64,000 nt of DNA from Hyphomicrobiaceae bacterium (GTDB lineage Bacteria; Pseudomonadota; Alphaproteobacteria; Rhizobiales; Ancalomicrobiaceae). The stretch lies in the NCBI GenBank assembly GCA_016793065.1, contig JAEULV010000021.1:1-64000 (forward strand). Direction: 5' to 3'. A program made the position numbers and the translations under genes. The notes beneath the pieces were generated by a model that ran no database searches, had not been told where the DNA came from, and was given only the letters and a program-made list of their open reading frames with translations. Positions 1-64,000 of the stretch are shown here, piece by piece (position 1 is the stretch's first letter; every line of letters begins with the position of its first letter).

Positions 1-1722
1 GAGAACGAGCGCGACGAGAAGGTCAATGACGGCGCCATCCCGCAGCTGCCGGCCGGCAACCTGACGATCCTCAAGCTGAAGGACGGCGTCGTCGATTGCG
101 CCTCGCGCACCGTCGTCGACCTCACCGGCATCGCCGCCGTCGCCGGCAGCGATCCCGAGCCGGAATTCGTCGACATCAACGCCCGCAACGAAGTCGTGGT
201 GACGCTGCAGGAAAACAACCACATCGCCATCGTCGACCTCGCCAGCGCCAAGATCGTCGCCCACTTCCCCGCCGGCAGCGTCGATCTCGACGGCATCGAC
301 GTCAAGCGCGACGGCATCATCGACCTCTCCGGCAAGATGACCGGCGTCGCCCGCGAACCCGACGCGGTCAAGTGGCTCGACGCCGACCGCTTCGTCACCG
401 CCGACGAAGGCGACTGGAAGGGCGGCTCGCGCGGCTTCACCATCTTCAAGCGCGACGGCACGGTCGCCTATGCCGACGGCACCGGCTTCGAAATGCGGGC
501 GGTGCGCCTCGGCCACTATCCGGAAAAGCGCAACAAGAAGGGCATCGAGCCGGAAGGCCTCGCCACCGGCGGCTTCGGCCCCGACAAGCTGATCTTCGTC
601 GGCGCCGAGCGCGCCTCGCTCGTCGGCGTCTATCGCGACACCGGCGCCGCCCCGGCCTTCGTCCAGGCGCTGCCGGGCGGCGTCGGCCCCGAGGGCCTGC
701 TCGCCCTGCCCGCCCGCGGCCTGTTCGTCACCGCCTCCGAGACCGACAACCGCAAGGACGGCGGCATCGGCTCGATCGTGACGATCTACCAGTACGGCGC
801 CAAGCTGGCCGCCTACCCGACCATCGTCTCCGCCGACGACGCCAAGGGCAAGCCGATCGCCTGGGGCGCCCTGTCGGGCCTCGCCGCCGATCGCGAGACC
901 GCCGGCAAGCTCTACGCCGTCACCGATTCGTTTTACGCCACCGCCCGCATCCTCACCATCGACGCCAGCAAGGCGCCGGCGACCATCGTCGACGCCATCA
1001 CCGTCACCAAGGACGGCAAGCCGGTCGAAAACCTCGACCTCGAGGGCATCGCCACCGCCGCCGACGGCGGCTTCTGGCTCGCCTCCGAGGGCAACCCCGA
1101 GCGCGAGAAGAACAAGACCCAGTCGAGCCTGATCAAGGTCAACGCCAAGGGCGAGGTCGAGCGCGTCGTCGACCTGCCGGAAGCGCTCGCCGCCCAGGCC
1201 ACCCGCTTCGGCTTCGAGGGCGTCACCGTCACCGGCACCGGCGCCGCCGAAACCGTCTGGATCGCCGTGCAGCGCGAATGGAAGGACGACCCGAAGGGCG
1301 CCGTCCGCCTGCTCGCCTACACGCCCGCCACCGGCGCCTTCGGTCAGGTGCGCTATCCGCTGGAGCCGAAGGGCGCCGGCTGGGTCGGCCTGTCGGAGAT
1401 CACCGCCGTCGACGGCGGCTTCGTCATCGTCGAGCGCGACAACCTCGTCGGCGCCGCCGCCAAGGTGAAGCTGCTCACCCGCGTGTCGCTCGACGGCGTC
1501 GTGCCGGCCGCCCTTGACGCCGCCAGCGTCCCGACGGTCAAGAAGACCATCCTGCGCGACCTGTTGCCCGACCTGAAGGCCGCCAACGGCTATGTCCTCG
1601 ACAAGGTCGAGGGCTTCGCCATCGACGCCGCCGGCACCGCCTTCATCGTCACCGACAATGACGGCATCGACGGTTCCTCCGGCGAGACCCAGTTCCTGTC
1701 GCTCGGCAAGCTGCTGAAGTAA
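1..1722 (+). CDS. Esterase-like activity of phytase family protein, 5'-truncated by window edge
   Basis: The reading frame is open from base 1, so the true start lies upstream; 573 residues are visible. The protein has repeated short blades with EPEGLA, GPEGLLAL, LEGIA and KVEGFAID segments. This spacing of EG pairs is typical of the esterase-like phytase-family beta-propeller (PF13449 type), often found in secreted proteins with a choice-of-anchor I region. There are no cytoplasmic enzyme motifs and no membrane segment in the visible part. The substrate cannot be read from sequence; the family includes putative phosphoesterases. It ends TAA and is followed by two hairpins with T-rich tails. 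Family assignment is fairly sure; function is open. Confidence 0.75.
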   Translation, partial: ENERDEKVNDGAIPQLPAGNLTILKLKDGVVDCASRTVVDLTGIAAVAGSDPEPEFVDINARNEVVVTLQENNHIAIVDLASAKIVAHFPAGSVDLDGIDVKRDGIIDLSGKMTGVAREPDAVKWLDADRFVTADEGDWKGGSRGFTIFKRDGTVAYADGTGFEMRAVRLGHYPEKRNKKGIEPEGLATGGFGPDKLIFVGAERASLVGVYRDTGAAPAFVQALPGGVGPEGLLALPARGLFVTASETDNRKDGGIGSIVTIYQYGAKLAAYPTIVSADDAKGKPIAWGALSGLAADRETAGKLYAVTDSFYATARILTIDASKAPATIVDAITVTKDGKPVENLDLEGIATAADGGFWLASEGNPEREKNKTQSSLIKVNAKGEVERVVDLPEALAAQATRFGFEGVTVTGTGAAETVWIAVQREWKDDPKGAVRLLAYTPATGAFGQVRYPLEPKGAGWVGLSEITAVDGGFVIVERDNLVGAAAKVKLLTRVSLDGVVPAALDAASVPTVKKTILRDLLPDLKAANGYVLDKVEGFAIDAAGTAFIVTDNDGIDGSSGETQFLSLGKLLK

Positions 1723-1730
1723 GGCCAAAG

Positions 1731-1752
1731 GGGGCGGCAACGCCCCTGTTTT
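1731..1752 (+). terminator. Rho-independent terminator after the phytase-like gene
   Basis: A perfect GGGGCG/CGCCCC stem closes a GCAA tetraloop and is followed by TGTTTT. It starts 9 bases after the TAA stop. Confidence 0.75.
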
Positions 1753-1770
1753 GGCGCCCCCAAACAGAAC

Positions 1771-1802
1771 AACGCTCGCGGTTGCCCGCGAGCGTTTTCG
1801 TT
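1771..1802. terminator. Bidirectional terminator between convergent genes
   Basis: A perfect 10-bp stem (AACGCTCGCG/CGCGAGCGTT) with a 6-base loop. It is followed on the plus strand by TTCGTTT and on the minus strand by GTTCTGTTTG. It sits between the convergent phytase-like gene and phnM and probably serves both. Confidence 0.75.
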
Positions 1803-1880
1803 TGGAGCCCTCGTTTGGACCTGCCGGAAGGTTGGTCTTGCGGCAGGTCTTGCCGGGATGGAGCCGGCGCCAGCCGTCGT

Positions 1881-3065
1881 TCAGCCGCCGATCAATCGCC
1901 CGCCATCAGCCAGATAGACCAACCGGCCATGGGCGAATGTCGCCACCACCCGCGCCAGCCCGCCCGGCCCACGCGGATCGACCACCAGCACGTCCGCCCG
2001 CGCTCCCGCCGTCAGCTGGCCGCGATCGGTGAGGCCCAGCGCCTTCGCCGGCCCCGACGATACCAGCGCCCACGCCGTCTCGAACGAACACACCCCGTCG
2101 GCGACCAGCCGGAACGGCGCCCCGAGCAATGCCGGATAGTAGTAATCGGAGGCAAGCACGCTGCACAGCCCCAGCCGCACCATCTCCGCCGCAGTCGGAC
2201 ATCCCGTATGGCTGCCGCCGCGCAGCACGTTCGGCGCGCCGAACACGATCGCCTCACCGTGGGCGGCGGCCTCCCGCGCCGTCGCCTCCGTCACCGGGAA
2301 CTCGGCGATGCCGACGCCGATGCCGCGGAACCATTGCCGCATCTCCGGCGTCATGTCGTCATGGGACAGGGTCGGAATGCCCGCCCGCAGCCCTGCCCGC
2401 GCCAGCCGCTCCACCGACGCCGCCACCTCGTCGCGCCGCGCATAGACCGCCTCGACGAGTGACAAGAAGTCCTCCCGCGCCAGCCCCGACCGCTCGATCA
2501 TCTTGCCGACCTTCTCCGGCCGGTGCCGCGCCTTGAACGTGCCTTCCATGTGATCGTTGAACGCCAGGCAGCCGATCCGCCCCGCTTCGATCCATTCGAG
2601 GATCTCGGCCTCGCCGGCGAGGTTGAAGATCTCGTGGCGCAGGTGATAGCGGGTGTCGGCCGCCAGTCGCGGCCCCATCTCCTCCAGCCGGTCGAGCAGC
2701 GCCCGGGCGTTTTCCGCCCCGCGTAGGCCCGGTTCCCACGACCAGGTGACACCGTGATAGGCCGTGGTGATGCCATTGCTGACCAGTTGCCGGTCGGTAT
2801 CGGCCAGCGCCGTCTCCAGCGAAAACCCGACATTCGGGCGCGGCATGATCTGCCGTTCAAATGCGTCGCCGTGGATATCGATGATCCCCGGCAACACCAG
2901 AAGCCCGCTGGCATCAAGGCACATCGCCGCCCTGCCTGCCGCATCGACGATCCTGCCATCGGCAATCGCCACCTCGCCAATCGCGCACCCGGTCTCACCC
3001 AGCACCGAGCCTTCGACGATGCGCCAGGATTGCGGACGCGACGGGGACTGCGCGGACATCAACAT
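1881..3065 (-). CDS. phnM: PhnM-like alpha-D-ribose 1-methylphosphonate 5-triphosphate diphosphatase (orphan)
   Basis: The 394-residue protein is an amidohydrolase with the PhnM-type metal motif LPGIIDIHGDAFE, then MPRPNVGF, NDHMEGT and SHDDMT. The late HTGCPTA and VLASDYYYP blocks are typical of PhnM. In the C-P lyase pathway PhnM removes pyrophosphate from the triphosphate phosphonate intermediate in the cytoplasm. GGAG lies 8 bases before the ATG. No other phn gene (phnGHIJ, phnK, phnL) is present here, so it is either separated from the rest of the pathway or works on another substrate. Length matches the family (about 380-400). The family call is strong; the pathway role is inferred. Confidence 0.88.
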   Translation of the reverse strand: MLMSAQSPSRPQSWRIVEGSVLGETGCAIGEVAIADGRIVDAAGRAAMCLDASGLLVLPGIIDIHGDAFERQIMPRPNVGFSLETALADTDRQLVSNGITTAYHGVTWSWEPGLRGAENARALLDRLEEMGPRLAADTRYHLRHEIFNLAGEAEILEWIEAGRIGCLAFNDHMEGTFKARHRPEKVGKMIERSGLAREDFLSLVEAVYARRDEVAASVERLARAGLRAGIPTLSHDDMTPEMRQWFRGIGVGIAEFPVTEATAREAAAHGEAIVFGAPNVLRGGSHTGCPTAAEMVRLGLCSVLASDYYYPALLGAPFRLVADGVCSFETAWALVSSGPAKALGLTDRGQLTAGARADVLVVDPRGPGGLARVVATFAHGRLVYLADGGRLIGG

Positions 3066-3293
3066 CGGGGAAACTCCAGCTCTGTCGGGCGCGGCCGGCG
3101 CGGCAGCGGCCGGGCGCCAGCCTGCCGCGAGCCCGGCTCATGGCCGGTCGCGAGGCGTGATCGGTCTGCCGCCCCAGCGGCGACGGAGCACTTCATTCCC
3201 CACATCCGGTGACACTGGAATGACAGCGGGAATCCTCGGCGAAGCCGGCTGGAGCCAGGATCGATCGCAACGCTCGAAGACAACGCCGGGGGG

Positions 3294-3324
3294 CAAAACA
3301 AAGCCGGGGCCAAAGGGCCCCGGC
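3294..3324 (-). terminator. Terminator of the autotransporter gene
   Basis: A perfect 9-bp stem (GCCGGGGCC/GGCCCCGGC, 3303-3324) with a 4-base loop. Read on the minus strand it is followed by TTTGTTTTG. It lies just downstream of the autotransporter stop codon. Confidence 0.75.
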
Positions 3325-3361
3325 AAAGCAACTCTGCGACATCCGTGGATCGCGACCAGCA

Positions 3362-6300
3362 TCAGAACTGGTAGCGGATACCGGCATTGACGGCGACGCC
3401 GTTGATGTTCTGGCCGAAGCGATAGTCGGCGCGCACGAAGCCGAGGAGCCCGCTATTCAGGCTCTGCGCCGTCACGCCGGCGCCGACCTGGCCGAAGGTG
3501 CCGACCCGGGTCGAGGTGATGGTTTCGGTGCCGCCGGCCGAGATGAACGAGCCGGTGCTGTTGCCGGAGAACTCATGCCAGATGCTGGCGGTGACCGTCG
3601 GCTGCAGCACCAGGTTTTCGGTCGCCTGGAAGGCCGTGCCGGCACGCAGGCGGAAGCTGCCGAGCGTGCTCTCGATGTCATTGGTCCGCACCACGCCGAT
3701 GCCGGCAATGCCGACGTCCTCGACCTTGATCCGCGACCAGTTGAGGCCGATCGACGGCTCGATGAACGACGATTCGCCGATGACGAACTGCTTGCCGAGC
3801 GAGCCGACCACGGTGTAGCCGGCGCCGCCGACCTGGGCATTGTTGAAGCCGGCCGTCGGGTTGAGCAGCGCCATGTCGTAATAGTTGCGCTGCACCTGCA
3901 GGTCGGCGAAATAGCCGTGTCCGGTCAGGGCGGTGTAGAAGCCGAAGAACGGCGCTTCCGCGTCGGTCTTCGACATCCCGGCGAACTTGGCGTCCTTGCC
4001 CTTGACCACAACCGTACCGCCGGTCAGGCCGAAGTGCAGGTTGAAGCCCGAGCCGTTGATATCGAAGATGCCGCCGTCGGCGCCGATCTGGTAGCCCGCC
4101 AGCGTGCTTTCCCAGCGCGAGTTCGCCGCTGACTTCAGCGTCGAGGTCCGGCTGGAAATGTCATACTGGCCGGCCTTGCCGCGCGACCAGATGCCGAAAG
4201 ACAGCTGGTTGACCTTCGGATCGGCCGGCTGGCTGATGAACGCGCTCGCCGCCTCGGTGAACCCGGTGCTGATCGAGGTCAAGGCAGATGAAACGCTCGA
4301 GGCCGCCACGCCCGCGCCGGCGGCGTCGAGCGACGACACGATCTGCCAGTTATTGCCGCTCCGCTGGAAGGTGTAAATCACCAGCAGGTTGCGCTCCAGC
4401 CCGGTCGTGGTGAAGTTCGCGGTCGTGCCCGTATCGGTGACCACGTTGATCGCGTTGGCGAAATAGCCCTTCGTGCCGATATTGGTGAAGTTCAGCGTCG
4501 TCGTGCCGCTGGTGGTGCCGGTGGCAACCAGCCGGTCGCCGCGCTGCGCCGCCGAATTGGTCGCCGACAGGTCGACGTCGAGGTTGATCACGCCCGCCGT
4601 CGCCGAATAGTTGCCGCCGACATTCAGCACGCTGTTGATCGCGCCGTTGGTCATGTTGACCGTGCCGGCATTGGCCAGCGTCGACACCGTCGCCGTCGTC
4701 CCGGTCAGATTGATCGCGCCACCGGCATTGTTGGTGATCGTGCCCGCCGTGGTCAGGGCGCGGGTGTCGGCGAGGTTGATCGTGCCGGTATTGCCGAGCG
4801 ACGTCAGTCCGGTGAAGTCGCCGCCATTGACGTTCAGCGTCGCGCCGCCGGCATTGGTGAAAGTGTTGTTGCCGGTAAGCGCCCCGGTCACCGTGAACGA
4901 ACCGGCATTGTTGGCGATGGCGCCGTTGACCTGCCCGGCCGCGTTGACGGTGCCGGTATTGATCAGCCCGCCATTGATCACGCTGGTCGCGGTGTTGGAG
5001 TTCACCGTCCCGGCATTGGTCACGCCGCCATTCACCGTGCCGACATTGGTCAGCAGCGAGCCGGCGGTGAGGTTGTTGACCCCGCCATTGACGATGCTCG
5101 CCGCCGTGCTGTTGTTGATCGTCCCGGAGTTCTGGATCACCGCGCCCGAGGTCAGCGTCCCGGCATTGCGGATGGTCGCGCCGGCGCCATTGCTCACGCT
5201 CGCCGCCGACAAAAGCCGCGTCGCCGCGATGTCGACGCCGGTCGCGTTGGTCGAATTGTTGGCAAGTGCGGTGATACCGGTGAAGTTGCCGCCCGAAACG
5301 ACAAGCTGCGCCGTGCCGCCATTGGTGAAGGTGTTGTCGCCGGTCAGGTTGCCGGTCACCGTGAACACGCTGGTGCCGCTGTTGTCGATGGCGCCGTTCA
5401 CCTGCCCGGCCGCGTTGACCGCGCCGGCGGTGCTGATCAGCCCGCCATTGATCACGCTGGTCGCGGTGTTGGAGTTCACCGTCCCGGCATTCGTCACCCC
5501 GCCGTTCACCGTGCCGACATTGGTCAGCACCGAGCCGGCGGTTAGGTTGTTCACCCCGCCATCAATGACGCTCGCCGCCAGCAGGTTATTAATCGTCCCG
5601 GAATTGGCGACGACGGCGCCCGACGTCAGATTGCCGGAATTGGCGATCGTCGCGCCGGCGGCATTCGTCACCGTCGCGGCGGCCAGCGTCCGGCCGGCGC
5701 CGATGGTGATGCCGGCGGCGGCCGTTCCGTTGTTCTCGACGCCCGCTGTCACCGTCATGTTGCCGCCGGTGACATTCAGAACACCGCCGGCGCCCTGCAC
5801 GATCAGATTGCCCGAAGTCAGGTCCACGTCGCCGGACACGACATTGATCGCGCCGTCATTGGTGATGTCGAGCCCGCCGCCGCTCGCCAGCGTCGCCGTG
5901 CCGCCGGGGCCGTTGAAGTTGATGATGCCGGTCGCCAGGTTGTTGATCGCGCCGGCATCGGTGACCGTGCCGCCGGTCGCCACATTGATCGTCGCGGCAT
6001 TGTTCAGCGTGTTGCCGGTGCCCTGCAGCGTCGCGCCATTGCCGATCGAGATCGAGCCGGCATTGTTGTTGATCGTGTCGGCCGCCAGTGTCCGGCCGGC
6101 CGCGATGTTGACGATGTTGTTGTTCATCAGCGTCGTGATGCCGGTGAAATTGCCGCCGGTGACATCAAGCTGCGCGCCGGCCGCGTTGGTGAAGGTGTTG
6201 TCGCCGGCAATGACGCCTGTGACCGTCATCACGCCGCCGGCATTGTTGGCGATCACGCCGTTGATCGTGCCCTGGGCATTCACCGTGCCGGTATTGGTCA

Positions 6301-7204
6301 ACCCGCCGCTGATGGTGCCGCTGGTCGTCAGGTCGGCCGAATTGTCAACCGCGCCGGTGATCGTCCCGGTATTGCCGAATGTGCCGCCGGTGTTGACCAG
6401 CGAGGCAACCGTGCCGGCATTCGTCGCCGTGCCGGCATTGGTCACCGCCCCGGCATTGCCGGACGTGTTGTCGAACGTGCCGCCGGCCTGGTTGTCGACC
6501 GCCGCAAGCGTGCCGCCATTGTTGGTCAGCGTACCGCCGGTCACGGTCGACGTGCCGCCGATCGAGCCGCCAACATCATTGGTCACGGCGCCGCCGGACA
6601 CGTCCGCCGTGCCGGCGACGATGCCGGTATTGCCGAACGTGCCGGCCGTATTGATCAGCGATGCCACCGTGCCGGAATTGGTCGCGTTGCCGCTATTGTC
6701 GATGCCGGCATTGATAATGTTCGCATTGGTCAGCGTGCCGGCATTGACGAGCGCGGCGGCGGAATTCAGCGTGCCGCTATTGTCGATCGTGCCGCCGACG
6801 GCGGTGGTGATCGTCGCGGCGTTGAGCGTGCCGGCCGCCGTCACCGTCAGGGTGCCGCCCGCGAGTACGTCGACATTGTTCGCCGTTTCCGCAGCCGAGA
6901 GCGTCGGATCAGCCGGCGCGCCAGCGCCGATCTGGACATTGTCCGCCGCGCCGGGAACGGCGTTCGTGTCCCAGTTGGTGCCGGTCGAATAGTCAGTATC
7001 GGTATCGCCCTGCCAGACCGATTGCGCCCGCGCCGCATCGGACCACGCCAGCGCCATCGCCAGCGCCGAAACGCCCAGGATCAGACCGGCGCGCCGGATG
7101 CCGTAGCGCCCCTGCCCCGTCCCCAGCCCATGGCTCGACGTCCCGCTTGCGCCTTCGGCGGAGGAAACCGAGGTCATCTGATTGCGCGGCTGGCGATTGG
7201 ACAT
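3362..7204 (-). CDS. Repeat-rich autotransporter (type V secretion) with C-terminal beta-barrel
   Basis: The 1280-residue protein starts with an extended signal region (about residues 1-60) ending ALAWSDAARAQS. About 900 residues of Asn/Gly/Thr-rich repeats follow, with units such as NAGTVN, NSGTINN and VTGGNFTG, a pattern expected to fold as a beta-helix passenger. The last ~270 residues alternate polar and hydrophobic residues and end in an aromatic Phe (RYQF), as in autotransporter barrels. The ATG at 7204 is chosen because GGGAG lies 6 bases upstream; an in-frame start 12 codons earlier lacks this. A near-identical block recurs with a 474-bp offset (around 4961 and 5435). No peptidase or lipase motif is visible in the passenger, so adhesin or surface structure is the likely role. 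A terminator follows the gene. Confidence 0.9.
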   Translation of the reverse strand: MSNRQPRNQMTSVSSAEGASGTSSHGLGTGQGRYGIRRAGLILGVSALAMALAWSDAARAQSVWQGDTDTDYSTGTNWDTNAVPGAADNVQIGAGAPADPTLSAAETANNVDVLAGGTLTVTAAGTLNAATITTAVGGTIDNSGTLNSAAALVNAGTLTNANIINAGIDNSGNATNSGTVASLINTAGTFGNTGIVAGTADVSGGAVTNDVGGSIGGTSTVTGGTLTNNGGTLAAVDNQAGGTFDNTSGNAGAVTNAGTATNAGTVASLVNTGGTFGNTGTITGAVDNSADLTTSGTISGGLTNTGTVNAQGTINGVIANNAGGVMTVTGVIAGDNTFTNAAGAQLDVTGGNFTGITTLMNNNIVNIAAGRTLAADTINNNAGSISIGNGATLQGTGNTLNNAATINVATGGTVTDAGAINNLATGIINFNGPGGTATLASGGGLDITNDGAINVVSGDVDLTSGNLIVQGAGGVLNVTGGNMTVTAGVENNGTAAAGITIGAGRTLAAATVTNAAGATIANSGNLTSGAVVANSGTINNLLAASVIDGGVNNLTAGSVLTNVGTVNGGVTNAGTVNSNTATSVINGGLISTAGAVNAAGQVNGAIDNSGTSVFTVTGNLTGDNTFTNGGTAQLVVSGGNFTGITALANNSTNATGVDIAATRLLSAASVSNGAGATIRNAGTLTSGAVIQNSGTINNSTAASIVNGGVNNLTAGSLLTNVGTVNGGVTNAGTVNSNTATSVINGGLINTGTVNAAGQVNGAIANNAGSFTVTGALTGNNTFTNAGGATLNVNGGDFTGLTSLGNTGTINLADTRALTTAGTITNNAGGAINLTGTTATVSTLANAGTVNMTNGAINSVLNVGGNYSATAGVINLDVDLSATNSAAQRGDRLVATGTTSGTTTLNFTNIGTKGYFANAINVVTDTGTTANFTTTGLERNLLVIYTFQRSGNNWQIVSSLDAAGAGVAASSVSSALTSISTGFTEAASAFISQPADPKVNQLSFGIWSRGKAGQYDISSRTSTLKSAANSRWESTLAGYQIGADGGIFDINGSGFNLHFGLTGGTVVVKGKDAKFAGMSKTDAEAPFFGFYTALTGHGYFADLQVQRNYYDMALLNPTAGFNNAQVGGAGYTVVGSLGKQFVIGESSFIEPSIGLNWSRIKVEDVGIAGIGVVRTNDIESTLGSFRLRAGTAFQATENLVLQPTVTASIWHEFSGNSTGSFISAGGTETITSTRVGTFGQVGAGVTAQSLNSGLLGFVRADYRFGQNINGVAVNAGIRYQF
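4918..5575 (-). repeat. Internal 474-bp-offset duplication in the autotransporter passenger
   Basis: The segment starting near 4961 recurs near 5435 with only a few changes over about 95 bases. The offset of 474 bases equals 158 codons, so the frame is kept. The encoded units contain NGGVTNAGTVN and NTATSVINGGL. Confidence 0.8.
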
Positions 7205-7859
7205 GCAATGCTCCCGATACGGATTCGCACCCGTAGTCACGAATAGGTTTGGCAGAGGAGTAGCATCTCAAAGACGGCGAACGCAACAACGCCAATCCTC
7301 GCAAGCCGCCTCCACCTGCCGGGCGATTGAATTCATAAATCATTGACCAAGATTTAAAATTCTTTTGCGATCAAGGGCCTGCATCTGCCGATGCGGCAAT
7401 CACCCGGCCAGGACGCCGACCGCCGCAACCAGGAATCGACCAATACCCCCTGCAGGAACCCAATCATTGTGCCTTTTGCGCAACATCGTCCCCGCCAACA
7501 CCAAACGGGCGGGCAACGGGTCGCCCCGGGTCGATAGACGGAATCGCCAAGAATTCAGCCAATTTGCCGGCCTCGGCATGGTGAACGCCGATCGCCTCCC
7601 GATCGCATCTGTTCGATGCGGACTCCTTGGGCTAAGCCGGAATATCGATCCGGATCGACCCTTGCGAATCGGGCGCTAACCCGCGAGAAGCCCGGTCAGA
7701 GCCTGGCGATCGACAACCTGAACGCGCGCCCGGCGATGTAGCAACAAGACCGCACCTTTGCTTAAAGGCGCCATCGGAATGCAAAACAACGAATTAATAC
7801 TTCGTTAATACTTTAGCAGCCCATGAACAGCCACATCGACCGATCGGCGCGCCACCGCC
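7205..7859. other. 655-base intergenic region with AT-rich islands
   Basis: There is no convincing gene: the longest frame (plus strand, about 7365-7679) has no family resemblance and an Arg/Pro-rich composition typical of random frames in high-GC DNA. AT-rich islands occur at about 7327-7375 and 7780-7815. The first probably holds the promoter of the minus-strand autotransporter, although I cannot fix its -35 and -10 boxes. The second holds a CtrA-like box, listed separately. Confidence 0.6.
7794..7808. promoter_or_regulatory. CtrA-like binding box (TTAA-N7-TTAA)
   Basis: TTAA, seven bases, then TTAA. This is exactly the spacing recognised by the alphaproteobacterial cell-cycle regulator CtrA (TTAA-N7-TTAAC), with T in place of the last C. 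The 9-mer TTAATACTT occurs twice here, 11 bases apart. It lies 590 bases upstream of the autotransporter start and 52 bases beyond the end of the small secreted-protein gene. Confidence 0.45.
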
Positions 7860-8168
7860 TCAGAACCCGGTCCCGAGCAGGACGAACTTCGGGCACATCA
7901 GCGAGGAACATCCGCCGGATGCCTGCGCCACGGCGACAGGAGCGACGACGCGCGGCGCCGGCTGCGGATAGATCACCTGCGGCGTCGTCGGCTCGCGCGG
8001 CCCGTTGCCCGACGGACCGATGCCCGACGGCGTGTTCGTCGCCGCGCGCTGTCCGGTCTGCGTCGCCTGCCCCGTCGGCGTGGTGCCGGCCTGATCCGCC
8101 ATCGCCACGGAGGCGAACGACGTTGCAATCAACGCCGAGGCGGCAAGAAGCGCGAGGTGAAACCGCAT
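7860..8168 (-). CDS. Small secreted protein of unknown function
   Basis: The 102-residue protein starts at ATG 8168 (MRFHLALL), with GAAGGG about 9 bases upstream. A further 13 in-frame codons upstream are unlikely to be translated, as the signal sequence begins at this Met. The signal peptide runs to about VAMA-DQ. The mature part is rich in Thr, Pro, Gly and Gln and ends with a short conserved-looking tail containing two cysteines (CSSLMC) and GTGF. I recognise no family. A good sigma-70-type promoter sits about 45 bases upstream. The two C-terminal cysteines could form a disulfide in the periplasm. Confidence 0.6.
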   Translation of the reverse strand: MRFHLALLAASALIATSFASVAMADQAGTTPTGQATQTGQRAATNTPSGIGPSGNGPREPTTPQVIYPQPAPRVVAPVAVAQASGGCSSLMCPKFVLLGTGF

Positions 8169-8535
8169 GTGGAAAAACCCTTCGTAGAAGAACCAGTCTG
8201 CTATCAAACTCTCCTAACCATAACATTTTCGCGGAAAGCTGTCACTCTCTTATCGAGTCAGCTCCGCGGCGACAGGTTTTCTCAATCGATTTGGTTAATC
8301 CCCCGCCCGTGCGCGCCAGCCATGTCGCCGGCCGCCCGCGGCAAAACCGCAGCCGCATCAACAGCCAAGCACCAGTCGGGATCGCGCCCGCCCGGGCCTC
8401 GCCATCGGCCTATCCGCAAAGCCCCCCCTACGCCCGCCCCAAGCCGTCCAGCCGATCCTGGCTCCGATCATCGCGGCACCCCGACGTTGTCGCCGCACCG
8501 GTTGCGCCCCGCGCGGCGACCCCGCCTTGTCTCGG
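8169..8535. other. 367-base intergenic region downstream of the caspase gene
   Basis: The part at 8200-8300 is AT-rich and carries the promoter of the small secreted-protein gene. The rest (8300-8535) is GC-rich with no supportable gene. I see no clear terminator for the caspase gene. Confidence 0.6.
8217..8245 (-). promoter_or_regulatory. Sigma-70-type promoter of the small secreted-protein gene
   Basis: On the minus strand GTGACA (8245-8240, 5 of 6 to TTGACA) is separated by exactly 17 bases from TATGGT (8222-8217, 4 of 6 to TATAAT). The predicted transcript begins about 40 bases before the ATG at 8168. Confidence 0.5.
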
Positions 8536-11500
8536 TCAATTGCCGAGAATCAGCCGCGGGCCCTTCGGCTTGGTCGCGGCGGCGGCCGGTGCCACCTGCT
8601 GTGGTGTCGGCGGCTGCGGCCGCACCACCACCACTTTCGGCGGCTTCGGCTCGGCCGGCTTGACGATCCGCTTTTCCGGCTTGTCGGGCTTGGCCGGACG
8701 CGTCGGCTCGACCGGCCGCTTGGCGACGCAGCGACCGTCACGCAGGGTCTCGTCGGCGTCGCATTCGATCGGGCAGATCCGCCGGGTGCCCTCGGCCTCG
8801 ATCGCCCGCACGATCTCCTCGTTGAAGTCCGGCTCCTCCGCCGCCTCGCCCTTGCGCTCCAGATACCGCCGCAGCGCTTCGCTCGTCCGCGCCCCGGCCT
8901 TGCCGTCGGTGGCTCCGTCATAGCAGCCGACCTTCGACAGCGCGTTCTGCCCGCGCTCGATCAACGCCGTCCGCGCCGCCGCGTCGTCGCCCGCCCCCGG
9001 CACGCCGCCGAGCGGCGGCTGCTCCAGCGATGCCAGCACGATCCGCTTCGCCGGCTCGCACTTGGCATTGCGCAGGAACCGCGCCCGCTCGTCCCGCGAG
9101 CCGCTGGCCTTCAGCTGGTCGGCCTCGGCCTCCTCGCGCTCGCACAGCTGGCGCGCCTGCCGCGCCTCCGCCAGCATCTCGTTGCCCCGGTCCTTCGCCT
9201 TGGCGCACCGCGCCGCTTCGACGAACGCCGACAGCGCCGCCTCGTCGCTTCGCCCCAGTCCGCCAAGCCGCGATGTCTCCGCCGCGCACTGCTTGTCGTC
9301 CTGCGCCTTCAGCGCCGCCAGCGCCTGATCGATCAGACCCGCCGTCGCCTTGCACTTCGCCGACCGCCGCAACCCGTCGAGATCCTCGCGCCGCGCCTGC
9401 GCCTGCAGCTCCGCCACGGTGCCGCCTTCCTGCGCGCAAAGCTGCGCCTGCGCCTGCTTCTCCCGCGCGTCGATCGCCGCCAGCGCCTTGAAGATCCGCG
9501 CCGCGCCGTCGCCGCACCCGACCGTCGGCTTGAACGACGCCAGCCCCGACTTGTTGTCGTTGGCAACCAGCTGGTCGATCGTCTCCAGTTCCTTTCGGCA
9601 AGCCTCGGCGGCGGCCTGCTCCGCCGCCTGCTTCTTCGCCGCCTGTTCCTTGGCCGCGATGTCATCCAGCGCCGCCACCGCCCGCGCCGCCGCTTCCGAA
9701 CACTGCGCCTTGCCCTTCAGCGCGATGAGGTCGGCCTTGCGGCCGCCCTCGGCCGCGTCGTTGACCGACTTCAGTTCCTGGGCGCAGAGCTCGGCCTGGG
9801 CCTTGCGCTGCGCCTCGCTCTCGCGCGCGGCGATCTCCTTCAGTGCCATGTCGACCCGGCCCGCCGTCTCCGGGCACTTGCTGGCGCCGCGCAGCCCCTG
9901 CAGGTCCGCCTTGCGCCCGGCCGCCGCCGCCTCGGCGATGGTCGTCACCTCGCGCGCACACCCCTCGGCGAACGCCTTCTGCTGCGCTTCCTGCTCCCGC
10001 GCCGCGATCTGGCGCAGGCCGACATCGACGCGCGCCGTCGCATCCGGGCACTTGCTGCTGCCGCGCAAGGCCTGCAGGTCGCCCTTGCGGCCGGCGACGA
10101 TCATCTCCTCGATGCTCGTCGCCTCGCGCTTGCAGGCCTCGGCAAAGGCCTTCTGCGCCGCTTCCAGCTCACGCGCCAGCACCAGCTTGGCGCCGGCCTC
10201 GGCCTTCGCCGCCGTGTCGGGGCACTTGGCATTCGCCTTCAGCGCCAGCAGATCGTTGCGCTTGCCGGCGGCAACCAGCTCCTCGATCTGCGTCGCCTCG
10301 CGCGAACACGTCTCCGCCGCCAGCCGCTGCTGCGCCTCCAGCTCCCGCGCCGCGATCAGCCTCAGCCCGGCATCGACCCGCGCCGCCGTCTCCGGGCACT
10401 TGCTCGTCCCGCGCAGCGATTGCAGGTCGCCCTTGCGCCCGGCCTCGGTCATCTCCTCGATGCTCGTCGCCTCGCGCGAACACGCCTCCAGAAACGCCTG
10501 ACGCTGCGCATCCGCCTCGGCCGAGGCGATCTCGCGCAGCGCGATCTCGATGCGCGGCACCGAATCCGGACATTTCGCCGCCGCCTTCAGCGCCTGCAGC
10601 TCGGCCTTGCGCGCCGTCACCACATAGCCGCCGATCAGGATCGATTCCTGCTGGCAGACCTGCGCCAATTGCTCGGCCGCGCGCTTGCGCTCCTCCGCCG
10701 CCCGCCGTTCCTCCTCGTCCTTGCGCTTCTGCTCCTCCTCGCGCTTGCGCGCGTCCTCGTCGCGCCGGCGCGCCTCCTCGATCAACCGCACCTGCCGGCC
10801 GAGCATATCGAGCCTGAACCGCGCGTCGGCGCCGAATTCCGAGTTCGGATAGCGCGTCATGAAATCGCGGAAATCCGCCGCGTCCTTCGAGAAACGAATC
10901 CGCCCCCACATCGTCGCGTCGGTGTCGCCCTTGCTGAAGACGAACCCGTCCTTCAGCGTGATGGCGATGTCCGGCACCTGCCGACCCGCCGTGGTGATCG
11001 CCACATCCCGCGTCACCTGCCGGAACAGCTTGCGGACATCGAGCCCCGGCTCGCCGATATGCTTCAGCAGGGCGCGGGTGAACGGGCTGTTGCGCGACTT
11101 GCCGTCCTCGGCCACCTCGAACGGCGCCGTCGCATAGACCGTCACCGATTGCGGCAATGGCGTGATCTGCGGTGTCGCCGCCCCGCCGCTGCCCGGCTTG
11201 CCGGCGAACGGATCGTTGCGGCAGGCGTCGAACACCATGATGCGCGTGCCCTTCACCTGGGCCAGCATGTCGCGGATGTCGTCGATCGCCAGCATGTCGT
11301 ATTTGACCGACAGCTCGTCCTCCAGCGCCGCGTCGATCGGCACCATGTAGAGCCGGTCCTGATACTGCAGCGCATGCCCGGCGTAATACACCATCGCCGT
11401 GTCGGCGCCGGCGGCCATCCGGGCGAAGTCCTTCAGCACCGTGTTGCGCTCGTCCTTCACCAGGTTGACGCGCATCATCACTTCAAAGCCGAGATCCCGC

Positions 11501-11679
11501 AGCGCCGTCGCCAGATCCTCGGCGTCGTTGCGCGGATTGGTCAGGGCGGTGGCGCTCTTGTAGGTCGAATTGCCGATAACCAGGGCGACGCGCTTTTCCG
11601 CTGCCGCAGGCCATGCCTGGGCAATCAGGAGCAGGAGCGCTCCCAACAGGAAAAGAAGCTGCCGGCCGAGCCTAGGCAT
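8536..11679 (-). CDS. Secreted caspase-like (peptidase C14) protein with ten Cys repeats and a PG-binding-like domain
   Basis: The protein has 1047 residues. A signal peptide (1-27, ending PAAA) is followed by a C14 caspase domain (about 28-250) with both catalytic residues: His102 in YYAGHAL and Cys153 in FDACRNDPF. A charged coiled coil (about 295-338, Glu/Arg-rich) follows. Residues 342-888 are ten tandem units that each begin with Cys and have a second Cys at x27 (x26 in unit 9). The first five are exactly 58 residues long. After them comes a peptidoglycan-binding-like segment (about 905-960; ALSKVGCYDGATDGKAG), a short Cys pair (CPIEC) and a Lys/Pro-rich tail. The order suggests a periplasmic cysteine peptidase anchored near the wall. 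It lies on the same strand as, and downstream of, the trypsin/pseudo-caspase gene. Cleavage target is unknown. Confidence 0.85.
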   Translation of the reverse strand: MPRLGRQLLFLLGALLLLIAQAWPAAAEKRVALVIGNSTYKSATALTNPRNDAEDLATALRDLGFEVMMRVNLVKDERNTVLKDFARMAAGADTAMVYYAGHALQYQDRLYMVPIDAALEDELSVKYDMLAIDDIRDMLAQVKGTRIMVFDACRNDPFAGKPGSGGAATPQITPLPQSVTVYATAPFEVAEDGKSRNSPFTRALLKHIGEPGLDVRKLFRQVTRDVAITTAGRQVPDIAITLKDGFVFSKGDTDATMWGRIRFSKDAADFRDFMTRYPNSEFGADARFRLDMLGRQVRLIEEARRRDEDARKREEEQKRKDEEERRAAEERKRAAEQLAQVCQQESILIGGYVVTARKAELQALKAAAKCPDSVPRIEIALREIASAEADAQRQAFLEACSREATSIEEMTEAGRKGDLQSLRGTSKCPETAARVDAGLRLIAARELEAQQRLAAETCSREATQIEELVAAGKRNDLLALKANAKCPDTAAKAEAGAKLVLARELEAAQKAFAEACKREATSIEEMIVAGRKGDLQALRGSSKCPDATARVDVGLRQIAAREQEAQQKAFAEGCAREVTTIAEAAAAGRKADLQGLRGASKCPETAGRVDMALKEIAARESEAQRKAQAELCAQELKSVNDAAEGGRKADLIALKGKAQCSEAAARAVAALDDIAAKEQAAKKQAAEQAAAEACRKELETIDQLVANDNKSGLASFKPTVGCGDGAARIFKALAAIDAREKQAQAQLCAQEGGTVAELQAQARREDLDGLRRSAKCKATAGLIDQALAALKAQDDKQCAAETSRLGGLGRSDEAALSAFVEAARCAKAKDRGNEMLAEARQARQLCEREEAEADQLKASGSRDERARFLRNAKCEPAKRIVLASLEQPPLGGVPGAGDDAAARTALIERGQNALSKVGCYDGATDGKAGARTSEALRRYLERKGEAAEEPDFNEEIVRAIEAEGTRRICPIECDADETLRDGRCVAKRPVEPTRPAKPDKPEKRIVKPAEPKPPKVVVVRPQPPTPQQVAPAAAATKPKGPRLILGN
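9016..10656 (-). repeat. Ten-unit coding repeat (about 58 residues, C-x27-C)
   Basis: It encodes residues 342-888 of the caspase-like protein. Units 1-5 are 58 residues long; units 6-9 are 62, 54, 50 and 48; unit 10 is the last, about 43. The consensus is C.RE.T.IEE..AAGRK.DL with a second half ending KCP followed by an Ala/Arg/Glu-rich helix. Confidence 0.85.
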
Positions 11680-11990
11680 GACCGAATCTCATTGCGCCGC
11701 GTTCACCCCGTCATCCTTGCGTCCACCCCACCCGCATCCGCCCCATGATGCCGCGTTTCGCGGATCCTGCCGTCGCGCCGCCGAACCGGCCACCCCGGCC
11801 GCATCCGGATTCCCGACCGCGCCGAAACTCTAAGGCCCGCGCCGCCGCGCCGCAACGCGTCATTCCGCATCCGCAAGCCTGTCGACAAGCTTGCCGACCA
11901 GCCAACCGACAGACGCCGCGCCGCCGCCCCCGACCGCAAGACCCAAGCGGGAGCGACGATCGCACCGGCTCCGACCTTGTCAGCCTGGGC
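11680..11990. other. 311-base spacer between the caspase and trypsin/pseudo-caspase genes
   Basis: GC-rich throughout, with no gene, no T-tailed hairpin and no clear promoter. Both flanking genes are on the minus strand, so it may hold a weak promoter for the caspase gene, but none can be read. Confidence 0.5.
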
Positions 11991-14507
11991 TCAGTTCTCG
12001 GCGATCTTGTGACGATAGAGCGCCGCGTCGAACGACCATTCGACATCCTTCAGCCCGCCGCTCGCCCGGTCCGCCACCTTCAGCGTCCGCGCGTAGTCGT
12101 GCACATAGACGAGCCCGCCCAGCGCATCGTTGGCATTTGGCGGCGTCGGCGGCAGGTCGAGCAGCTGCACCGGCTTGTCCGACAGGATCGCCACGATGAC
12201 GCTGGTGCCCGCCACCGGCTTGCCGGCCGGCGTCCGCACCGGCAGCGTCAGCGTCCGGCCGGGCTGGATCAGGTTCATCTCGGTCAGCGACCGGGCATCC
12301 TTCGGCAGCTTGCGCTGCGCCTTCGCCGTCTCGGCCAGCCCCGGGTCGGGATAGACCTGCGTCAGCCGTCCGTCCGGCTGGATCGCCACCAGCACCACGT
12401 AACCGGCCTTGCGCGACGTGACCTTGACCGTGAACGCCTGCCCGCCGGCGGCCTCGACCACCGGCGCCACCTCGACCGCGACGCCGGCCGTGTTCTGGAT
12501 CTTCGGCAGCTGCTTCCGGGCAACGCCGGCGATCGTCGGCCGCAGGCCCGATTGCAGGCTGGTGCCGAGAAAGGCCGCCGGCGCCCGCAATTGCGGCGTC
12601 AGGCCCATCCGGCAGGAGGCCCCGACCTCCTCGCAATAGCGCTCGGCATTCAGCCGCACATCCGCATACAGCCCGGCGACGTTGCTGTCGTTGCGCCCGC
12701 CATTCATCAGCGTCGCGCCCTTCAGCCCGTCGACATAGAGCCGCGTGAACACCCCCATCGGCTCGGCGCCGTCGCGATCGACCAGCGCCCACTGGTCGGC
12801 GGCGCTGGCGAACCAGGCAATCGGCCCGCGCGTCCATTCGGCGCTCAGGTCATCGCCCTCGCGCAGTTCCAAGTCGGCGATTTCCGGCGCCAGCTCCGCC
12901 ACCGCCTCGACGCTGCGCACATAGCCGCGCTCCTCCGGCCTCGCCTTCGCCGGCCGCTGGATCGCCCGCTGCGACACCTGCGTCGTGTCGAACACCGCCG
13001 TGGTCGAGCGATCCGCCAGCCGCGCCAACAGCCGTCGGACGTCGTTGCTGGAAATCGTGTTGCGCACGTCGCGCGCCCGGCCGTTGTCGTCGCTGACCAG
13101 GCTGACATCGACCGGCGCCAGCACCGGCCCCTCGCCGGCATCGCGCAAGGCCGGGAACACCCGCGTCTGGAACCCCTGGCCGCTGTAATAGAGGAACGTC
13201 CGCGCCCCCGGCTTGCTGCCCTGCACCAGCCACGCGTCGAACGCCGCCAGGATGTTCGCCCGCGTCGCCTTCTCGTTGGTCAGCGTCATCACCTGTTCGC
13301 GTCGGAACCCCAGCGTCGAGGTCAGGAGCTCGGTGACCGCAGCCGCGTCCCGCGTCGAGCCGACGAGCGACAGCGGCTCGGCATAGCCGTCGATGCCGAT
13401 CACCAGCGCCCGGTCGCCCCGCTCCACCGCCGCCGCCGACCGCGCCACGTCGCTCGGCGTCAGCATCGCGAACAGGTTGCCGATCGGCGCTTCCGTCGTG
13501 TCGACGCCGCCGCCGGCCGCCGGCGCTGCGATATCCGCCGCCGACATCATGAATGCCGTCGACGGCCGCGCCACCGGCGCCAGAGCCCCGCGCGCCACCG
13601 CCCGCAGCCACGGCTCGAACGCGGCGGTGCGCGAATAGACGCCGAAGCGATCCTTGCGCCCGCAGCCCTCGCCCCAGCTGACCACGCCCACCTGCACCCA
13701 GCCGCCATCCTCGGCCCGCACCATCAGCGGCCCGCCGCTGTCGCCCCGGCAGGCATCGCGCCCGCCGCCCGGGAAGCCGGCGCAGAGGTTGCGCGCGTCG
13801 ATGCTGTTGTCCTTCAGCGCGCTGGCGTCGTAGGTCGCCCGGCACGCCTCGATCGAAACCAGCGGCAGCTCGACCTCCTGCAGGTCCGCCGGCAGCAGAT
13901 CCAGGTCGAAATTCGCGGTTTCCTTGACGAACCCCCAGCCGACCACCGTCGCCGCCACCCCGGCCAGATCCTTGTCCACCGCCGATTCGCCGGCGATCGC
14001 CATGGCCGGCGCGTTCGCCGGCTCCGCCAGCTCGATCAGCGCGATGTCGTTGGCGAAGCTGTCGGGCATGAAGTCCGGATGATAGATGACCTGCTTGACC
14101 TTCAGCGCCTTGCGCGCGATCGCGTCGCCCGTGGTGATCACCGCCGGAATCCGGCTCTGCCCGGCCACCACCAGCACGTCCTGCGCCTGCACCGACTGGC
14201 GCCGCGCCCCCTGCCCCGCCGGCGTGACGAAGCAATGCGCCGCCGTCAGCACCCAAGTGGCGCCGACCACCGTGCCGCCGCAATGCGCCCGGTAGCGCCC
14301 GCGTCCGGCCGCGTCGGGGGCAAAGATCTTCACCTGCGACGGCCACGCCCCGTCAGCCGCCTTGCGTCCGCCGATGATGCGCGTCTGGCCGCGATCGGCC
14401 TCGGCGCCGGCGTCCTGCGCCGACACCGTCGCCGCCAGGCCGAGGCCAAGCCCCGCCCCGATCAGCGCCGCCGCCGTCCACCGACCCAGTCGTGAAGCCA
14501 AGCTCAT
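11991..14507 (-). CDS. Secreted trypsin-like protease fused to a catalytically dead caspase domain and a DUF4384-like C-terminus
   Basis: The protein has 838 residues. The signal peptide (1-30, ending TVSA-Q) leads into an S1 domain: RIIGG activation-like N-terminus (about 43-47), His91 (TAAHC), Asp154 (NDIAL) and Ser257 (GDSGGP). Asp251 is at the base of the specificity pocket, so cleavage after Lys/Arg is expected. Residues about 362-520 align to a caspase fold (RALVIGIDGYAEPL, YYSGQGF, FDTTQVS), but the catalytic His is Gln444 and the catalytic Cys position is Thr509. The caspase part is therefore a pseudo-enzyme. Residues about 680-780 (GYVVLVAIQPDG, then VIVAILSDKPV) fit DUF4384. It follows ppkA and a small orphan gene on the same strand. 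The substrate is unknown. Confidence 0.87.
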   Translation of the reverse strand: MSLASRLGRWTAAALIGAGLGLGLAATVSAQDAGAEADRGQTRIIGGRKAADGAWPSQVKIFAPDAAGRGRYRAHCGGTVVGATWVLTAAHCFVTPAGQGARRQSVQAQDVLVVAGQSRIPAVITTGDAIARKALKVKQVIYHPDFMPDSFANDIALIELAEPANAPAMAIAGESAVDKDLAGVAATVVGWGFVKETANFDLDLLPADLQEVELPLVSIEACRATYDASALKDNSIDARNLCAGFPGGGRDACRGDSGGPLMVRAEDGGWVQVGVVSWGEGCGRKDRFGVYSRTAAFEPWLRAVARGALAPVARPSTAFMMSAADIAAPAAGGGVDTTEAPIGNLFAMLTPSDVARSAAAVERGDRALVIGIDGYAEPLSLVGSTRDAAAVTELLTSTLGFRREQVMTLTNEKATRANILAAFDAWLVQGSKPGARTFLYYSGQGFQTRVFPALRDAGEGPVLAPVDVSLVSDDNGRARDVRNTISSNDVRRLLARLADRSTTAVFDTTQVSQRAIQRPAKARPEERGYVRSVEAVAELAPEIADLELREGDDLSAEWTRGPIAWFASAADQWALVDRDGAEPMGVFTRLYVDGLKGATLMNGGRNDSNVAGLYADVRLNAERYCEEVGASCRMGLTPQLRAPAAFLGTSLQSGLRPTIAGVARKQLPKIQNTAGVAVEVAPVVEAAGGQAFTVKVTSRKAGYVVLVAIQPDGRLTQVYPDPGLAETAKAQRKLPKDARSLTEMNLIQPGRTLTLPVRTPAGKPVAGTSVIVAILSDKPVQLLDLPPTPPNANDALGGLVYVHDYARTLKVADRASGGLKDVEWSFDAALYRHKIAEN

Positions 14508-14687
14508 GATCCGCTCCGTGTTGCTCGCATCGCCGTCGGCACCATCGCCACCCTTGGCATCCTTGGCACCGCCCCGACACGCCGCCGCGACCGGGCGGCC
14601 CGGCGTCTTCGGCCCCTGACATTAGACGCCGCCCGCCCCCTCCCGGTTCAACCGGTCCGGCGCGCCGTCTCCCGGGCAAATTCCCGG

Positions 14688-15017
14688 TCAGTCCGGCAGC
14701 GGCACGACGATCTTCAGCCGCCACGCCCCCTGCGGATCGACAAACGCCGTGTAGGACAGCCGCTCCCACGCCCGCTTTTCCCGCTCGAGGAACGTCACCA
14801 TCTCGCCGACATAGGCCCGCATCTCATCGGTCGGCTCGACTTCCTCGCCGGCGACATCCGGATTGCACAGCGTGATCGCCACGCCGCCGCCATCGAGGTT
14901 CTTGCGCGGCTCGACCGCCAGCAGGATCGACTTCCAGTCCTCCGGCGTGATCGCGAACATCTCGTCGACGATCTTGCGATCGATTGCCGACTGCTCGGCG
15001 GGAATCTGCAGGGTCAT
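14688..15017 (-). CDS. Conserved-looking small protein of unknown function between ppkA and the protease gene
   Basis: The 109-residue acidic, soluble protein has no signal peptide. ATG 15017 is preceded by GGAGG at 7 bases, which decides the start over a TTG one codon earlier. The sequence contains TPEDWKSILLAVEPRKN, a GGGVAITLCNP strand and a C-terminal DPQGAWRLKIVVPLP. I do not recognise the family. The alternation of an amphipathic helix and beta strands suggests a small alpha/beta fold such as an adaptor, chaperone or immunity-type protein, but that is only an impression. It is separated by 180 bases from both ppkA and the protease gene on the same strand. Confidence 0.6.
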   Translation of the reverse strand: MTLQIPAEQSAIDRKIVDEMFAITPEDWKSILLAVEPRKNLDGGGVAITLCNPDVAGEEVEPTDEMRAYVGEMVTFLEREKRAWERLSYTAFVDPQGAWRLKIVVPLPD

Positions 15018-15197
15018 CAATCATCCTCCGCTTGCGCCGGTCGCTCGTGCCGTCTGGCCGACCGTTCCGGACAAAAACCATTCTCAAATCCGCGACGCGA
15101 CCCGATCAAAATCAGCGGTCGCCATTCTGCCCGATAAAACCCTGGCACGAAAGCACCCGTGCAAGGCGAAACCCGCTCCGGCGCGCGTCGGCCGGCC

Positions 15198-17300
15198 TTA
15201 TCGCTGCACCGTCAGATATTGCGCCGAAACGCTCGGCTTGTCGCCACTGTTCGCCGCCTGCTCGCCGAGTAGCTCGACGAACCGCGCCGCCGTCATCGCC
15301 TCCTCCGACTGCAGCACCGGCAGCGCCTGCGCCGTCGCCAGCGCCAGCACCAGCTGCGGCCGGTCGCCCTCGCCGCCTTGCCGCCGGACCTTCGCCAGGA
15401 ACGCCGCCCCTGCCTCCCCGCCCGGCCGCACCGGCTTGACCAGCACCCGCATCGACCCGTCGTCCTCCAGCAGGAAGACGCTGACGAAACTCCCCGCCGC
15501 CGACTGCGCCTCGCCCGCCAGCCAGTCGCCGGCGCGCACTGTGCCGGCGACGACCTCCAGCCGCGGCCGGCGCGGATCGTTCGGCCGGGTCTCCGCCAGC
15601 AGGTTGACCACCGGGCATTGCGCCTCGGCCACCGGCCGCATCAGCACGCCGGCCCCGAAGCCGAAGGTCTTGCGAAACTCGCTGTCGAGCGCCTGGAATG
15701 GCTGCGCCGAGCGGCCATACCCCTCGGTCATCGCCTGATTGTCGGCGACGACGATCGGATTGAGGAACGTGCAATCGCCCTTGCGGTAGTCCGCCAGATA
15801 GCGCCGCACATCCTCGGGCCGCACCTCCGGCGCCGCCTCCTCAACCTTCGGCGCCACCGGCGTGCCGCCGCCGCCAGCGCCCGGCGTCACGTCAGCCGTG
15901 GTCGTGCCGGGCACGGCCGGCTTGCCCTGGGTCATGAACCAATAGCCGCCACCGCCGAGCAGCATCAGCACCACCGCCGCCGCCGCGCCGATCAGCCCCG
16001 CCGACCCGGATTTCTTCTCGACGGCCGGACGCGGCGCCCGCCGGTCGCGCAGCGGCATCGGCGGCTGCGAGCCCTGCCCGTCCGCCGGTCGCCAGCCCGA
16101 GCCCTGCCCCGTCGGCATCGGCCCACGCTGCGATCCCGGCTGTTCCTGCGGCCATTGGCTCGGATGCGGGCCGAAGCCGCCGGCCGGTCCGCGCTGCGAT
16201 CCCTGGTCTTGCGGCCATTGGCTGGGGTGCCGGCCCTGCCCCTGGGTCGGGCCGCGCTGCGACACGCCCTGATCCTGCGGCCACTGGCTCGGCCCGCGCG
16301 GCTGTTGCGCCGCCGCGTAGTCGCCGGGCCACTGCCCGCCCTGCATCGGCCCGCCCTGCATCGGCGATGGCCGCGCCCCGCCGGGGATCGCCACCGTCCG
16401 GTCCGGCTCGTCCTGGCCGTAGCCGCCCCACGACGGCCCCGGCTGCATCGAGCCGCGCCGCAGCCAGCCGACGACCTCGTTCATGCTCTGCGGCCGGTCG
16501 TCCGGGTTGGGTTGCAGCATCCAGCCGATCAGCGGCTGGATGCGCGGATCGAGATGCGAGATGTCCGGCACCACCCGCCGCTTCTCGATCACCTCCAGCG
16601 GGCTGCCGCGCATGTTCAGCGACCGCCCGGCAATCGCCTCCGACAGCACCAGCCCGAGGCTGTAGATGTCGGAACGCCCGGTCACGTCGCCGTTGAACAT
16701 GCCGAGCTGTTCCGGTGAGACGTAATTGTATTTGCCGGCAAATCCATCGCCGATCACTGTCCCGTGCGACGCCTTGGTCTGGCGGGCGATGCCGAAATCG
16801 ATGATCTTGGCCTTGGCGACGTCCTGCTCGGGAATGATGATGTTGTCGGGCGAGATGTCGCGGTGGATGATGCCGCGCTCATGCGCCACCTGCAGTCCCG
16901 ACGCCACCCGCGCCGCCAGCACCCGCACCTGATCGAAGCTCATCGGACCGTTCTTCAGCCAGTCCGAGATCGACACGCCGTCGACGAACTCCATCGCCAG
17001 ATACGGCCGGTTCAGCCCCGGATCGACGGAGAAGCCGTAATAGCGAACGATGCTCTCGTGATAGAGATTGTGCAGCGCCGACGCTTCCTTGCGAAACAGC
17101 ATCATCGCCGATTCGGTATCCGCCACGTCGTTGCGGATCATCTTGATCGCGACGAGGTCGCCGGTCTGGATGTTGTGGCCGCGATAGATCTCGCCCATGC
17201 CGCCGGCGGCGATGCCGGCGTCGATCGCATACATCTCGTTGAGCCGGGTGCCCTCCGGCAGCCAGCTTCCACCCGACCGTTGCGATCCACCCGCGCTCAT
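15198..17300 (-). CDS. ppkA: T6SS Ser/Thr protein kinase PpkA with single TM and periplasmic domain
   Basis: The protein has 700 residues. The kinase domain (about 17-290) shows the G-loop GGMGEIY (33-39), Lys53 (AIKMI), HRD at 146-148 (HRDISPDN) and DFG at 168-170, so it should be active. A Pro/Gln-rich linker (about 295-430) contains DRTVAIPGG with Thr302. One membrane segment lies at about 438-457. The C-terminal part (about 490-700) should be periplasmic and includes a DUF4384-like stretch (VSVFLLEDDG, then LVLALATAQALPVL). ATG 17300 overlaps the pppA stop by 4 bases, indicating coupled translation. In Pseudomonas and Agrobacterium, PpkA turns on T6SS firing by threonine phosphorylation of Fha or TssL. 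It is last in the minus-strand T6SS block. Confidence 0.93.
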   Translation of the reverse strand: MSAGGSQRSGGSWLPEGTRLNEMYAIDAGIAAGGMGEIYRGHNIQTGDLVAIKMIRNDVADTESAMMLFRKEASALHNLYHESIVRYYGFSVDPGLNRPYLAMEFVDGVSISDWLKNGPMSFDQVRVLAARVASGLQVAHERGIIHRDISPDNIIIPEQDVAKAKIIDFGIARQTKASHGTVIGDGFAGKYNYVSPEQLGMFNGDVTGRSDIYSLGLVLSEAIAGRSLNMRGSPLEVIEKRRVVPDISHLDPRIQPLIGWMLQPNPDDRPQSMNEVVGWLRRGSMQPGPSWGGYGQDEPDRTVAIPGGARPSPMQGGPMQGGQWPGDYAAAQQPRGPSQWPQDQGVSQRGPTQGQGRHPSQWPQDQGSQRGPAGGFGPHPSQWPQEQPGSQRGPMPTGQGSGWRPADGQGSQPPMPLRDRRAPRPAVEKKSGSAGLIGAAAAVVLMLLGGGGYWFMTQGKPAVPGTTTADVTPGAGGGGTPVAPKVEEAAPEVRPEDVRRYLADYRKGDCTFLNPIVVADNQAMTEGYGRSAQPFQALDSEFRKTFGFGAGVLMRPVAEAQCPVVNLLAETRPNDPRRPRLEVVAGTVRAGDWLAGEAQSAAGSFVSVFLLEDDGSMRVLVKPVRPGGEAGAAFLAKVRRQGGEGDRPQLVLALATAQALPVLQSEEAMTAARFVELLGEQAANSGDKPSVSAQYLTVQR

Positions 17301-18085
17301 GACGTCGTCGCCCAGTTCGGTTTCACATGCGCCCCGAGTTCGAGCACCGTCGGCTCGCGCCGGCGCGTCTGCACCACGATTGCCGTCACATTGTCCTTGC
17401 CGCCGCGCTCCAAGGCAAGCGCGATCAGCGCGTCGCACGCCACCTGGGCGTCGTGACCGGTGACCATGTCGCGGATTTCCTCGTCGCTGACATGGATCGT
17501 CAGCCCGTCCGAGCACAGCACATAGGTGTCGCCGGTCTCGATCAGCCCGTCGACCATCTCCAGTTCCACCTCCTCGGTGACGCCGATCGCCCGGGTGATG
17601 ACGTTGCGCCGGGGCCAGCGCGCCGCTTCCTCCCGCGTCAGCATGCCCTGCGCCACCAGTTCCTCCGCCTCCGAATGGTCGCGGGTGAGCTGGCTGATCT
17701 CGCCCTCGCGCACCCGGTAGATCCGGCTGTCGCCCGACCAGACGCAGGCATAGGACGCCCCGTGCGCCAGCAGGATCACCACCGTCGCGCCGATCAGCGC
17801 CAGACCCATCTCCGCCGCCGCCACCCTGAGCCGGGTGTTCGCCCGCACCAGCTTCGCCTCGCACTGGCGCAACAGCCCCACCGCGTCCGCCTGCGCCGCG
17901 ACACCGCCCAGTTCCTCGCACACGACCATGCTGGCGAGCTTGCCGGCCTGGTGCCCGCCCATGCCGTCGGACACCACCCACAGGCCGAGGCCGGGACGCA
18001 TCAGGAAATTGTCCTCGTTCGCCTGCCGGACCTTGCCGGTATGGCTCGATGCCCCGGATTCGAACACCAGCGACGCCATGTCCAT
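17297..18085 (-). CDS. pppA: T6SS PP2C-type protein phosphatase PppA
   Basis: The 262-residue protein has the PPM/PP2C metal-binding motifs: RQANEDNF near residue 20, VSDGMGGH near 38-45, a CSDGLT block and a late GGKDNVTAIVV. This is a complete single-domain phosphatase without a membrane segment. It reverses PpkA-driven threonine phosphorylation and switches off T6SS assembly in known systems. GAGG lies 7 bases before the first ATG. It overlaps ppkA by ATGA and follows tagF after 154 bases. Confidence 0.93.
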   Translation of the reverse strand: MDMASLVFESGASSHTGKVRQANEDNFLMRPGLGLWVVSDGMGGHQAGKLASMVVCEELGGVAAQADAVGLLRQCEAKLVRANTRLRVAAAEMGLALIGATVVILLAHGASYACVWSGDSRIYRVREGEISQLTRDHSEAEELVAQGMLTREEAARWPRRNVITRAIGVTEEVELEMVDGLIETGDTYVLCSDGLTIHVSDEEIRDMVTGHDAQVACDALIALALERGGKDNVTAIVVQTRRREPTVLELGAHVKPNWATTS

Positions 18086-18239
18086 TCGCGATCCTCGTCC
18101 TCAGACGGCGCCCGGCCCGCGCGCCTCGCGCGGTGGCCGGACGTCCGCCGAAACCCGTTGGGCCAGGGCCCCATCGAGCCCCGGCGATCCGCCTGCATCG
18201 CGCTTCCCGACAACCGCCGGAGGCGCCTGACGTCCTCGC

Positions 18240-18929
18240 CTAGGACGCCGCCTCGAAGCGACCAGTCAGGAAGCCGCGAAACTGCCCCGGATCCGGCAAG
18301 CGGTGCCCCGACAGCACCATCGGCTCGAACCCCTCGCCGCCGACCGTCCACCAGAACGTCGCCGTCGACGCCACCCTTGCCGCGTCCGCCGGCCCGAGCG
18401 CCTCGAACAGGTTGCCGCCCTCCGCCGCAGCCGTCGTCAGCAGCATGCCGTCGCCCAGCACCCGCGAGCCCGACGGAAACGCCGGCTCGGCGATGGCGGC
18501 CGGCGGCGCCAGCCCCTTCAGCGCCTCGGTCATCGCCTCGAAGTTCAGGTCGTCGTCGAGGCTCGCCAGCAGGAAGTCCTCGATCATCTGATACCACGCC
18601 TCCTGCGGATCGACCGACGGCGGCGCGAACGCCTGTTCCTCCTCCGCCATCGCCAGCAGCGTCAGCGGAAAATACCGGCCGATCCCGTCGACCGACGGCA
18701 TCAGCGCCCCCGTCACCGTCGCGCCGCAATGGCTCTTGCCGAGCCAGAACCGCCAGATCGGCGCCCGCAGGTACAGCTCCGGCCAGCGCGCGCCGATCGA
18801 CAGCCGGCTGGCGCTGATCGCCCCTTGCAGCCACGGCTCCCACACCGGCAGGAACCCGCGCGGCACGCCCTCGGCGATGAAGTCCCGCTTGACCGGCAGC
18901 TTGCCGTAGAGCGCGCAGCGTGTCGCCAT
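18240..18929 (-). CDS. tagF: T6SS-associated protein TagF
   Basis: The 229-residue protein has the TagF signature: YGKLPVKRDFI at the N-terminus, WEPWLQGAISASR near residues 30-42, PIWRFWL, and GIGRYFPLTLL. TagF acts in the cytoplasm as a post-translational repressor, with FHA/PpkA signalling relieving it in Pseudomonas. In Agrobacterium TagF is fused to PppA; here they are separate genes. Its ATG begins 1 base after the tssM stop. Confidence 0.92.
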   Translation of the reverse strand: MATRCALYGKLPVKRDFIAEGVPRGFLPVWEPWLQGAISASRLSIGARWPELYLRAPIWRFWLGKSHCGATVTGALMPSVDGIGRYFPLTLLAMAEEEQAFAPPSVDPQEAWYQMIEDFLLASLDDDLNFEAMTEALKGLAPPAAIAEPAFPSGSRVLGDGMLLTTAAAEGGNLFEALGPADAARVASTATFWWTVGGEGFEPMVLSGHRLPDPGQFRGFLTGRFEAAS

Positions 18930-18930
18930 G

Positions 18931-21900
18931 TCATTGCACCAGCGTCGCGGGGCAATTGAACTCCCGCAGGGCCGACATCGTGAACGGGTTCACCGTCGAC
19001 TGCACATTGAAGCGATAGGCATGCTCGCGCCCGGCGGTGATCACCACCCGCAGCGCGTCGCCCTGTTTCGACACCTTGCTCTGGTCGAGCACCTTGAACA
19101 ACGCCCACACGCCGGTCCGCTCCATCAGCGGAAAGCTCGTGCCGGTCTGGTCCGAGATCGCCACCATCGTCACCCGGCCAAGCCCGGTCGGCCCCGGGAA
19201 CATCACCGTCGCCGGCGCAACCGACTGCGGCGGCGGCGCCGGCGGCGGCGTCGTTCCGGGGAAGGTGAAGCCCGGCTCCGGCGGCGCCTGCGGCGAGGCG
19301 ATCTGCGTGCCGTTGATGTCGAGCTTCACCGTCGTCCCCGCCGCCGTCGGCGTCAGCGGCATCACCGCGAAGGCAAAGCTCGCCTGCGTGCCGCCGGCGC
19401 CGAAGAACGCGTCGCGGATCTGCGCCGCCCGCTGGAATTCCCTCAGCGAATTGTTCGACAGCATCTGCCCCACCCGGCTGTCCTTGCGCCAGGTCCACTC
19501 GGCCTTCGAGGTGTCGACATAGGTCTGCAGGCTGGTGATGAAGAACTTGTCCATCACCCCGTTCGGCGAGAACACCCGGGCGAAGTCCGCCATCTGGACT
19601 TCCTTGTCCGAGCCCTTGGTGAACGGATAGCGCCCGGTGATCAGCTGCCGGCACACCGCCGTGACGTTCTCGGCCAGACCCTTCTGCAGCTCGGCCACCA
19701 CCGACGACGCCACCGTCCCCTCGAACTCCTCCGACGCCGCCCGCATCAGCTTGTCGAACGGCGCCGGCAGCCGGTTGGAGCTCGCCCGCATCGTCGCCAG
19801 GCTCTGCCGCGTCGCCGCGTTGAGCTGCAGCGCCGAGCCGACCTCGCCGGCCGACCCGGCCAGCCCCTGATAGACCTCGTTGAGAATGCCGACGAAGGCA
19901 TCGATCTCGCGCCCGCCGGCATTGCCCTCGACCCAGGCATAATAGGGCCGGAAATTGTCCTCGATCGACCGCCCCGCCGAGGCGCTGTTCTGGAACACGA
20001 TCGCCGGCTTGGCCGCGCCCGCCCCCGCCCCCGCCGGCGCCTCTTCCTTCTTGCGCTCGCGCGACAATTGCGTCTGCGTCTTGATGTCCTCGAACAGCTG
20101 CTTCAGCGGCGACGCCGCCGACGACAGCGTGCCGAGCGTCAGATATTTCGGCCGGTCCGCCGTCAGCGGCCTCACCCGGATATTGGCGAGCGCCGCGTTC
20201 CACGCCGCGATGAAGTCCTTGGCATAGATGATCAGGATATCGTCCGGCAGCGTCTGGAACTGGTTGTCGACCACCGCCTGCCGCCCCGGCTCGCCCAGGA
20301 CCCAGCGCTCCCGCTCCAGCTGGTCGGCGATGTCCGGCAGCCGGTCGATCAGGCCCTCATGGAAGCCGTTATAGGTGTAGAACCCGGCGACCCGCACCGC
20401 GTCGAGGCCCTTGCCGTCGCCGGAGGTGAACACCGCCGGCATGTTCGGCCCGGCCTTCGCCGCGATCCAGTCCTTGATCGTCTTCGACCGCGCCTTGGAC
20501 TTCAGCATCTGGTAGGCGCGGTCGGCGAGGTTCATCCGCACCAGCGCTTCCTGCACGTCCTTCACCAGGGTGCCGTCGAGCTGCACATTGGCGCCGGTGC
20601 CGTTGTCGAGTTCCAGCATCGCCACCAGATGCTCTTCCAGCGCCTGCCGCATCCCGGCCTTTTCCGGTCCCGGATAAAGCTGGTTCAGCCAGTCGGCCCG
20701 CGCCCAGTCGACGATCAGCGCCTTTTCCGCCGGCCCCTGCGCTCCCAGCATCAGATAGACCTTGAACGTCTCGTAGAGATCGCCGCGCACGCTGCGCACC
20801 ATTTCCGCCCGCCCGGCATTCAGCACCTCTTCCAGCCGGAAGATCAGCCGCTGCCTGAGAAACCGCTCCAGCGCCGCCCGGTAGGTCGTCTCCGCCGCCG
20901 AGCGCAGGCGGTCGCGCTGCGACAGCCCGAACGTCTCCTCGGTCGGCACCGCCTCGTTGCGGTGCTCGTAGCCGACCGGCATGTTGCGCACCGCCTCCAG
21001 CAGCGGCAGCACCCGCTCGAACTTGCGGTCCGAGATCGTCGTCTCGCTGAGCAGCGCCTTGGCATTGGCGCCATAGGCGGTGATCTCGCCATTGGTGCCG
21101 ACGATCAGCTGGTCGTTGCGGGTATAGGACAGCGTCCACGCCGCCACCCCCGCCATCGTCGCCAGCGCCAGCGCCGAATAGGCGGCGATCTTGATCAACA
21201 GGTTGCGCCGCACCGCCCGCTGGTCGGTCGACACCCAGGCACTTTCGCCGATGATCACCTTGTTGATCAGGTCGGCGAGGAAGTAGCTCTTGCCGGTCCC
21301 CGACAGATAGCCGTCATTGATCGCCTCGGCCCCGAATGACCGCGAGATCGAGCCGATGATCCGGTCGATCGGCGTGCCCTCCTGCGTGCCGGAGGTGAAA
21401 TAGAACCCGCGCAGGATCGCGTTGGAATGATAGCGCGTCGGCTCGAAGATCCGGGTGAGGAAATCGAACACAGGCTGCTTCAGCGTCACCACCTGCGCCG
21501 GAAAACCGAACACCCTGACCCGCGCCGCCGGGTCCGGTTCGCCCTGCAGCCGGTCCGGCATCATTTCGCTGAGCCGCTCCACCAGCGCGTCGAGCTCGCC
21601 GGGGAACTGCGTCACCATGTTCTCGGTCTTGCTCTTGGTCTGGAACGTCGCGCCCCACACCTGCCGCCGGCCGGCCTCGCCGAGATAGCCGAAATACTCC
21701 TGGAATCCCGCCACCAGATCCATCTTGGTGAACAGCACATAGACCGGAAAATCGATCTTCAGCCGCTCGTGCAGCTCCAGCAGCCGCGAGCGCACCGCCC
21801 CGGCATGGGCCACCAGCTCGGCCTGGTCCAGTGTGATCAGGTCCTGGATGCTGATCGCCACGATCACGCCGTTGATCGGCTGCTTCGGCCGGTTCTTCTT

Positions 21901-22488
21901 CAGCAGGTCGAGAAACGCCCCCCAGCTCTTCTGATCGGAGCGCTGGTTGGAATCCTGCGTCGTGTAGCGCCCGGCGGTGTCGATCAGCACCGCGTCCTCG
22001 GTGAACCACCAGTCGCAATAGCGCGTGCCGCCGACACCGGCGATCGCCTGCGGCGTCTTGCCCCGCGCCAGCGGAAAGTTCAGCCCCGAATTGACCAGCG
22101 CCGTCGTCTTGCCCGATCCCGGCGGACCGATGATCACATACCACGGCAGGTCGTAGAGAAAATCGCCCTTGCCGCCGCTGGCGCTCTTCAGCGTCGTCAG
22201 CGCGTCCTTCATCCGCTCCTTCAGCGCGTCGCTGTCGTCCTGCTCCTCCGCCTGCCCGACCGCCTCGCTGAGGTTCTCCGCCGACTTGATGCGGGTATAG
22301 GCGTAGTGGATCAGATAGCCGCCGCCCATGACGGCGCAGAACACGATCGAGATGCCGCGAATCCAGGGCGATTCGAACGGATAGTAGCCGGCCATGGCAA
22401 ATAGCGGCGCGGCATACCAGATGACGCCGCACAGGGCGACGATCCCTGACAGTACCACCCCCGACTTGGCCCAGAATGCGCGCCCCAT
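18931..22488 (-). CDS. tssM: T6SS membrane complex protein TssM (IcmF)
   Basis: The 1185-residue protein has two N-terminal membrane segments (about 8-30 and 40-60). A GTPase-like cytoplasmic domain follows with Walker A GPPGSGKT at 121-128 and VLIDTAGRY. A third membrane segment near residue 430 precedes the large periplasmic part. With TssL it forms the trans-envelope channel, normally tethered to the outer membrane by TssJ, which is not recognisable here. ATG 22488 is preferred over a GTG 8 codons upstream because a purine-rich AAGGGATAGG precedes it. Walker A is intact, so ATP-dependent function is possible. Confidence 0.95.
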   Translation of the reverse strand: MGRAFWAKSGVVLSGIVALCGVIWYAAPLFAMAGYYPFESPWIRGISIVFCAVMGGGYLIHYAYTRIKSAENLSEAVGQAEEQDDSDALKERMKDALTTLKSASGGKGDFLYDLPWYVIIGPPGSGKTTALVNSGLNFPLARGKTPQAIAGVGGTRYCDWWFTEDAVLIDTAGRYTTQDSNQRSDQKSWGAFLDLLKKNRPKQPINGVIVAISIQDLITLDQAELVAHAGAVRSRLLELHERLKIDFPVYVLFTKMDLVAGFQEYFGYLGEAGRRQVWGATFQTKSKTENMVTQFPGELDALVERLSEMMPDRLQGEPDPAARVRVFGFPAQVVTLKQPVFDFLTRIFEPTRYHSNAILRGFYFTSGTQEGTPIDRIIGSISRSFGAEAINDGYLSGTGKSYFLADLINKVIIGESAWVSTDQRAVRRNLLIKIAAYSALALATMAGVAAWTLSYTRNDQLIVGTNGEITAYGANAKALLSETTISDRKFERVLPLLEAVRNMPVGYEHRNEAVPTEETFGLSQRDRLRSAAETTYRAALERFLRQRLIFRLEEVLNAGRAEMVRSVRGDLYETFKVYLMLGAQGPAEKALIVDWARADWLNQLYPGPEKAGMRQALEEHLVAMLELDNGTGANVQLDGTLVKDVQEALVRMNLADRAYQMLKSKARSKTIKDWIAAKAGPNMPAVFTSGDGKGLDAVRVAGFYTYNGFHEGLIDRLPDIADQLERERWVLGEPGRQAVVDNQFQTLPDDILIIYAKDFIAAWNAALANIRVRPLTADRPKYLTLGTLSSAASPLKQLFEDIKTQTQLSRERKKEEAPAGAGAGAAKPAIVFQNSASAGRSIEDNFRPYYAWVEGNAGGREIDAFVGILNEVYQGLAGSAGEVGSALQLNAATRQSLATMRASSNRLPAPFDKLMRAASEEFEGTVASSVVAELQKGLAENVTAVCRQLITGRYPFTKGSDKEVQMADFARVFSPNGVMDKFFITSLQTYVDTSKAEWTWRKDSRVGQMLSNNSLREFQRAAQIRDAFFGAGGTQASFAFAVMPLTPTAAGTTVKLDINGTQIASPQAPPEPGFTFPGTTPPPAPPPQSVAPATVMFPGPTGLGRVTMVAISDQTGTSFPLMERTGVWALFKVLDQSKVSKQGDALRVVITAGREHAYRFNVQSTVNPFTMSALREFNCPATLVQ

Positions 22489-22640
22489 ATCCCGACCTAT
22501 CCCTTGATCCACACGTAATGGTTCAAATCCGCGACCCGCAATGCTGCTCTTCCGGCAAGACCGTCACCCGCGATCCGGTCGTCGCGGCCGATGGGCACCC
22601 GCCCGCCGACCGCGACGACCGGTCGAACCCGCCCCGCCGC

Positions 22641-24224
22641 TCAATCCACCCGGTCGATCCAGATTTCCACCCGGCGATTGCTCTTGCGGTTTTCTTCCTT
22701 GTCGTTCTTCGCCACCGGTTCCTTGTCGCCCTGGCCCGACGTCGCCAGCCGGCTGGCATCGGTGAGCCCGGTCTTCATCACCTCGGCCACCGCCTTCGCC
22801 CGCGCCACCGACAGCTCGTAATTGTCGCGGAACCGCCCGGAACTGATCGGCGTGTTGTCGGTATGACCGACGACCCGGATCGGTCCGGCCTCCTTTTCCA
22901 GCACCTGCGCGATCTTCTTGGCATGCGCCGCGAATTCCGGCCGCACGTCCGCCCGCCCGGATTCGAACAGCAGCGCGCTACCGACCCGCACCACGATCCG
23001 CGTGCCGACCGCCAGCGCATCCACCTGCCCCGCGGCGATCTCGGCCGAAAGCCCCGCCCGGATCCGCTGCAACTGCGTCAGCGGCGCGTTCGGCTTCGGC
23101 TCGGGCTCGCGCACCGGCTCGGGCTTCGGCGGCGGCGGCACCGGCGCCTTGCGCGCCAGCGCCAGCTCCACCGGCTGATGCAGCGACAGCATCGTCTCGG
23201 TCGAGGCCTCCGCCGCGCCCGCCAGCAACAGCCGATAGGTCAGGAACAGCGCGCTCAGCCCGGCGACCACGAACACCGCCGCCACCCAGAACGGCACCCG
23301 CACCCGCCCGTGATCGGCCTTGAGGTCAAGCCCGCGCCAGCGCGGCGAAATCTCGTCCGGTGTCCGCCGGCGCAGCCGCTGCAGCACCTCGTAGGTCCGC
23401 CGCTGCGTGTCCTGCAGCTGCGCCTGTCCGCCCGGCGTCGTCCGGTGCACGCCCTGGAATCCCAGCGCCAGACAGGCATGTTGCAATTCCAGCAGCGCCT
23501 CCGAATGCATCGGATCGGCGATCGCCCGGTCGAGTTCCTGGAAGAACCGCACGCCGCCGATGCGCTCGCCGAAGAACCGGCTCAACATCGAATATTGCGC
23601 CCAGACATGCCGGTCTTCCGACGGGATGTTCTGCACGATGTCGTCGGCGGTGGCGCACAGCACGTATTTCGCCACCATCGCCTGCGCATCGGGGATGCCG
23701 GCGGCGCGCACGTCGACCTCGAACGCCTTCACCGACTCCGCCACGTGCTCCATCAGCTCGGCGAACGAGGCCCGCATCAGCGCGATCCTGAGCCGCCCGA
23801 GCAACAACAGCATCGGCCCGGCCGCCCGCATGATCGGGTTCTGGTGCGGCAGGATCATCTCGTCGCGCTTCAGCAGCGCCGGACGCGGCGGCGCCACCAT
23901 CTGGCTGCGATCCACCGGCTGGTTGAGCATGCCCCAGCTGTCGCGCGGGATCGGCGCCTGCGGTGCCGCCGGCGCATAGCCGCGCGGCGGCGACTGTTGC
24001 GGATAGCCCTGCCCGGCCTGCGGATAGCCCCCCGACTGCGGATAGCCTTGCGGTGGCGGCGGATACCCCTGCGGCGGCGGGGCATAACCCTGCTGCGGCG
24101 GTGGAGGCGCCGGCGTCGGCGGCGGCACGAACGACCCAGGCTGCGCCGGTCGCCGTCCACCCGGGTTCGGCCGGAACACGGTGCGCTCGTTGCGGTCGGA
24201 CGGGTCGAACGGATCGTCGCTCAT
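22641..24224 (-). CDS. tssL: T6SS protein TssL, long form with C-terminal OmpA-like peptidoglycan-binding domain
   Basis: The protein has 527 residues. An acidic N-terminus carries ERTVFRPNPGG with Thr15, matching the position of the TssL threonine phosphorylated by PpkA in Agrobacterium. A Gln/Gly/Pro-rich tract (about 35-85) is followed by the DotU/IcmH domain (about 100-320). A single membrane segment (about 325-347; VPFWVAAVFVVAG) leads to an OmpA domain (about 400-527) with VVGHTDNTPI and NRRVEIW. The OmpA domain anchors the complex to peptidoglycan, which could offset the lack of a visible TssJ. ATG overlaps the tssK stop by 4 bases. Confidence 0.95.
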   Translation of the reverse strand: MSDDPFDPSDRNERTVFRPNPGGRRPAQPGSFVPPPTPAPPPPQQGYAPPPQGYPPPPQGYPQSGGYPQAGQGYPQQSPPRGYAPAAPQAPIPRDSWGMLNQPVDRSQMVAPPRPALLKRDEMILPHQNPIMRAAGPMLLLLGRLRIALMRASFAELMEHVAESVKAFEVDVRAAGIPDAQAMVAKYVLCATADDIVQNIPSEDRHVWAQYSMLSRFFGERIGGVRFFQELDRAIADPMHSEALLELQHACLALGFQGVHRTTPGGQAQLQDTQRRTYEVLQRLRRRTPDEISPRWRGLDLKADHGRVRVPFWVAAVFVVAGLSALFLTYRLLLAGAAEASTETMLSLHQPVELALARKAPVPPPPKPEPVREPEPKPNAPLTQLQRIRAGLSAEIAAGQVDALAVGTRIVVRVGSALLFESGRADVRPEFAAHAKKIAQVLEKEAGPIRVVGHTDNTPISSGRFRDNYELSVARAKAVAEVMKTGLTDASRLATSGQGDKEPVAKNDKEENRKSNRRVEIWIDRVD

Positions 24225-25558
24225 CGCCTGTCATCCAGAATGGCCCAGAGCTCCAGCTCCAGCCCCGGCCAGTCGTCCGAGAAGTGCATGCCGATCGAAG
24301 TCGCGGTGCTGAATTCCGGCCACAAGGGCGAGGCTTTGTCCAGATAGAAATAGACGTGGTCGGCGATCGCCCGGATCTGCGCCGGCGGCGTCGGCATGTG
24401 CACCAGCCCGACGCCGGGCAGATGGGTATGGACGATCTCGTTCATCTTGGTGTTCGGCCCAAGCTTGAACAGATGCGGAAACTGGCTCTGGATCTCGGTC
24501 AACGGCCGCGCCGCCGCCACTTCCAGCACCAGCGTCGCGTTGCGGAACAACGAGCGGTCGCGAATGACCGAGATATAGGCGTTCGCCGCCCGCTGGATGA
24601 TCTCCAGCCGGATCGTCCGCCGCCCCAGCCGCGCGCTGAGAAAATCCTGCAGGTCGCGCACGATCGGCGCGAACACATTTTCGAGATCGTCGTGATCGTA
24701 GGCCGGATAGTCCCGCGCCCGCCGCTCGGTGGTGGCAAACGTCGCCAGTTCCCCTACCAGCCGCAGCATCTCGACATAGAGCCGCTCCGGATGCACATAG
24801 GTCGACTGGCGGAAATGCCGGAACACCGGGATCGTCCGGTTCAGCAGCTGCAGCACCAGATAGTCGGCGCTCTGCAGGCCGCCGCCGGCGCTCGGATCGG
24901 CGGCATAGCGGGCGAGTTCCTCCAGCTTGGTATCGACCCAGCCGACCACCCGGTCGATCCAGCCGTCGACCACCGGATGCGCCGAGGTCGACAACAGCGG
25001 CGGCACGTATTTCTCGTCGAGCACGATCGTCCGGTCGCGCACCTCGAGAATCCGGGCAATGCCCAGGCACATGTAGCCCGGCTTCGGCGTCTTGCGGATC
25101 TCCAGCGCCAGCCGCGGATGCACCACCTCGATCTCGTCCTCGCTGCGCAGGTCGGCGGTCGAGTCGATGAAGAATTCCGGCTTGGGATAATAGCGCGACG
25201 CGCTCTCGGCATCCTTCGGCGCCACCTCGCGCGAATTCGCCGAGGCAATCGGCATCGTCAGCCAGATGATCTGCTTCGCCGCCGTCTCCGGCACGTCGAT
25301 CGGGTCCGGCAACGGGCTGTCGGCCGGCAAATCGAACGGCATGCCGTCATTGAGCACGCCGGTGGCGCGCCGCAGCCCGAACTTGCACTGCTGCGCCAGG
25401 TCCCGGTCGATTTCGAGCGTCGAGAATCCCCACGGATACGGCGTCACCCGCTGCACCCGCGTCTCGATCAGGCGTTCCAGATAGCGATTGTTCTGCTGCA
25501 GGTGCTGCGGCTTCAAGAACAATCCCTCGGACCACAAAACCTTGCTATACCAAGACAT
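24221..25558 (-). CDS. tssK: T6SS baseplate protein TssK
   Basis: The 445-residue protein matches TssK in length and signature: the N-terminus contains VLWSEGLFLKPQHLQQ and the C-terminus the P.GVGLVHMPTPP and YFYLDKASPLW blocks. TssK links the baseplate to the TssL/TssM membrane complex. It overlaps tssL by ATGA, so the two are probably translationally coupled. There is no membrane segment. Confidence 0.96.
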   Translation of the reverse strand: MSWYSKVLWSEGLFLKPQHLQQNNRYLERLIETRVQRVTPYPWGFSTLEIDRDLAQQCKFGLRRATGVLNDGMPFDLPADSPLPDPIDVPETAAKQIIWLTMPIASANSREVAPKDAESASRYYPKPEFFIDSTADLRSEDEIEVVHPRLALEIRKTPKPGYMCLGIARILEVRDRTIVLDEKYVPPLLSTSAHPVVDGWIDRVVGWVDTKLEELARYAADPSAGGGLQSADYLVLQLLNRTIPVFRHFRQSTYVHPERLYVEMLRLVGELATFATTERRARDYPAYDHDDLENVFAPIVRDLQDFLSARLGRRTIRLEIIQRAANAYISVIRDRSLFRNATLVLEVAAARPLTEIQSQFPHLFKLGPNTKMNEIVHTHLPGVGLVHMPTPPAQIRAIADHVYFYLDKASPLWPEFSTATSIGMHFSDDWPGLELELWAILDDRR

Positions 25559-25649
25559 TACCTGACCGCCATTGGTTCCTGCCGGGCTCCGGGACAGAAG
25601 GCTTGCATCCGCGCTCGCGCATCAATCTAGACGCGAAACGCCGTCAAAT

Positions 25650-27245
25650 CTACCTGCCGGATGATCCGAGCCGATCATAACATTCGGAAAAATACAACAT
25701 GAAGGCGCCAACCATGCCATTATCATTCCGCAACGTCTTCGCCTGCCAGCGCGCCGCATAGTGATCCCAGAGCTTGGCCTTGCGTGATCCGAGCAGCGCG
25801 GCGACGCCCTTGTCGGCCTCAACCGCCTTTTCCACCTCGGCCGGATCGAGATCCTCGAACAGCATCCGCATCGCCTGCTGCATCGCCGCGTAGGTGCGGG
25901 CCTGGTGGTTGACCAGATCCTCAAATCCCTCGGCCATCGCCTTCTGACCGCTCAGATAGCTGCGCATCGGCGGTCCGAGCATGACCATGATCGCCTCCTC
26001 GACCGTCGGCGAGAACTTCAGCGGATTGTTGTCGGTGGCGCCGATCATCGTGTGCTCGCTCGACCGCATCATCCGCTTGGCGTCGCTGCGCGCCGCCAGG
26101 AGCCGCATCATGTTCTCGGCCACCGTGCGCAGGACGGCGCCGACCTCCTCCAGCGTCTCGCCGGCGTCGCGACGCATCAGCGCCTGCGGCTGCACCCCCG
26201 CCCCCTTGGCGATCCGCGCCAGCGCCTCTTCCGCCGTCAGCATCCCGCCCGCCGCCGGCGCCTGGGCCGACGGCCGCACCGCGGCGAATTCCGATTGCGT
26301 CGCCGGCGGCGCCGGTTCCTCGGCGGCGACCGGCCGCGTGTCAACCCAGACCGAGCGTCGCCCGCCGGCGAACTCGCCGCCAGCCGGCGCGCCCGCCTCG
26401 CCACCGACAGGTGGCAGCGGCGCGACCGCCGGCACCGGCGCCGCGACAGGCGGCAGCGGCGGCGGAATCGGGGTCGCCGGCAACGGCGGCGGTATCGCCC
26501 CCGTCATCGGCACGGCGGCAGGCGTGTCCCACGGCGAGGCGCCCCCCGCCTTGCCCGGATCGACGCGCGGCAGCGGCGGCGGATCGAACGGCGAGCCGCC
26601 GCCGACCGGCACCGCGAATGGCGACTGCCCCGCCGGCCGCGCCGGTGTCGGGATCGGCATCGGCGCGTCGAACGGCCCCGGCTGCGCCCCGCCGACCGGA
26701 GCGGCAAACGGATCGCCGAAATCGTTGCCGCCCCGGCCGCGATCGCGCACCGGGTCCGGCAGATCCATCGCCCAGTCGAGGAAATCCGGCTGCACCGGCC
26801 GGTTCTGCTTGTTCGGCATCACCTCGGCCCGATGGGCCGGCGGCGCCGCCCCGTCGACCGACCAGAACTCGGCGGTGTTGATCGGCGGCGCCATCGGCGC
26901 CCGCGCCGGTTCCGGCGCCTGGTCGCTGGCGTCGATCTCGGCGACGACGATGTAATTGCCGATCAGCAGCCGGTCGCCATGCCGCAGCCGATGCGGCCCC
27001 TGCATCCGCCGGTCGCTGCCGTTGACGAACGTGCCGTTGGTCGACACGTCGTAGATCACGTAGTCGCCGTTCTGGAACCGCACCTCGCAATGCTTGCCCG
27101 AGATGAACCGCGACGGGTCCGGCAAGGTCCAGTCCAGGTGCGGGTCGCGGCCGAGATCGATCCCGCGGCGTCCGCTGACCCGGATGCTCAGCGGCCCGCC
27201 ATCCGGCAGATTGGTCTCGTTCTCGATTCTGAGCGTGAGCGCCAT
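25650..27245 (-). CDS. tagH: T6SS FHA-domain protein TagH (Fha/ImpI)
   Basis: The 531-residue protein has an N-terminal FHA domain (about 1-95) with all phospho-threonine-binding landmarks: GR at 32-33, Ser49 and His52 (FISGKH), and NGTFVNG starting at 70. A long Pro/Ala/Gly-rich linker (about 110-340) leads to a conserved C-terminal TagH domain (about 350-531) with FSPTVEEAIMVML. ATG 27245 (MALTLRIEN) is the natural start of the FHA fold; 25 upstream in-frame codons are Arg/Gly-rich and unlikely to be translated. In known systems FHA proteins bind phospho-threonine on TssL or themselves to license assembly. Confidence 0.93.
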   Translation of the reverse strand: MALTLRIENETNLPDGGPLSIRVSGRRGIDLGRDPHLDWTLPDPSRFISGKHCEVRFQNGDYVIYDVSTNGTFVNGSDRRMQGPHRLRHGDRLLIGNYIVVAEIDASDQAPEPARAPMAPPINTAEFWSVDGAAPPAHRAEVMPNKQNRPVQPDFLDWAMDLPDPVRDRGRGGNDFGDPFAAPVGGAQPGPFDAPMPIPTPARPAGQSPFAVPVGGGSPFDPPPLPRVDPGKAGGASPWDTPAAVPMTGAIPPPLPATPIPPPLPPVAAPVPAVAPLPPVGGEAGAPAGGEFAGGRRSVWVDTRPVAAEEPAPPATQSEFAAVRPSAQAPAAGGMLTAEEALARIAKGAGVQPQALMRRDAGETLEEVGAVLRTVAENMMRLLAARSDAKRMMRSSEHTMIGATDNNPLKFSPTVEEAIMVMLGPPMRSYLSGQKAMAEGFEDLVNHQARTYAAMQQAMRMLFEDLDPAEVEKAVEADKGVAALLGSRKAKLWDHYAARWQAKTLRNDNGMVGAFMLYFSECYDRLGSSGR

Positions 27246-27454
27246 GCGGCCGGCTTTCCCCCAACGACCCCGGGCAGGATCATGGCCCCGCCCGCGTCCA
27301 GCATCCATCCGCACCGCCAACCGTCATCCCCGGTCGGCCGCGTGCACAAGCCATGGAAGACCCATCCCGAGTCGTTTGATCCGGATTCCTTCCCGCCTGC
27401 CGACATTTATGAAGCCGCCGGCTTCAAGCCGCAAGACCGGCCTTCGGCCTTGCT

Positions 27455-28015
27455 TCACAACGCCAATTGCCCCCCGGCGGCAAATTCCGCCCCCGCCCGC
27501 ACGCAGATCTTCACCCGCTCGGCATAGACCTCCGGCTGGACCCGGCCGCCCACCGCCAGCACCGCGATCATCACGTTGCGCGCCGACATGAACGGCTCCA
27601 CCGGAAACGCCTCCGTGTCCGTCTGCGCCAGATTGCCGCTCGATCGCCCGGCGGCAAGCGCGCACCAGTGCCCCGGCCCCGTCTCGGCGCTTTCGAAGAA
27701 CGCCCGCACCGCCAGTCGCCGCCGCTCCTCGGTCGGCTCGCGCACCCAGCCTTCCGCCGCCAGGATCGCGCTCTCCTCATTGTCGGAAAGCCCCGGCGAC
27801 AGCGCCCGCACGGTCCGGCACCCCCACCACACCGCCTCGCGCTTCGGCAGCAGGTAGGCGAGGAACGCCACCGCCGCCCGCGGCTGCGGCAGCCCGATCA
27901 GCTGTTTCAGGAAGTCGAGTGGCGGCTGGTCGCAGGCCGGTAGCCCGACATCCTCCGCCACCGTGGAATAGGCCGCAAACACGTCGACGGCGCTGGCAAA
28001 TCTGATCCGCGACAT
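27455..28015 (-). CDS. DUF6931-like protein of unknown function in the T6SS block
   Basis: The 186-residue soluble protein has no signal peptide. It resembles the DUF6931 family as I remember it, with LIGLPQPRAAVAFLAYLLPKREAVWWGC near the N-terminus. The gene begins 4 bases after the vgrG stop, placing it as the second gene of the minus-strand block, ahead of tagH. Position directly behind vgrG is where adaptors and effectors are often found. The composition (helical, two Trp-rich turns, Cys81-like WWGC) shows no enzyme motif. The role is unknown; adaptor or assembly factor is a guess from location. Confidence 0.7.
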   Translation of the reverse strand: MSRIRFASAVDVFAAYSTVAEDVGLPACDQPPLDFLKQLIGLPQPRAAVAFLAYLLPKREAVWWGCRTVRALSPGLSDNEESAILAAEGWVREPTEERRRLAVRAFFESAETGPGHWCALAAGRSSGNLAQTDTEAFPVEPFMSARNVMIAVLAVGGRVQPEVYAERVKICVRAGAEFAAGGQLAL

Positions 28016-28019
28016 GGCT

Positions 28020-30044
28020 TCACCCGACCACGAGCTTGCCGCACACGAGCGGCGGCACCGGCGATTTGCCGTTGATGACGGTGGAACTGTTGATCACGGT
28101 GCCGGCGGCATTGACCGCCATCATCGGCGCGTTGATCACCAGCCCCGCCGGCGACAGGCTGACGACCGTCCCGCCGCACACCAGCGTCAGCGACATCGGC
28201 GCGACCAGCGTCATCGACATCCCCGCCGTGATCGTCACCGCCTGCCCGACCGTCACCGTCTGGCTGCCGCCGATGGTCACCGTCTGGTTGCCGGCGGTCG
28301 TTTCCGTCTGATTGCCGGCGATCGTCGCCGTTTGGTTGCCGCCGATGGTGATCGTCTGGTTGCTGCCCATGGTCAGCTTGTCTTCCTGGGCGATGGTCAC
28401 GTCCCGGTCGCCCGAGCCGATCGTCAGCTTGTCGTCGCCATGGACGATCGTCACCTCGCGCGACGGACTGCCCTTCGGCGTCTCGAACGTCTCGCCGATA
28501 TTCACCGTTTCCTTGTGGCGGACCTTCACCTCGTGGTCCTTTTCCGCGTGCATGCGGATCAGCTCCGACGACTTCTTGTCTTCCATCACGAATTCGTTGA
28601 AGCCGCCGCCACCCTTCGACGTGTTGGACTTCACCCCCATCATCGTCTTGTTGTCCGGCAGCGTGTAGACTGGCATGTTGTCGGCGTTCCACACCGAGCC
28701 GACGATCAGCGGCCGGTCGGGATCGCCCTCGAGGAAATCCACCACCACCTCGTCGCCGATGCGCGGAATGTAGATGCCGCCCCAGCTCTTGCCGGCCCAG
28801 ACGCTCGCCACCCGGATCCAGCACGACTGCTTCTTCTTGCGGTCCCAGTGGAACTGCACTTTCACCCGCCCGTACTTGTCGCAGGTGATCTCCTCGCCGG
28901 CCTCGCCGACCACCTTGGCCGTCTGCACCCCCGGCACGATCGGCCTTGGCGTCACCGTCGGCGGACGGAATGTCCGGTTGGCCGGCATCAGCCCGTAGCT
29001 GCCGGTGAACATGTCGCGCTCGCCACCGCCGCCCGTGGTGCGATAGCTCTCGACCGTCACCGAATGGGTCGCGCTCAACGCCAGGTATTCGCGATTCTCG
29101 GCGCCGCGCGGATGCCCGGCAAGCGTCAGCTTGCCGCCCGGATAGATGCACACCGCCTCGCCGCTGGCATAGCGGCGCCGGTCGACCGCCTGCTCCGCGT
29201 CAAGCTTGGCCTTGGCGAACTGATCGCCGTCGCCGGTGTTCATGTACCGCCCCGGATAGTCGTAGACCTCGAGCTTCGATTTCTCGTAGCCCTCGGCGCC
29301 CTCCTTGTTCACGTCCATCTTGGCGTTGGGCTTCTTGAAATCGTAATCGTTCAGCATCACCCGGCCGGTGCGGAATTTCCGCTCGGTGTTCCACTGCTGC
29401 AGATGCTCCTCGGCCCGCACATAGGCGCCGGCCACCGGAATGAACGGCATGGTGCCGCCGCCGGCGATCGGTTGATGTGCCGACATCGAATCCGCCATCA
29501 CCATGACGTGCTTGTCTTCGCTATGCTCGAAATAGTAATAAATTCCGTGTTCTTCGAGTAGTCGCGACACGAAGGCGTATGTCGATTCCCGGTACTGCAC
29601 GCAATATTCCATTTTCGGATAGGACTGCGACAGCTTCATTTCAAAATCGGTGAACGACGCTTCGGTAAGCACCTGCTTGATGATGTCGGGTGCCGTCATT
29701 TCCTGAAAGAAGCGACAATCGGTCGTGTGCGACAACAGCCAGAACCATGGCCTGAGCACCATGCGGTAGGTGAAGAGATCCTCGTAGAGCCCGGTCCATT
29801 GCGCCTGCACCAGCACGCCGTTGAAATGCCGGACGAGACCGTTGAAGCTGTGCACCTTGACAACGCAATTGCGGCCGATCGCCGGATCGAAATCCACGTC
29901 CTCGTCTTCACTCAGGGCCTCGATCGTATATTCGAAATTCTCGCTGATCGCCTCATAGGCCTCGAGCCGGCGCACGACGACCTTGTCTTCCCCAAGCGGC
30001 GTCGTCAGCTCGGCGATCCTGTTCTTCTGGGTGAGATTGCTCAT
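28020..30044 (-). CDS. vgrG: T6SS spike protein VgrG (TssI)
   Basis: The 674-residue protein has the gp27-like N-terminal part (about 1-380), including the EHGIYYYFEHSEDKHVMVMAD region. The gp5 OB-fold follows, with GEEITCDKYGRVKVQFHWD and SWGGIYIPRIGDEVVVDF. The C-terminal needle (about 540-640) is built of repeated GNQT.TI units. It ends about 25 residues past the needle, so there is no extended effector domain. GAGG lies 7 bases before ATG. It heads the minus-strand T6SS block and is the only VgrG here; no PAAR tip gene is visible nearby. Confidence 0.96.
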   Translation of the reverse strand: MSNLTQKNRIAELTTPLGEDKVVVRRLEAYEAISENFEYTIEALSEDEDVDFDPAIGRNCVVKVHSFNGLVRHFNGVLVQAQWTGLYEDLFTYRMVLRPWFWLLSHTTDCRFFQEMTAPDIIKQVLTEASFTDFEMKLSQSYPKMEYCVQYRESTYAFVSRLLEEHGIYYYFEHSEDKHVMVMADSMSAHQPIAGGGTMPFIPVAGAYVRAEEHLQQWNTERKFRTGRVMLNDYDFKKPNAKMDVNKEGAEGYEKSKLEVYDYPGRYMNTGDGDQFAKAKLDAEQAVDRRRYASGEAVCIYPGGKLTLAGHPRGAENREYLALSATHSVTVESYRTTGGGGERDMFTGSYGLMPANRTFRPPTVTPRPIVPGVQTAKVVGEAGEEITCDKYGRVKVQFHWDRKKKQSCWIRVASVWAGKSWGGIYIPRIGDEVVVDFLEGDPDRPLIVGSVWNADNMPVYTLPDNKTMMGVKSNTSKGGGGFNEFVMEDKKSSELIRMHAEKDHEVKVRHKETVNIGETFETPKGSPSREVTIVHGDDKLTIGSGDRDVTIAQEDKLTMGSNQTITIGGNQTATIAGNQTETTAGNQTVTIGGSQTVTVGQAVTITAGMSMTLVAPMSLTLVCGGTVVSLSPAGLVINAPMMAVNAAGTVINSSTVINGKSPVPPLVCGKLVVG

Positions 30045-30354
30045 TGAAATTCCTCGATAGCTGAAACACCCGACGACCGGTACACATCCGATTGCCCCAT
30101 CTGAAAAATCGCGAGAAGGTAGGGCATTGTTTACGTCGGCTACTTAAATTCCGTCGCGTTCGCGCTGGTGCCCGTCAGTATTGGGGCAATCCGGGCGATA
30201 GGCAAGGGATGGACGCACTTGCGAAGCGCACGAAAAGCGGGTGATGATGCCGTGAAGGACCACGGGTTTGCCGCCCGCGACACCCGGGCTCGACTGATGC
30301 GCCCCGTTCGACGCCAGCGTAAATCCGCGATCGCGGACTTCGGAGGCCTTGTCG
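30045..30354. other. 310-base divergent control region between the two T6SS blocks
   Basis: vgrG (minus) and tssA (plus) start from its two ends, so both T6SS blocks are probably driven from here. An AT-rich island occurs at about 30120-30155. I could not fix a sigma-70 or sigma-54 box with proper spacing on either strand. GGAGG at 30342-30346 is the tssA ribosome-binding site. Confidence 0.6.
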
Positions 30355-31758
30355 ATGGCTGAACTCGATCTTGCCACATGTCTCGAACCCGTCTCCGCCG
30401 CCGAACCCTGCGGTCCGGATCTCGATTTCGATGGCGACATGGACTTCATGAACTTTCTCGCCCGTGCCGATATTTTGTTGCCGCAGTCGTTCTTTTCGTT
30501 CAATCGCGCCGCCATTGATTTTCCCGCCGAGTTCGAACACATCCGCTCCCTGTGGCAGCGCACCCGCGATCTGCGGCTTCTGGTCCTCAACGCCAAGCTG
30601 GCGATCCTCAATCGCGACGTCGCCAAGTTCGCCGCCAGCATCGACAAGGTGGCCGAGGCGCTGGAAACCCTCTGGCCCGACATCCATCCGCGCGGCGAGG
30701 ACGGCGACTTCATCATGCGCGTCTCGACCGTCGGCGCGCTCGACGATGCCCCCCACGTGATTCTGCCGCTGCAGCACGCCACCATCGCCGAAAACCGCCG
30801 CCTCGGCGCCATCAGCTACCGCTCGCACCTGATCGCCAGCGGCAAGCTCGCCGCCCGCGAGGGCGAGACCGCGCTCGATGCCTCCACCGTCGAGCGCATC
30901 CTGTTCGAGGCCGACATCCCGGCGCTGGTGGAAAAGCGCAGCCTCTTCCTTACCGTCGGCTCCGCCTGCGAGCGCATCCGCGCCGCCTCCATCGATCACG
31001 GCGGCTACGAGAACCAGATCAACCTCGAACGGCTGACCACCCTCGCCGGCGAGATCGCCAACGCCATCGACGAGGCCATCGCCCGCCGCGATCCCGCCTC
31101 CTCGCTGAAGGGGGCCGAGCCCGAGCCGCTCGCCGCCGACAACGGCGACGGCGAGGGCGATCCCGCCGCCGGCCCCGCCGGCGAGCCCGGTGCCCCCGGC
31201 GCCGGCTTCGCCTTTGCCCCCGTCGTCGGCGCCCCCGCCGCCCAGTCGACCGTCGTCGGCGCCATCGCCACCCGCGCCGATGCCCTGCGCGCCTTCCGCG
31301 GCGTGCGCGCCTATTTCGAGCGCTACGAACCGGCGAGCCCGTCCCTGCTGCTGGTCGCCCAGGCCGAGCAGCTGATGGGCAAGTCGCTCTACGCGGTGAT
31401 GCGCGAGCTGATCCCGGACTTCGCCGCCCGCGCCTCGCTCTACATGGGCCAGTCCGCCTTCAAGCTGCCGGTGATGCGCCTTGCCGAGAACGCCGGCTAC
31501 CTGCCGCCGGTCGAGCAGACCGAGGCCGCCGACGCCGGGGCCGCCGACGCCCCGGCCATCGAAATCCACAATCGCCGCGACGCCATGCGCCTGATGGACA
31601 TGATCTCGACCTTCCTGCGCACCGCCGAACCGGCCAACCCGATCCCGATCCTCCTGACCCGGGCCAAAGAACTCGCCGACCGCGATTTCTTGAGCCTGAT
31701 GAAGGATGTGTTCACCGAACCGACACTGCAATCGATGAAGACCGACGAATGGGGCTGA
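30355..31758 (+). CDS. tssA: T6SS assembly protein TssA (ImpA family)
   Basis: The 467-residue protein has the ImpA N-terminal domain (about 1-130) with CLEPVSAAEPCGPDL and the late LWPDIHPRGEDGD block. A Pro/Gly/Ala-rich hinge (about 255-300) and a helical C-terminal region with RAYFERYEPASPS follow. TssA coordinates baseplate and tail-tube/sheath growth. ATG 30355 is chosen because GGAGG lies 8 bases upstream; an earlier TTG is not needed. It opens the plus-strand T6SS block. Confidence 0.94.
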   Translation: MAELDLATCLEPVSAAEPCGPDLDFDGDMDFMNFLARADILLPQSFFSFNRAAIDFPAEFEHIRSLWQRTRDLRLLVLNAKLAILNRDVAKFAASIDKVAEALETLWPDIHPRGEDGDFIMRVSTVGALDDAPHVILPLQHATIAENRRLGAISYRSHLIASGKLAAREGETALDASTVERILFEADIPALVEKRSLFLTVGSACERIRAASIDHGGYENQINLERLTTLAGEIANAIDEAIARRDPASSLKGAEPEPLAADNGDGEGDPAAGPAGEPGAPGAGFAFAPVVGAPAAQSTVVGAIATRADALRAFRGVRAYFERYEPASPSLLLVAQAEQLMGKSLYAVMRELIPDFAARASLYMGQSAFKLPVMRLAENAGYLPPVEQTEAADAGAADAPAIEIHNRRDAMRLMDMISTFLRTAEPANPIPILLTRAKELADRDFLSLMKDVFTEPTLQSMKTDEWG

Positions 31759-31837
31759 AAATACGCTTGCCATCGACCGACGGCTGATCCATTCTGCCGA
31801 AAAGTCGAGCCAGCGTTTTCAGGTTCTCGCGCGTTAG

Positions 31838-31887
31838 TTGCATTCACATCGACGTCATGTTAGCGATCGATGTGTATGGTTGCATTG
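31838..31887 (+). promoter_or_regulatory. Inverted and direct repeats ahead of tssB
   Basis: An 8-bp inverted repeat, CACATCGA (31846-31853) and TCGATGTG (31868-31875), has a 14-base spacer. It is flanked by a direct repeat of GTTGCATT at 31838 and 31880, 42 bases apart (about four helical turns). It sits in the AT-richer 162-base gap between tssA and tssB, 34-83 bases before the tssB ATG. Confidence 0.5.
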
Positions 31888-31920
31888 ATTACTGCTTAAT
31901 ATTAGAGGGGAGCGATAGTC

Positions 31921-32451
31921 ATGGCACTAGACAGCGGCCAGAAGTTCATCCGCCGCAATCGGCCACCACGGGTTCACATTACCTATGAAGACCCGCACGA
32001 TGCCGAGAAGCTGGTTGAGATCCCGTTCGTGATGGGCGTGATGTCGGACCTGTCCGGCAACGCCTCCGAAGTCGAGAAGCCGGAATTCGCCGACCGGACC
32101 TTCCTCGAGTTCGACATGGACAATTTCGACAATCGCATGAAGGCGATCCAGCCCGGCGTCGCCTTCCGCGTCGACAATCGCCTCGGCGACGGCGGCGGCG
32201 AGCAGCTGTCGGTCAAGCTGAACTTCAGCTCGATGAACGACTTCAGCCCGGCTTCGGTCGCCAAGCAGGTGCCATCGCTGGCCAAGCTGCTCGACGCCCG
32301 CTCGCAACTCGCCAACCTGCTGCGCTACATGGACGGCAAGGTGTCGGCCGAGGATGCGCTGAAGAAGCTGCTGAGTGATCCCGACCTGATGGCGGCGCTG
32401 AAGGATCGCGCCCCGGCGGCCGACACGTCTTCCGACGAGGTGAAGGAATGA
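31921..32451 (+). CDS. tssB: T6SS contractile sheath small subunit TssB (VipA)
   Basis: The 176-residue protein has the VipA signature: QKFIRRNRPPRVHITYE, then VEIPFVMGVMSDLSGN and FDNRMKAIQPGVAFRVDN. TssB and TssC interlock to form the cytoplasmic contractile sheath. AGGGGAG lies upstream of the ATG. Its stop overlaps the tssC start by 4 bases (ATGA), matching the equimolar need for both proteins. The unusual repeats before it suggest it may have its own control. Confidence 0.97.
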   Translation: MALDSGQKFIRRNRPPRVHITYEDPHDAEKLVEIPFVMGVMSDLSGNASEVEKPEFADRTFLEFDMDNFDNRMKAIQPGVAFRVDNRLGDGGGEQLSVKLNFSSMNDFSPASVAKQVPSLAKLLDARSQLANLLRYMDGKVSAEDALKKLLSDPDLMAALKDRAPAADTSSDEVKE

Positions 32452-33935
32452 GCACTGAAATCCAACGCGATTCCGGCGCCGGCGCGACCCAGACCGTCGA
32501 CGAATTCTCCGCGTTCCTCAAGCAGAGCTTCAAGCCGCGCACCGAACGCGCCGCCACCGAGGTCGAAAGCGCCGTCTCGACCCTGGTCAAGGAAGCCTTG
32601 GCCGACACCAGCGTCATCAAGTCCGATGTCCTCGACACCATCGAGGAGATCATCGCCAAGATCGACAAGAAGCTGTCGGATCAGGTCAACGCCATCATCC
32701 ACGCCCCCGAGTTCCAGCAGATCGAGAGTGCCTGGCGCGGCCTGCACTATCTGGTCAACAACTCGGAGACGGACTCGAATCTCAAGATTCGGGTGATGAA
32801 CACCTCCAAGACCGAGCTCTACCGCAACCTCAAGACCTATCCCGGCGCCAAGTGGGACCAGAGCCCGCTGTTCAAGCGCATCTATGAGGCGGAGTTCGGC
32901 CAGCTCGGCGGCGAGCCCTACGGCGCGCTGGTCGGCGACTACTACTTCAGCCACCTGCCGGCCGACGTGCAGCTGCTGCGCGATCTCGGCAAGGTCGCTT
33001 CCGCCGCCCACGCCCCGTTCTTCGCCGCCGCCGGCCCGACCCTGATGGGCATGGACAGCTGGACCGAGCTCAGCAATCCGCGCGACCTGTCGAAGATCTT
33101 CGACACGCCGGAATACGCCGCCTGGAAGGGCCTGCGCGATTCGGAAGACAGCCGCTATGTCGGCCTCTGCCTGCCGCGCGTCCTCGCCCGCGTTCCCTAC
33201 GGCGCCAAGAGCGAGCCGGTCGAGGAATTCGCCTTCGAGGAAGAGACCGACGGTCACAAGGGCGAGAAATACGCCTGGATGAACGCCGCCTACGCCATGG
33301 CGACCAACATCAACCGCGCCTTCAAGGAATACGGCTGGTGCACCCGCATCCGCGGCGTCGAGTCCGGCGGCGAGGTCGTCAACCTGCCGACCCACACCTT
33401 CCCGACCGATGACGGCGGCGTCGACCTCAAGTGCCCGACGGAAATCGCCATTTCCGACCGGCGCGAGGCCGAACTGGCCAAGTCCGGCCTGATCCCGCTG
33501 ATCCACCGCAAGAACACCGACAAGGCCGCCTTCATCGGTGCCCAGTCGGTCTACAAGCCGAAGAAGTACGACAAGGCAGAGGCGACGGCCTCCGACAATC
33601 TGTCGTCGCGGCTTCCCTATATGTTTGCTGTATCTCGCTTTGCGCACTACCTGAAGTGCATGGTGCGTGATAAGATCGGCTCGACGAAGGAAAAGCACGA
33701 GTTGCAGCGCTGGTTGCAGGAATGGATCAACCTCTACGTTGACCCCAATCCGGCGACCTCCTCCGAGATCCAGAAGGCCCGCCAGCCGCTCGCGGCCGCC
33801 GAGGTCAAGATCACGGAGAACGAGGAGAACCCGGGCTACTACAACGCCCGATTCTACCTGCGCCCGCACTTCCAGCTCGAAGGCATGGATATCGGTCTCA
33901 GCCTGGTGTCCCGCCTGCCCGGCGGCCAGAAGTGA
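32448..33935 (+). CDS. tssC: T6SS contractile sheath large subunit TssC (VipB)
   Basis: The 495-residue protein is a typical VipB: AWRGLHYLVNNSETD, GDYYFSHLPADV, AAHAPFFAAAGP, CLPRVLARVPYG and the C-terminal RPHFQLEGMDIGLSLVSRLP. It forms the sheath with TssB and contracts to drive Hcp-VgrG outward. Translation is coupled to tssB. There is only one tssC, unlike Agrobacterium, which has two related copies. Confidence 0.97.
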   Translation: MSTEIQRDSGAGATQTVDEFSAFLKQSFKPRTERAATEVESAVSTLVKEALADTSVIKSDVLDTIEEIIAKIDKKLSDQVNAIIHAPEFQQIESAWRGLHYLVNNSETDSNLKIRVMNTSKTELYRNLKTYPGAKWDQSPLFKRIYEAEFGQLGGEPYGALVGDYYFSHLPADVQLLRDLGKVASAAHAPFFAAAGPTLMGMDSWTELSNPRDLSKIFDTPEYAAWKGLRDSEDSRYVGLCLPRVLARVPYGAKSEPVEEFAFEEETDGHKGEKYAWMNAAYAMATNINRAFKEYGWCTRIRGVESGGEVVNLPTHTFPTDDGGVDLKCPTEIAISDRREAELAKSGLIPLIHRKNTDKAAFIGAQSVYKPKKYDKAEATASDNLSSRLPYMFAVSRFAHYLKCMVRDKIGSTKEKHELQRWLQEWINLYVDPNPATSSEIQKARQPLAAAEVKITENEENPGYYNARFYLRPHFQLEGMDIGLSLVSRLPGGQK

Positions 33936-34195
33936 TCGAAAATCGTTGGTTCCGGTGAACCTTTCGGGGTCCCGCCGGCACTAATCCGAGAGCAGACGAA
34001 ATCGCGGACACCACCCCGGTTTCGTTCCTCGTCAGCCCATGTCGCGGGCATGACCCCATTCGGGTGGGCTCCACACCAACCCGGCCCGCGCTCCGTTTAC
34101 GGCGCGCGGTGTCGCAAACAGCAGAGGTCCGGGCCGGTCGCATGATCGCCCAGGATCGCACCAACTCGGAATTGTCTCTTATCGGAGGACGTTTC

Positions 34196-34687
34196 ATGGC
34201 CAAAGTTGACGCATTTCTCAAGATCGGTGATCTGAAGGGTGAATCCCAGGACAGCTCGCACCAGGACTGGATCGACGTTCTGTCGTGGTCGTGGGGCATG
34301 GCGAACGCCGGCTCCGGCCATCGCGGCGGCGGTTCGGGCACCGGCAAGGGTGACGTGCAGGACTTCCACTTCACCAAGACCGTCGACACCACGTCCTCGG
34401 ACATCGCCAAGCAGCTGATGTCGGGAAAGCACTTCCCGAAGGCGACCTTCGAACTGCGCAAGGCCGGCGGCGGCACCCGTCCCCTCACCTACTACAAGGT
34501 CGAGTTCGAGGACGTGTTCGTCTCGTCGCTGTCGTTCGGCGGCTCCGGCGATGGCGGCGCCTTCACCGAGTCGGTGTCGTTCAACTTCAAGAAGTACAAG
34601 TCGACCTACACCAAGCAGATGAGCGACGGCTCGGCTGGCCCGCCGTCGTCCTACGGCTGGGATATCGCCAAGCACGAAGAAGCCTGA
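34196..34687 (+). CDS. hcp: T6SS tube protein Hcp (TssD)
   Basis: The 163-residue protein has the Hcp fold pattern: AFLKIGDLKGES, DWIDVLSWSWGM, TTSSDIAKQLMSGKHFP, TYYKVEFEDVFVSS and VSFNFKKYK. Hexamers stack into the tube inside the sheath and are exported. ATG 34196 has GGAGG 7 bases upstream; an in-frame upstream extension is rejected as it lacks Hcp resemblance. A 260-base leader separates it from tssC, and a strong terminator follows, so a separate abundant transcript is likely. Confidence 0.97.
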   Translation: MAKVDAFLKIGDLKGESQDSSHQDWIDVLSWSWGMANAGSGHRGGGSGTGKGDVQDFHFTKTVDTTSSDIAKQLMSGKHFPKATFELRKAGGGTRPLTYYKVEFEDVFVSSLSFGGSGDGGAFTESVSFNFKKYKSTYTKQMSDGSAGPPSSYGWDIAKHEEA

Positions 34688-34704
34688 TCGGCATCTTGCA
34701 AGTC

Positions 34705-34735
34705 ATGCCCGCGTCTCCGGACGCGGGCATTTTAT
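34705..34735 (+). terminator. Strong terminator after hcp
   Basis: A perfect 11-bp stem closes a TCCG tetraloop and is followed by TTTAT. It lies 17 bases after the hcp stop, inside the T6SS block, and should partly separate hcp from tssE. Confidence 0.85.
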
Positions 34736-34867
34736 ATCGGCCGGCCCCCCGTCGCCCGCCCGTCGCGCCCGTTCCGCCAACGCGTGGAAGCCCGGGATCG
34801 TTCGTCGCGGATTGTCGTGGCAATGCCGGGCGTCGACCGAATCCAGCCCCGTTGAGGCCCATCACCC

Positions 34868-35419
34868 ATGCCGCCATCAGGTCGGAGCACCCGTCTTGGG
34901 GCCCCGTTGATGCACGCGTTCCGCGCCGCGCACCGGGCCAAGGACGCCAGGAAGCCGCTCGACCTGCGCGATCAGGAGACCGGCGAGCGCGTCATTGCCG
35001 GCCGGCGTGCCTCCGGCCGTGGCACGGTCAACGAAAAGACCCTGCGCGGCGAGGTGTCCCAGGACCTCGAGGCCCTGTTCAACACCGTCAATCTCGCGGC
35101 CTCGGAGGATATCTCCGCCCACACCGAGGTACTGGCCTCGATCCTGAATTTCGGCATCCCCGACATCGTCCATCGCACCATCGACGAGGAAGGGGTCGAG
35201 GATATTGTCCAGGAACTGGAACTGGCGCTGAAGCGCTTCGAGCCGCGCATCGTTCCCCGCAGCCTCAACGTTCGCCGCGACACCAGCATCGACAAGACCG
35301 AGCTGAAGGTTCGCTTTATCGTCGTCGCCGATCTGCATATGAATCCGGAGAACATTCCGGTTGAGTTCATCGCCGATGTCGAGGTCGACAGCGGCAAGAT
35401 TGCGATCAACCGGCTGTAG
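34868..35419 (+). CDS. tssE: T6SS baseplate protein TssE (gp25-like)
   Basis: The 183-residue protein has the gp25-like core (about 60-175) with the VLASILNFGIPDI block, an ELALKRFEPRI helix and the C-terminal VEFIADVEVDSG strand. TssE is the wedge component of the baseplate, homologous to phage T4 gp25. The first ~45 residues are basic and less conserved; a second Met at residue 15 is an alternative start. It is followed 11 bases later by tssF. Confidence 0.93.
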   Translation: MPPSGRSTRLGAPLMHAFRAAHRAKDARKPLDLRDQETGERVIAGRRASGRGTVNEKTLRGEVSQDLEALFNTVNLAASEDISAHTEVLASILNFGIPDIVHRTIDEEGVEDIVQELELALKRFEPRIVPRSLNVRRDTSIDKTELKVRFIVVADLHMNPENIPVEFIADVEVDSGKIAINRL

Positions 35420-35430
35420 GACCTATTCGG

Positions 35431-37395
35431 ATGGATCGCGAATTTCTCGACCTTTACAACCGCGAACTCGAGCTGCTCAAGGAGCATGCCCGCGAATTCG
35501 CCGAGGAATACCCCGGCATCGCCGAGCGTCTCGGCGGCCTGCTCGCCGATCGCATGGACCCGATGATTTCCGGCCTGCTCGAGGGCGCCGCCTTCCTCGC
35601 CGCCCGCGTCCAGCTGAAGCTCAAGCACGAATTCCCCGAATTCACCGCCAACTACCTCGAACAGCTGATCCCCAACTTCCTCAGCCCGACCCCGTCGGCG
35701 ATGATCGTCAAGATCGATCCTGAATATGGCGATCCGGCCCTGCGCGAGGGTCGCCGTATCGCGCGCGGCTCCTATCTCGACGCCACCTACATGGAGCGCG
35801 GCCGCCGCATCGCCTGCCGCTACCGCCTCACCGGCGACATCACCCTGTGGCCGTTCGAGATCACCGGCGCCGAGTATTTTCCCGCCACCGCGCCGCTCCA
35901 GGCCTTCGGCCTGCCCGCCCTGGCCGAGGAACGCGCCGGCATGCGGCTGAGCTTCACGACCCGCTCCTCCGCCCGCGCCGATGCCGAGCCGAACGACCAG
36001 GAAGCCGTCAAGAAGCCCGAGACCCACGCCGCCGGCTGCCGCATCAACGATCTCACCGTCTACCTCATCGGCACCGAAGGCGATGCCGTCGCCCTCTACG
36101 AGCAGCTGTTCGCCAACCGGCTGAAGGTCTACCTCCGCCATCTCGACGAGTTCGGCAATCCCGTCGTCATCCAGCTCGACGCCGACTCGATCCTGCAGAT
36201 CGGCTTTGAAGAGAACGAGGCGTTGCTGCCCAACGATACCCGGATCTTCCACGGCTTCTCGCTGTTGAAGGACTACTTCGTCTTCCCGCGCAATTTCCTC
36301 GGCTTCCGCCTCACCGGCCTTGCCCGGGCCATCTCCCGGGTCAAGGCGCGCTCGTTCGATCTCGTCGTCACCTTCTCCGAATCCAATCCGCGCCTGCAGT
36401 CGGCCATCGCCGCCGAGATGTTCACCATCTACGCCGCGCCCGCCGTCAACCTGTTCGAGAAGACCACCGACCGCATCCCGATCAAGTCCTACCAGCATGA
36501 ATACCACGTCGTGCCCGACCGCTCCCGTCCGGTCGATTTCGAGCCGCACCGCGTCATCGAGGTCTTTGCCCACTATCCCGGCGGCGGCGACAAGGTCCCG
36601 GTGCTGCCGCTCTATTCCGCCCCGCAGGACCCCTCGCAGGTCGCCGCCAAGCTCTATTATTCCATCCGCCGCCTGCCGCGCCGCCGCACCGCCCAGGAAC
36701 GCCGCTTCGGCAGCGCCTCCGACTATACCGGCACCGAGATGTACCTAAGCCTGATCGAGCCGGCCGGCACCCGCGACGAAAGCGAGGTCGCCGAACTGAG
36801 CCTCAAGGCCATGTGCTCCAACCGCCACCTGACCGAGGCATTGCCGGTCGGCGACGGCGGCGCCGATTTCTCGCTCCTCGACGACACCAAGCTGATGATG
36901 CGCTGCGTCGCCGGCCCGACCGCCCCGCGCGAGCCGATCGCCGGCCCGTTGCGCTCCCGCGCCGAGGTCGCCTCCACCGGGTCCGTCACCTGGCGGCTGA
37001 TCAACATGCTCAGCCTCAACCATCTCGGCCTGTTGTCCCGCGGCGCCGGCCGCAATGCCCAGTCCCTGCGCGAGATCCTGTCGCTGTTCGCCGACCTGCG
37101 CGATGCCGCCACCGAGCGCCGCATCGGCGGCATCCGCTCGCTCGACAGCAAGCCGATCGTCCGCCGCGTCCGCCGCGACACCGGCGTCGGCGCCGCGCGC
37201 GGTCTGGAAATCACCGTCGTCATCGACGAAAAGGCCTTCGAGGGCACCGGCATCTTCCTGCTCGGCGCCGTGCTCGACCGCTTCTTCGCCGAATATGTCG
37301 CGGTCAACAACTTCACCCAGACCGTCATCCGCTCGGCCGAGCGTGGCGAAATCGCCCGTTGGCCGGTCCGCCTCGGCATGCGGAGGCGCCTGTGA
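35431..37395 (+). CDS. tssF: T6SS baseplate protein TssF
   Basis: The 654-residue protein starts with the TssF hallmark YNRELELLKEHAREFAEEYP, followed by DPMISGLLEGAAFLAARVQLKL and YLEQLIPNFLSPTPS. The C-terminal part has the RGLEITVVIDE and YVAVNNFTQTVIRS segments. TssF and TssG form the baseplate wedge with TssE and TssK. The stop codon overlaps the tssG GTG start by 4 bases. Confidence 0.96.
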   Translation: MDREFLDLYNRELELLKEHAREFAEEYPGIAERLGGLLADRMDPMISGLLEGAAFLAARVQLKLKHEFPEFTANYLEQLIPNFLSPTPSAMIVKIDPEYGDPALREGRRIARGSYLDATYMERGRRIACRYRLTGDITLWPFEITGAEYFPATAPLQAFGLPALAEERAGMRLSFTTRSSARADAEPNDQEAVKKPETHAAGCRINDLTVYLIGTEGDAVALYEQLFANRLKVYLRHLDEFGNPVVIQLDADSILQIGFEENEALLPNDTRIFHGFSLLKDYFVFPRNFLGFRLTGLARAISRVKARSFDLVVTFSESNPRLQSAIAAEMFTIYAAPAVNLFEKTTDRIPIKSYQHEYHVVPDRSRPVDFEPHRVIEVFAHYPGGGDKVPVLPLYSAPQDPSQVAAKLYYSIRRLPRRRTAQERRFGSASDYTGTEMYLSLIEPAGTRDESEVAELSLKAMCSNRHLTEALPVGDGGADFSLLDDTKLMMRCVAGPTAPREPIAGPLRSRAEVASTGSVTWRLINMLSLNHLGLLSRGAGRNAQSLREILSLFADLRDAATERRIGGIRSLDSKPIVRRVRRDTGVGAARGLEITVVIDEKAFEGTGIFLLGAVLDRFFAEYVAVNNFTQTVIRSAERGEIARWPVRLGMRRRL

Positions 37396-38426
37396 GCTGG
37401 CAAGCCGATCTCACCGCCGAGCCCTGGCGCTTCGATTTCTTCACCGTGCTGCGCCGGCTCGAACGCGCCCACCCGGACAAGCCGCGCATCGGCGACAGCA
37501 ACGTCCGGCGCGAGGAATTCGCGCTGCTCGGCCAGAACCCCTATCTCGACTTCCCGGCCTCCAATCTCGAGGCCGCCGATATCGACGCCCAGGGCCGCTA
37601 CCACCTCACCTTGCGCTTCCTCGGCCTTCTGGGGCCGCAGGGTGCCCTGCCGCTGTCGACGACCAACGAGGCGCTGAACTGGCTGCACATGCGCGACGAT
37701 GCCTTCGCGCGCTTCCTCGACATCCTCAATCACCGCTTCCTGCAGCTGTTCTTCCGCGCCTGGGCCGACAGCCGCCCGATCGCCCAGCACGAACGCCCCG
37801 ACGCCGATCGCTTTTTCGCCTATGTCGGCTCGACCGTCGGCCTCGGTTCGCCGATCTACGAAGACCTCGACCGTGTCCCCGATGCCCAGAAGCTCGCCCA
37901 TGCCGGCCTTGCCGCGCCGGCGGCCAAGTCCGGCGTGCGGCTGGAGGGCATGATCCGCGGCATTCTCGGGCTCGAGGCCGAGGTCTACGAATTCGAGGGC
38001 AGCCGCCTGCCGCTGGCGCGCGAGGACCTGACCCGCCTCGGCCGCGCCAATTTCAAGCTCGGCACCGACGCCATGGTCGGTTCCACCTTCTTCAGCGTCC
38101 AGGACAAGTTCAAGATCCGCCTGCGCACCCGCGACTACCGCCAGTTCACGCGGGTCCTGCCGTCGGGCGACTATGCCGAGCCGCTGGCCGATCTGGTGTT
38201 CTTCTACATGGGCGAGGAACTCGACTGGGACGTCGAGATCGCCATTCCCGCCCGCGAGGTCAAGCCGATCCGCCTCGGCCAGTCCGGCGCGCTTGGCTGG
38301 ACGTCGTGGCTGGCGCCGAAAATCGACCCGAACGACACGTCGGAGCGCATCGATACCCGCTTCAATCTCGCCGAGCGCATGCGATCGAAGCGTGCCGGAG
38401 CTGAGATGGCACAGGCAAGCAGCTGA
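37392..38426 (+). CDS. tssG: T6SS baseplate protein TssG
   Basis: The 344-residue protein has the TssG signature: EPWRFDFFTVLRRLERAHP, FLGLLGPQGALPL, and NHRFLQLFFRAW. The start is GTG at 37392, overlapping the tssF stop as GTGA, with GGAGG 5 bases upstream. The frame is open for about 190 codons further upstream, but that part is an antisense-like shadow of tssF with no homology. It works as a baseplate wedge with TssF. Confidence 0.95.
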   Translation: MSWQADLTAEPWRFDFFTVLRRLERAHPDKPRIGDSNVRREEFALLGQNPYLDFPASNLEAADIDAQGRYHLTLRFLGLLGPQGALPLSTTNEALNWLHMRDDAFARFLDILNHRFLQLFFRAWADSRPIAQHERPDADRFFAYVGSTVGLGSPIYEDLDRVPDAQKLAHAGLAAPAAKSGVRLEGMIRGILGLEAEVYEFEGSRLPLAREDLTRLGRANFKLGTDAMVGSTFFSVQDKFKIRLRTRDYRQFTRVLPSGDYAEPLADLVFFYMGEELDWDVEIAIPAREVKPIRLGQSGALGWTSWLAPKIDPNDTSERIDTRFNLAERMRSKRAGAEMAQASS

Positions 38427-38443
38427 AAATGGGGGAGAGCAGG

Positions 38444-41080
38444 ATGTCCGATATCAGTCTTGAGGCCGTAACCGGCAAATTGAACCGCGTCGGATACGAG
38501 GGTTTCTTCCAGGCGTTGCGCCACGCCAAGGGCGCCGGCAACCGCAACGTCGAACTGGCCCACTGGTTCTTCCACCTGCTGCAGAAGGACCGCACCGACC
38601 TCGCCCTGACGCTCGATCACTTCAAGATCGATCGCGGCCGCATCTCGACCGACATCGGCAAGGCCGTCGACGGCTTCATCCGCAACGTCACCGAAATGCC
38701 GGCCCCGTCCGACGGCATCGCCGACATCCTCGATCGCGGCTGGCACTACGCCACGCTGTTCTTCGGCGAGACCCAGATCCGCACCGGCCATCTCCTCGTC
38801 GGCGCGCTGAAGTCCAAGGAACTGCGCCGCGCCTTCCTGGCGATGTCGTCCGAGTTCGGCAAGATCAACCCGGACATGCTCGCCGCCGAGCACCGCTCGA
38901 TCTGGCGCCTTTCCGAGGAAGAACAGCTGCGGCCGATGGACGGCTCCGGCCTGCGCGCCGCCGGCACCGACGGCGCCGAGGCCGCCGCCGGCTCGCGCGG
39001 CCAGACCGCGCTCGACCGCTATTCCCAGGATCTCACTGCCAAGGCCCGCGAGGGCGGCATGGACCCGGTGCTCGGCCGCGACGACGAAATCCGCCAGACC
39101 ATCGACGTCCTGATGCGCCGCCGCCAGAACAACCCGATCCTCACCGGCGAGGCCGGCGTCGGCAAGACCGCCATCGTCGAGGGCTTCGCCCAGCGCATCG
39201 CCGCCGGCGACGTCCCCCCGCCCCTGCGCAATGTCCGCCTCTGCGCCCTCGACATCGGCCTGATGCAGGCCGGCGCCTCGATGAAGGGCGAGTTCGAGCA
39301 GCGCCTGCGCTCGGTCATCGACGAGGTGCAGTCCTCGCCGACGCCGATCATCCTGTTCATCGACGAGGCCCACACCCTGATCGGCGCCGGCGGCCAGGCC
39401 GGCACCGGCGATGCCGCCAACCTGCTGAAGCCGGCGCTGGCGCGCGGCACCCTGCGCACCATCGCCGCCACCACCTGGTCGGAATACCGCCAGTACATCG
39501 AAAAGGACCCGGCGCTGACCCGCCGCTTCCAGCCGGTCAATGTCGACGAGCCCGACGTCAAGCGCTGCTGCGACATGCTGCGCGGCATCATCGGCCCGAT
39601 GGAAAAGCACCACAAGGTCAAGATCTCCGACGCCGCCGTCGTCGCCGCCGTCACCCTGTCGCATCGCTACATTCCGGCGCGCCAGCTCCCCGACAAGGCG
39701 GTGAGCCTGCTCGACACCGCCTGCGCCCGCGTCGCCATCAGCCAGTCGACCACCCCGGCCGCGATCGAGGACACCCGCGTCGCCATCGCCGCCCTCGGCA
39801 AGGAAAAGGCCGCGCTGATCGCCGACCGCGATCTCGGCCTCGTCAACGACGAGCGCATCGCCGAGATCGACGCCGAGGTCGCCGCCCACGAGGTCAAGCT
39901 CGCCGAGCTCGACGCCGCCTGGGCCTCGGAAAAGGCCATCGTCGACGAGGTCACCGCCCTGCGCGAAAGCCTGCTCGCCGACGGCGCCGATCTCGATGCC
40001 GCCCGCGCCGGCCTGAAGGAAAAGTCCGACACGCTCGACGGCATCGACGCCGAAAAGCGCATGATCTACGCCTATGTCGATGATCAGTCGGTGGCGGCGA
40101 TCGTCTCCGACTGGACCGGCATCCCGGTCGGCCGCATGGTCAAGGACGAGATCGAGAACGTCCTGCGCCTGCCGGAAATCCTCAACAAGCGCGTCATCGG
40201 CCAGAGCCACGGCCTCGCCATCATCGCCAAGCGCATCGAGACCAACCGCGCCAAGCTCGACAACCCCAACAAGCCGATCGGCGTCTTCCTCCTCGCCGGT
40301 CCCTCCGGCGTCGGCAAGACCGAGACGGCGCTGGCGCTCGCCGAAGCCCTCTATGGCGGCGAGACCAACGTCATCACCATCAACATGTCGGAGTTCCAGG
40401 AAGCCCACACGGTTTCCTCGCTCAAGGGCGCCCCTCCCGGCTATGTCGGCTATGGCGAGGGCGGCCGACTGACCGAGGCCGTCCGCCGCAAGCCCTACAG
40501 CGTCGTGTTGCTGGACGAGGTCGAAAAGGCCCATCCGGACGTCCACGAGCTGTTCTTCCAGGTCTTCGACAAGGGCATCATGGAGGACGGCAACGGCCGC
40601 CGCATCGACTTCAAGAACACCCTGATCATCCTGACGTCCAATGTCGGCACCGACCTGATCATGGACCTCGCCCGCGACCCGGCCCACCGCCCCGACGCCG
40701 AGGCGCTGCAGGCGGCGCTGCGACCGGAACTGCTCAAGGTGTTCCCGCCGGCCCTGATCGGCCGCCTGGTGCCGATCCCCTACTACCCGCTGTCGCCCGA
40801 CATGCTCTCCGGCATCGTCCGCCTGCAGCTCGGCCGCATCGGCAAGCGCGTCCACGACAATCACGGCGCTGCCTTCGTCTATGACGACGCCGTCGTCGAC
40901 CACATCGTCGCCCAGTGCAACGACCCGGATTCGGGCGGCCGCATGATCGACAACATCATCACCAACACGCTGCTGCCGGCACTCGCCCGCGAATTCCTGA
41001 AGAAGTCGCTCGACAAGCAGGAAATCACCGAAGCCCGCGTCACCATCGAAAACGGCGATTTCGCCTATGCGTGGGCCTGA
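38444..41080 (+). CDS. tssH: T6SS sheath-recycling AAA+ ATPase TssH (ClpV)
   Basis: The 878-residue protein is Clp-family: an N-terminal double-helix repeat domain (about 1-150), a first AAA+ module with GEAGVGKT at 235-242 and LFIDEAHTL, and a coiled-coil middle domain (about 425-540). The second AAA+ module has GPSGVGKT at 619-626 and VLLDEVEKA. ClpV extracts contracted sheath for reuse. ATG 38444 with GGGGGAG 6 bases upstream is chosen over an ATG 5 codons earlier, which lies in the Shine-Dalgarno region itself. It is the last core T6SS gene of the block. Confidence 0.96.
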   Translation: MSDISLEAVTGKLNRVGYEGFFQALRHAKGAGNRNVELAHWFFHLLQKDRTDLALTLDHFKIDRGRISTDIGKAVDGFIRNVTEMPAPSDGIADILDRGWHYATLFFGETQIRTGHLLVGALKSKELRRAFLAMSSEFGKINPDMLAAEHRSIWRLSEEEQLRPMDGSGLRAAGTDGAEAAAGSRGQTALDRYSQDLTAKAREGGMDPVLGRDDEIRQTIDVLMRRRQNNPILTGEAGVGKTAIVEGFAQRIAAGDVPPPLRNVRLCALDIGLMQAGASMKGEFEQRLRSVIDEVQSSPTPIILFIDEAHTLIGAGGQAGTGDAANLLKPALARGTLRTIAATTWSEYRQYIEKDPALTRRFQPVNVDEPDVKRCCDMLRGIIGPMEKHHKVKISDAAVVAAVTLSHRYIPARQLPDKAVSLLDTACARVAISQSTTPAAIEDTRVAIAALGKEKAALIADRDLGLVNDERIAEIDAEVAAHEVKLAELDAAWASEKAIVDEVTALRESLLADGADLDAARAGLKEKSDTLDGIDAEKRMIYAYVDDQSVAAIVSDWTGIPVGRMVKDEIENVLRLPEILNKRVIGQSHGLAIIAKRIETNRAKLDNPNKPIGVFLLAGPSGVGKTETALALAEALYGGETNVITINMSEFQEAHTVSSLKGAPPGYVGYGEGGRLTEAVRRKPYSVVLLDEVEKAHPDVHELFFQVFDKGIMEDGNGRRIDFKNTLIILTSNVGTDLIMDLARDPAHRPDAEALQAALRPELLKVFPPALIGRLVPIPYYPLSPDMLSGIVRLQLGRIGKRVHDNHGAAFVYDDAVVDHIVAQCNDPDSGGRMIDNIITNTLLPALAREFLKKSLDKQEITEARVTIENGDFAYAWA

Positions 41081-41138
41081 CGCCGGCCGCGCGCCGGCAA
41101 CTCGGATTTGACACCCCGCCGGCGCGCTGGCGGGACAT

Positions 41139-41169
41139 CGACACGCCGGCCAATTCCGCCGGCGTGTCG
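41139..41169 (+). terminator. Hairpin after tssH (candidate end of T6SS block 2)
   Basis: A perfect 12-bp stem, CGACACGCCGGC/GCCGGCGTGTCG, with a 7-base loop. There is no T-tract, so it may act as a transcript-stabilising hairpin rather than a full terminator. Confidence 0.5.
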
Positions 41170-41288
41170 CCACCGAACCTGCCGGGTCTTGCCGGCGGTC
41201 CCGATTGAACGACCCTGGAAAGGTCCGTCCCGTTGATGAAATCGCCGAAGCTTCATTCTTTCTCTTGTTAACGCGGAGCAATCCTTCA

Positions 41289-42728
41289 GTGGCTGAATCA
41301 CCCCCACCGGACAGCATCGAGGTTTCTCCCGACGAGGCGCTGGAAATCGGCCTGCGCTTCCTGCGAACCGGCAAGACCAAGGCCGCCTCGCAGGTCTTCG
41401 ACCAGATCCTCGAGGAGTTTCCCGAACACGCCGACACCTGGCACTTTCGCGGCCTGATGTTCGCCCAGAAGGGCGAGGTCGAGACCGCCAAGGACATGGT
41501 CCGCCGCTCGCTCGATCTCGCGCCCGGCAACGCCGCCGCCTGGAACAATCTCGGCAACCTGTGCTTCCAGTCGAAGGACCCGCAAGGCGCCTATCGGGCC
41601 TACCAGCGCTGCCTCGAATTGCAGCCGGATTTCCCCGATGCCCTGACCAATATCGGCTTCCTCTTGCGCAATGTCGGCGAACTCGACGAGGCCGCCGCGC
41701 TTTATCGCCGCGCCCTTGAGGTTCGCCCCGACTATCCCGAGGCGCTGAACAATCTCGGCACCATCCTGCTGGTCGAGGGCAAGACCGACGAGGCCATCGC
41801 GCTGCTGCGCCGCGCCGTCGAACTCGAGCCGATGTTCGGCGATGCCTACACCAATCTCGGCGAGGCGCTCGACCGCATCGGCGCCGCCGAGGAAGCCGCC
41901 CAGTGCTTCTGGAAATCCATCGCCCTCAACCAGGGCAACAAGACCGCCCGCAAGCTGATGGTCTATGCCCTGATCGAAAGCGGCCAGCGCGACAAGGCCG
42001 TCGCCTGCGCCCGCGAATGGCTGGCGCTCGACCCCAACGATCCCGACGCCCGCCACCACTACGCCGCCGTCACCGGCGAGGACGTGCCCGAGCGCGCCTC
42101 CGATGCCTATGTCTCCGTCGTCTTCGACCGCTACGCCGCCACCTTCGACAAGTCGCTGGCTTCGTTGAAATATCAAGCGCCGGATCTGGTCGCCGCCGCC
42201 CTCGCCGCCGATCGCGGCGCCCCGGCCGCCAGCCTCGATATCCTCGATGCCGGCTGCGGCACCGGCCTTTGCGCGCCGCTGGTCGCCGGCTTCACCCGCG
42301 CCATCGATGGCATGGACCTGTCGCGCGGCATGCTCGATCGCGCCGCCCAGCGCCAGCTCTATCGCAGCCTCGACCTGCTCGAGATCACCGCCGGCATGCA
42401 CGCCCGCCCCGGCGCCTATGATGTCGTCATCTCCGCCGACACGTTCTGCTATTTCGGCGATCTCACTGCCCTGCTCGCCGCCTGCGCCGCGACGCTGAAA
42501 CCCGGCGGTACGCTGATCTTCTCGGTCGAGGCGCTGCCCGACGACTGGCCGACGCCGTTCCGCATCAATCAGGGCAACGGCCGCTATGCCCACACCCGCG
42601 CCCATGTCGCCGCCGCCGCCGCTGCCGCCGGCCTAACCCTCACCGCCACCACCCGCGCCAATCTGCGCATGGAAGGCGGCAAGCCGGTCGCCGGCGATGT
42701 CCATACCTTGCGCAAGGCGGCTGCTTGA
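41289..42728 (+). CDS. TPR-repeat protein with C-terminal SAM-dependent methyltransferase domain
   Basis: The 479-residue protein has about seven TPR units (about residues 10-250) with AWNNLGNLCF, ALTNIGFLLRN, ALNNLGTILL and AYTNLGEALD repeats. A class I methyltransferase (about 285-479) follows, with motif I DAGCGTGLCAPLVAG, YDVVISADTFCYF and LKPGGTLIFS. GTG 41289 with GGAG 10 bases upstream is the likely start; the frame is open 28 codons further but with no better signal. It lies 208 bases after tssH. The methyl acceptor is unknown. The link to T6SS is positional only. Confidence 0.85.
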   Translation: MAESPPPDSIEVSPDEALEIGLRFLRTGKTKAASQVFDQILEEFPEHADTWHFRGLMFAQKGEVETAKDMVRRSLDLAPGNAAAWNNLGNLCFQSKDPQGAYRAYQRCLELQPDFPDALTNIGFLLRNVGELDEAAALYRRALEVRPDYPEALNNLGTILLVEGKTDEAIALLRRAVELEPMFGDAYTNLGEALDRIGAAEEAAQCFWKSIALNQGNKTARKLMVYALIESGQRDKAVACAREWLALDPNDPDARHHYAAVTGEDVPERASDAYVSVVFDRYAATFDKSLASLKYQAPDLVAAALAADRGAPAASLDILDAGCGTGLCAPLVAGFTRAIDGMDLSRGMLDRAAQRQLYRSLDLLEITAGMHARPGAYDVVISADTFCYFGDLTALLAACAATLKPGGTLIFSVEALPDDWPTPFRINQGNGRYAHTRAHVAAAAAAAGLTLTATTRANLRMEGGKPVAGDVHTLRKAAA

Positions 42729-42837
42729 CCCCGGCTCCCGCCCGGTCCAGCCTCTGCCCCGCGCCGGTTGCGGCGCGACGGCGGTGGTCGACCGCCGTCC
42801 GGCTGCCCGTCTATGCCGTCAAGCCCGGAGTTCCCTC

Positions 42838-43848
42838 GTGTCCGTTCGTCTCGCCCCCGCGCTGATCGCCAGCCTCATTGTCCTCCTGCCCTCCCTCGCC
42901 GGCCCCGCCCACGCCCAGGACGAGCGCGCCGCCCTTCCGGTCGGCGGCCTGATGCTGCCGCCGAATGCCGGCATCTCGCTCAAGTCCCACGAACTGAAGC
43001 TCGCCACCTCCGGCATCGAGGCGACCTACGAACTGGTCAACGAAGGCGACACCGACCTCGTCGCCATTGCCGCCGTGCCGCTGCCGACGCTGACCGGCAC
43101 CGATGCCGATTTCGAGCACGACTTGCCGAACGAGACCGACCCGGTCAATTTCATCAGCCTCGCGATCACCGTCGACGGCAAGAAGCTCGAACCGAAGGTC
43201 GAACAGCACGCCTCGATCCTCGGGCTCGACATCACCGCCAGGCTCGCCGCCGACAAGGTCCCGCTCAATCTCTTCGTCGCCCAGCGCGCCCGCGAGACGC
43301 TGGAAAAGCTCCCCGCCGACAAGCGCAAGTTCTATCAGGAATACGGACTGGCGAGTTGGACCGGCAGCCAGCCGACCATGGTCTCGTGGGATCTGGCGAC
43401 GAGCTTCCACTGGTCGCAGGCGTTTCCGGCGAGGAAGCCGGTGAAGGTCGCGATCCGCTATGTGCCGATCATCGGCACCGGCTCGTTGAACGACACCAGC
43501 CTCGCCCCCGCCGGTCTTGCCGCCCTGAAGGCCCACTGCCTCGACAAGGACACCGAAAACGGCATCCGCAAGGCCCTCGCCGCCCGCAAGCAGGCCGCGC
43601 CGGCCGAAAGCCCGAACCTTTTTGCCCAGCGGCTCGACTACCTGATAACCTCGACCTCGCGCTGGGCCGGTCCCATCCGCGATTTCCGGTTGACCATTGA
43701 CAAGCCTCGGGCGGATTCCATTATGTCCCTGTGTTTTTCCGGCAAATTCCAGAAGACTTCGCCGACGGGCTTCCAGTTTTCAGCGAAGGATTTCGACCCC
43801 AGGGGCGATCTTTCGATCCTTTTCGTCAATCCGTCGACGCAGCCTTGA
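42838..43848 (+). CDS. Secreted DUF4424-like protein
   Basis: The 336-residue protein begins GTG TCC with GGAG 7 bases upstream. A signal peptide runs to residue 24 (PAHA-Q). The mature part opens with ALPVGGLMLPPNAGISLKSHEL and a beta-rich NEGDTDLVAIAAVPLP segment, the pattern of DUF4424, then YRVP-like VAIRYVPIIGTGS. A late pair of cysteines (Cys in KAHCLDKDT and LCFSGKF) could form a disulfide. No catalytic motif is visible. Function is unknown; likely periplasmic. It precedes the NlpC/P60-like gene by 39 bases. Confidence 0.8.
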   Translation: MSVRLAPALIASLIVLLPSLAGPAHAQDERAALPVGGLMLPPNAGISLKSHELKLATSGIEATYELVNEGDTDLVAIAAVPLPTLTGTDADFEHDLPNETDPVNFISLAITVDGKKLEPKVEQHASILGLDITARLAADKVPLNLFVAQRARETLEKLPADKRKFYQEYGLASWTGSQPTMVSWDLATSFHWSQAFPARKPVKVAIRYVPIIGTGSLNDTSLAPAGLAALKAHCLDKDTENGIRKALAARKQAAPAESPNLFAQRLDYLITSTSRWAGPIRDFRLTIDKPRADSIMSLCFSGKFQKTSPTGFQFSAKDFDPRGDLSILFVNPSTQP

Positions 43849-43887
43849 GCTGTGACTTGTGATTTCACCGCGAGCAGGAGAGACCAG

Positions 43888-45567
43888 ATGGCCATGATCG
43901 ACCGCATCTCGCCGCCCGTCGAGACGCGCCGCACCCGCCGCCTCGCCCTGGTCGCCTCCCTGGTCGCCGCCGTGACGATCCCGCTCGCCGGCCTGCCGGC
44001 CCATGCCCAGGACAAGGTCGTCCGCTCCTTCAAGGTCGGCACCGGGCTCAATTCCGCCGGCGTGCTGCCGGGCGGCAACGATGAGGAACCGTCCGGCCCC
44101 TCCGCCATCTATGCCGCCCCCGACGGCAAGCTCTATGTCCTCGATCAGGTCAACGGCCGCGTCATCTCGATGGACCCGAACTCCCCCGGCACCGGCTCGG
44201 TCAAGACGCTTGAACTGCCGGAAGGCCTGAAGCCGACCGATCTCGTCGCCACGTCGGCCGGCCTGTTCGTCTGGGACGGGCAGGTCCACGCGCTGGAAGC
44301 CGCCAAGTCGGATACACCGACCGAAAAGGTCGAGGCCCGCGCCGTTGCCTCCGTCGACGACGTCACCCGCTCGGCCTTTGCCCAGATGGGCTCCCAGGCC
44401 CCCGCCAGCGACGAGGAATTGCTCGACGCCGCCGCCGGCCGCAGCCTGACGCCCGATGCGCTGCAGGCGCCGGTCAAGCAGTTCCTGTCGTCGCGCGGCC
44501 TCGGCGCCGTCACCATCGACGTCATCCCGCAAAAGAGCGTCAAGACCGCCGTGGTCGAGCTGCGCCAGCAATCCGACCCGCTCAACGTCACCCGCTTCGC
44601 CATCGAGGTCACCGACCGCGTCGGCTCGATCGAGGTGCTGGAGGTCAGCGCCAAGGGCGAGGTCTTCGTCTTCGTCGAGAACGTCCCGACCAACACCAAG
44701 CAGAAGGCCGCGACCTACGTCGCCCGCTATACCCCCAAGGGCAAGCTCGACAAGATCTACGACCTGCCGATCAGCCCCGATCAGGCGTCGACCCGCCGCT
44801 CGGTCACCATCTCGGAAAAGGGCAACGTCTTCTTCCTCAAGTCCGACACCAGCGCCGTCAACATCGTCGACCTCGCCGCCCGCCCCGCCACCGGCCAGGT
44901 GCTGAAGCCGGCGCCAGTCAAGGTTGCCTCCGCCGACCTCGGCGACGATTTCGACGATGCCGGCCTGATCGCCGCCGTCCGCCCGTCGACCCGCTCGGCC
45001 GTGATCCAGATCGGCCTCGCCTTCGAGGCGTTCAAGTGGAACCTGACGCCGGCCAACTACGGCGCCGATCCCGACAGCAGCTGCTCCGGCTTCTCGCGCA
45101 TTCGCCGCCCCTGGTACCTCCAGGGCAAGGCCGGCCAGCAGGTGCGCGGCGTGCCCTATTGCTGGGGCTGCTTCGGCACCCTCGCCCAGTTCCAGCGCAA
45201 GGTCGAGCGCGGAGTCCTCGCCGGCAATGTCTGCACCCGCGACGATCCCCGCCGCGACGTCGCCGGCGTCGACTGTTCGGCCTTCGTCAGCGCCACCTGG
45301 GGTCTGTCGCGCCATTTCACCACCCGCGACATTCCCGGCATCACCCAGGAACTCGGCAACCCGTGGGATCTGAAGCCCGGCGATGCCCTTAACAAGGCCG
45401 GCTCGCACGTCATGCTGTTCGTCCGCTTCACCCCGGACCGCAAGGCCGAGGTGCTGGAAGCCGCCACCGGCGGCTGCAACGGCCGCGTCTGCCGCAATGT
45501 CTACCCGCTCTCCACCCTGCTGGCGCGCGGCTATCGCCCGGTGCGCTACCCCGCCCTGACCGATTGA
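43888..45567 (+). CDS. Secreted protein with beta-rich N-terminal part and NlpC/P60-like peptidase domain
   Basis: The 559-residue protein starts at ATG 43888 with AGGAG 7 bases upstream. A long signal region (1-40, PAHA-Q) precedes a beta-rich, propeller-like section (about 41-370) with SAIYAAPDGKLYVLDQVNG and RSVTISEKGNVFFL. The C-terminal ~190 residues have the NlpC/P60 layout: VPYCWGC, catalytic Cys463 in VDCSAFVSATWG, and His507 in KAGSHVMLFV after a KPGD turn. NlpC/P60 enzymes cut peptidoglycan peptides or related amides. The signal peptide argues for periplasmic action in the producer rather than direct T6SS injection. The substrate is inferred only. Confidence 0.75.
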   Translation: MAMIDRISPPVETRRTRRLALVASLVAAVTIPLAGLPAHAQDKVVRSFKVGTGLNSAGVLPGGNDEEPSGPSAIYAAPDGKLYVLDQVNGRVISMDPNSPGTGSVKTLELPEGLKPTDLVATSAGLFVWDGQVHALEAAKSDTPTEKVEARAVASVDDVTRSAFAQMGSQAPASDEELLDAAAGRSLTPDALQAPVKQFLSSRGLGAVTIDVIPQKSVKTAVVELRQQSDPLNVTRFAIEVTDRVGSIEVLEVSAKGEVFVFVENVPTNTKQKAATYVARYTPKGKLDKIYDLPISPDQASTRRSVTISEKGNVFFLKSDTSAVNIVDLAARPATGQVLKPAPVKVASADLGDDFDDAGLIAAVRPSTRSAVIQIGLAFEAFKWNLTPANYGADPDSSCSGFSRIRRPWYLQGKAGQQVRGVPYCWGCFGTLAQFQRKVERGVLAGNVCTRDDPRRDVAGVDCSAFVSATWGLSRHFTTRDIPGITQELGNPWDLKPGDALNKAGSHVMLFVRFTPDRKAEVLEAATGGCNGRVCRNVYPLSTLLARGYRPVRYPALTD

Positions 45568-45743
45568 AGCAAGACGCCGGCGCTACCGAACATTGCCGGT
45601 CGACAACATTGACGGCCGGGCACTTTGCCCTTGACCTCGCCCATCGCCGCACCGATGGTTACGCGCTTTCGCAAGGCCTGCACGAGTCCGCCTGGAAAAT
45701 CCCGGCCGGGTTCCCCGAGCGGCCTTGCGAACCAGATCAATGG

Positions 45744-46376
45744 ATGGTCGCGTCGATGGTCAATTCGGTGAATTCGGCATCTCACAAGCTGGCGGCCGCG
45801 GTCGTCGCGCTCAGCCTCGCCCTCGCACTGCCGGCCGTGGCGCAAACCCAGACCAAGCCTGCCGCCGCGCCGGCAAAGCCGGCGGCTGCCGCCCCGGCGC
45901 CCGCGACCGCCCCTGCCCCAACCCCGCCACCGGAAGCCGTGCGCACCGAAATCCTGAAGTTCGACAACTGGACGGTCACCTGCCAGGACTTCATCGCCCC
46001 GACGCCGCGCAAGGTCTGCATCGGCCAGCTTCAGGTGATCCGCGCCCAGACCAATCAAGTCGTCTTCGCCCTGCGCGTCAGCTACAACGACCCCAACGCC
46101 CCCGGTGGCATCGCCGCCTTCCAGACCCCGACCGGTATCCTGCTGACCAAGGGCCTCAGCGTGAAGTTCGGCAAGCTCGAACCGCGCATCCTCAACCTGA
46201 CCAGCTGCGAGCCGACCCATTGCCTCGCGGCGGTGCCGCTCGACGCCACCATGCTGCGCGACCTCTCGACCAACGAGACGATGGAAGTCACGGTCTTCGG
46301 CTCCAACGGCGAGGGCCTGAAGTTCAATGTCCCGATCAAGGGCTTCGAGAAGGCCAATGCGGCGCTGAAGCGCTGA
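45744..46376 (+). CDS. Invasion-associated locus B (IalB) family protein
   Basis: The 210-residue protein has a signal peptide (about 1-32, LPAVA-Q) and an Ala/Pro-rich spacer (about 33-65). The IalB domain follows with FDNWTVTCQD, a matching CIGQLQV cysteine, GILLTKGLSVKFG and CEPTHCLAAVPLD. The paired cysteines suit a periplasmic fold. IalB proteins were named in Bartonella and are widespread in Hyphomicrobiales; their molecular role is not settled. ATG 45744 is used since the signal peptide begins soon after; an ATG four codons later is an alternative. Nothing upstream in the frame is conserved-looking. Confidence 0.85.
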   Translation: MVASMVNSVNSASHKLAAAVVALSLALALPAVAQTQTKPAAAPAKPAAAAPAPATAPAPTPPPEAVRTEILKFDNWTVTCQDFIAPTPRKVCIGQLQVIRAQTNQVVFALRVSYNDPNAPGGIAAFQTPTGILLTKGLSVKFGKLEPRILNLTSCEPTHCLAAVPLDATMLRDLSTNETMEVTVFGSNGEGLKFNVPIKGFEKANAALKR

Positions 46377-46413
46377 TCCGCATTCGGCCGCGCCGCGGCG
46401 GGCGGACCGGTCT

Positions 46414-46532
46414 TACCATCGGGCCTTGAAAAGGACCGATGGTATTCCTCACGCGAATTTCTCATGCCGCCGACGCAGATGGGAAATTCGCGTGCCTTCA
46501 AGGGCCGGGCGCATCAGCGCCTCCGGCCCTTG
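46414..46532. terminator. Three stacked inverted repeats between convergent genes
   Basis: Three perfect inverted repeats lie within 119 bases. They are a 9-bp stem at 46414-46444 (13-base loop), a 12-bp stem at 46450-46494 (21-base loop), and a 10-bp stem at 46499-46532 with an inner GCGC/GCGC stem. They separate the convergent IalB and dipeptidase genes; the last ends 3 bases from the dipeptidase stop. None has a long T-tract. Confidence 0.6.
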
Positions 46533-46535
46533 GAA

Positions 46536-47603
46536 TCATTCGCCCCAGGTCCGCTCCAGCAGCGCCAGCCAGTTGTCGCAGGCCAGCTTGGCGATCGTCG
46601 CCTCGTCGTAGCCTCGCCCGCGCATCGCCTCGATCAGCACCGGCAGCCCGGCCACGTCGCCGATCGCCGCCGGGATCATCGCCCCGTCGAAATCCGATCC
46701 CAGCCCGACATGATCGATCCCCGCCTCGCCGATCAGGTGGTCGAGATGGTCAAGCATGTCCGACAGCGGCGTGTCGGCCTTCAGTTGCCCGTCCGGACGC
46801 AGGAAACAGGTGGCGAAGTTGAGCCCGACCATACCGCGACTGTCGCGGATCGCATGCAATTGCCGATCGGTCAGATTGCGCGCGTGCGGACACAGCACAT
46901 GCGCATTCGAATGGGTGGCGACGAGCGGCAGTTGACTGAGCCGGGCCACGTCCCAGAAGCCCTGCTCGTTGATGTGCGACAGGTCGATCACCATGCGATA
47001 GTCATTGCAGGCCCGGATCAGCCGCTCGCCCGTCTCGGTCAGCCCCGGCCCCGTATCCGGCGAACTGGGAAACCGGAACGGCACGCCGTGGCCGAAGATC
47101 GTCGGTCGGCTCCACACCGGCCCGAGCGAGCGCAGGCCGGCGCGGTACAGCACGTCGAGCCCGTAAAGGTCCCGGTTGATCGCCTCCGCCCCCTCCATGT
47201 GCATCACCGCCACCACCGCATCGGCCGCCCGCGCCGCCCGGATGTCGGCCATGCTCCGGCAGACACGGAACGCGCCGGCTGACGCCGCCTCCATCCGCAG
47301 CAGCGTGCCGGCCTGCTTCATCGCCATCGGCAGGGCATCGCGATCCGACATCAGCGCCGGCAGCGGCACGTCGTAGCTCGTCCCCTGCATCAGGTTGTCG
47401 CCGCCGTCGAAACCCTCGACCGGCGGAATGAAGATGGCGAAGAAACCGCCGACAAACCCGCCCTTGCGCATGCGCGGCAAATCGAGATGCCCGCCCGTCA
47501 GCCCGGTGACGAAATCGACCTCTGCCCCGACCGGAAACCGCGTGGCAAGTCGCAGCAGAATGTCGTTGTGGCCGTCAAAGACCGGAACGGGAGAAGACAT
47601 CAT
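46536..47603 (-). CDS. Membrane dipeptidase (peptidase M19, renal dipeptidase family)
   Basis: The 355-residue protein has the M19 zinc ligands: FDGHNDIL near the start, the bridging Glu in MHMEGAEA, VATHSNAH, and GSDFDGA. M19 enzymes split dipeptides, often with D-amino acids at the second position. Length fits the family (about 330-370). There is no signal peptide, so it is probably cytoplasmic. ATG 47603 is used; a second ATG follows directly. It faces the IalB gene across three hairpins. Confidence 0.9.
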   Translation of the reverse strand: MMSSPVPVFDGHNDILLRLATRFPVGAEVDFVTGLTGGHLDLPRMRKGGFVGGFFAIFIPPVEGFDGGDNLMQGTSYDVPLPALMSDRDALPMAMKQAGTLLRMEAASAGAFRVCRSMADIRAARAADAVVAVMHMEGAEAINRDLYGLDVLYRAGLRSLGPVWSRPTIFGHGVPFRFPSSPDTGPGLTETGERLIRACNDYRMVIDLSHINEQGFWDVARLSQLPLVATHSNAHVLCPHARNLTDRQLHAIRDSRGMVGLNFATCFLRPDGQLKADTPLSDMLDHLDHLIGEAGIDHVGLGSDFDGAMIPAAIGDVAGLPVLIEAMRGRGYDEATIAKLACDNWLALLERTWGE

Positions 47604-47717
47604 CGGTTCTCGCAAGGGGGAAGGAAGGCAAGGCTCGGACGTCCCCACTATGGCCGAGCCGACGCCGCGCCGATAGCTCGACCATCGCGACCCAGCCCCG
47701 CCTCGCCCGCGAGCCGG

Positions 47718-48551
47718 CTATCGCGACAGCCGCGCAAACGCCCCGCCGTCCTTCAATCCCAGCTCATAGGCAGCCCGAATCCCGCCGGGATTGGTCAACT
47801 CGAATTGCCCGACCGGAATGCGCTGGCTCGGCTGGACATAGACCCGCCCCGCCACCGTCGGCACCTGCCGATAAGGCCGCGTCAGCAGCACCAGCGACCG
47901 CCCGCCGGCCCGCTCGATGTCGACGACCGGATCGACCGGCACGTTGTCGACGAGCCCGCCATCCAGCGCCGGCGCCCCGTCGACCGTCCCGACCGGCATG
48001 ATCGGCGGCACCGAGGCACTGGCCATCAACGCCTCGATCATCTCGCCGGCACCGCTCATCCCCCGGATCGCGGCGAAATGCGGCGCAAACCCCAGGCGTC
48101 GGCCGCCCTTGGGATGCACCGGCGCGAACAGCTGCTTCTCCACCTGATAGAGCCCGATCCCCAGCGTGATCGCCAGCGACAGCGGCAACCACGCCGGCGG
48201 CCGCGCCACCGCGATCCGCAGGTCGGTCAAGGCGGCAAGCGCCGCGAACCGCGCCTCCGTCAGCGTCTCCGCCATCAGCTGGCGATAGAGCCCGGCGACC
48301 GGAAAGGCCGGGCGGCCATCGATCATCGCCCGCCAGTCGAAATTCCGCGTCGCCGTCTCGCAGGCCCCGATCACCGCCGCCCGCACCTCGGCGCCGACGC
48401 CGAGCAACGAGTAGCTCGCCGCGAATGCCCCGGCGCTGGCCCCGACCACCAGACGCGGCGCCAGATCCGCCTCCTGACGCAGTGCCTCGACGAAACCGCC
48501 CTGCCAGTAGCACCGATTGCCGCCGCCGGCGAAAACCATCGCATCGAACAT
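47718..48551 (-). CDS. Patatin-like phospholipase family protein
   Basis: The 277-residue protein has the patatin catalytic layout: a glycine-rich oxyanion loop FAGGGNRCYWQGGF (about 6-20), nucleophile elbow GASAG near residue 38, and DGGLVDN providing the catalytic Asp. One hydrophobic helix (about residue 145-165, LPLSLAITLGIGL) could touch the membrane. Patatin enzymes are serine/aspartate acyl hydrolases acting on lipids. ATG 48551 with GAGG 6 bases upstream is preferred to earlier in-frame starts. No link to T6SS effectors of the Tle type is shown. Confidence 0.85.
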   Translation of the reverse strand: MFDAMVFAGGGNRCYWQGGFVEALRQEADLAPRLVVGASAGAFAASYSLLGVGAEVRAAVIGACETATRNFDWRAMIDGRPAFPVAGLYRQLMAETLTEARFAALAALTDLRIAVARPPAWLPLSLAITLGIGLYQVEKQLFAPVHPKGGRRLGFAPHFAAIRGMSGAGEMIEALMASASVPPIMPVGTVDGAPALDGGLVDNVPVDPVVDIERAGGRSLVLLTRPYRQVPTVAGRVYVQPSQRIPVGQFELTNPGGIRAAYELGLKDGGAFARLSR

Positions 48552-48668
48552 CGCCGGCCTCGCTTGCATGCGTCCGTCGTCCAGAGTGAACAACGATCAG
48601 TATCGCCCACGCGCCCGACAATCAAGCATCGGCCCGGTCTCGCGCGCCGCTGCGGCCGTTCGTCCGCT

Positions 48669-50180
48669 TCACTCCGCCGCCCGCCGCGACACGAATGCCC
48701 GGCGCGCCGGCTTTTCCACCCCGTCCGCCCCGGTCACCGCCGTGCGCCAGCCGACGCCGGCGATGCAGACGCTGCGATTGCCGCGAAAATCCGTGTCGCA
48801 GGTGATGTGCCCGCGCTCGGTCATGAACGTCAGCAGCCAGCGCCCGCGCGATTTCGAATGACTGCCATAGGCGTTGGCCAGCACCTGGTCCGATGGGCAG
48901 GGCGCCCCCTCGCGCGCCGCCCGCGCCAGCATCAGATAGACGCCCTGCATCTCCTCCGGCAGCCCCTCCGACACCGCCAGCACCTGCTGCCAGGCCTCGT
49001 CGCCGGCCAGCGGATCGATCCCCGCCCGCCCCAGCGCCAGCCGCCGGCGGAACACCGGCAGGTCATGCGCCATCCCGGCGAGCTTCCTCACCCGGCAATG
49101 AAACAGAAAGTCCTGATAGATCAGCGCGATCGGCCGGAATGCCGTCTCGGCGTCGGCCAGCACCTCGGCATAGATCGCCTCAATCGCCGCTTCCTTCTCC
49201 TCGCGCGTGCGCGGATCGGCCTCCGGCTCCAGATCGCTCGGCTCCGGCGGCCGCGCCGTCTCCACCTTCTCGATCAGCTCGGCGGTCCGCACCGGTCGCG
49301 GGCGCAGCTGCGGCGCCGGCGGCACCTCGTCGCCGCCCTGGAAGATCAGCCCCTCGAGCGCATCCCGCGTCACCTCCGGCAACGGCATCAGCGATGGCCG
49401 GCCGCTGCGCCCGGCCGTCTCCACATCGCCGATCCTCACCGGCACCGGCCGCCGCGACAGGGCCGGGCCCAGCGCCACGAATTGCCCCGGATTGAGGTCG
49501 CGGAACGCTTCCGCCTGCCGCCGCTCCAGCCCGAGAAGGTCGGCCGCCCGCGCCATGTCGATATCGAGAAACGTCCGCCCCATCAGGAAGTTCGACGCTT
49601 CCGCCGCGACGTTCTTGGCGAGCTTCGCCAGGCGCTGCGTCGCGATGATGCCGGCAAGCCCGCGCTTGCGGCCGCGGCACATCAGGTTGGTCATCGCCCC
49701 CAGCGACAGCTTGCGCGCCTCGTCCGACACCTCGCCCGCGATCGCCGGCGCGAACAGCTGCGCCTCGTCGACCGCGATCAGCATCGGATACCACGCCGCC
49801 CGGTCCGCATCGAACAGCCCGTTGAGGAAATGCGCCGCGCAGCGCATCTGCTCCTCGGCGTCGAGCCCCTCCAGATCGAGCACCACTGAGGCCCGGTGCT
49901 GGCGGATGCGGGTGGCGATCTTGGCCAGTTCCGCCGGGCTGCGCTCGGCATCGACCACCACATGGCCGTAACGCTCGGCCAGCGTGACGAAATCGCCTTC
50001 CGGATCAATGATGCATTGCTGCACGTGCTCGGCCGACTGTTCGAGCAGCCGCCGCAACAGGTGCGACTTGCCCGAGCCGGAATTGCCCTGCACCAGCAGT
50101 CGCGTCGAGAGCAACTCCTCCAGGTCGAGCTTGAACCCCTCGCCCCGTTCCGTCGTCCCGATCTCGATCCCGACCTTCAT
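48669..50180 (-). CDS. HerA-like P-loop ATPase (DUF87-type ATP-binding protein)
   Basis: The 503-residue protein has Walker A GNSGSGKS near residues 32-39 and Walker B LIAVDEAQLF near residue 140. Conserved GIIATQRLAKLAKNV follows, as in HerA/FtsK-like pumping ATPases. The C-terminal third is variable, helical and acidic. HerA relatives act in DNA processing or in phage defence, often with a nuclease such as NurA; no nuclease gene lies next to it here. Flanking genes are tex and a lipase. The exact role is open. Confidence 0.75.
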   Translation of the reverse strand: MKVGIEIGTTERGEGFKLDLEELLSTRLLVQGNSGSGKSHLLRRLLEQSAEHVQQCIIDPEGDFVTLAERYGHVVVDAERSPAELAKIATRIRQHRASVVLDLEGLDAEEQMRCAAHFLNGLFDADRAAWYPMLIAVDEAQLFAPAIAGEVSDEARKLSLGAMTNLMCRGRKRGLAGIIATQRLAKLAKNVAAEASNFLMGRTFLDIDMARAADLLGLERRQAEAFRDLNPGQFVALGPALSRRPVPVRIGDVETAGRSGRPSLMPLPEVTRDALEGLIFQGGDEVPPAPQLRPRPVRTAELIEKVETARPPEPSDLEPEADPRTREEKEAAIEAIYAEVLADAETAFRPIALIYQDFLFHCRVRKLAGMAHDLPVFRRRLALGRAGIDPLAGDEAWQQVLAVSEGLPEEMQGVYLMLARAAREGAPCPSDQVLANAYGSHSKSRGRWLLTFMTERGHITCDTDFRGNRSVCIAGVGWRTAVTGADGVEKPARRAFVSRRAAE

Positions 50181-50283
50181 CCCGACTCACTTCGCGCGTT
50201 CAACCCGACCGACATGCTAGCAAAGCCCGCCCCGCCCCGGACAATTCTCCGGTTGGCTCCGCCCGCCGAATTCCCCCGCGCCG

Positions 50284-52605
50284 TCACTTCTTGCGCAGGG
50301 CATCCATCAGTGCCGCGCCGAGCGCGCCGGGCGATGCAGGCGTTGTCTTGGCTTGCGGCGGCGGGAACGATCGTTGCGATGTCGCGCCGCCCGGGCGGGT
50401 TGCCCCTGCCCCGCCGGCGGGCCGGCCGGCGCCCTGCCCGTCGTCCTTGCGCATCGACAGCGCGATGCGCTTGCGCTTGGCGTCGACCTCGACCACTCGC
50501 ACCTTGACCACGTCGCCGGCCTTCACCACCTCGCTCGGGTCCTTGATGAACCGGTCGGCCAATTGCGAAATGTGCACCAGCCCGTCCTGATGCACGCCGA
50601 TATCGACGAAGGCGCCGAAATTGGCGACGTTGGTGACCGTGCCTTCCAGCACCATCCCCGGCTTCAGGTCGGCGATCTCGTTGACGCCCTCGGCGAATGT
50701 CGCGGTCTTGAACGCCGGGCGCGGATCGCGTCCGGGCTTTTCCAGCTCTGACAGGATGTCGCGCACCGTCGGCAGGCCGAATTTCTCGTCGACGAACTTC
50801 GCCGGGTTCATGCTCTTCAACAGCGCCGTGTCGCCCATGATCTGGCGAATGTCGCGTCCGCACGCCGCGATGATCCGCCGCGCCACGCCATAGGCTTCCG
50901 GGTGCACCGACGAGGCATCCAGCGGCTCGGCGCCATTGGCGATTCGCAGGAAGCCGGCGCATTGCTCGAACGTCTTCGGACCGAGACGCGGCACCTTCAA
51001 CAGGTCCTTGCGCGCCTTGAACGGCCCGTTCTCGTTGCGCAGCGCCACGATCGCCTCGGCAATGCCCGGCCCGACGCCTGCCACCCGCGCCAGCAGCGGC
51101 GCCGATGCCATGTTGACGTCGACGCCGACGGCATTCACCGCATCCTCGACCACCGCGTCAAGCGAACGCGCCAGCCGCCCCTGGTCGACGTCGTGCTGGT
51201 ACTGGCCGACACCGATCGATTTCGGCTCGATCTTCACCAGTTCGGCGAGCGGATCCTGCAACCGCCGGGCAATTGATACCGCGCCGCGCAGCGACACGTC
51301 CACGTCCGGCATTTCCGCCGCCGCCACCGCCGAGGCCGAATAGACCGAGGCGCCGGCCTCGCTCACCACCACCTTCATCGGCTTGACGCTCAGGCCGGAA
51401 ATCAGCTCCGCCGCCAGCCGGTCGGTCTCCCGGCTCGCTGTGCCGTTGCCGATGGCGATCAACTCGACCTTGTGCTTCAGCGCCAGCCGCTTCAATTCGG
51501 CCAGCGCCCCCATGATGTCGTTTCGCGGCTGGAACGGATAGACGGTCGAGGTGTCGACCAGCTTGCCCGTAGCATCGACCACCGCCACCTTGACGCCGGT
51601 GCGGATGCCGGGATCGAGCCCCATCGTCGCGCGCGGCCCCGCCGGCGCCGCCAGCAGCAGGTCCTTCAGATTGCGGGCAAAAACCTGGATCGCCTCCTCC
51701 TCGGCCCGCTCGCGCATCTCCCCCATCAGGTCGATCGACAGCGACAGCTGCAGCTTCACCCGCCACGCCCAGCGCGCCACGCCCTGCAGCCACTGGTCCG
51801 CCGCCCCGCCGCGCGGATCGATCCGGTAGGCGGCGCAGATCATCCGCTCCACCGGCTTCACCGGATCGCTGACGTCGGCGTCGATTTCCAGTTCCAGCGC
51901 CAGCACTTCCTCATTGCGCCCGCGCAGCATCGCCAGCGCCCGGTGGCTCGGCACGCTGGCCCAGCGTTCGCGATGGTCGAAATAGTCGGCGAACTTCTCG
52001 CCGGCCGCTTCCTTGCCCGGCACCACGCTCGCCCGCATCACCGCGCTCGCCTTCATGTGGCCGCGCAGCGACCCGACCAGTTCGGCATTCTCGGCAAAGC
52101 TCTCGACCAGGATGTCGCGCGCGCCTTCAAGCGCCGCCTTGACGTCCGCCACCGCCTCGGTGACGAAACCCGCCGCCGCTGCCTGCGGATCGACCGAGCG
52201 ATCGGCGAGGATCAGCTCCGCCAGCGGCCCAAGCCCCTTCTCGCGCGCGATCTCCGCCTTGGTCCGCCGCTTCGGCTTGAACGGCAGGTAGAGATCTTCC
52301 AGCTCGGCCTTGGTCGTCACCGCCAGCAACTTCGCCTCGAGGTCCGGCGCCAGCTTGCCCTGAGCGCGGATTGAATCGATCACCGACTTCCGCCGCGCCT
52401 CCAGTTCGCGCAGGTAGGTCAGCCGCTCCTCCAGCGTGCGCAATTGCGTATCGTCGAGCCCGCCGGTCGCTTCCTTGCGATAGCGCGCGATGAACGGCAC
52501 CGTCGAACCTTCGTCCAGCAACGCCACCGCCGCCGCCACCTGCCCCGGCTTGGCCGAGATTTCCGCGGCAATGATCGCGGCGATCTGATCCTGCAATGTG
52601 CTCAT
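50284..52605 (-). CDS. tex: Tex family transcription accessory / RNA-binding protein
   Basis: The 773-residue protein matches Tex throughout. The N-terminal helical part has [17 protein letters not shown], the YqgF-like domain has [16 protein letters not shown] near residue 325, and the helix-hairpin-helix section has [17 protein letters not shown]. The C-terminal S1 RNA-binding domain has [19 protein letters not shown] and [10 protein letters not shown] Gly/Pro-rich tail (about 725-773) follows. Tex is a cytoplasmic nucleic-acid-binding protein affecting transcription and toxin expression in Bordetella. ATG 52605 starts the conserved sequence. Confidence 0.95.
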
Positions 52606-52704
52606 GAGGGACTCGTCCACTGCTGCCAAAGGGAGGCGGACCATAGCCCGCGCCCGGCCCCGACGCCAACCGCTCCCAGCCTCAGCCTGTGGATGACGCC
52701 CGCC

Positions 52705-53466
52705 TCACACCCCGCAGCCATCGGCGACCACGCCGTCGCCGAACCACAGCTCGAACGTGTTCGGCCGCACGAAGCGCGCCGTCGCCCCCCAGGCGGTCAG
52801 GTCCTTCACCTCGGTCTTGATGCCGAGCCCGCCGAGCAGATCGCCGAACTGCCGCGCCCGCTCCTCGTCCTGCGGCTTGAGGAACCGCAATTCGTGCACC
52901 GGGTTCCGGTAGTTGGAAATCACATAGACGCCCGAGATGTTGAACTGCGCCTTGTCGGTGTCCTTCAGCGTCTCCAGCAGGCCGTTGATGCAGCGCCGCT
53001 GGCTGTCGTTCTGCACATGAACGAACACCCGGCTCGGCAGCCGCTTCAGCGCATCGGCATAGGTCTGCAACACGCGCGGATTTTCCGCCCCGGCATTCTG
53101 GATCGCCACCTCGAACATCGGCAGCAGGTCCCGGTCCGACGACGAATTGGCGAAGTTGATCTGGGCATAGACGAACTCGACCGGCACCTTGTCGTTCTTC
53201 AAAAGGTACTCGAACATCGCGATGCCGTACTTGCGCTTTTCCTTGTCGGACTCGGTGACGAGATCGATCATCGTCTTCAGGTCGGCGACGTTCTGCTGCC
53301 AGCGCGTATAATACCAGCCGACGCCGGCGACCGTCAGCGGAATGAAGATCGAGGCGATCAGCTGCGGCGCCACCCCGAGAAAGGTCTTCACCACATCGGC
53401 GCGAATCCGCTTGTCGGTGGTCGACATCTCAGGCTTCGGCGCTTCGGATTTATGGGTATCGGGCAT
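52705..53466 (-). CDS. Membrane-anchored protein of unknown function
   Basis: The 253-residue protein starts at ATG 53466 with GAGG about 9 bases upstream. One membrane segment lies at about residues 30-52 (LIASIFIPLTVAGVGWYY). A helical section follows (about 55-160) with RKYGIAMFEYLLKNDKVP, then a C-terminal section with EERARQFGDLLGGLGI and WFGDG. The last part has the alternating strand-helix look of small peptide- or glycan-binding domains (SPOR- or LytR_C-like), but I cannot assign it. The AT-rich divergent region at its 5' end separates it from the secreted HExxH gene. Confidence 0.6.
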   Translation of the reverse strand: MPDTHKSEAPKPEMSTTDKRIRADVVKTFLGVAPQLIASIFIPLTVAGVGWYYTRWQQNVADLKTMIDLVTESDKEKRKYGIAMFEYLLKNDKVPVEFVYAQINFANSSSDRDLLPMFEVAIQNAGAENPRVLQTYADALKRLPSRVFVHVQNDSQRRCINGLLETLKDTDKAQFNISGVYVISNYRNPVHELRFLKPQDEERARQFGDLLGGLGIKTEVKDLTAWGATARFVRPNTFELWFGDGVVADGCGV

Positions 53467-53770
53467 CAATGCTTTCCTCGGTACGTCTCGCCAATGCCTA
53501 CCCGCCAATCATGGCACGATCCAGACGCCCGACTGCATTGTCGGTGATCGGCGCGGAATGAGGCTGGTCGAAGCAATCGCTGACCTGGGGAGTCGGTTTA
53601 CGCCGTTACCCTGCCTCGTCGCGCAAGATTTGCTCGCCAGGATCAACATTCTGTCAATTAGCTGACCAAAGGGAATGCATCTGTAAAATAGTTCGCTGTC
53701 GATTTTCGACTGGAAATTTTAAGGTCGAACGTTACGATAACCTCTCCCGCAAGATTGCAGGAGGGCATTC
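53467..53770. other. 304-base divergent region, AT-rich in the right half
   Basis: It lies between two divergent genes. Bases 53640-53750 are clearly AT-richer than the surroundings and include a small palindrome GTCGA-TTT-TCGAC (53698-53710). AGGAGGG at 53759-53765 is the ribosome-binding site of the next gene. Promoters are likely but no box pair is certain. Confidence 0.55.
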
Positions 53771-55627
53771 ATGATACTCAAGAATCGCTTGGTTGTTGGA
53801 CTGATGGGTCTGATTGTTCTGGCCGCGTCGGGCTCGCACGCCTCGGCGCAGACCGAGCCCTGGGTCAAGGTCCCCGGAGTGGCGCAATACAAGGGGGCCG
53901 TGCTGGACAGTCGCGGCACCTGGGACAACCAGCGCGGCAGCCGGCGCTCCAACCTGACGCTCGAGCAGGCCAGGGCCGTCGCCGAAGCCGATCCGAACGT
54001 CAATTATTTCGTCCACTGCAACAGCGGCATGTATCTGGAGACGATGGGCGCCCAAGGCAACATCAATGCCCAGGATGCCATGTTCTTCTCCGGCTCGCCC
54101 TGGTACGGCAGCGCGCCGCAATGCGACGCCTATGAGCGGCGCGAGGCACGGTCGCGCAAGCTGACCTGCGGCGGCAGCGAGCTGACCATCCACACCCGCT
54201 ATGTGAACAATCGATTCGTGCAGGTCATGTCGCTTGCGGTCTCGGACGCGGAATTCACCAAGTTTTCCGGCCTGCCGGTGACCATCACCGCCTCGGCCAC
54301 AAACCCGACCGCGCCGGACGACAGCGATATCCTGACCAAGCTGAAACAGTGCCTGAACCTTGCCGAAACAGAATTTGTGTTTCTCACCGCCGATCGGACA
54401 CAGGCCGAGTCCAAAGCCAACGATGACGTTGCAACAGCGATCAATGCGGCCAGAGCCAAAACCACGCCGGTTACGCCCGCCTTGGCGCTCCCCGCCACCG
54501 CCCACCATCACATCCCCTCATCGGCGAATGGCGCGAGCGTTGTGACCTTCCAGTTCGTCGAGGCGCTCCAGTACGGCCCGACCCTGCACGAGTTCATGCA
54601 TCGCTGGGCCAATTACGCGATCGACACCTGGTCGTGGGACGACCAGCGCGGTCCGTTCCCCGTCGGCAAGGGCAATTGCACGGAATGTGGCCATTGGGGC
54701 ATTTCAAACGCCGGCGGACAATTGGGCGGCTATACCGCCCTGATGCCCAACGCCCTGTCCGAGGTCCGCATGCCGTCGGCGTTTGTCGCCTGCGATCAGG
54801 CCAACGGCCAATACACCTGCCCGCTTGGCGGCACGCTCAGCTGTGATGGCGCCGGCTATGCGACCTGGAAGGCGAGGACAGATCCGAACAAGGGCAGCTT
54901 CGACCGCTTCCTCGGCGGCTCCCCCGCACTGATTTCGGCCTGGGTGACGAGCCAGGACACGGCGACGCCCCTGCCGCCCTATTGCTACCGGGCCGGCTTC
55001 AAATCTCAGTTTCTGTGCCAGGGAACCGAATGCCCGGACGTGAACCAATTGAAAACCAAACGGTTCCTCAAGTCCGGCTCCTCGCCCAACAGCATCGTCG
55101 CCGAAACCGGCGACGTCACCCGGACCGAGGATTTCAAGATCGGCGCCGACTACACGCGACCCAATGGCGGCTTTGCCTATGGCCAGTCGATCAACAACAA
55201 GCCGTTCTCGGCGATCGAGCTCTACTACATGGGGCTGAACGATACCTTCCCGCCGCTGACGGTGTGGAGCGGCATCACCTATTTCAACGCCTCGACCGGT
55301 GCCTTCAAGGCATCGACCAGCCAGACGATTAGCGCCGATCCGAGCCCGACCAAGCCGGCCAAGCTCAGCCTCAATCCGTTCGGCCATCATCTGTTCAAGA
55401 TCATGCCGATCGTCGTCACCACCCGACCGGCCACCTTCGCCACCGATCGCCTTGCGAGCTTCATCGATCAATTTGCCTGGTTCGGCAGCCCCGAGGATCG
55501 CGGATTGATGCTCGGAGAGACCCGCATGTTCAATCTCTGGGAAGCCACCGGCAAACGCGCCTATGCCATTCTCGGCGGCCGGCCGGAATACCAGATCGGC
55601 GTTGCCGCCGACGCGACCGCGCCATAG
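53771..55627 (+). CDS. Secreted putative zinc metallopeptidase-like protein (HExxH), family not recognised
   Basis: The 618-residue protein has a near-perfect AGGAGGG site 6 bases before ATG. The signal peptide is 1-26 (SHASA-Q). His273-Glu274 and His277 in TLHEFMHRWANYA form an HExxH zinc motif; His308 in ECGHWG, 31 residues later, could be the third ligand. Conserved-looking blocks IELYYMGLNDTFPP and FGHHLFK follow, and eleven cysteines suggest disulfides. I know no named family for the whole protein. A metallopeptidase role is inferred from the motif and signal peptide. The base composition of the upstream region is lower in GC. A hairpin terminator follows. Confidence 0.65.
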   Translation: MILKNRLVVGLMGLIVLAASGSHASAQTEPWVKVPGVAQYKGAVLDSRGTWDNQRGSRRSNLTLEQARAVAEADPNVNYFVHCNSGMYLETMGAQGNINAQDAMFFSGSPWYGSAPQCDAYERREARSRKLTCGGSELTIHTRYVNNRFVQVMSLAVSDAEFTKFSGLPVTITASATNPTAPDDSDILTKLKQCLNLAETEFVFLTADRTQAESKANDDVATAINAARAKTTPVTPALALPATAHHHIPSSANGASVVTFQFVEALQYGPTLHEFMHRWANYAIDTWSWDDQRGPFPVGKGNCTECGHWGISNAGGQLGGYTALMPNALSEVRMPSAFVACDQANGQYTCPLGGTLSCDGAGYATWKARTDPNKGSFDRFLGGSPALISAWVTSQDTATPLPPYCYRAGFKSQFLCQGTECPDVNQLKTKRFLKSGSSPNSIVAETGDVTRTEDFKIGADYTRPNGGFAYGQSINNKPFSAIELYYMGLNDTFPPLTVWSGITYFNASTGAFKASTSQTISADPSPTKPAKLSLNPFGHHLFKIMPIVVTTRPATFATDRLASFIDQFAWFGSPEDRGLMLGETRMFNLWEATGKRAYAILGGRPEYQIGVAADATAP

Positions 55628-55639
55628 TCGGCGCCATCG

Positions 55640-55676
55640 AAAGGGGGCGCGGCCATTGGCGGCGCCCCCGCTTTGT
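55640..55676 (+). terminator. Terminator after the HExxH gene
   Basis: An 8-bp GGGGGCGC/GCGCCCCC stem has an inner GCC-ATT-GGC stem in its loop. It is flanked by AAA and G-CTTT, extending the pairing with one bulge, and ends CTTTG. Confidence 0.65.
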
Positions 55677-55790
55677 CGACATCAACGCGACCGACCGCCC
55701 GCCCCGACCAACGCCCGCTCCGCCGCCCCCCCGGTGCTTGCCCAAGCGTGGGCAGGTCGTCGCAAGACGGCCTCGCCGAATGCCGCCGTA

Positions 55791-57395
55791 TCAGCCCGGC
55801 ACCTTCAGGCCCTCGCCGAGCGCGCCCGGCAGCAGCTGGTAGAGCCAGGTCTCGGTCACCGGATTGTCGCCGACCTTGACAAAGGCCCGCATGTCGATCG
55901 GCTCGTCGCCGTCATACTGCACGTCGAAATGCAGGCGGTGGCGCTTGGTCCACGGCACCGGCTCGATGAACACATACGAGGTCTTGCCGCGCGAAACCGT
56001 GATCACCGGTTCCATCTTGGCATCCTTGGCCAGCGCCGCCAGCGCGTCGCCGCCATATTCCAGCACGAACTTGGTGTAGCCCTTCGGCCGGTCGCGCCCG
56101 GCCTGCCCGCCGCGGCCGACGCGCAGCGCCGTCCACTTGGCCAGGTTGGCGGCGGCGAACGGTTCGTCCGCCACCCAGTGCAGCCGATACTTGAAGTCGA
56201 AGCTGTCGCCGGCCTTGACCGGGTTCTTCGGCACCCACATCGCCACGATATTGTCGTGGATCTCGTCGTCGGTCGGGATCTCGACCAGCTGCACCGAGCC
56301 CTCGCCCCAGCCGCCGATCGGCTCGACCCACAGGGTCGGGCGACGCTCGTAATTGACGCCGTCTAGATAGTTCTCGTTGTTGCGGTCGCGCTGCACCAGC
56401 CCGAAGCCGCGCGGGTTGCTGTCGACGAACGAGTTGACCAGGATCCGCCCCGGATTGTTGAGCGGCCGGAAGATCCGCTCGCCGGCGCCGGTGATCAGGC
56501 CGAGCCCGTCGGAATCGTGCACCTCCGGCCGCCAGTCGAACTGCGCCGGCCGGTTATACTCGCCATACCAGAACATCGAGGTCAGCGGCGCGATGCCGAG
56601 GCGGAAGATGTCCTTGCGCACGAACAGCGCCGACTCGATGTCCATCACGCAGCCCTCCGTCCGCCGGATGGCGAACTTGAAGGCGCCGGCGATCGACGGC
56701 CCGGTCAGCAGCGCATGGATCACCACCGGCGCGCCCTCGGCGGTCGCCGGCTGGATGTAGAACTCGCTGAAGTCGGGGAACTCCTCCGGGTTCGGCGCGG
56801 CGACATCGATCGCCAGGCCGCGCGCCGAGATGCCGTACTGGTTCAGCGCGCCGATGGCGCGGAAGTACGAGGCGCCGAGGAAGGCGACCCAGTCCTGGGT
56901 CTTCCAATCCGGCCGCGCCTTCGATTCACGCAGCTGGAAGCCGGCAAAGCCCGCATCCGGCGGCAGGCCGCGCGCCGGGCTGTCCGGCGGCATGTCAAAA
57001 TAGTCGCCCGAGTACATGACCTCGCGCGCCTTGTCGCCCTCGATCGCGTGCATCTTCACCGACTTGCCGAAGAACCGGCCGAGGTGGAAGAACGACACCG
57101 GATAGAGGCCGTCGCCGTCGACGAACATCGAGTAGTCGCGCTTGAACCGGATCTTGCCATGGGCGTCGTAGTCGATCTTCTCGACGATCGACGGCGCCGG
57201 CTTGTAGGGCGCCACGTAGGGCGCCTTCGCCATCTCCTGCGCCCGTTTCACCAACTGGGCATAGGAGAACGGCTTGGCCGGTCCATAGGTCAGCGGCGTC
57301 GCCGCCGCCTCGTCCGGGCGTCCGGCAATGACAGCCGCGAAGGCCCCGGCAAGGGCGGTGGTCAGGACGTCACGGCGATTGAGGCCAGAAGGCAT
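55791..57395 (-). CDS. opgD: Periplasmic glucan biosynthesis protein OpgD/MdoD-like
   Basis: The 534-residue protein begins with a twin-arginine-type signal (NRRDVLTTALAGAFAAV, residues about 6-25). The MdoG family body follows: YDAHGKIRFKRDYSMF, YFDMP, FLGASYFRAIGALNQYGISARGLAID, and the C-terminal RLHFDVQYDGDEPIDMRAFV. These proteins shape osmoregulated periplasmic glucans; the Tat signal suits OpgD over the Sec-exported OpgG. ATG 57395 is chosen as it places the Arg pair at a normal distance; the site has a weak Shine-Dalgarno, and an ATG 12 codons earlier cannot be excluded. Confidence 0.88.
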   Translation of the reverse strand: MPSGLNRRDVLTTALAGAFAAVIAGRPDEAAATPLTYGPAKPFSYAQLVKRAQEMAKAPYVAPYKPAPSIVEKIDYDAHGKIRFKRDYSMFVDGDGLYPVSFFHLGRFFGKSVKMHAIEGDKAREVMYSGDYFDMPPDSPARGLPPDAGFAGFQLRESKARPDWKTQDWVAFLGASYFRAIGALNQYGISARGLAIDVAAPNPEEFPDFSEFYIQPATAEGAPVVIHALLTGPSIAGAFKFAIRRTEGCVMDIESALFVRKDIFRLGIAPLTSMFWYGEYNRPAQFDWRPEVHDSDGLGLITGAGERIFRPLNNPGRILVNSFVDSNPRGFGLVQRDRNNENYLDGVNYERRPTLWVEPIGGWGEGSVQLVEIPTDDEIHDNIVAMWVPKNPVKAGDSFDFKYRLHWVADEPFAAANLAKWTALRVGRGGQAGRDRPKGYTKFVLEYGGDALAALAKDAKMEPVITVSRGKTSYVFIEPVPWTKRHRLHFDVQYDGDEPIDMRAFVKVGDNPVTETWLYQLLPGALGEGLKVPG

Positions 57396-58008
57396 GGAGG
57401 ACTCGCTGCTTGAGATCGACGAGAAGTGCATGGAGGGATAGGCCAAAAGCCTGAACCCGGCAATCATGGCGACATCACGACGGCAACGGAAATCCGCCCC
57501 TTCCGGCGAAAGTTTATCGCCGATCGGCTGTCCCTTGCCGCATCGCGCGCCGCCGGATCGCCCCCGGACGAGGCCACGAACGCCGCGGCAGTTGGATCGC
57601 CCCCCGGATTTCCGCCACGATTAACGCCGTTGCGCCACGGCGCCGACCGGCCGGAATGCAACGTGATTCCATCCCGTTCGGCAAGCCCGGAAGCTATTCG
57701 TTTTACTGAGGCAAAGAGCTTTGGACTATCTTTATCGGCCGCATTTACCTCCGGTAGACCACGCTGGCGCGCGATTTCGACATTGGCACGCCACGAAAAC
57801 CTCACAATCCCCGGGAGGCAATAAAGGCGAAAAGGCGTCATCACGTTGATATATATGATAATTTTGCAGATACATGCAATTTGAATCAAACTTTTCGCTC
57901 ATTTGAATAAAATTCAAGTAAAACTCAATTCAAATGTCAATTCCGATCTTTTCTTGAAGTCAAAATGCCCATGTCAATCTCTCAAACGTGGATGGGAGAG
58001 GACAAAAC
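57396..58008. other. 613-base divergent region with a strongly AT-rich core
   Basis: It separates opgD (minus) from the BTLCP gene (plus). Bases 57840-57960 are far below local GC and contain nested TTTGAAT/ATTCAAA repeats listed separately. The left half (57396-57840) is GC-moderate and holds no supportable gene. Confidence 0.65.
57880..57934 (+). promoter_or_regulatory. Nested inverted repeats TTTGAAT / ATTCAAA upstream of the BTLCP gene
   Basis: TTTGAAT occurs at 57880 and 57902, and the reverse complement ATTCAA(A) at 57912 and 57928. The inner pair forms a perfect palindrome TTGAAT-AAA-ATTCAA (57903-57917). The outer pair encloses it. The cluster lies 75-130 bases before ATG 58009. Confidence 0.5.
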
Positions 58009-58617
58009 ATGCCAAGGAAAGTCGGGATCGCAAGTATTGCGACTTTTATGCTTTCGGTTTCGCCGGTGGCGGTGCATCAGGCCAAGGCGGTCGAGAGCAC
58101 CCGCTACATGGAGGTTCGCGGCACCACGACGGCCCCGATGGGCTTCGTCCAGTTCTGCCGGGAAAATCCGGCCGACTGTCAGCCGCGCTCCAGCAATGCC
58201 GTCATGGCGCTGTCGAAGGCGCGCTGGGACGAGCTGGTGCGCGTCAACGAGCAGGTCAACAATTCGATCGAGCCGGTCACCGACCAGGACAATTTCGGCG
58301 TGGTCGAATGGTGGACCTACCCGGAAAACAAGCGCGGCGACTGCGAGGACTACGTCCTTCTCAAGCGCAAGGTGCTGATGGACCGTGGCTGGCCGGACTC
58401 GGCGCTGCTGATCACCGTCGTGCGGGATGAGAAGGGCGACGGCCACGCCGTCCTCACCGCCCGCACCGACAAGGGCGACATGATCCTCGACAACCAGAAC
58501 CCCACGGTTCTGCCCTGGAGCCGCACCGCTTACACCTTCGTCAAGCGGCAGTCGGCGTCCAACTCGGCACGATGGGAATCCGTCGCGGCGCGGCCGGTCG
58601 AAACCGCCCTGCGCTGA
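58009..58617 (+). CDS. Bacterial transglutaminase-like cysteine peptidase (BTLCP, DUF920)
   Basis: The 202-residue protein starts at ATG 58009 with GGGAGAGG 7 bases upstream. A signal peptide runs to about residue 27 (QAKA-V). The BTLCP triad is complete: Cys112 in RGDCEDYVLLK, His146 in GDGHAVLTA and Asp161 in ILDNQ. Length fits the family. In Pseudomonas, LapG of this family cuts a surface adhesin under c-di-GMP control. Here there is no LapD-like partner next door, and the protein is a free-standing periplasmic relative common in Hyphomicrobiales. The target is unknown. Confidence 0.9.
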   Translation: MPRKVGIASIATFMLSVSPVAVHQAKAVESTRYMEVRGTTTAPMGFVQFCRENPADCQPRSSNAVMALSKARWDELVRVNEQVNNSIEPVTDQDNFGVVEWWTYPENKRGDCEDYVLLKRKVLMDRGWPDSALLITVVRDEKGDGHAVLTARTDKGDMILDNQNPTVLPWSRTAYTFVKRQSASNSARWESVAARPVETALR

Positions 58618-58715
58618 CGGACCCGATACCAGACGGAAGGTCAAACCATTTCACGGTTTGCGGGCTCGGTCGCGTCCCCACCCTCCCCGTCCCCACCTAG
58701 ACCGGGCTCGCATCG

Positions 58716-58752
58716 AAGGCCGGCCGTCGCAAGACGGTCGGCCTTTAACTTT
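58716..58752 (+). terminator. Terminator after the BTLCP gene
   Basis: A 13-bp stem with one G-U pair closes a GCAA tetraloop and is followed by TAACTTTT. It starts 99 bases after the stop codon. Confidence 0.75.
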
Positions 58753-58911
58753 TCCAAGCCCCGCCAGAGGGTTGGCTTGGTTTCCGGAATCAGTTTCCTC
58801 GCCCCCGCGCGCAAGGCTGAATCGAATTGCGAGGACAAACCCGCCGGGCAAAGCGAACCCTGTGCGAATTCAGCACCTTAAATCGAAACACGTGAATCAC
58901 CGCCCTCGGCT

Positions 58912-59007
58912 GGCGGAATCGGATTCTGAACTTGAGGAACCGACGGATTCTGAATCAAAACTTCAACCGCCAGCCGCCGCCGACTCAGAATCTGAACTTC
59001 AGCAATA
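58912..59007. repeat. Cluster of degenerate GATTC/GAATC repeats
   Basis: Three degenerate copies of a GATTCTGAA(C)TT-like unit occur in about 95 bases. They include the dyads GAATC-G-GATTC (58916-58926) and GATTC-T-GAATC (58946-58956) and the palindrome CAGAATCTG near 58987. Confidence 0.55.
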
Positions 59008-59039
59008 ATACTCAACACATTGAATATAAACAGATTTCT

Positions 59040-59915
59040 CTAGGTACCCGTCAACCGCTCGACAAATCCGAACACCGCCTCGGCAAACACGTCGTTGCGG
59101 TCGCCCGCCACCATGTGGCCGGCGCCGGACACGTCCGCCATCTCCGCCGTCGGCACCAGATCGAGGAACGCCCTCGCATCGTCCTCCGACACCAGCTCGG
59201 ACTGCCCGCCGCGCACCAAGAGCACCGGCAGCCGCAGCCGCCGCGACGCCGCTTCCAGCCGATCGACCAGCGTCTCCATGCCGGTGTTGATCGGCCGCGG
59301 CCCGTCGAGAAAGCGCGGGTCCCAATGCCAGCGCCAGCGGCCGTCCTCCGACTGCCGCAGGTTCTTCGCCAGGCCCGACAACGACTTCGGTCGCGGCCGG
59401 TGCGGCAGGTAGGCCGCCACCGCCTCGGCCGCTTCCTCGATCGATCCGAACCCTTCCGCCACCCGGTCGCGCATGAAGCCCTGGATGCGGCTGACGCCGT
59501 TCGGGTCCATGCGCGGCACGATGTCGACCAGCACCAGCGCCTCCGCCAGCGGCGCCGCCGCCTCGCCCTCGGCCATCAACCCGGCAATGCCGCCGAGCGA
59601 GGCGCCGACCACCAGCGGCCGCCGCCCGAACCGCTCGACGATCGCCGCCGACACCCGCGCCAGATCGGCGGCATAGTCCTCGAAGGCATAATGCCCCGAC
59701 CCCACCCAGGCGCTGTCGCCATGGCCGCGCTGATCGAGCGCGATCGTCGCCATGCCGCGCAGCGCCAGCCGCCGCACCGCCGAATCCCACGCATGCCGGG
59801 TCTGGCCGCCGCCGTGAAGAAACAACGCCACGCCGTCGCAATGCTCGCCGGCATAAAGGTCGCCCACCAGCCGGTTGTCGTGCGCCCCGGTGAATTCGAT
59901 TGCCCGTGCCCTCAT
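59040..59915 (-). CDS. Alpha/beta hydrolase
   Basis: The 291-residue protein has the alpha/beta-hydrolase landmarks: oxyanion HGGGQTRHAW near residue 33, LDQRGHGDS, nucleophile Ser in VVGASLGGIAG, a late Asp region and His in SGAGHMVAGD. There is no signal peptide. ATG 59915 overlaps the stop of the upstream hydrolase gene as ATGA, so the two are coupled. The frame is open for a further ~300 codons upstream, but this is a shadow of that gene. The substrate is not readable; homologues include esterases and peroxidase-like hydrolases. Confidence 0.88.
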   Translation of the reverse strand: MRARAIEFTGAHDNRLVGDLYAGEHCDGVALFLHGGGQTRHAWDSAVRRLALRGMATIALDQRGHGDSAWVGSGHYAFEDYAADLARVSAAIVERFGRRPLVVGASLGGIAGLMAEGEAAAPLAEALVLVDIVPRMDPNGVSRIQGFMRDRVAEGFGSIEEAAEAVAAYLPHRPRPKSLSGLAKNLRQSEDGRWRWHWDPRFLDGPRPINTGMETLVDRLEAASRRLRLPVLLVRGGQSELVSEDDARAFLDLVPTAEMADVSGAGHMVAGDRNDVFAEAVFGFVERLTGT

Positions 59916-60667
59916 GGCCGCCGCCCCAGGAACTCGATCACACCCGCCTTGTAGACCTTGTCGCCGACCGCCGGCATGTGGTCGCGGTCGGGAATGTCCA
60001 GCACCGCCGCCCCCGGGATCAGATCGGCCAGCTCCCGCGCCGATCCGGCGATCAGGTCCTTGGTGCCGACCGCCACCAGCACCGGCAGCCGCAGCCGCCC
60101 CAGCGCCTCCGCCGGCACCGGCTGGCGCGAACCACGCATGCAGGCCGCCAGCGCCTTCAGGTCCGAGCCAGTCTGCTTGCCGAATGCCCGGTAGGTCCGC
60201 GCCACCGGATTGGTGACCTCGTCGTCGCTGTCGGCATCGAGCCCGGCGGCGATCGCCTCCTGTGCGCCGAGCCCCTTGACCATGGCGATGCCGAGCCCGC
60301 CGAAGGTAACCGACCGCAGTCGCGCCCCATGCGCGATGGCGAGATAGGCCGAGATCCACGCCCCCATCGAATAGCCCATCACGTCGGCGCGCTCGAGCCC
60401 GAGATGGTCCATCAGCCGCCGCACGTCCTCGGCCATGAACGTCGCCGAGTGATACTGCGCCGGATCGTGCGGCTTGCCCGAATGGCCGTGGCCGCGATTG
60501 TCGAGCGCGATCACCCGCCGCCCGGCCTTCATCAACCCGTCGACCCAGCCCGGATAGACCCAGTTGACATGCGCCGACGAGCCGAAGCCGTGCACCAGCA
60601 CGATCGGCTCGCCCTCGCCACGGTCGAGATAGGCGATGTCGACGCCATCGGAATTGAAATGCTGCAT
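59912..60667 (-). CDS. Alpha/beta hydrolase, first gene of a coupled pair
   Basis: The 251-residue protein has LVHGFGSSAH near residue 25, ALDNRGHGHS, the nucleophile elbow GYSMGAWIS and the catalytic His in DRDHMPAVGD. ATG 60667 (MQHFNSDG) starts the conserved part; 16-37 further in-frame codons upstream, including an ATG at 60715, look non-conserved. It overlaps the following hydrolase gene by 4 bases. The two proteins are only distantly alike, so they are probably not a recent duplication. Substrate unknown. Confidence 0.87.
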   Translation of the reverse strand: MQHFNSDGVDIAYLDRGEGEPIVLVHGFGSSAHVNWVYPGWVDGLMKAGRRVIALDNRGHGHSGKPHDPAQYHSATFMAEDVRRLMDHLGLERADVMGYSMGAWISAYLAIAHGARLRSVTFGGLGIAMVKGLGAQEAIAAGLDADSDDEVTNPVARTYRAFGKQTGSDLKALAACMRGSRQPVPAEALGRLRLPVLVAVGTKDLIAGSARELADLIPGAAVLDIPDRDHMPAVGDKVYKAGVIEFLGRRP

Positions 60668-60963
60668 CGAGACGGTCCGCAAGCTGGTGTGGGGCGTGAT
60701 CAGTCGGTGTTTCATCGTGGCCGCCAGCATACACATTCCGCCGGCCGGCAAAACGCCGGGAATGCCCGGGCCGGTCATGCGATATTCTCATTTCCCCGCC
60801 GCTTGACTCAGCTTGAGTGCCCCGCGACATCGCGTCAGGACGAAACCGCCGACATCATCTTTAGATGCGGTTGCCCTCCGGTTCCTCAGGGAGTATGCCT
60901 CTTTCATGCAATGCCGACCCGGACGGGGGCTCGGCACCTTCTTGACTTGCCTGGAGACCGGGG

Positions 60964-61215
60964 ATGGCAGACGCGATTGTGCCTCACTTCGCCAACGACG
61001 CGGGCGCGCCCGTGGTGCATGTGGGCGTCAAGGAATTCATGTGCATCGGCGCCAACGCGCCCTTTGACCATCCGCACGTGTTTCTCGACATGGGGTCCGA
61101 CAGCGAGAAGGTCTGCCCCTATTGCTCGACCCTCTACAAGTACGATTCCAGCCTGAAGGCGACCGAAACCAAGCCGGCCGGTTGCCTTGCCAAGGTCAAC
61201 GCTGCCGCTGCCTGA
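60964..61215 (+). CDS. Small zinc-finger protein (NDUFS6-like, zf-CHCC)
   Basis: The 83-residue protein has GGAG 8 bases before ATG. It carries the zf-CHCC layout: Cys in KEFMCIG, His in DHPHVFLDMG, and Cys-x2-Cys in KVCPYCSTLYKY. This matches the domain of NDUFS6, a complex I accessory subunit, widespread in alphaproteobacteria. It may help complex I assembly or another iron-sulfur or zinc role. It lies 15 bases before the monooxygenase gene. Confidence 0.9.
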   Translation: MADAIVPHFANDAGAPVVHVGVKEFMCIGANAPFDHPHVFLDMGSDSEKVCPYCSTLYKYDSSLKATETKPAGCLAKVNAAAA

Positions 61216-61230
61216 GGTCTTGCCGTCGCC

Positions 61231-62412
61231 ATGACCACCCGACGCCACATCGCCATTGCCGGAGCCGGCATTGGCGGATTGACCGCCGCCCTCGCTCTCG
61301 CTGCCAGGGGCATGTCGGTGACGGTGTGCGAACGGGCGCCGCAATTGAGCGAGGTCGGCGCCGGCCTGCAGCTGGCGGCCAATGCCACCGGCATCCTGCG
61401 CCGTCTCGGGCTTCTCGACACCATTGCCGCCCGCGCTGTCGTGCCCGAATCGCTTGAGGTGCATTCCGTCGCCTCAAGCGGGGCGCCGCTGGTGACCATG
61501 CCGATCGGTGACGGCTTCGCCCGGCGCTACGGCGCTCCCTATCTCGTCGTCCATCGCGCCGATCTGCAGCGCGCCCTGCTCGACGCGGTCAACGCCAATC
61601 CGGCGATCAAGTTGCACCTCGACACCCCGGTGACCGATGTCGAGACCCTGGCGGAAGGCGTCCGCCTCGTCCTCAGCCTGACCGAGACGCTCACCGCCGA
61701 CGGCCTGGTCGGCGCCGACGGCGTCCGCTCCGCCGTGCGCAGCAAGGTGCTCGCCGGCGCCCCGGCGCTCTATTCCGGCAACACCGCCTACCGCGCCACC
61801 ATTCCCGCCGCCGAGACGCCGCCCGAGATCCGCAACAAGATCGGCTTGTGGATGTCGGAAAAGGCGCATCTGGTGCATTATCCGCTGCGTGGCGGCGAGG
61901 AGATCAATCTCGTCGCCGTGGTTCGCGACCCGTGGGTCGGCGAAGGCTGGTCGCATCCGGCCGAGCGCGCCGAGGTGATCGCCCGCCTCGCCGAATGGCC
62001 GGAACCCGCCGCATCGCTGATCTCCGCCCCGAGCCAATGGGTCAAGTGGGCGCTGTGCGGCACCTCGCCGGATTTCACCTGGACCAGGGATCGCGTCACC
62101 CTGCTTGGCGACGCCTGCCACCCGACCCTGCCGTTCCTCGCCCAGGGCGCCGCCATGTCGATCGAGGATGCCTGGGTGCTGGCCGGCGAACTCGCCAAGC
62201 CGGTTTCCGTCCCCGCCGCGTTCAAGGCCTACGAGCAGGCGCGCAAGGCCCGCGTCGTCCGCATCCTTGGCGAAGGTGCCCGCAACGGCAAGGTCTACCA
62301 CCTCGGCGGCATCGCCGCCCATGCCCGCGACCTCGGGCTCAAGCTGCTCGGCCCGGATCGTCTCGCCAGCCGCTACGACTGGCTCTGGTCGTGGCAGCCG
62401 GCGGCGGCGTAA
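61231..62412 (+). CDS. FAD-dependent monooxygenase (UbiH / salicylate hydroxylase-like)
   Basis: The 393-residue protein has the FAD-binding GAGIGGLTAALALAARG at the N-terminus, a central VGADGVRSAVR (DG motif) and the second FAD motif LLGDACHPTLPFLAQGA near residue 295. It belongs to the class A flavoprotein monooxygenases that hydroxylate aromatic rings. There is no membrane segment. The aromatic substrate cannot be named from sequence; salicylate- or 6-hydroxynicotinate-type enzymes are nearest by feel. Confidence 0.88.
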   Translation: MTTRRHIAIAGAGIGGLTAALALAARGMSVTVCERAPQLSEVGAGLQLAANATGILRRLGLLDTIAARAVVPESLEVHSVASSGAPLVTMPIGDGFARRYGAPYLVVHRADLQRALLDAVNANPAIKLHLDTPVTDVETLAEGVRLVLSLTETLTADGLVGADGVRSAVRSKVLAGAPALYSGNTAYRATIPAAETPPEIRNKIGLWMSEKAHLVHYPLRGGEEINLVAVVRDPWVGEGWSHPAERAEVIARLAEWPEPAASLISAPSQWVKWALCGTSPDFTWTRDRVTLLGDACHPTLPFLAQGAAMSIEDAWVLAGELAKPVSVPAAFKAYEQARKARVVRILGEGARNGKVYHLGGIAAHARDLGLKLLGPDRLASRYDWLWSWQPAAA

Positions 62413-62538
62413 AATCCCGGCGCATTCGGTTGAATGCCGGCGCGGACTGCGCTACGCGATGGGGCGACGTCCGCCGCGCTCCTTCGGGTCCGACGGACAC
62501 CGCGCGCGACAACCCGCGGCGCTGAAACCGAGGCCCCC

Positions 62539-63309
<771 letters not shown>

Positions 63310-63367
63310 CCGGACGCGCGACACTCACGACCAGACCCAAGACCAAGAACGACGAGAGGATTTCAAC

Positions 63368-63877
63368 ATGGCCGGTTCGGGCGCCCCCAAGGCATTTCCG
63401 GTTTCCTGGGACCAGTTCCACCGCGATGCCCGCGCCCTTGCCTGGCGTCTGTCGGGACAGGGCCAGTGGCAGGCGATCGTCGCCATCACCCGCGGCGGCC
63501 TGGTGCCGGCGGCGATCGTCGCCCGCGAACTCGGCATCCGCCTGATCGAAACCGTCTGCGTCGCCAGCTACCACGACTACAAGAGCCAGTCGGAACTGAA
63601 GGTGATCAAGGAGGTCAGCCCCAACCTGATCCACCTCGCCGGTGGCGACGGCGCCGGCATCCTGATCATCGACGACCTCGTCGACACCGGCAAGACCGCC
63701 AAGGTCGTGCGCGACATGATGCCGAAGGCCCATTTCGCCACCGTCTACGCCAAGCCGATGGGCCGTCCGCTGGTCGACACCTTCATCACCGAGGTGAGCC
63801 AGGACACCTGGATCTATTTCCCCTGGGACATGGGCCTCACCTTCCAGCCGCCGATCAAGGAAGGCGAAACCGGCTGA
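63368..63877 (+). CDS. gpt: Xanthine-guanine phosphoribosyltransferase
   Basis: The 169-residue protein has an [18 protein letters not shown] region and the PRPP-binding motif [15 protein letters not shown] near residue 97-111, followed by the GPT-type [10 protein letters not shown]. It attaches xanthine or guanine to PRPP for purine salvage in the cytoplasm. Length matches XPRT (about 150-170). GAGAGGA lies upstream of ATG. A T-less hairpin follows. Confidence 0.94.
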
Positions 63878-63908
63878 TCCCGGCCGGCCGCGTCCCGCCG
63901 CCACCAGG

Positions 63909-63932
63909 CCGGCACCGCGCCAGCGGTGCCGG
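63909..63932 (+). terminator. Hairpin after gpt (no T-tract)
   Basis: A perfect 10-bp stem CCGGCACCGC/GCGGTGCCGG with a GCCA loop, 32 bases after the gpt stop. It lacks a T-tract, so a terminator role is uncertain. The last ~70 bases to the window end show no gene. Confidence 0.4.
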
Positions 63933-64000
63933 TCGCGCCCCGGACAGCGACCTCAACGGGCGGAAAACCGGCCCGCAACGGCCGTCAACCGGTTGAACCG

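Follow-up and report, generated by a model that had tools for sequence, protein, structure and literature searches.

Caspase-type proteins that have lost their catalytic dyad are recurrent yet unexplained in alphaproteobacteria, and the locus described here raises the question of what such a domain does when it is joined to an apparently active protease. The window, a 64,000-nucleotide stretch of DNA from a bacterium that is closest, among named taxa, to Siculibacillus lacustris and Siculibacillus sp. (Ancalomicrobiaceae, Hyphomicrobiales), encodes a trypsin/pseudo-orthocaspase/DUF4384 fusion (Table 1). The protein type itself is already known. Pseudo-orthocaspases of Rhizobiales with a Gln-Cys pair were described by Klemencic et al. 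(2019; PMC6426788), almost all of them with an N-terminal trypsin of intact triad and a C-terminal DUF4384, and dyad loss was found to be frequent in Alphaproteobacteria (Asplund-Samuelsson et al., 2012; PMC3501461). The window protein is a Gln-Thr variant of this type; what is new here is the stepwise loss of the dyad, the constraint on the p20 domain, the co-occurrence with a type VI secretion system (T6SS) and an intact caspase, and the caspase and serpin genes that flank the fusion in Rhizobium.

Table 1. Features of the window and of related loci; coordinates are those of the window unless preceded by a locus identifier.
Feature	Coordinates	Strand	Details
Trypsin/pseudo-orthocaspase/DUF4384 fusion	11991..14507	minus	838 aa, predicted N-terminal signal peptide
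S1A trypsin domain	13599..14378	minus	residues 44-303; Pfam Trypsin 44-301, E 9e-44
Metacaspase-type p20 domain	12948..13424	minus	residues 362-520; Pfam Peptidase_C14 366-512, E 1.5e-10
DUF4384 domain	12009..12467	minus	about residues 681-833; Pfam 689-779, E 1.4e-07
Neighbouring exported caspase-family protein	8536..11679	minus	1047 aa, intact His (YYAGH) and Cys (FDACR)
Small conserved protein	14688..15020	minus	110 aa, between kinase and fusion
PpkA-like Ser/Thr kinase	15198..17300 (start approximate)	minus	transmembrane helix, C-terminal domain with conserved Cys pair
PP2C phosphatase (PppA-like)	17297..18085	minus	
TagF	18240..18929	minus	
TssM/IcmF	18931..22512	minus	
T6SS FHA-domain protein (Fha)	25650..27320	minus	
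Large repetitive protein	3362-7240	minus	autotransporter-like C-terminus
TPR protein fused to methyltransferase domain	41205-42728	plus	
571-aa protein	43852-45567	plus	
Second locus, own genome (contig 24)	L169:10298-14515		separate trypsin gene beside 1013-aa caspase-domain gene
Serpin directly after fusion	L070:12403-13632		also in eight more Rhizobium loci
Caspase-C-terminus-like gene	L053:12812-13456, L055:6915-7580, L057:12213-12614, L059:12921-13568		

The initial annotation had assigned the protein a complete S1 triad (His91/Asp154/Ser257) and a caspase dyad replaced by Gln444 (His) and Thr509 (Cys). The triad was confirmed in the 838-aa translation, and the two replacements by alignment with relatives and solved metacaspases. 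The DUF4384 domain and the signal peptide are additions to that description; the N-terminus (MSLASRLGRWTAAALIGAGLGLGLAATVSAQ), judged by reading the sequence only, resembles a Sec signal peptide and would direct the protein to the periplasm. NCBIfam gave no match to the fusion, and a known defence system was rejected as an identity, PADLOC returning a generic caspase model (E 2e-18) and LmuA at just E 0.009. Full-length homologues with 51-56% identity occur in five further Ancalomicrobiaceae, and remoter ones in Rhizobium and Minwuia; the architecture is therefore not a product of chance.

The trypsin half has the hallmarks of the S1A trypsin family, i.e., the triad, the chymotrypsin fold, the trypsin-specificity Asp and a zymogen-type N-terminus. 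Both the triad and Asp251, the S1-pocket residue equivalent to Asp189, are invariant in 22/22 fused sequences, and the activation site (R43/I44-I-G-G) is kept in 21, the truncated locus L012 being unreadable there. Three Cys pairs of the kind usual in S1A enzymes are conserved among the fused sequences checked. In an AlphaFold2 model of the full-length protein, the trypsin part matched plasma kallikrein (Foldseek, E 3e-20) and also factor XIa. Considering these features, the half is apparently an active protease, with a predicted activating cleavage after Arg43 and, since the pocket carries Asp251, a predicted specificity for Arg/Lys.

Whereas the trypsin is uniform, the caspase dyad differs among the fused proteins: His-Cys is intact in Minwuia MAGs and in the alphaproteobacterial MAG CAR1_bin_3, Gln-Cys is found in Rhizobium and one genome of family f11, and Gln is combined with Thr, Ser or Val in six Ancalomicrobiaceae. 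The initial annotation had proposed to check whether both substitutions are conserved and always accompany an intact S1 triad, and had named homologues with the caspase residues in place as evidence against its reading. Conservation holds for Gln444, which is invariant throughout the Rhizobium/f11/Ancalomicrobiaceae clade, and fails for Thr509, a position occupied by T, S or V among Ancalomicrobiaceae and by Cys in Rhizobium and f11. Homologues with a complete dyad do exist in the wider family, namely the Minwuia and CAR1_bin_3 fusions. The S1 triad is intact in all 22 fused sequences, but dead caspases are not confined to them: non-fused caspase-DUF4384 relatives mostly keep His-Cys, with the exception of four f50 genomes, in which dead caspases (Gln or Glu plus Ser) occur without trypsin. 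Since the f50 proteins form a separate clade in the tree, beside the intact L034, their loss of the dyad is apparently independent. Each of these trypsin-free pseudo-caspases (L041, L042, L046, and L051) adjoins a second caspase gene, intact where checked.

In the tree of the caspase-DUF4384 half, the Rhizobium, f11 and Ancalomicrobiaceae sequences form a single, fully supported clade, which also appears in the trypsin-half tree. His-to-Gln is therefore most simply placed on or before the stem of this clade and the loss of Cys on the Ancalomicrobiaceae stem, so that the dyad was lost stepwise, His being replaced first and Cys disappearing in Ancalomicrobiaceae alone. The intact-dyad fusions are not placed reliably in either tree, compatible with one or several fusion events. 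Related trypsin-DUF4384 proteins exist without any caspase domain, which is therefore not essential for such proteases. The window protein shares with the published Gln-Cys class (PMC6426788) the N-terminal trypsin with its triad, the His-to-Gln replacement in p20 and the C-terminal DUF4384, and it stands in one clade with the Rhizobium Gln-Cys proteins, as a sister variant. However, published members keep the Cys that Ancalomicrobiaceae have replaced with Thr, Ser or Val, so the window protein (Gln-Thr) lies outside the Gln-Cys definition; and its gene lies in a T6SS cluster, whereas PMC6426788 mentions neither secretion nor serpins.

In the window, the genes run in the order TssM, TagF, PP2C phosphatase, PpkA-like kinase, 110-aa protein, fusion and intact exported caspase, which places the kinase two genes upstream of the fusion and agrees with the initial annotation that the fusion lies downstream of the T6SS kinase. 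DotU, VipA/B, Hcp, VgrG, TssF, TssG and ImpA are encoded in the window besides Fha. G000, G002, G004 and G014 have the 110-aa protein at this place, between kinase and fusion; no copy was found in G012, whose cluster is rearranged. A DUF4384-like nature of the kinase C-terminal domain was considered and rejected, the profile match being weak (hhalign probability 30%, E 6e-4). Full-length fusions were found in 6/15 Ancalomicrobiaceae genomes (G000, G001, G002, G004, G012, and G014; the G001 contig begins inside the fusion gene), and TssM/IcmF is present in exactly the same six. The Fisher probability of this match, calculated by hand and ignoring kinship and physical linkage, is 1/5005. Genera g2, g3, and g6 each include genomes with both T6SS and fusion and genomes with neither. 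Since the members of a gene cluster are acquired and lost as a unit, the co-occurrence may reflect no more than physical linkage. An intact caspase accompanies the fusion in 6/6 of these genomes, either adjoining it or, in G012, ~13 kb off. By location and co-occurrence, the best reading of the fusion in Ancalomicrobiaceae is that of an accessory (Tag) gene of the T6SS cluster, with the G001 contig ending at the gene and any effect on the T6SS being putative.

Several other genes were observed around these clusters. In G014, G002, G004 and G012, the fusion is preceded upstream by a gene similar to just the C-terminal part of the intact caspase of Rhizobium; the window lacks this gene, and we take it as a probable remnant that ties the Ancalomicrobiaceae and Rhizobium kinds of locus together. 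Homologues of the large repetitive protein, which is encoded downstream of the caspase gene, occur near the relatives' clusters. The TPR-methyltransferase gene adjoins DUF4424 and the gene for the 571-aa protein in the T6SS clusters of two relatives. Neither Pfam nor NCBIfam matches the 571-aa protein; a DCSGF...GSHVMLF motif, like that of NlpC/P60 peptidases, is present in its Rhizobium homologue, and homologues are found in Ancalomicrobiaceae T6SS clusters and also ~5 kb from a Rhizobium trypsin-pseudocaspase gene. Elsewhere in the window's own genome, a second locus carries trypsin and caspase-domain genes side by side (Table 1).

The surroundings of the fusion are different in Rhizobium, where nine loci have DUF4384-OmpA, intact caspase, fusion, serpin and Ser/Thr kinase in order. 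The one serpin tested belongs to PF00079 (E 5e-54), and its homologues in the other loci are 61-82% identical. Its reactive loop has a conserved Arg-Ser that matches the trypsin pocket but would also be acceptable to caspase-type enzymes. The P1 Arg was rejected as proof of a trypsin target, the same Arg being present in alphaproteobacterial serpins unlinked to trypsin. Serpins are rare in the order (9/199 genomes), and in 4/9 the serpin adjoins a trypsin gene. As an obligatory partner the serpin was likewise rejected, since neither the window's genome nor the f11 Gln-Cys genome G165 has one. At three further loci (L170, L171, and L172), in two fusion-free Ancalomicrobiaceae (G011 and G013) and in G149, a caspase-free trypsin-DUF4384 protein is followed by a serpin and a caspase-domain gene. 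The flanks examined, ~10 kb around the Rhizobium fusions and a longer stretch around the f11 fusion, contained no T6SS core gene; service to a T6SS is therefore not the general role of the fusion.

These neighbourhoods bear on the strongest alternative to a T6SS accessory, i.e., that the fusion is a general envelope protease, serving defence, nutrition or quality control, whose association with the T6SS cluster arose by chance in a single family and which does not act on the T6SS. Such a role is possible but the less probable of the two: it accords well with the Rhizobium and f11 relatives, which lie outside T6SS clusters among serpin, OmpA-like and caspase genes, and with the trypsin-DUF4384 relatives that adjoin serpins and caspases without a T6SS, yet it leaves to coincidence the presence of the fusion in 6/6 T6SS-positive and 0/9 T6SS-negative Ancalomicrobiaceae, including G012 with its rearranged cluster.

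If the caspase half has lost its dyad, it might be a decaying relic that serves as a mere spacer between trypsin and DUF4384. The predicted structure speaks against this. The AlphaFold2 model of the full fusion is of low overall confidence (mean pLDDT 75.6, pTM 0.44) and does not give the arrangement of the domains; however, the model of residues 346-838 (pLDDT 85.2) has a confidently predicted p20 fold. A structural comparison with C14 peptidases, proposed in the initial annotation, recovered the metacaspase fold: the model matched Arabidopsis metacaspases 9 and 4, yeast Yca1 and MALT1 (metacaspases, E 5e-11), and a profile of the same residues found metacaspases among PDB sequences (Yca1, E 9e-31). 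The caspase fold of the region is thus well supported by prediction. The alignment with relatives and solved metacaspases revealed no intact His/Cys pair elsewhere in the p20 domain, an arrangement that the initial annotation had named as evidence against its reading. The protein therefore has the p20 fold of active C14 caspases and orthocaspases but not their His-Cys dyad, and with at least one dyad residue replaced it is a pseudo-orthocaspase. With neither dyad residue left, no cleavage is expected from the caspase half.

Two pocket acids, D387 and D507, are kept without variation across 26 sequences; they correspond to Asp95 and Asp211 of TbMCA2, which are implicated in substrate binding (PMC4357240). 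Retention of the acidic pocket in pseudo-orthocaspases has been reported before, for the cyanobacterial YS/YN forms (PMC6426788). These and the pseudo-metacaspase TbMC4 have lost the dyad, as has the window protein, but they carry other substitutions and no trypsin domain has been described in them. Selection on the p20 domain was compared with that on the trypsin half by the Nei-Gojobori method, whose dN/dS values are usable relatively only: p20 gave 0.112 and trypsin 0.110 for the closest Ancalomicrobiaceae pair, and 0.34 and 0.38, respectively, for a wider pair. Purifying selection on the dead p20 domain is about as strong as on the trypsin half, and a regulatory or binding role for it, of the kind suggested in the initial annotation, is therefore reasonable. 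The Ancalomicrobiaceae stem branch is longer for the caspase-DUF4384 half than for the trypsin half (1.14 vs. 0.34), as decay would predict; the faster change would also fit a shift of role at the loss of Cys. With present constraint equal to that of the trypsin, and with Gln444, D387 and D507 invariant, decay of the domain is improbable.

The location of the gene within a T6SS cluster might also suggest an effector, exported by the T6SS or otherwise, that acts on another cell; this is very unlikely, considering the signal peptide and disulphide-type Cys pairs of the protein, the lack of a PAAR, VgrG or Hcp fusion, and the existence of relatives without a T6SS. Least credible of all is unrecognised catalysis by the caspase half through Gln444/Thr509 or other residues, since close relatives have T, S or V at residue 509, leaving no conserved nucleophile, and no alternative invariant His/Cys pair exists in p20, even though Gln444 is kept without exception in the clade.

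We therefore return to the T6SS accessory as the preferred reading, to which we assign a probability of about 50%: the fusion would be an exported trypsin-type zymogen whose C-terminal half, a pseudo-orthocaspase plus DUF4384, has a docking or regulatory function, and which would provide a proteolytic step upstream of the PpkA-type kinase. Once cut after Arg43, the trypsin half would cleave after Arg or Lys. Since the metacaspase fold and two pocket acids for basic side chains are kept, the pseudo-caspase would most likely be a non-catalytic docking or regulatory domain for chains that contain Arg or Lys; candidates are the substrate, the trypsin itself or the adjoining intact caspase. In Ancalomicrobiaceae, this step upstream of the kinase, taking place in the periplasm, would be its likeliest role. 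The link from protease to kinase would be the weakest step of this mechanism.

Envelope inputs of this kind have precedents. TagQRST in Pseudomonas and RtkS in Serratia are species-specific inputs that promote the T6SS kinase PpkA (PMC10482370), and the fusion is likewise encoded beside kinase, phosphatase and TagF; the likeness is one of gene position alone, no sequence relation to the fusion is claimed, and none of these components is described as a protease in PMC10482370. A more speculative and rather doubtful extension is that a periplasmic relay of intact caspase and trypsin-pseudocaspase, serpin-controlled in rhizobia, would act as the sensor that feeds a transmembrane Ser/Thr kinase; in Ancalomicrobiaceae it would stand in for TagQRST or RtkS and control the firing of the T6SS. 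In the open-access literature searched, we found no report linking such caspase-type proteins to a T6SS or to a serpin. In this fusion family, forms with an intact dyad, with Gln-Cys and with Gln-Thr all come with an intact trypsin, and the setting supplies named partners, i.e., a serpin, a kinase, a T6SS and a caspase that is itself intact, which opens the function of a bacterial pseudo-caspase to direct testing.
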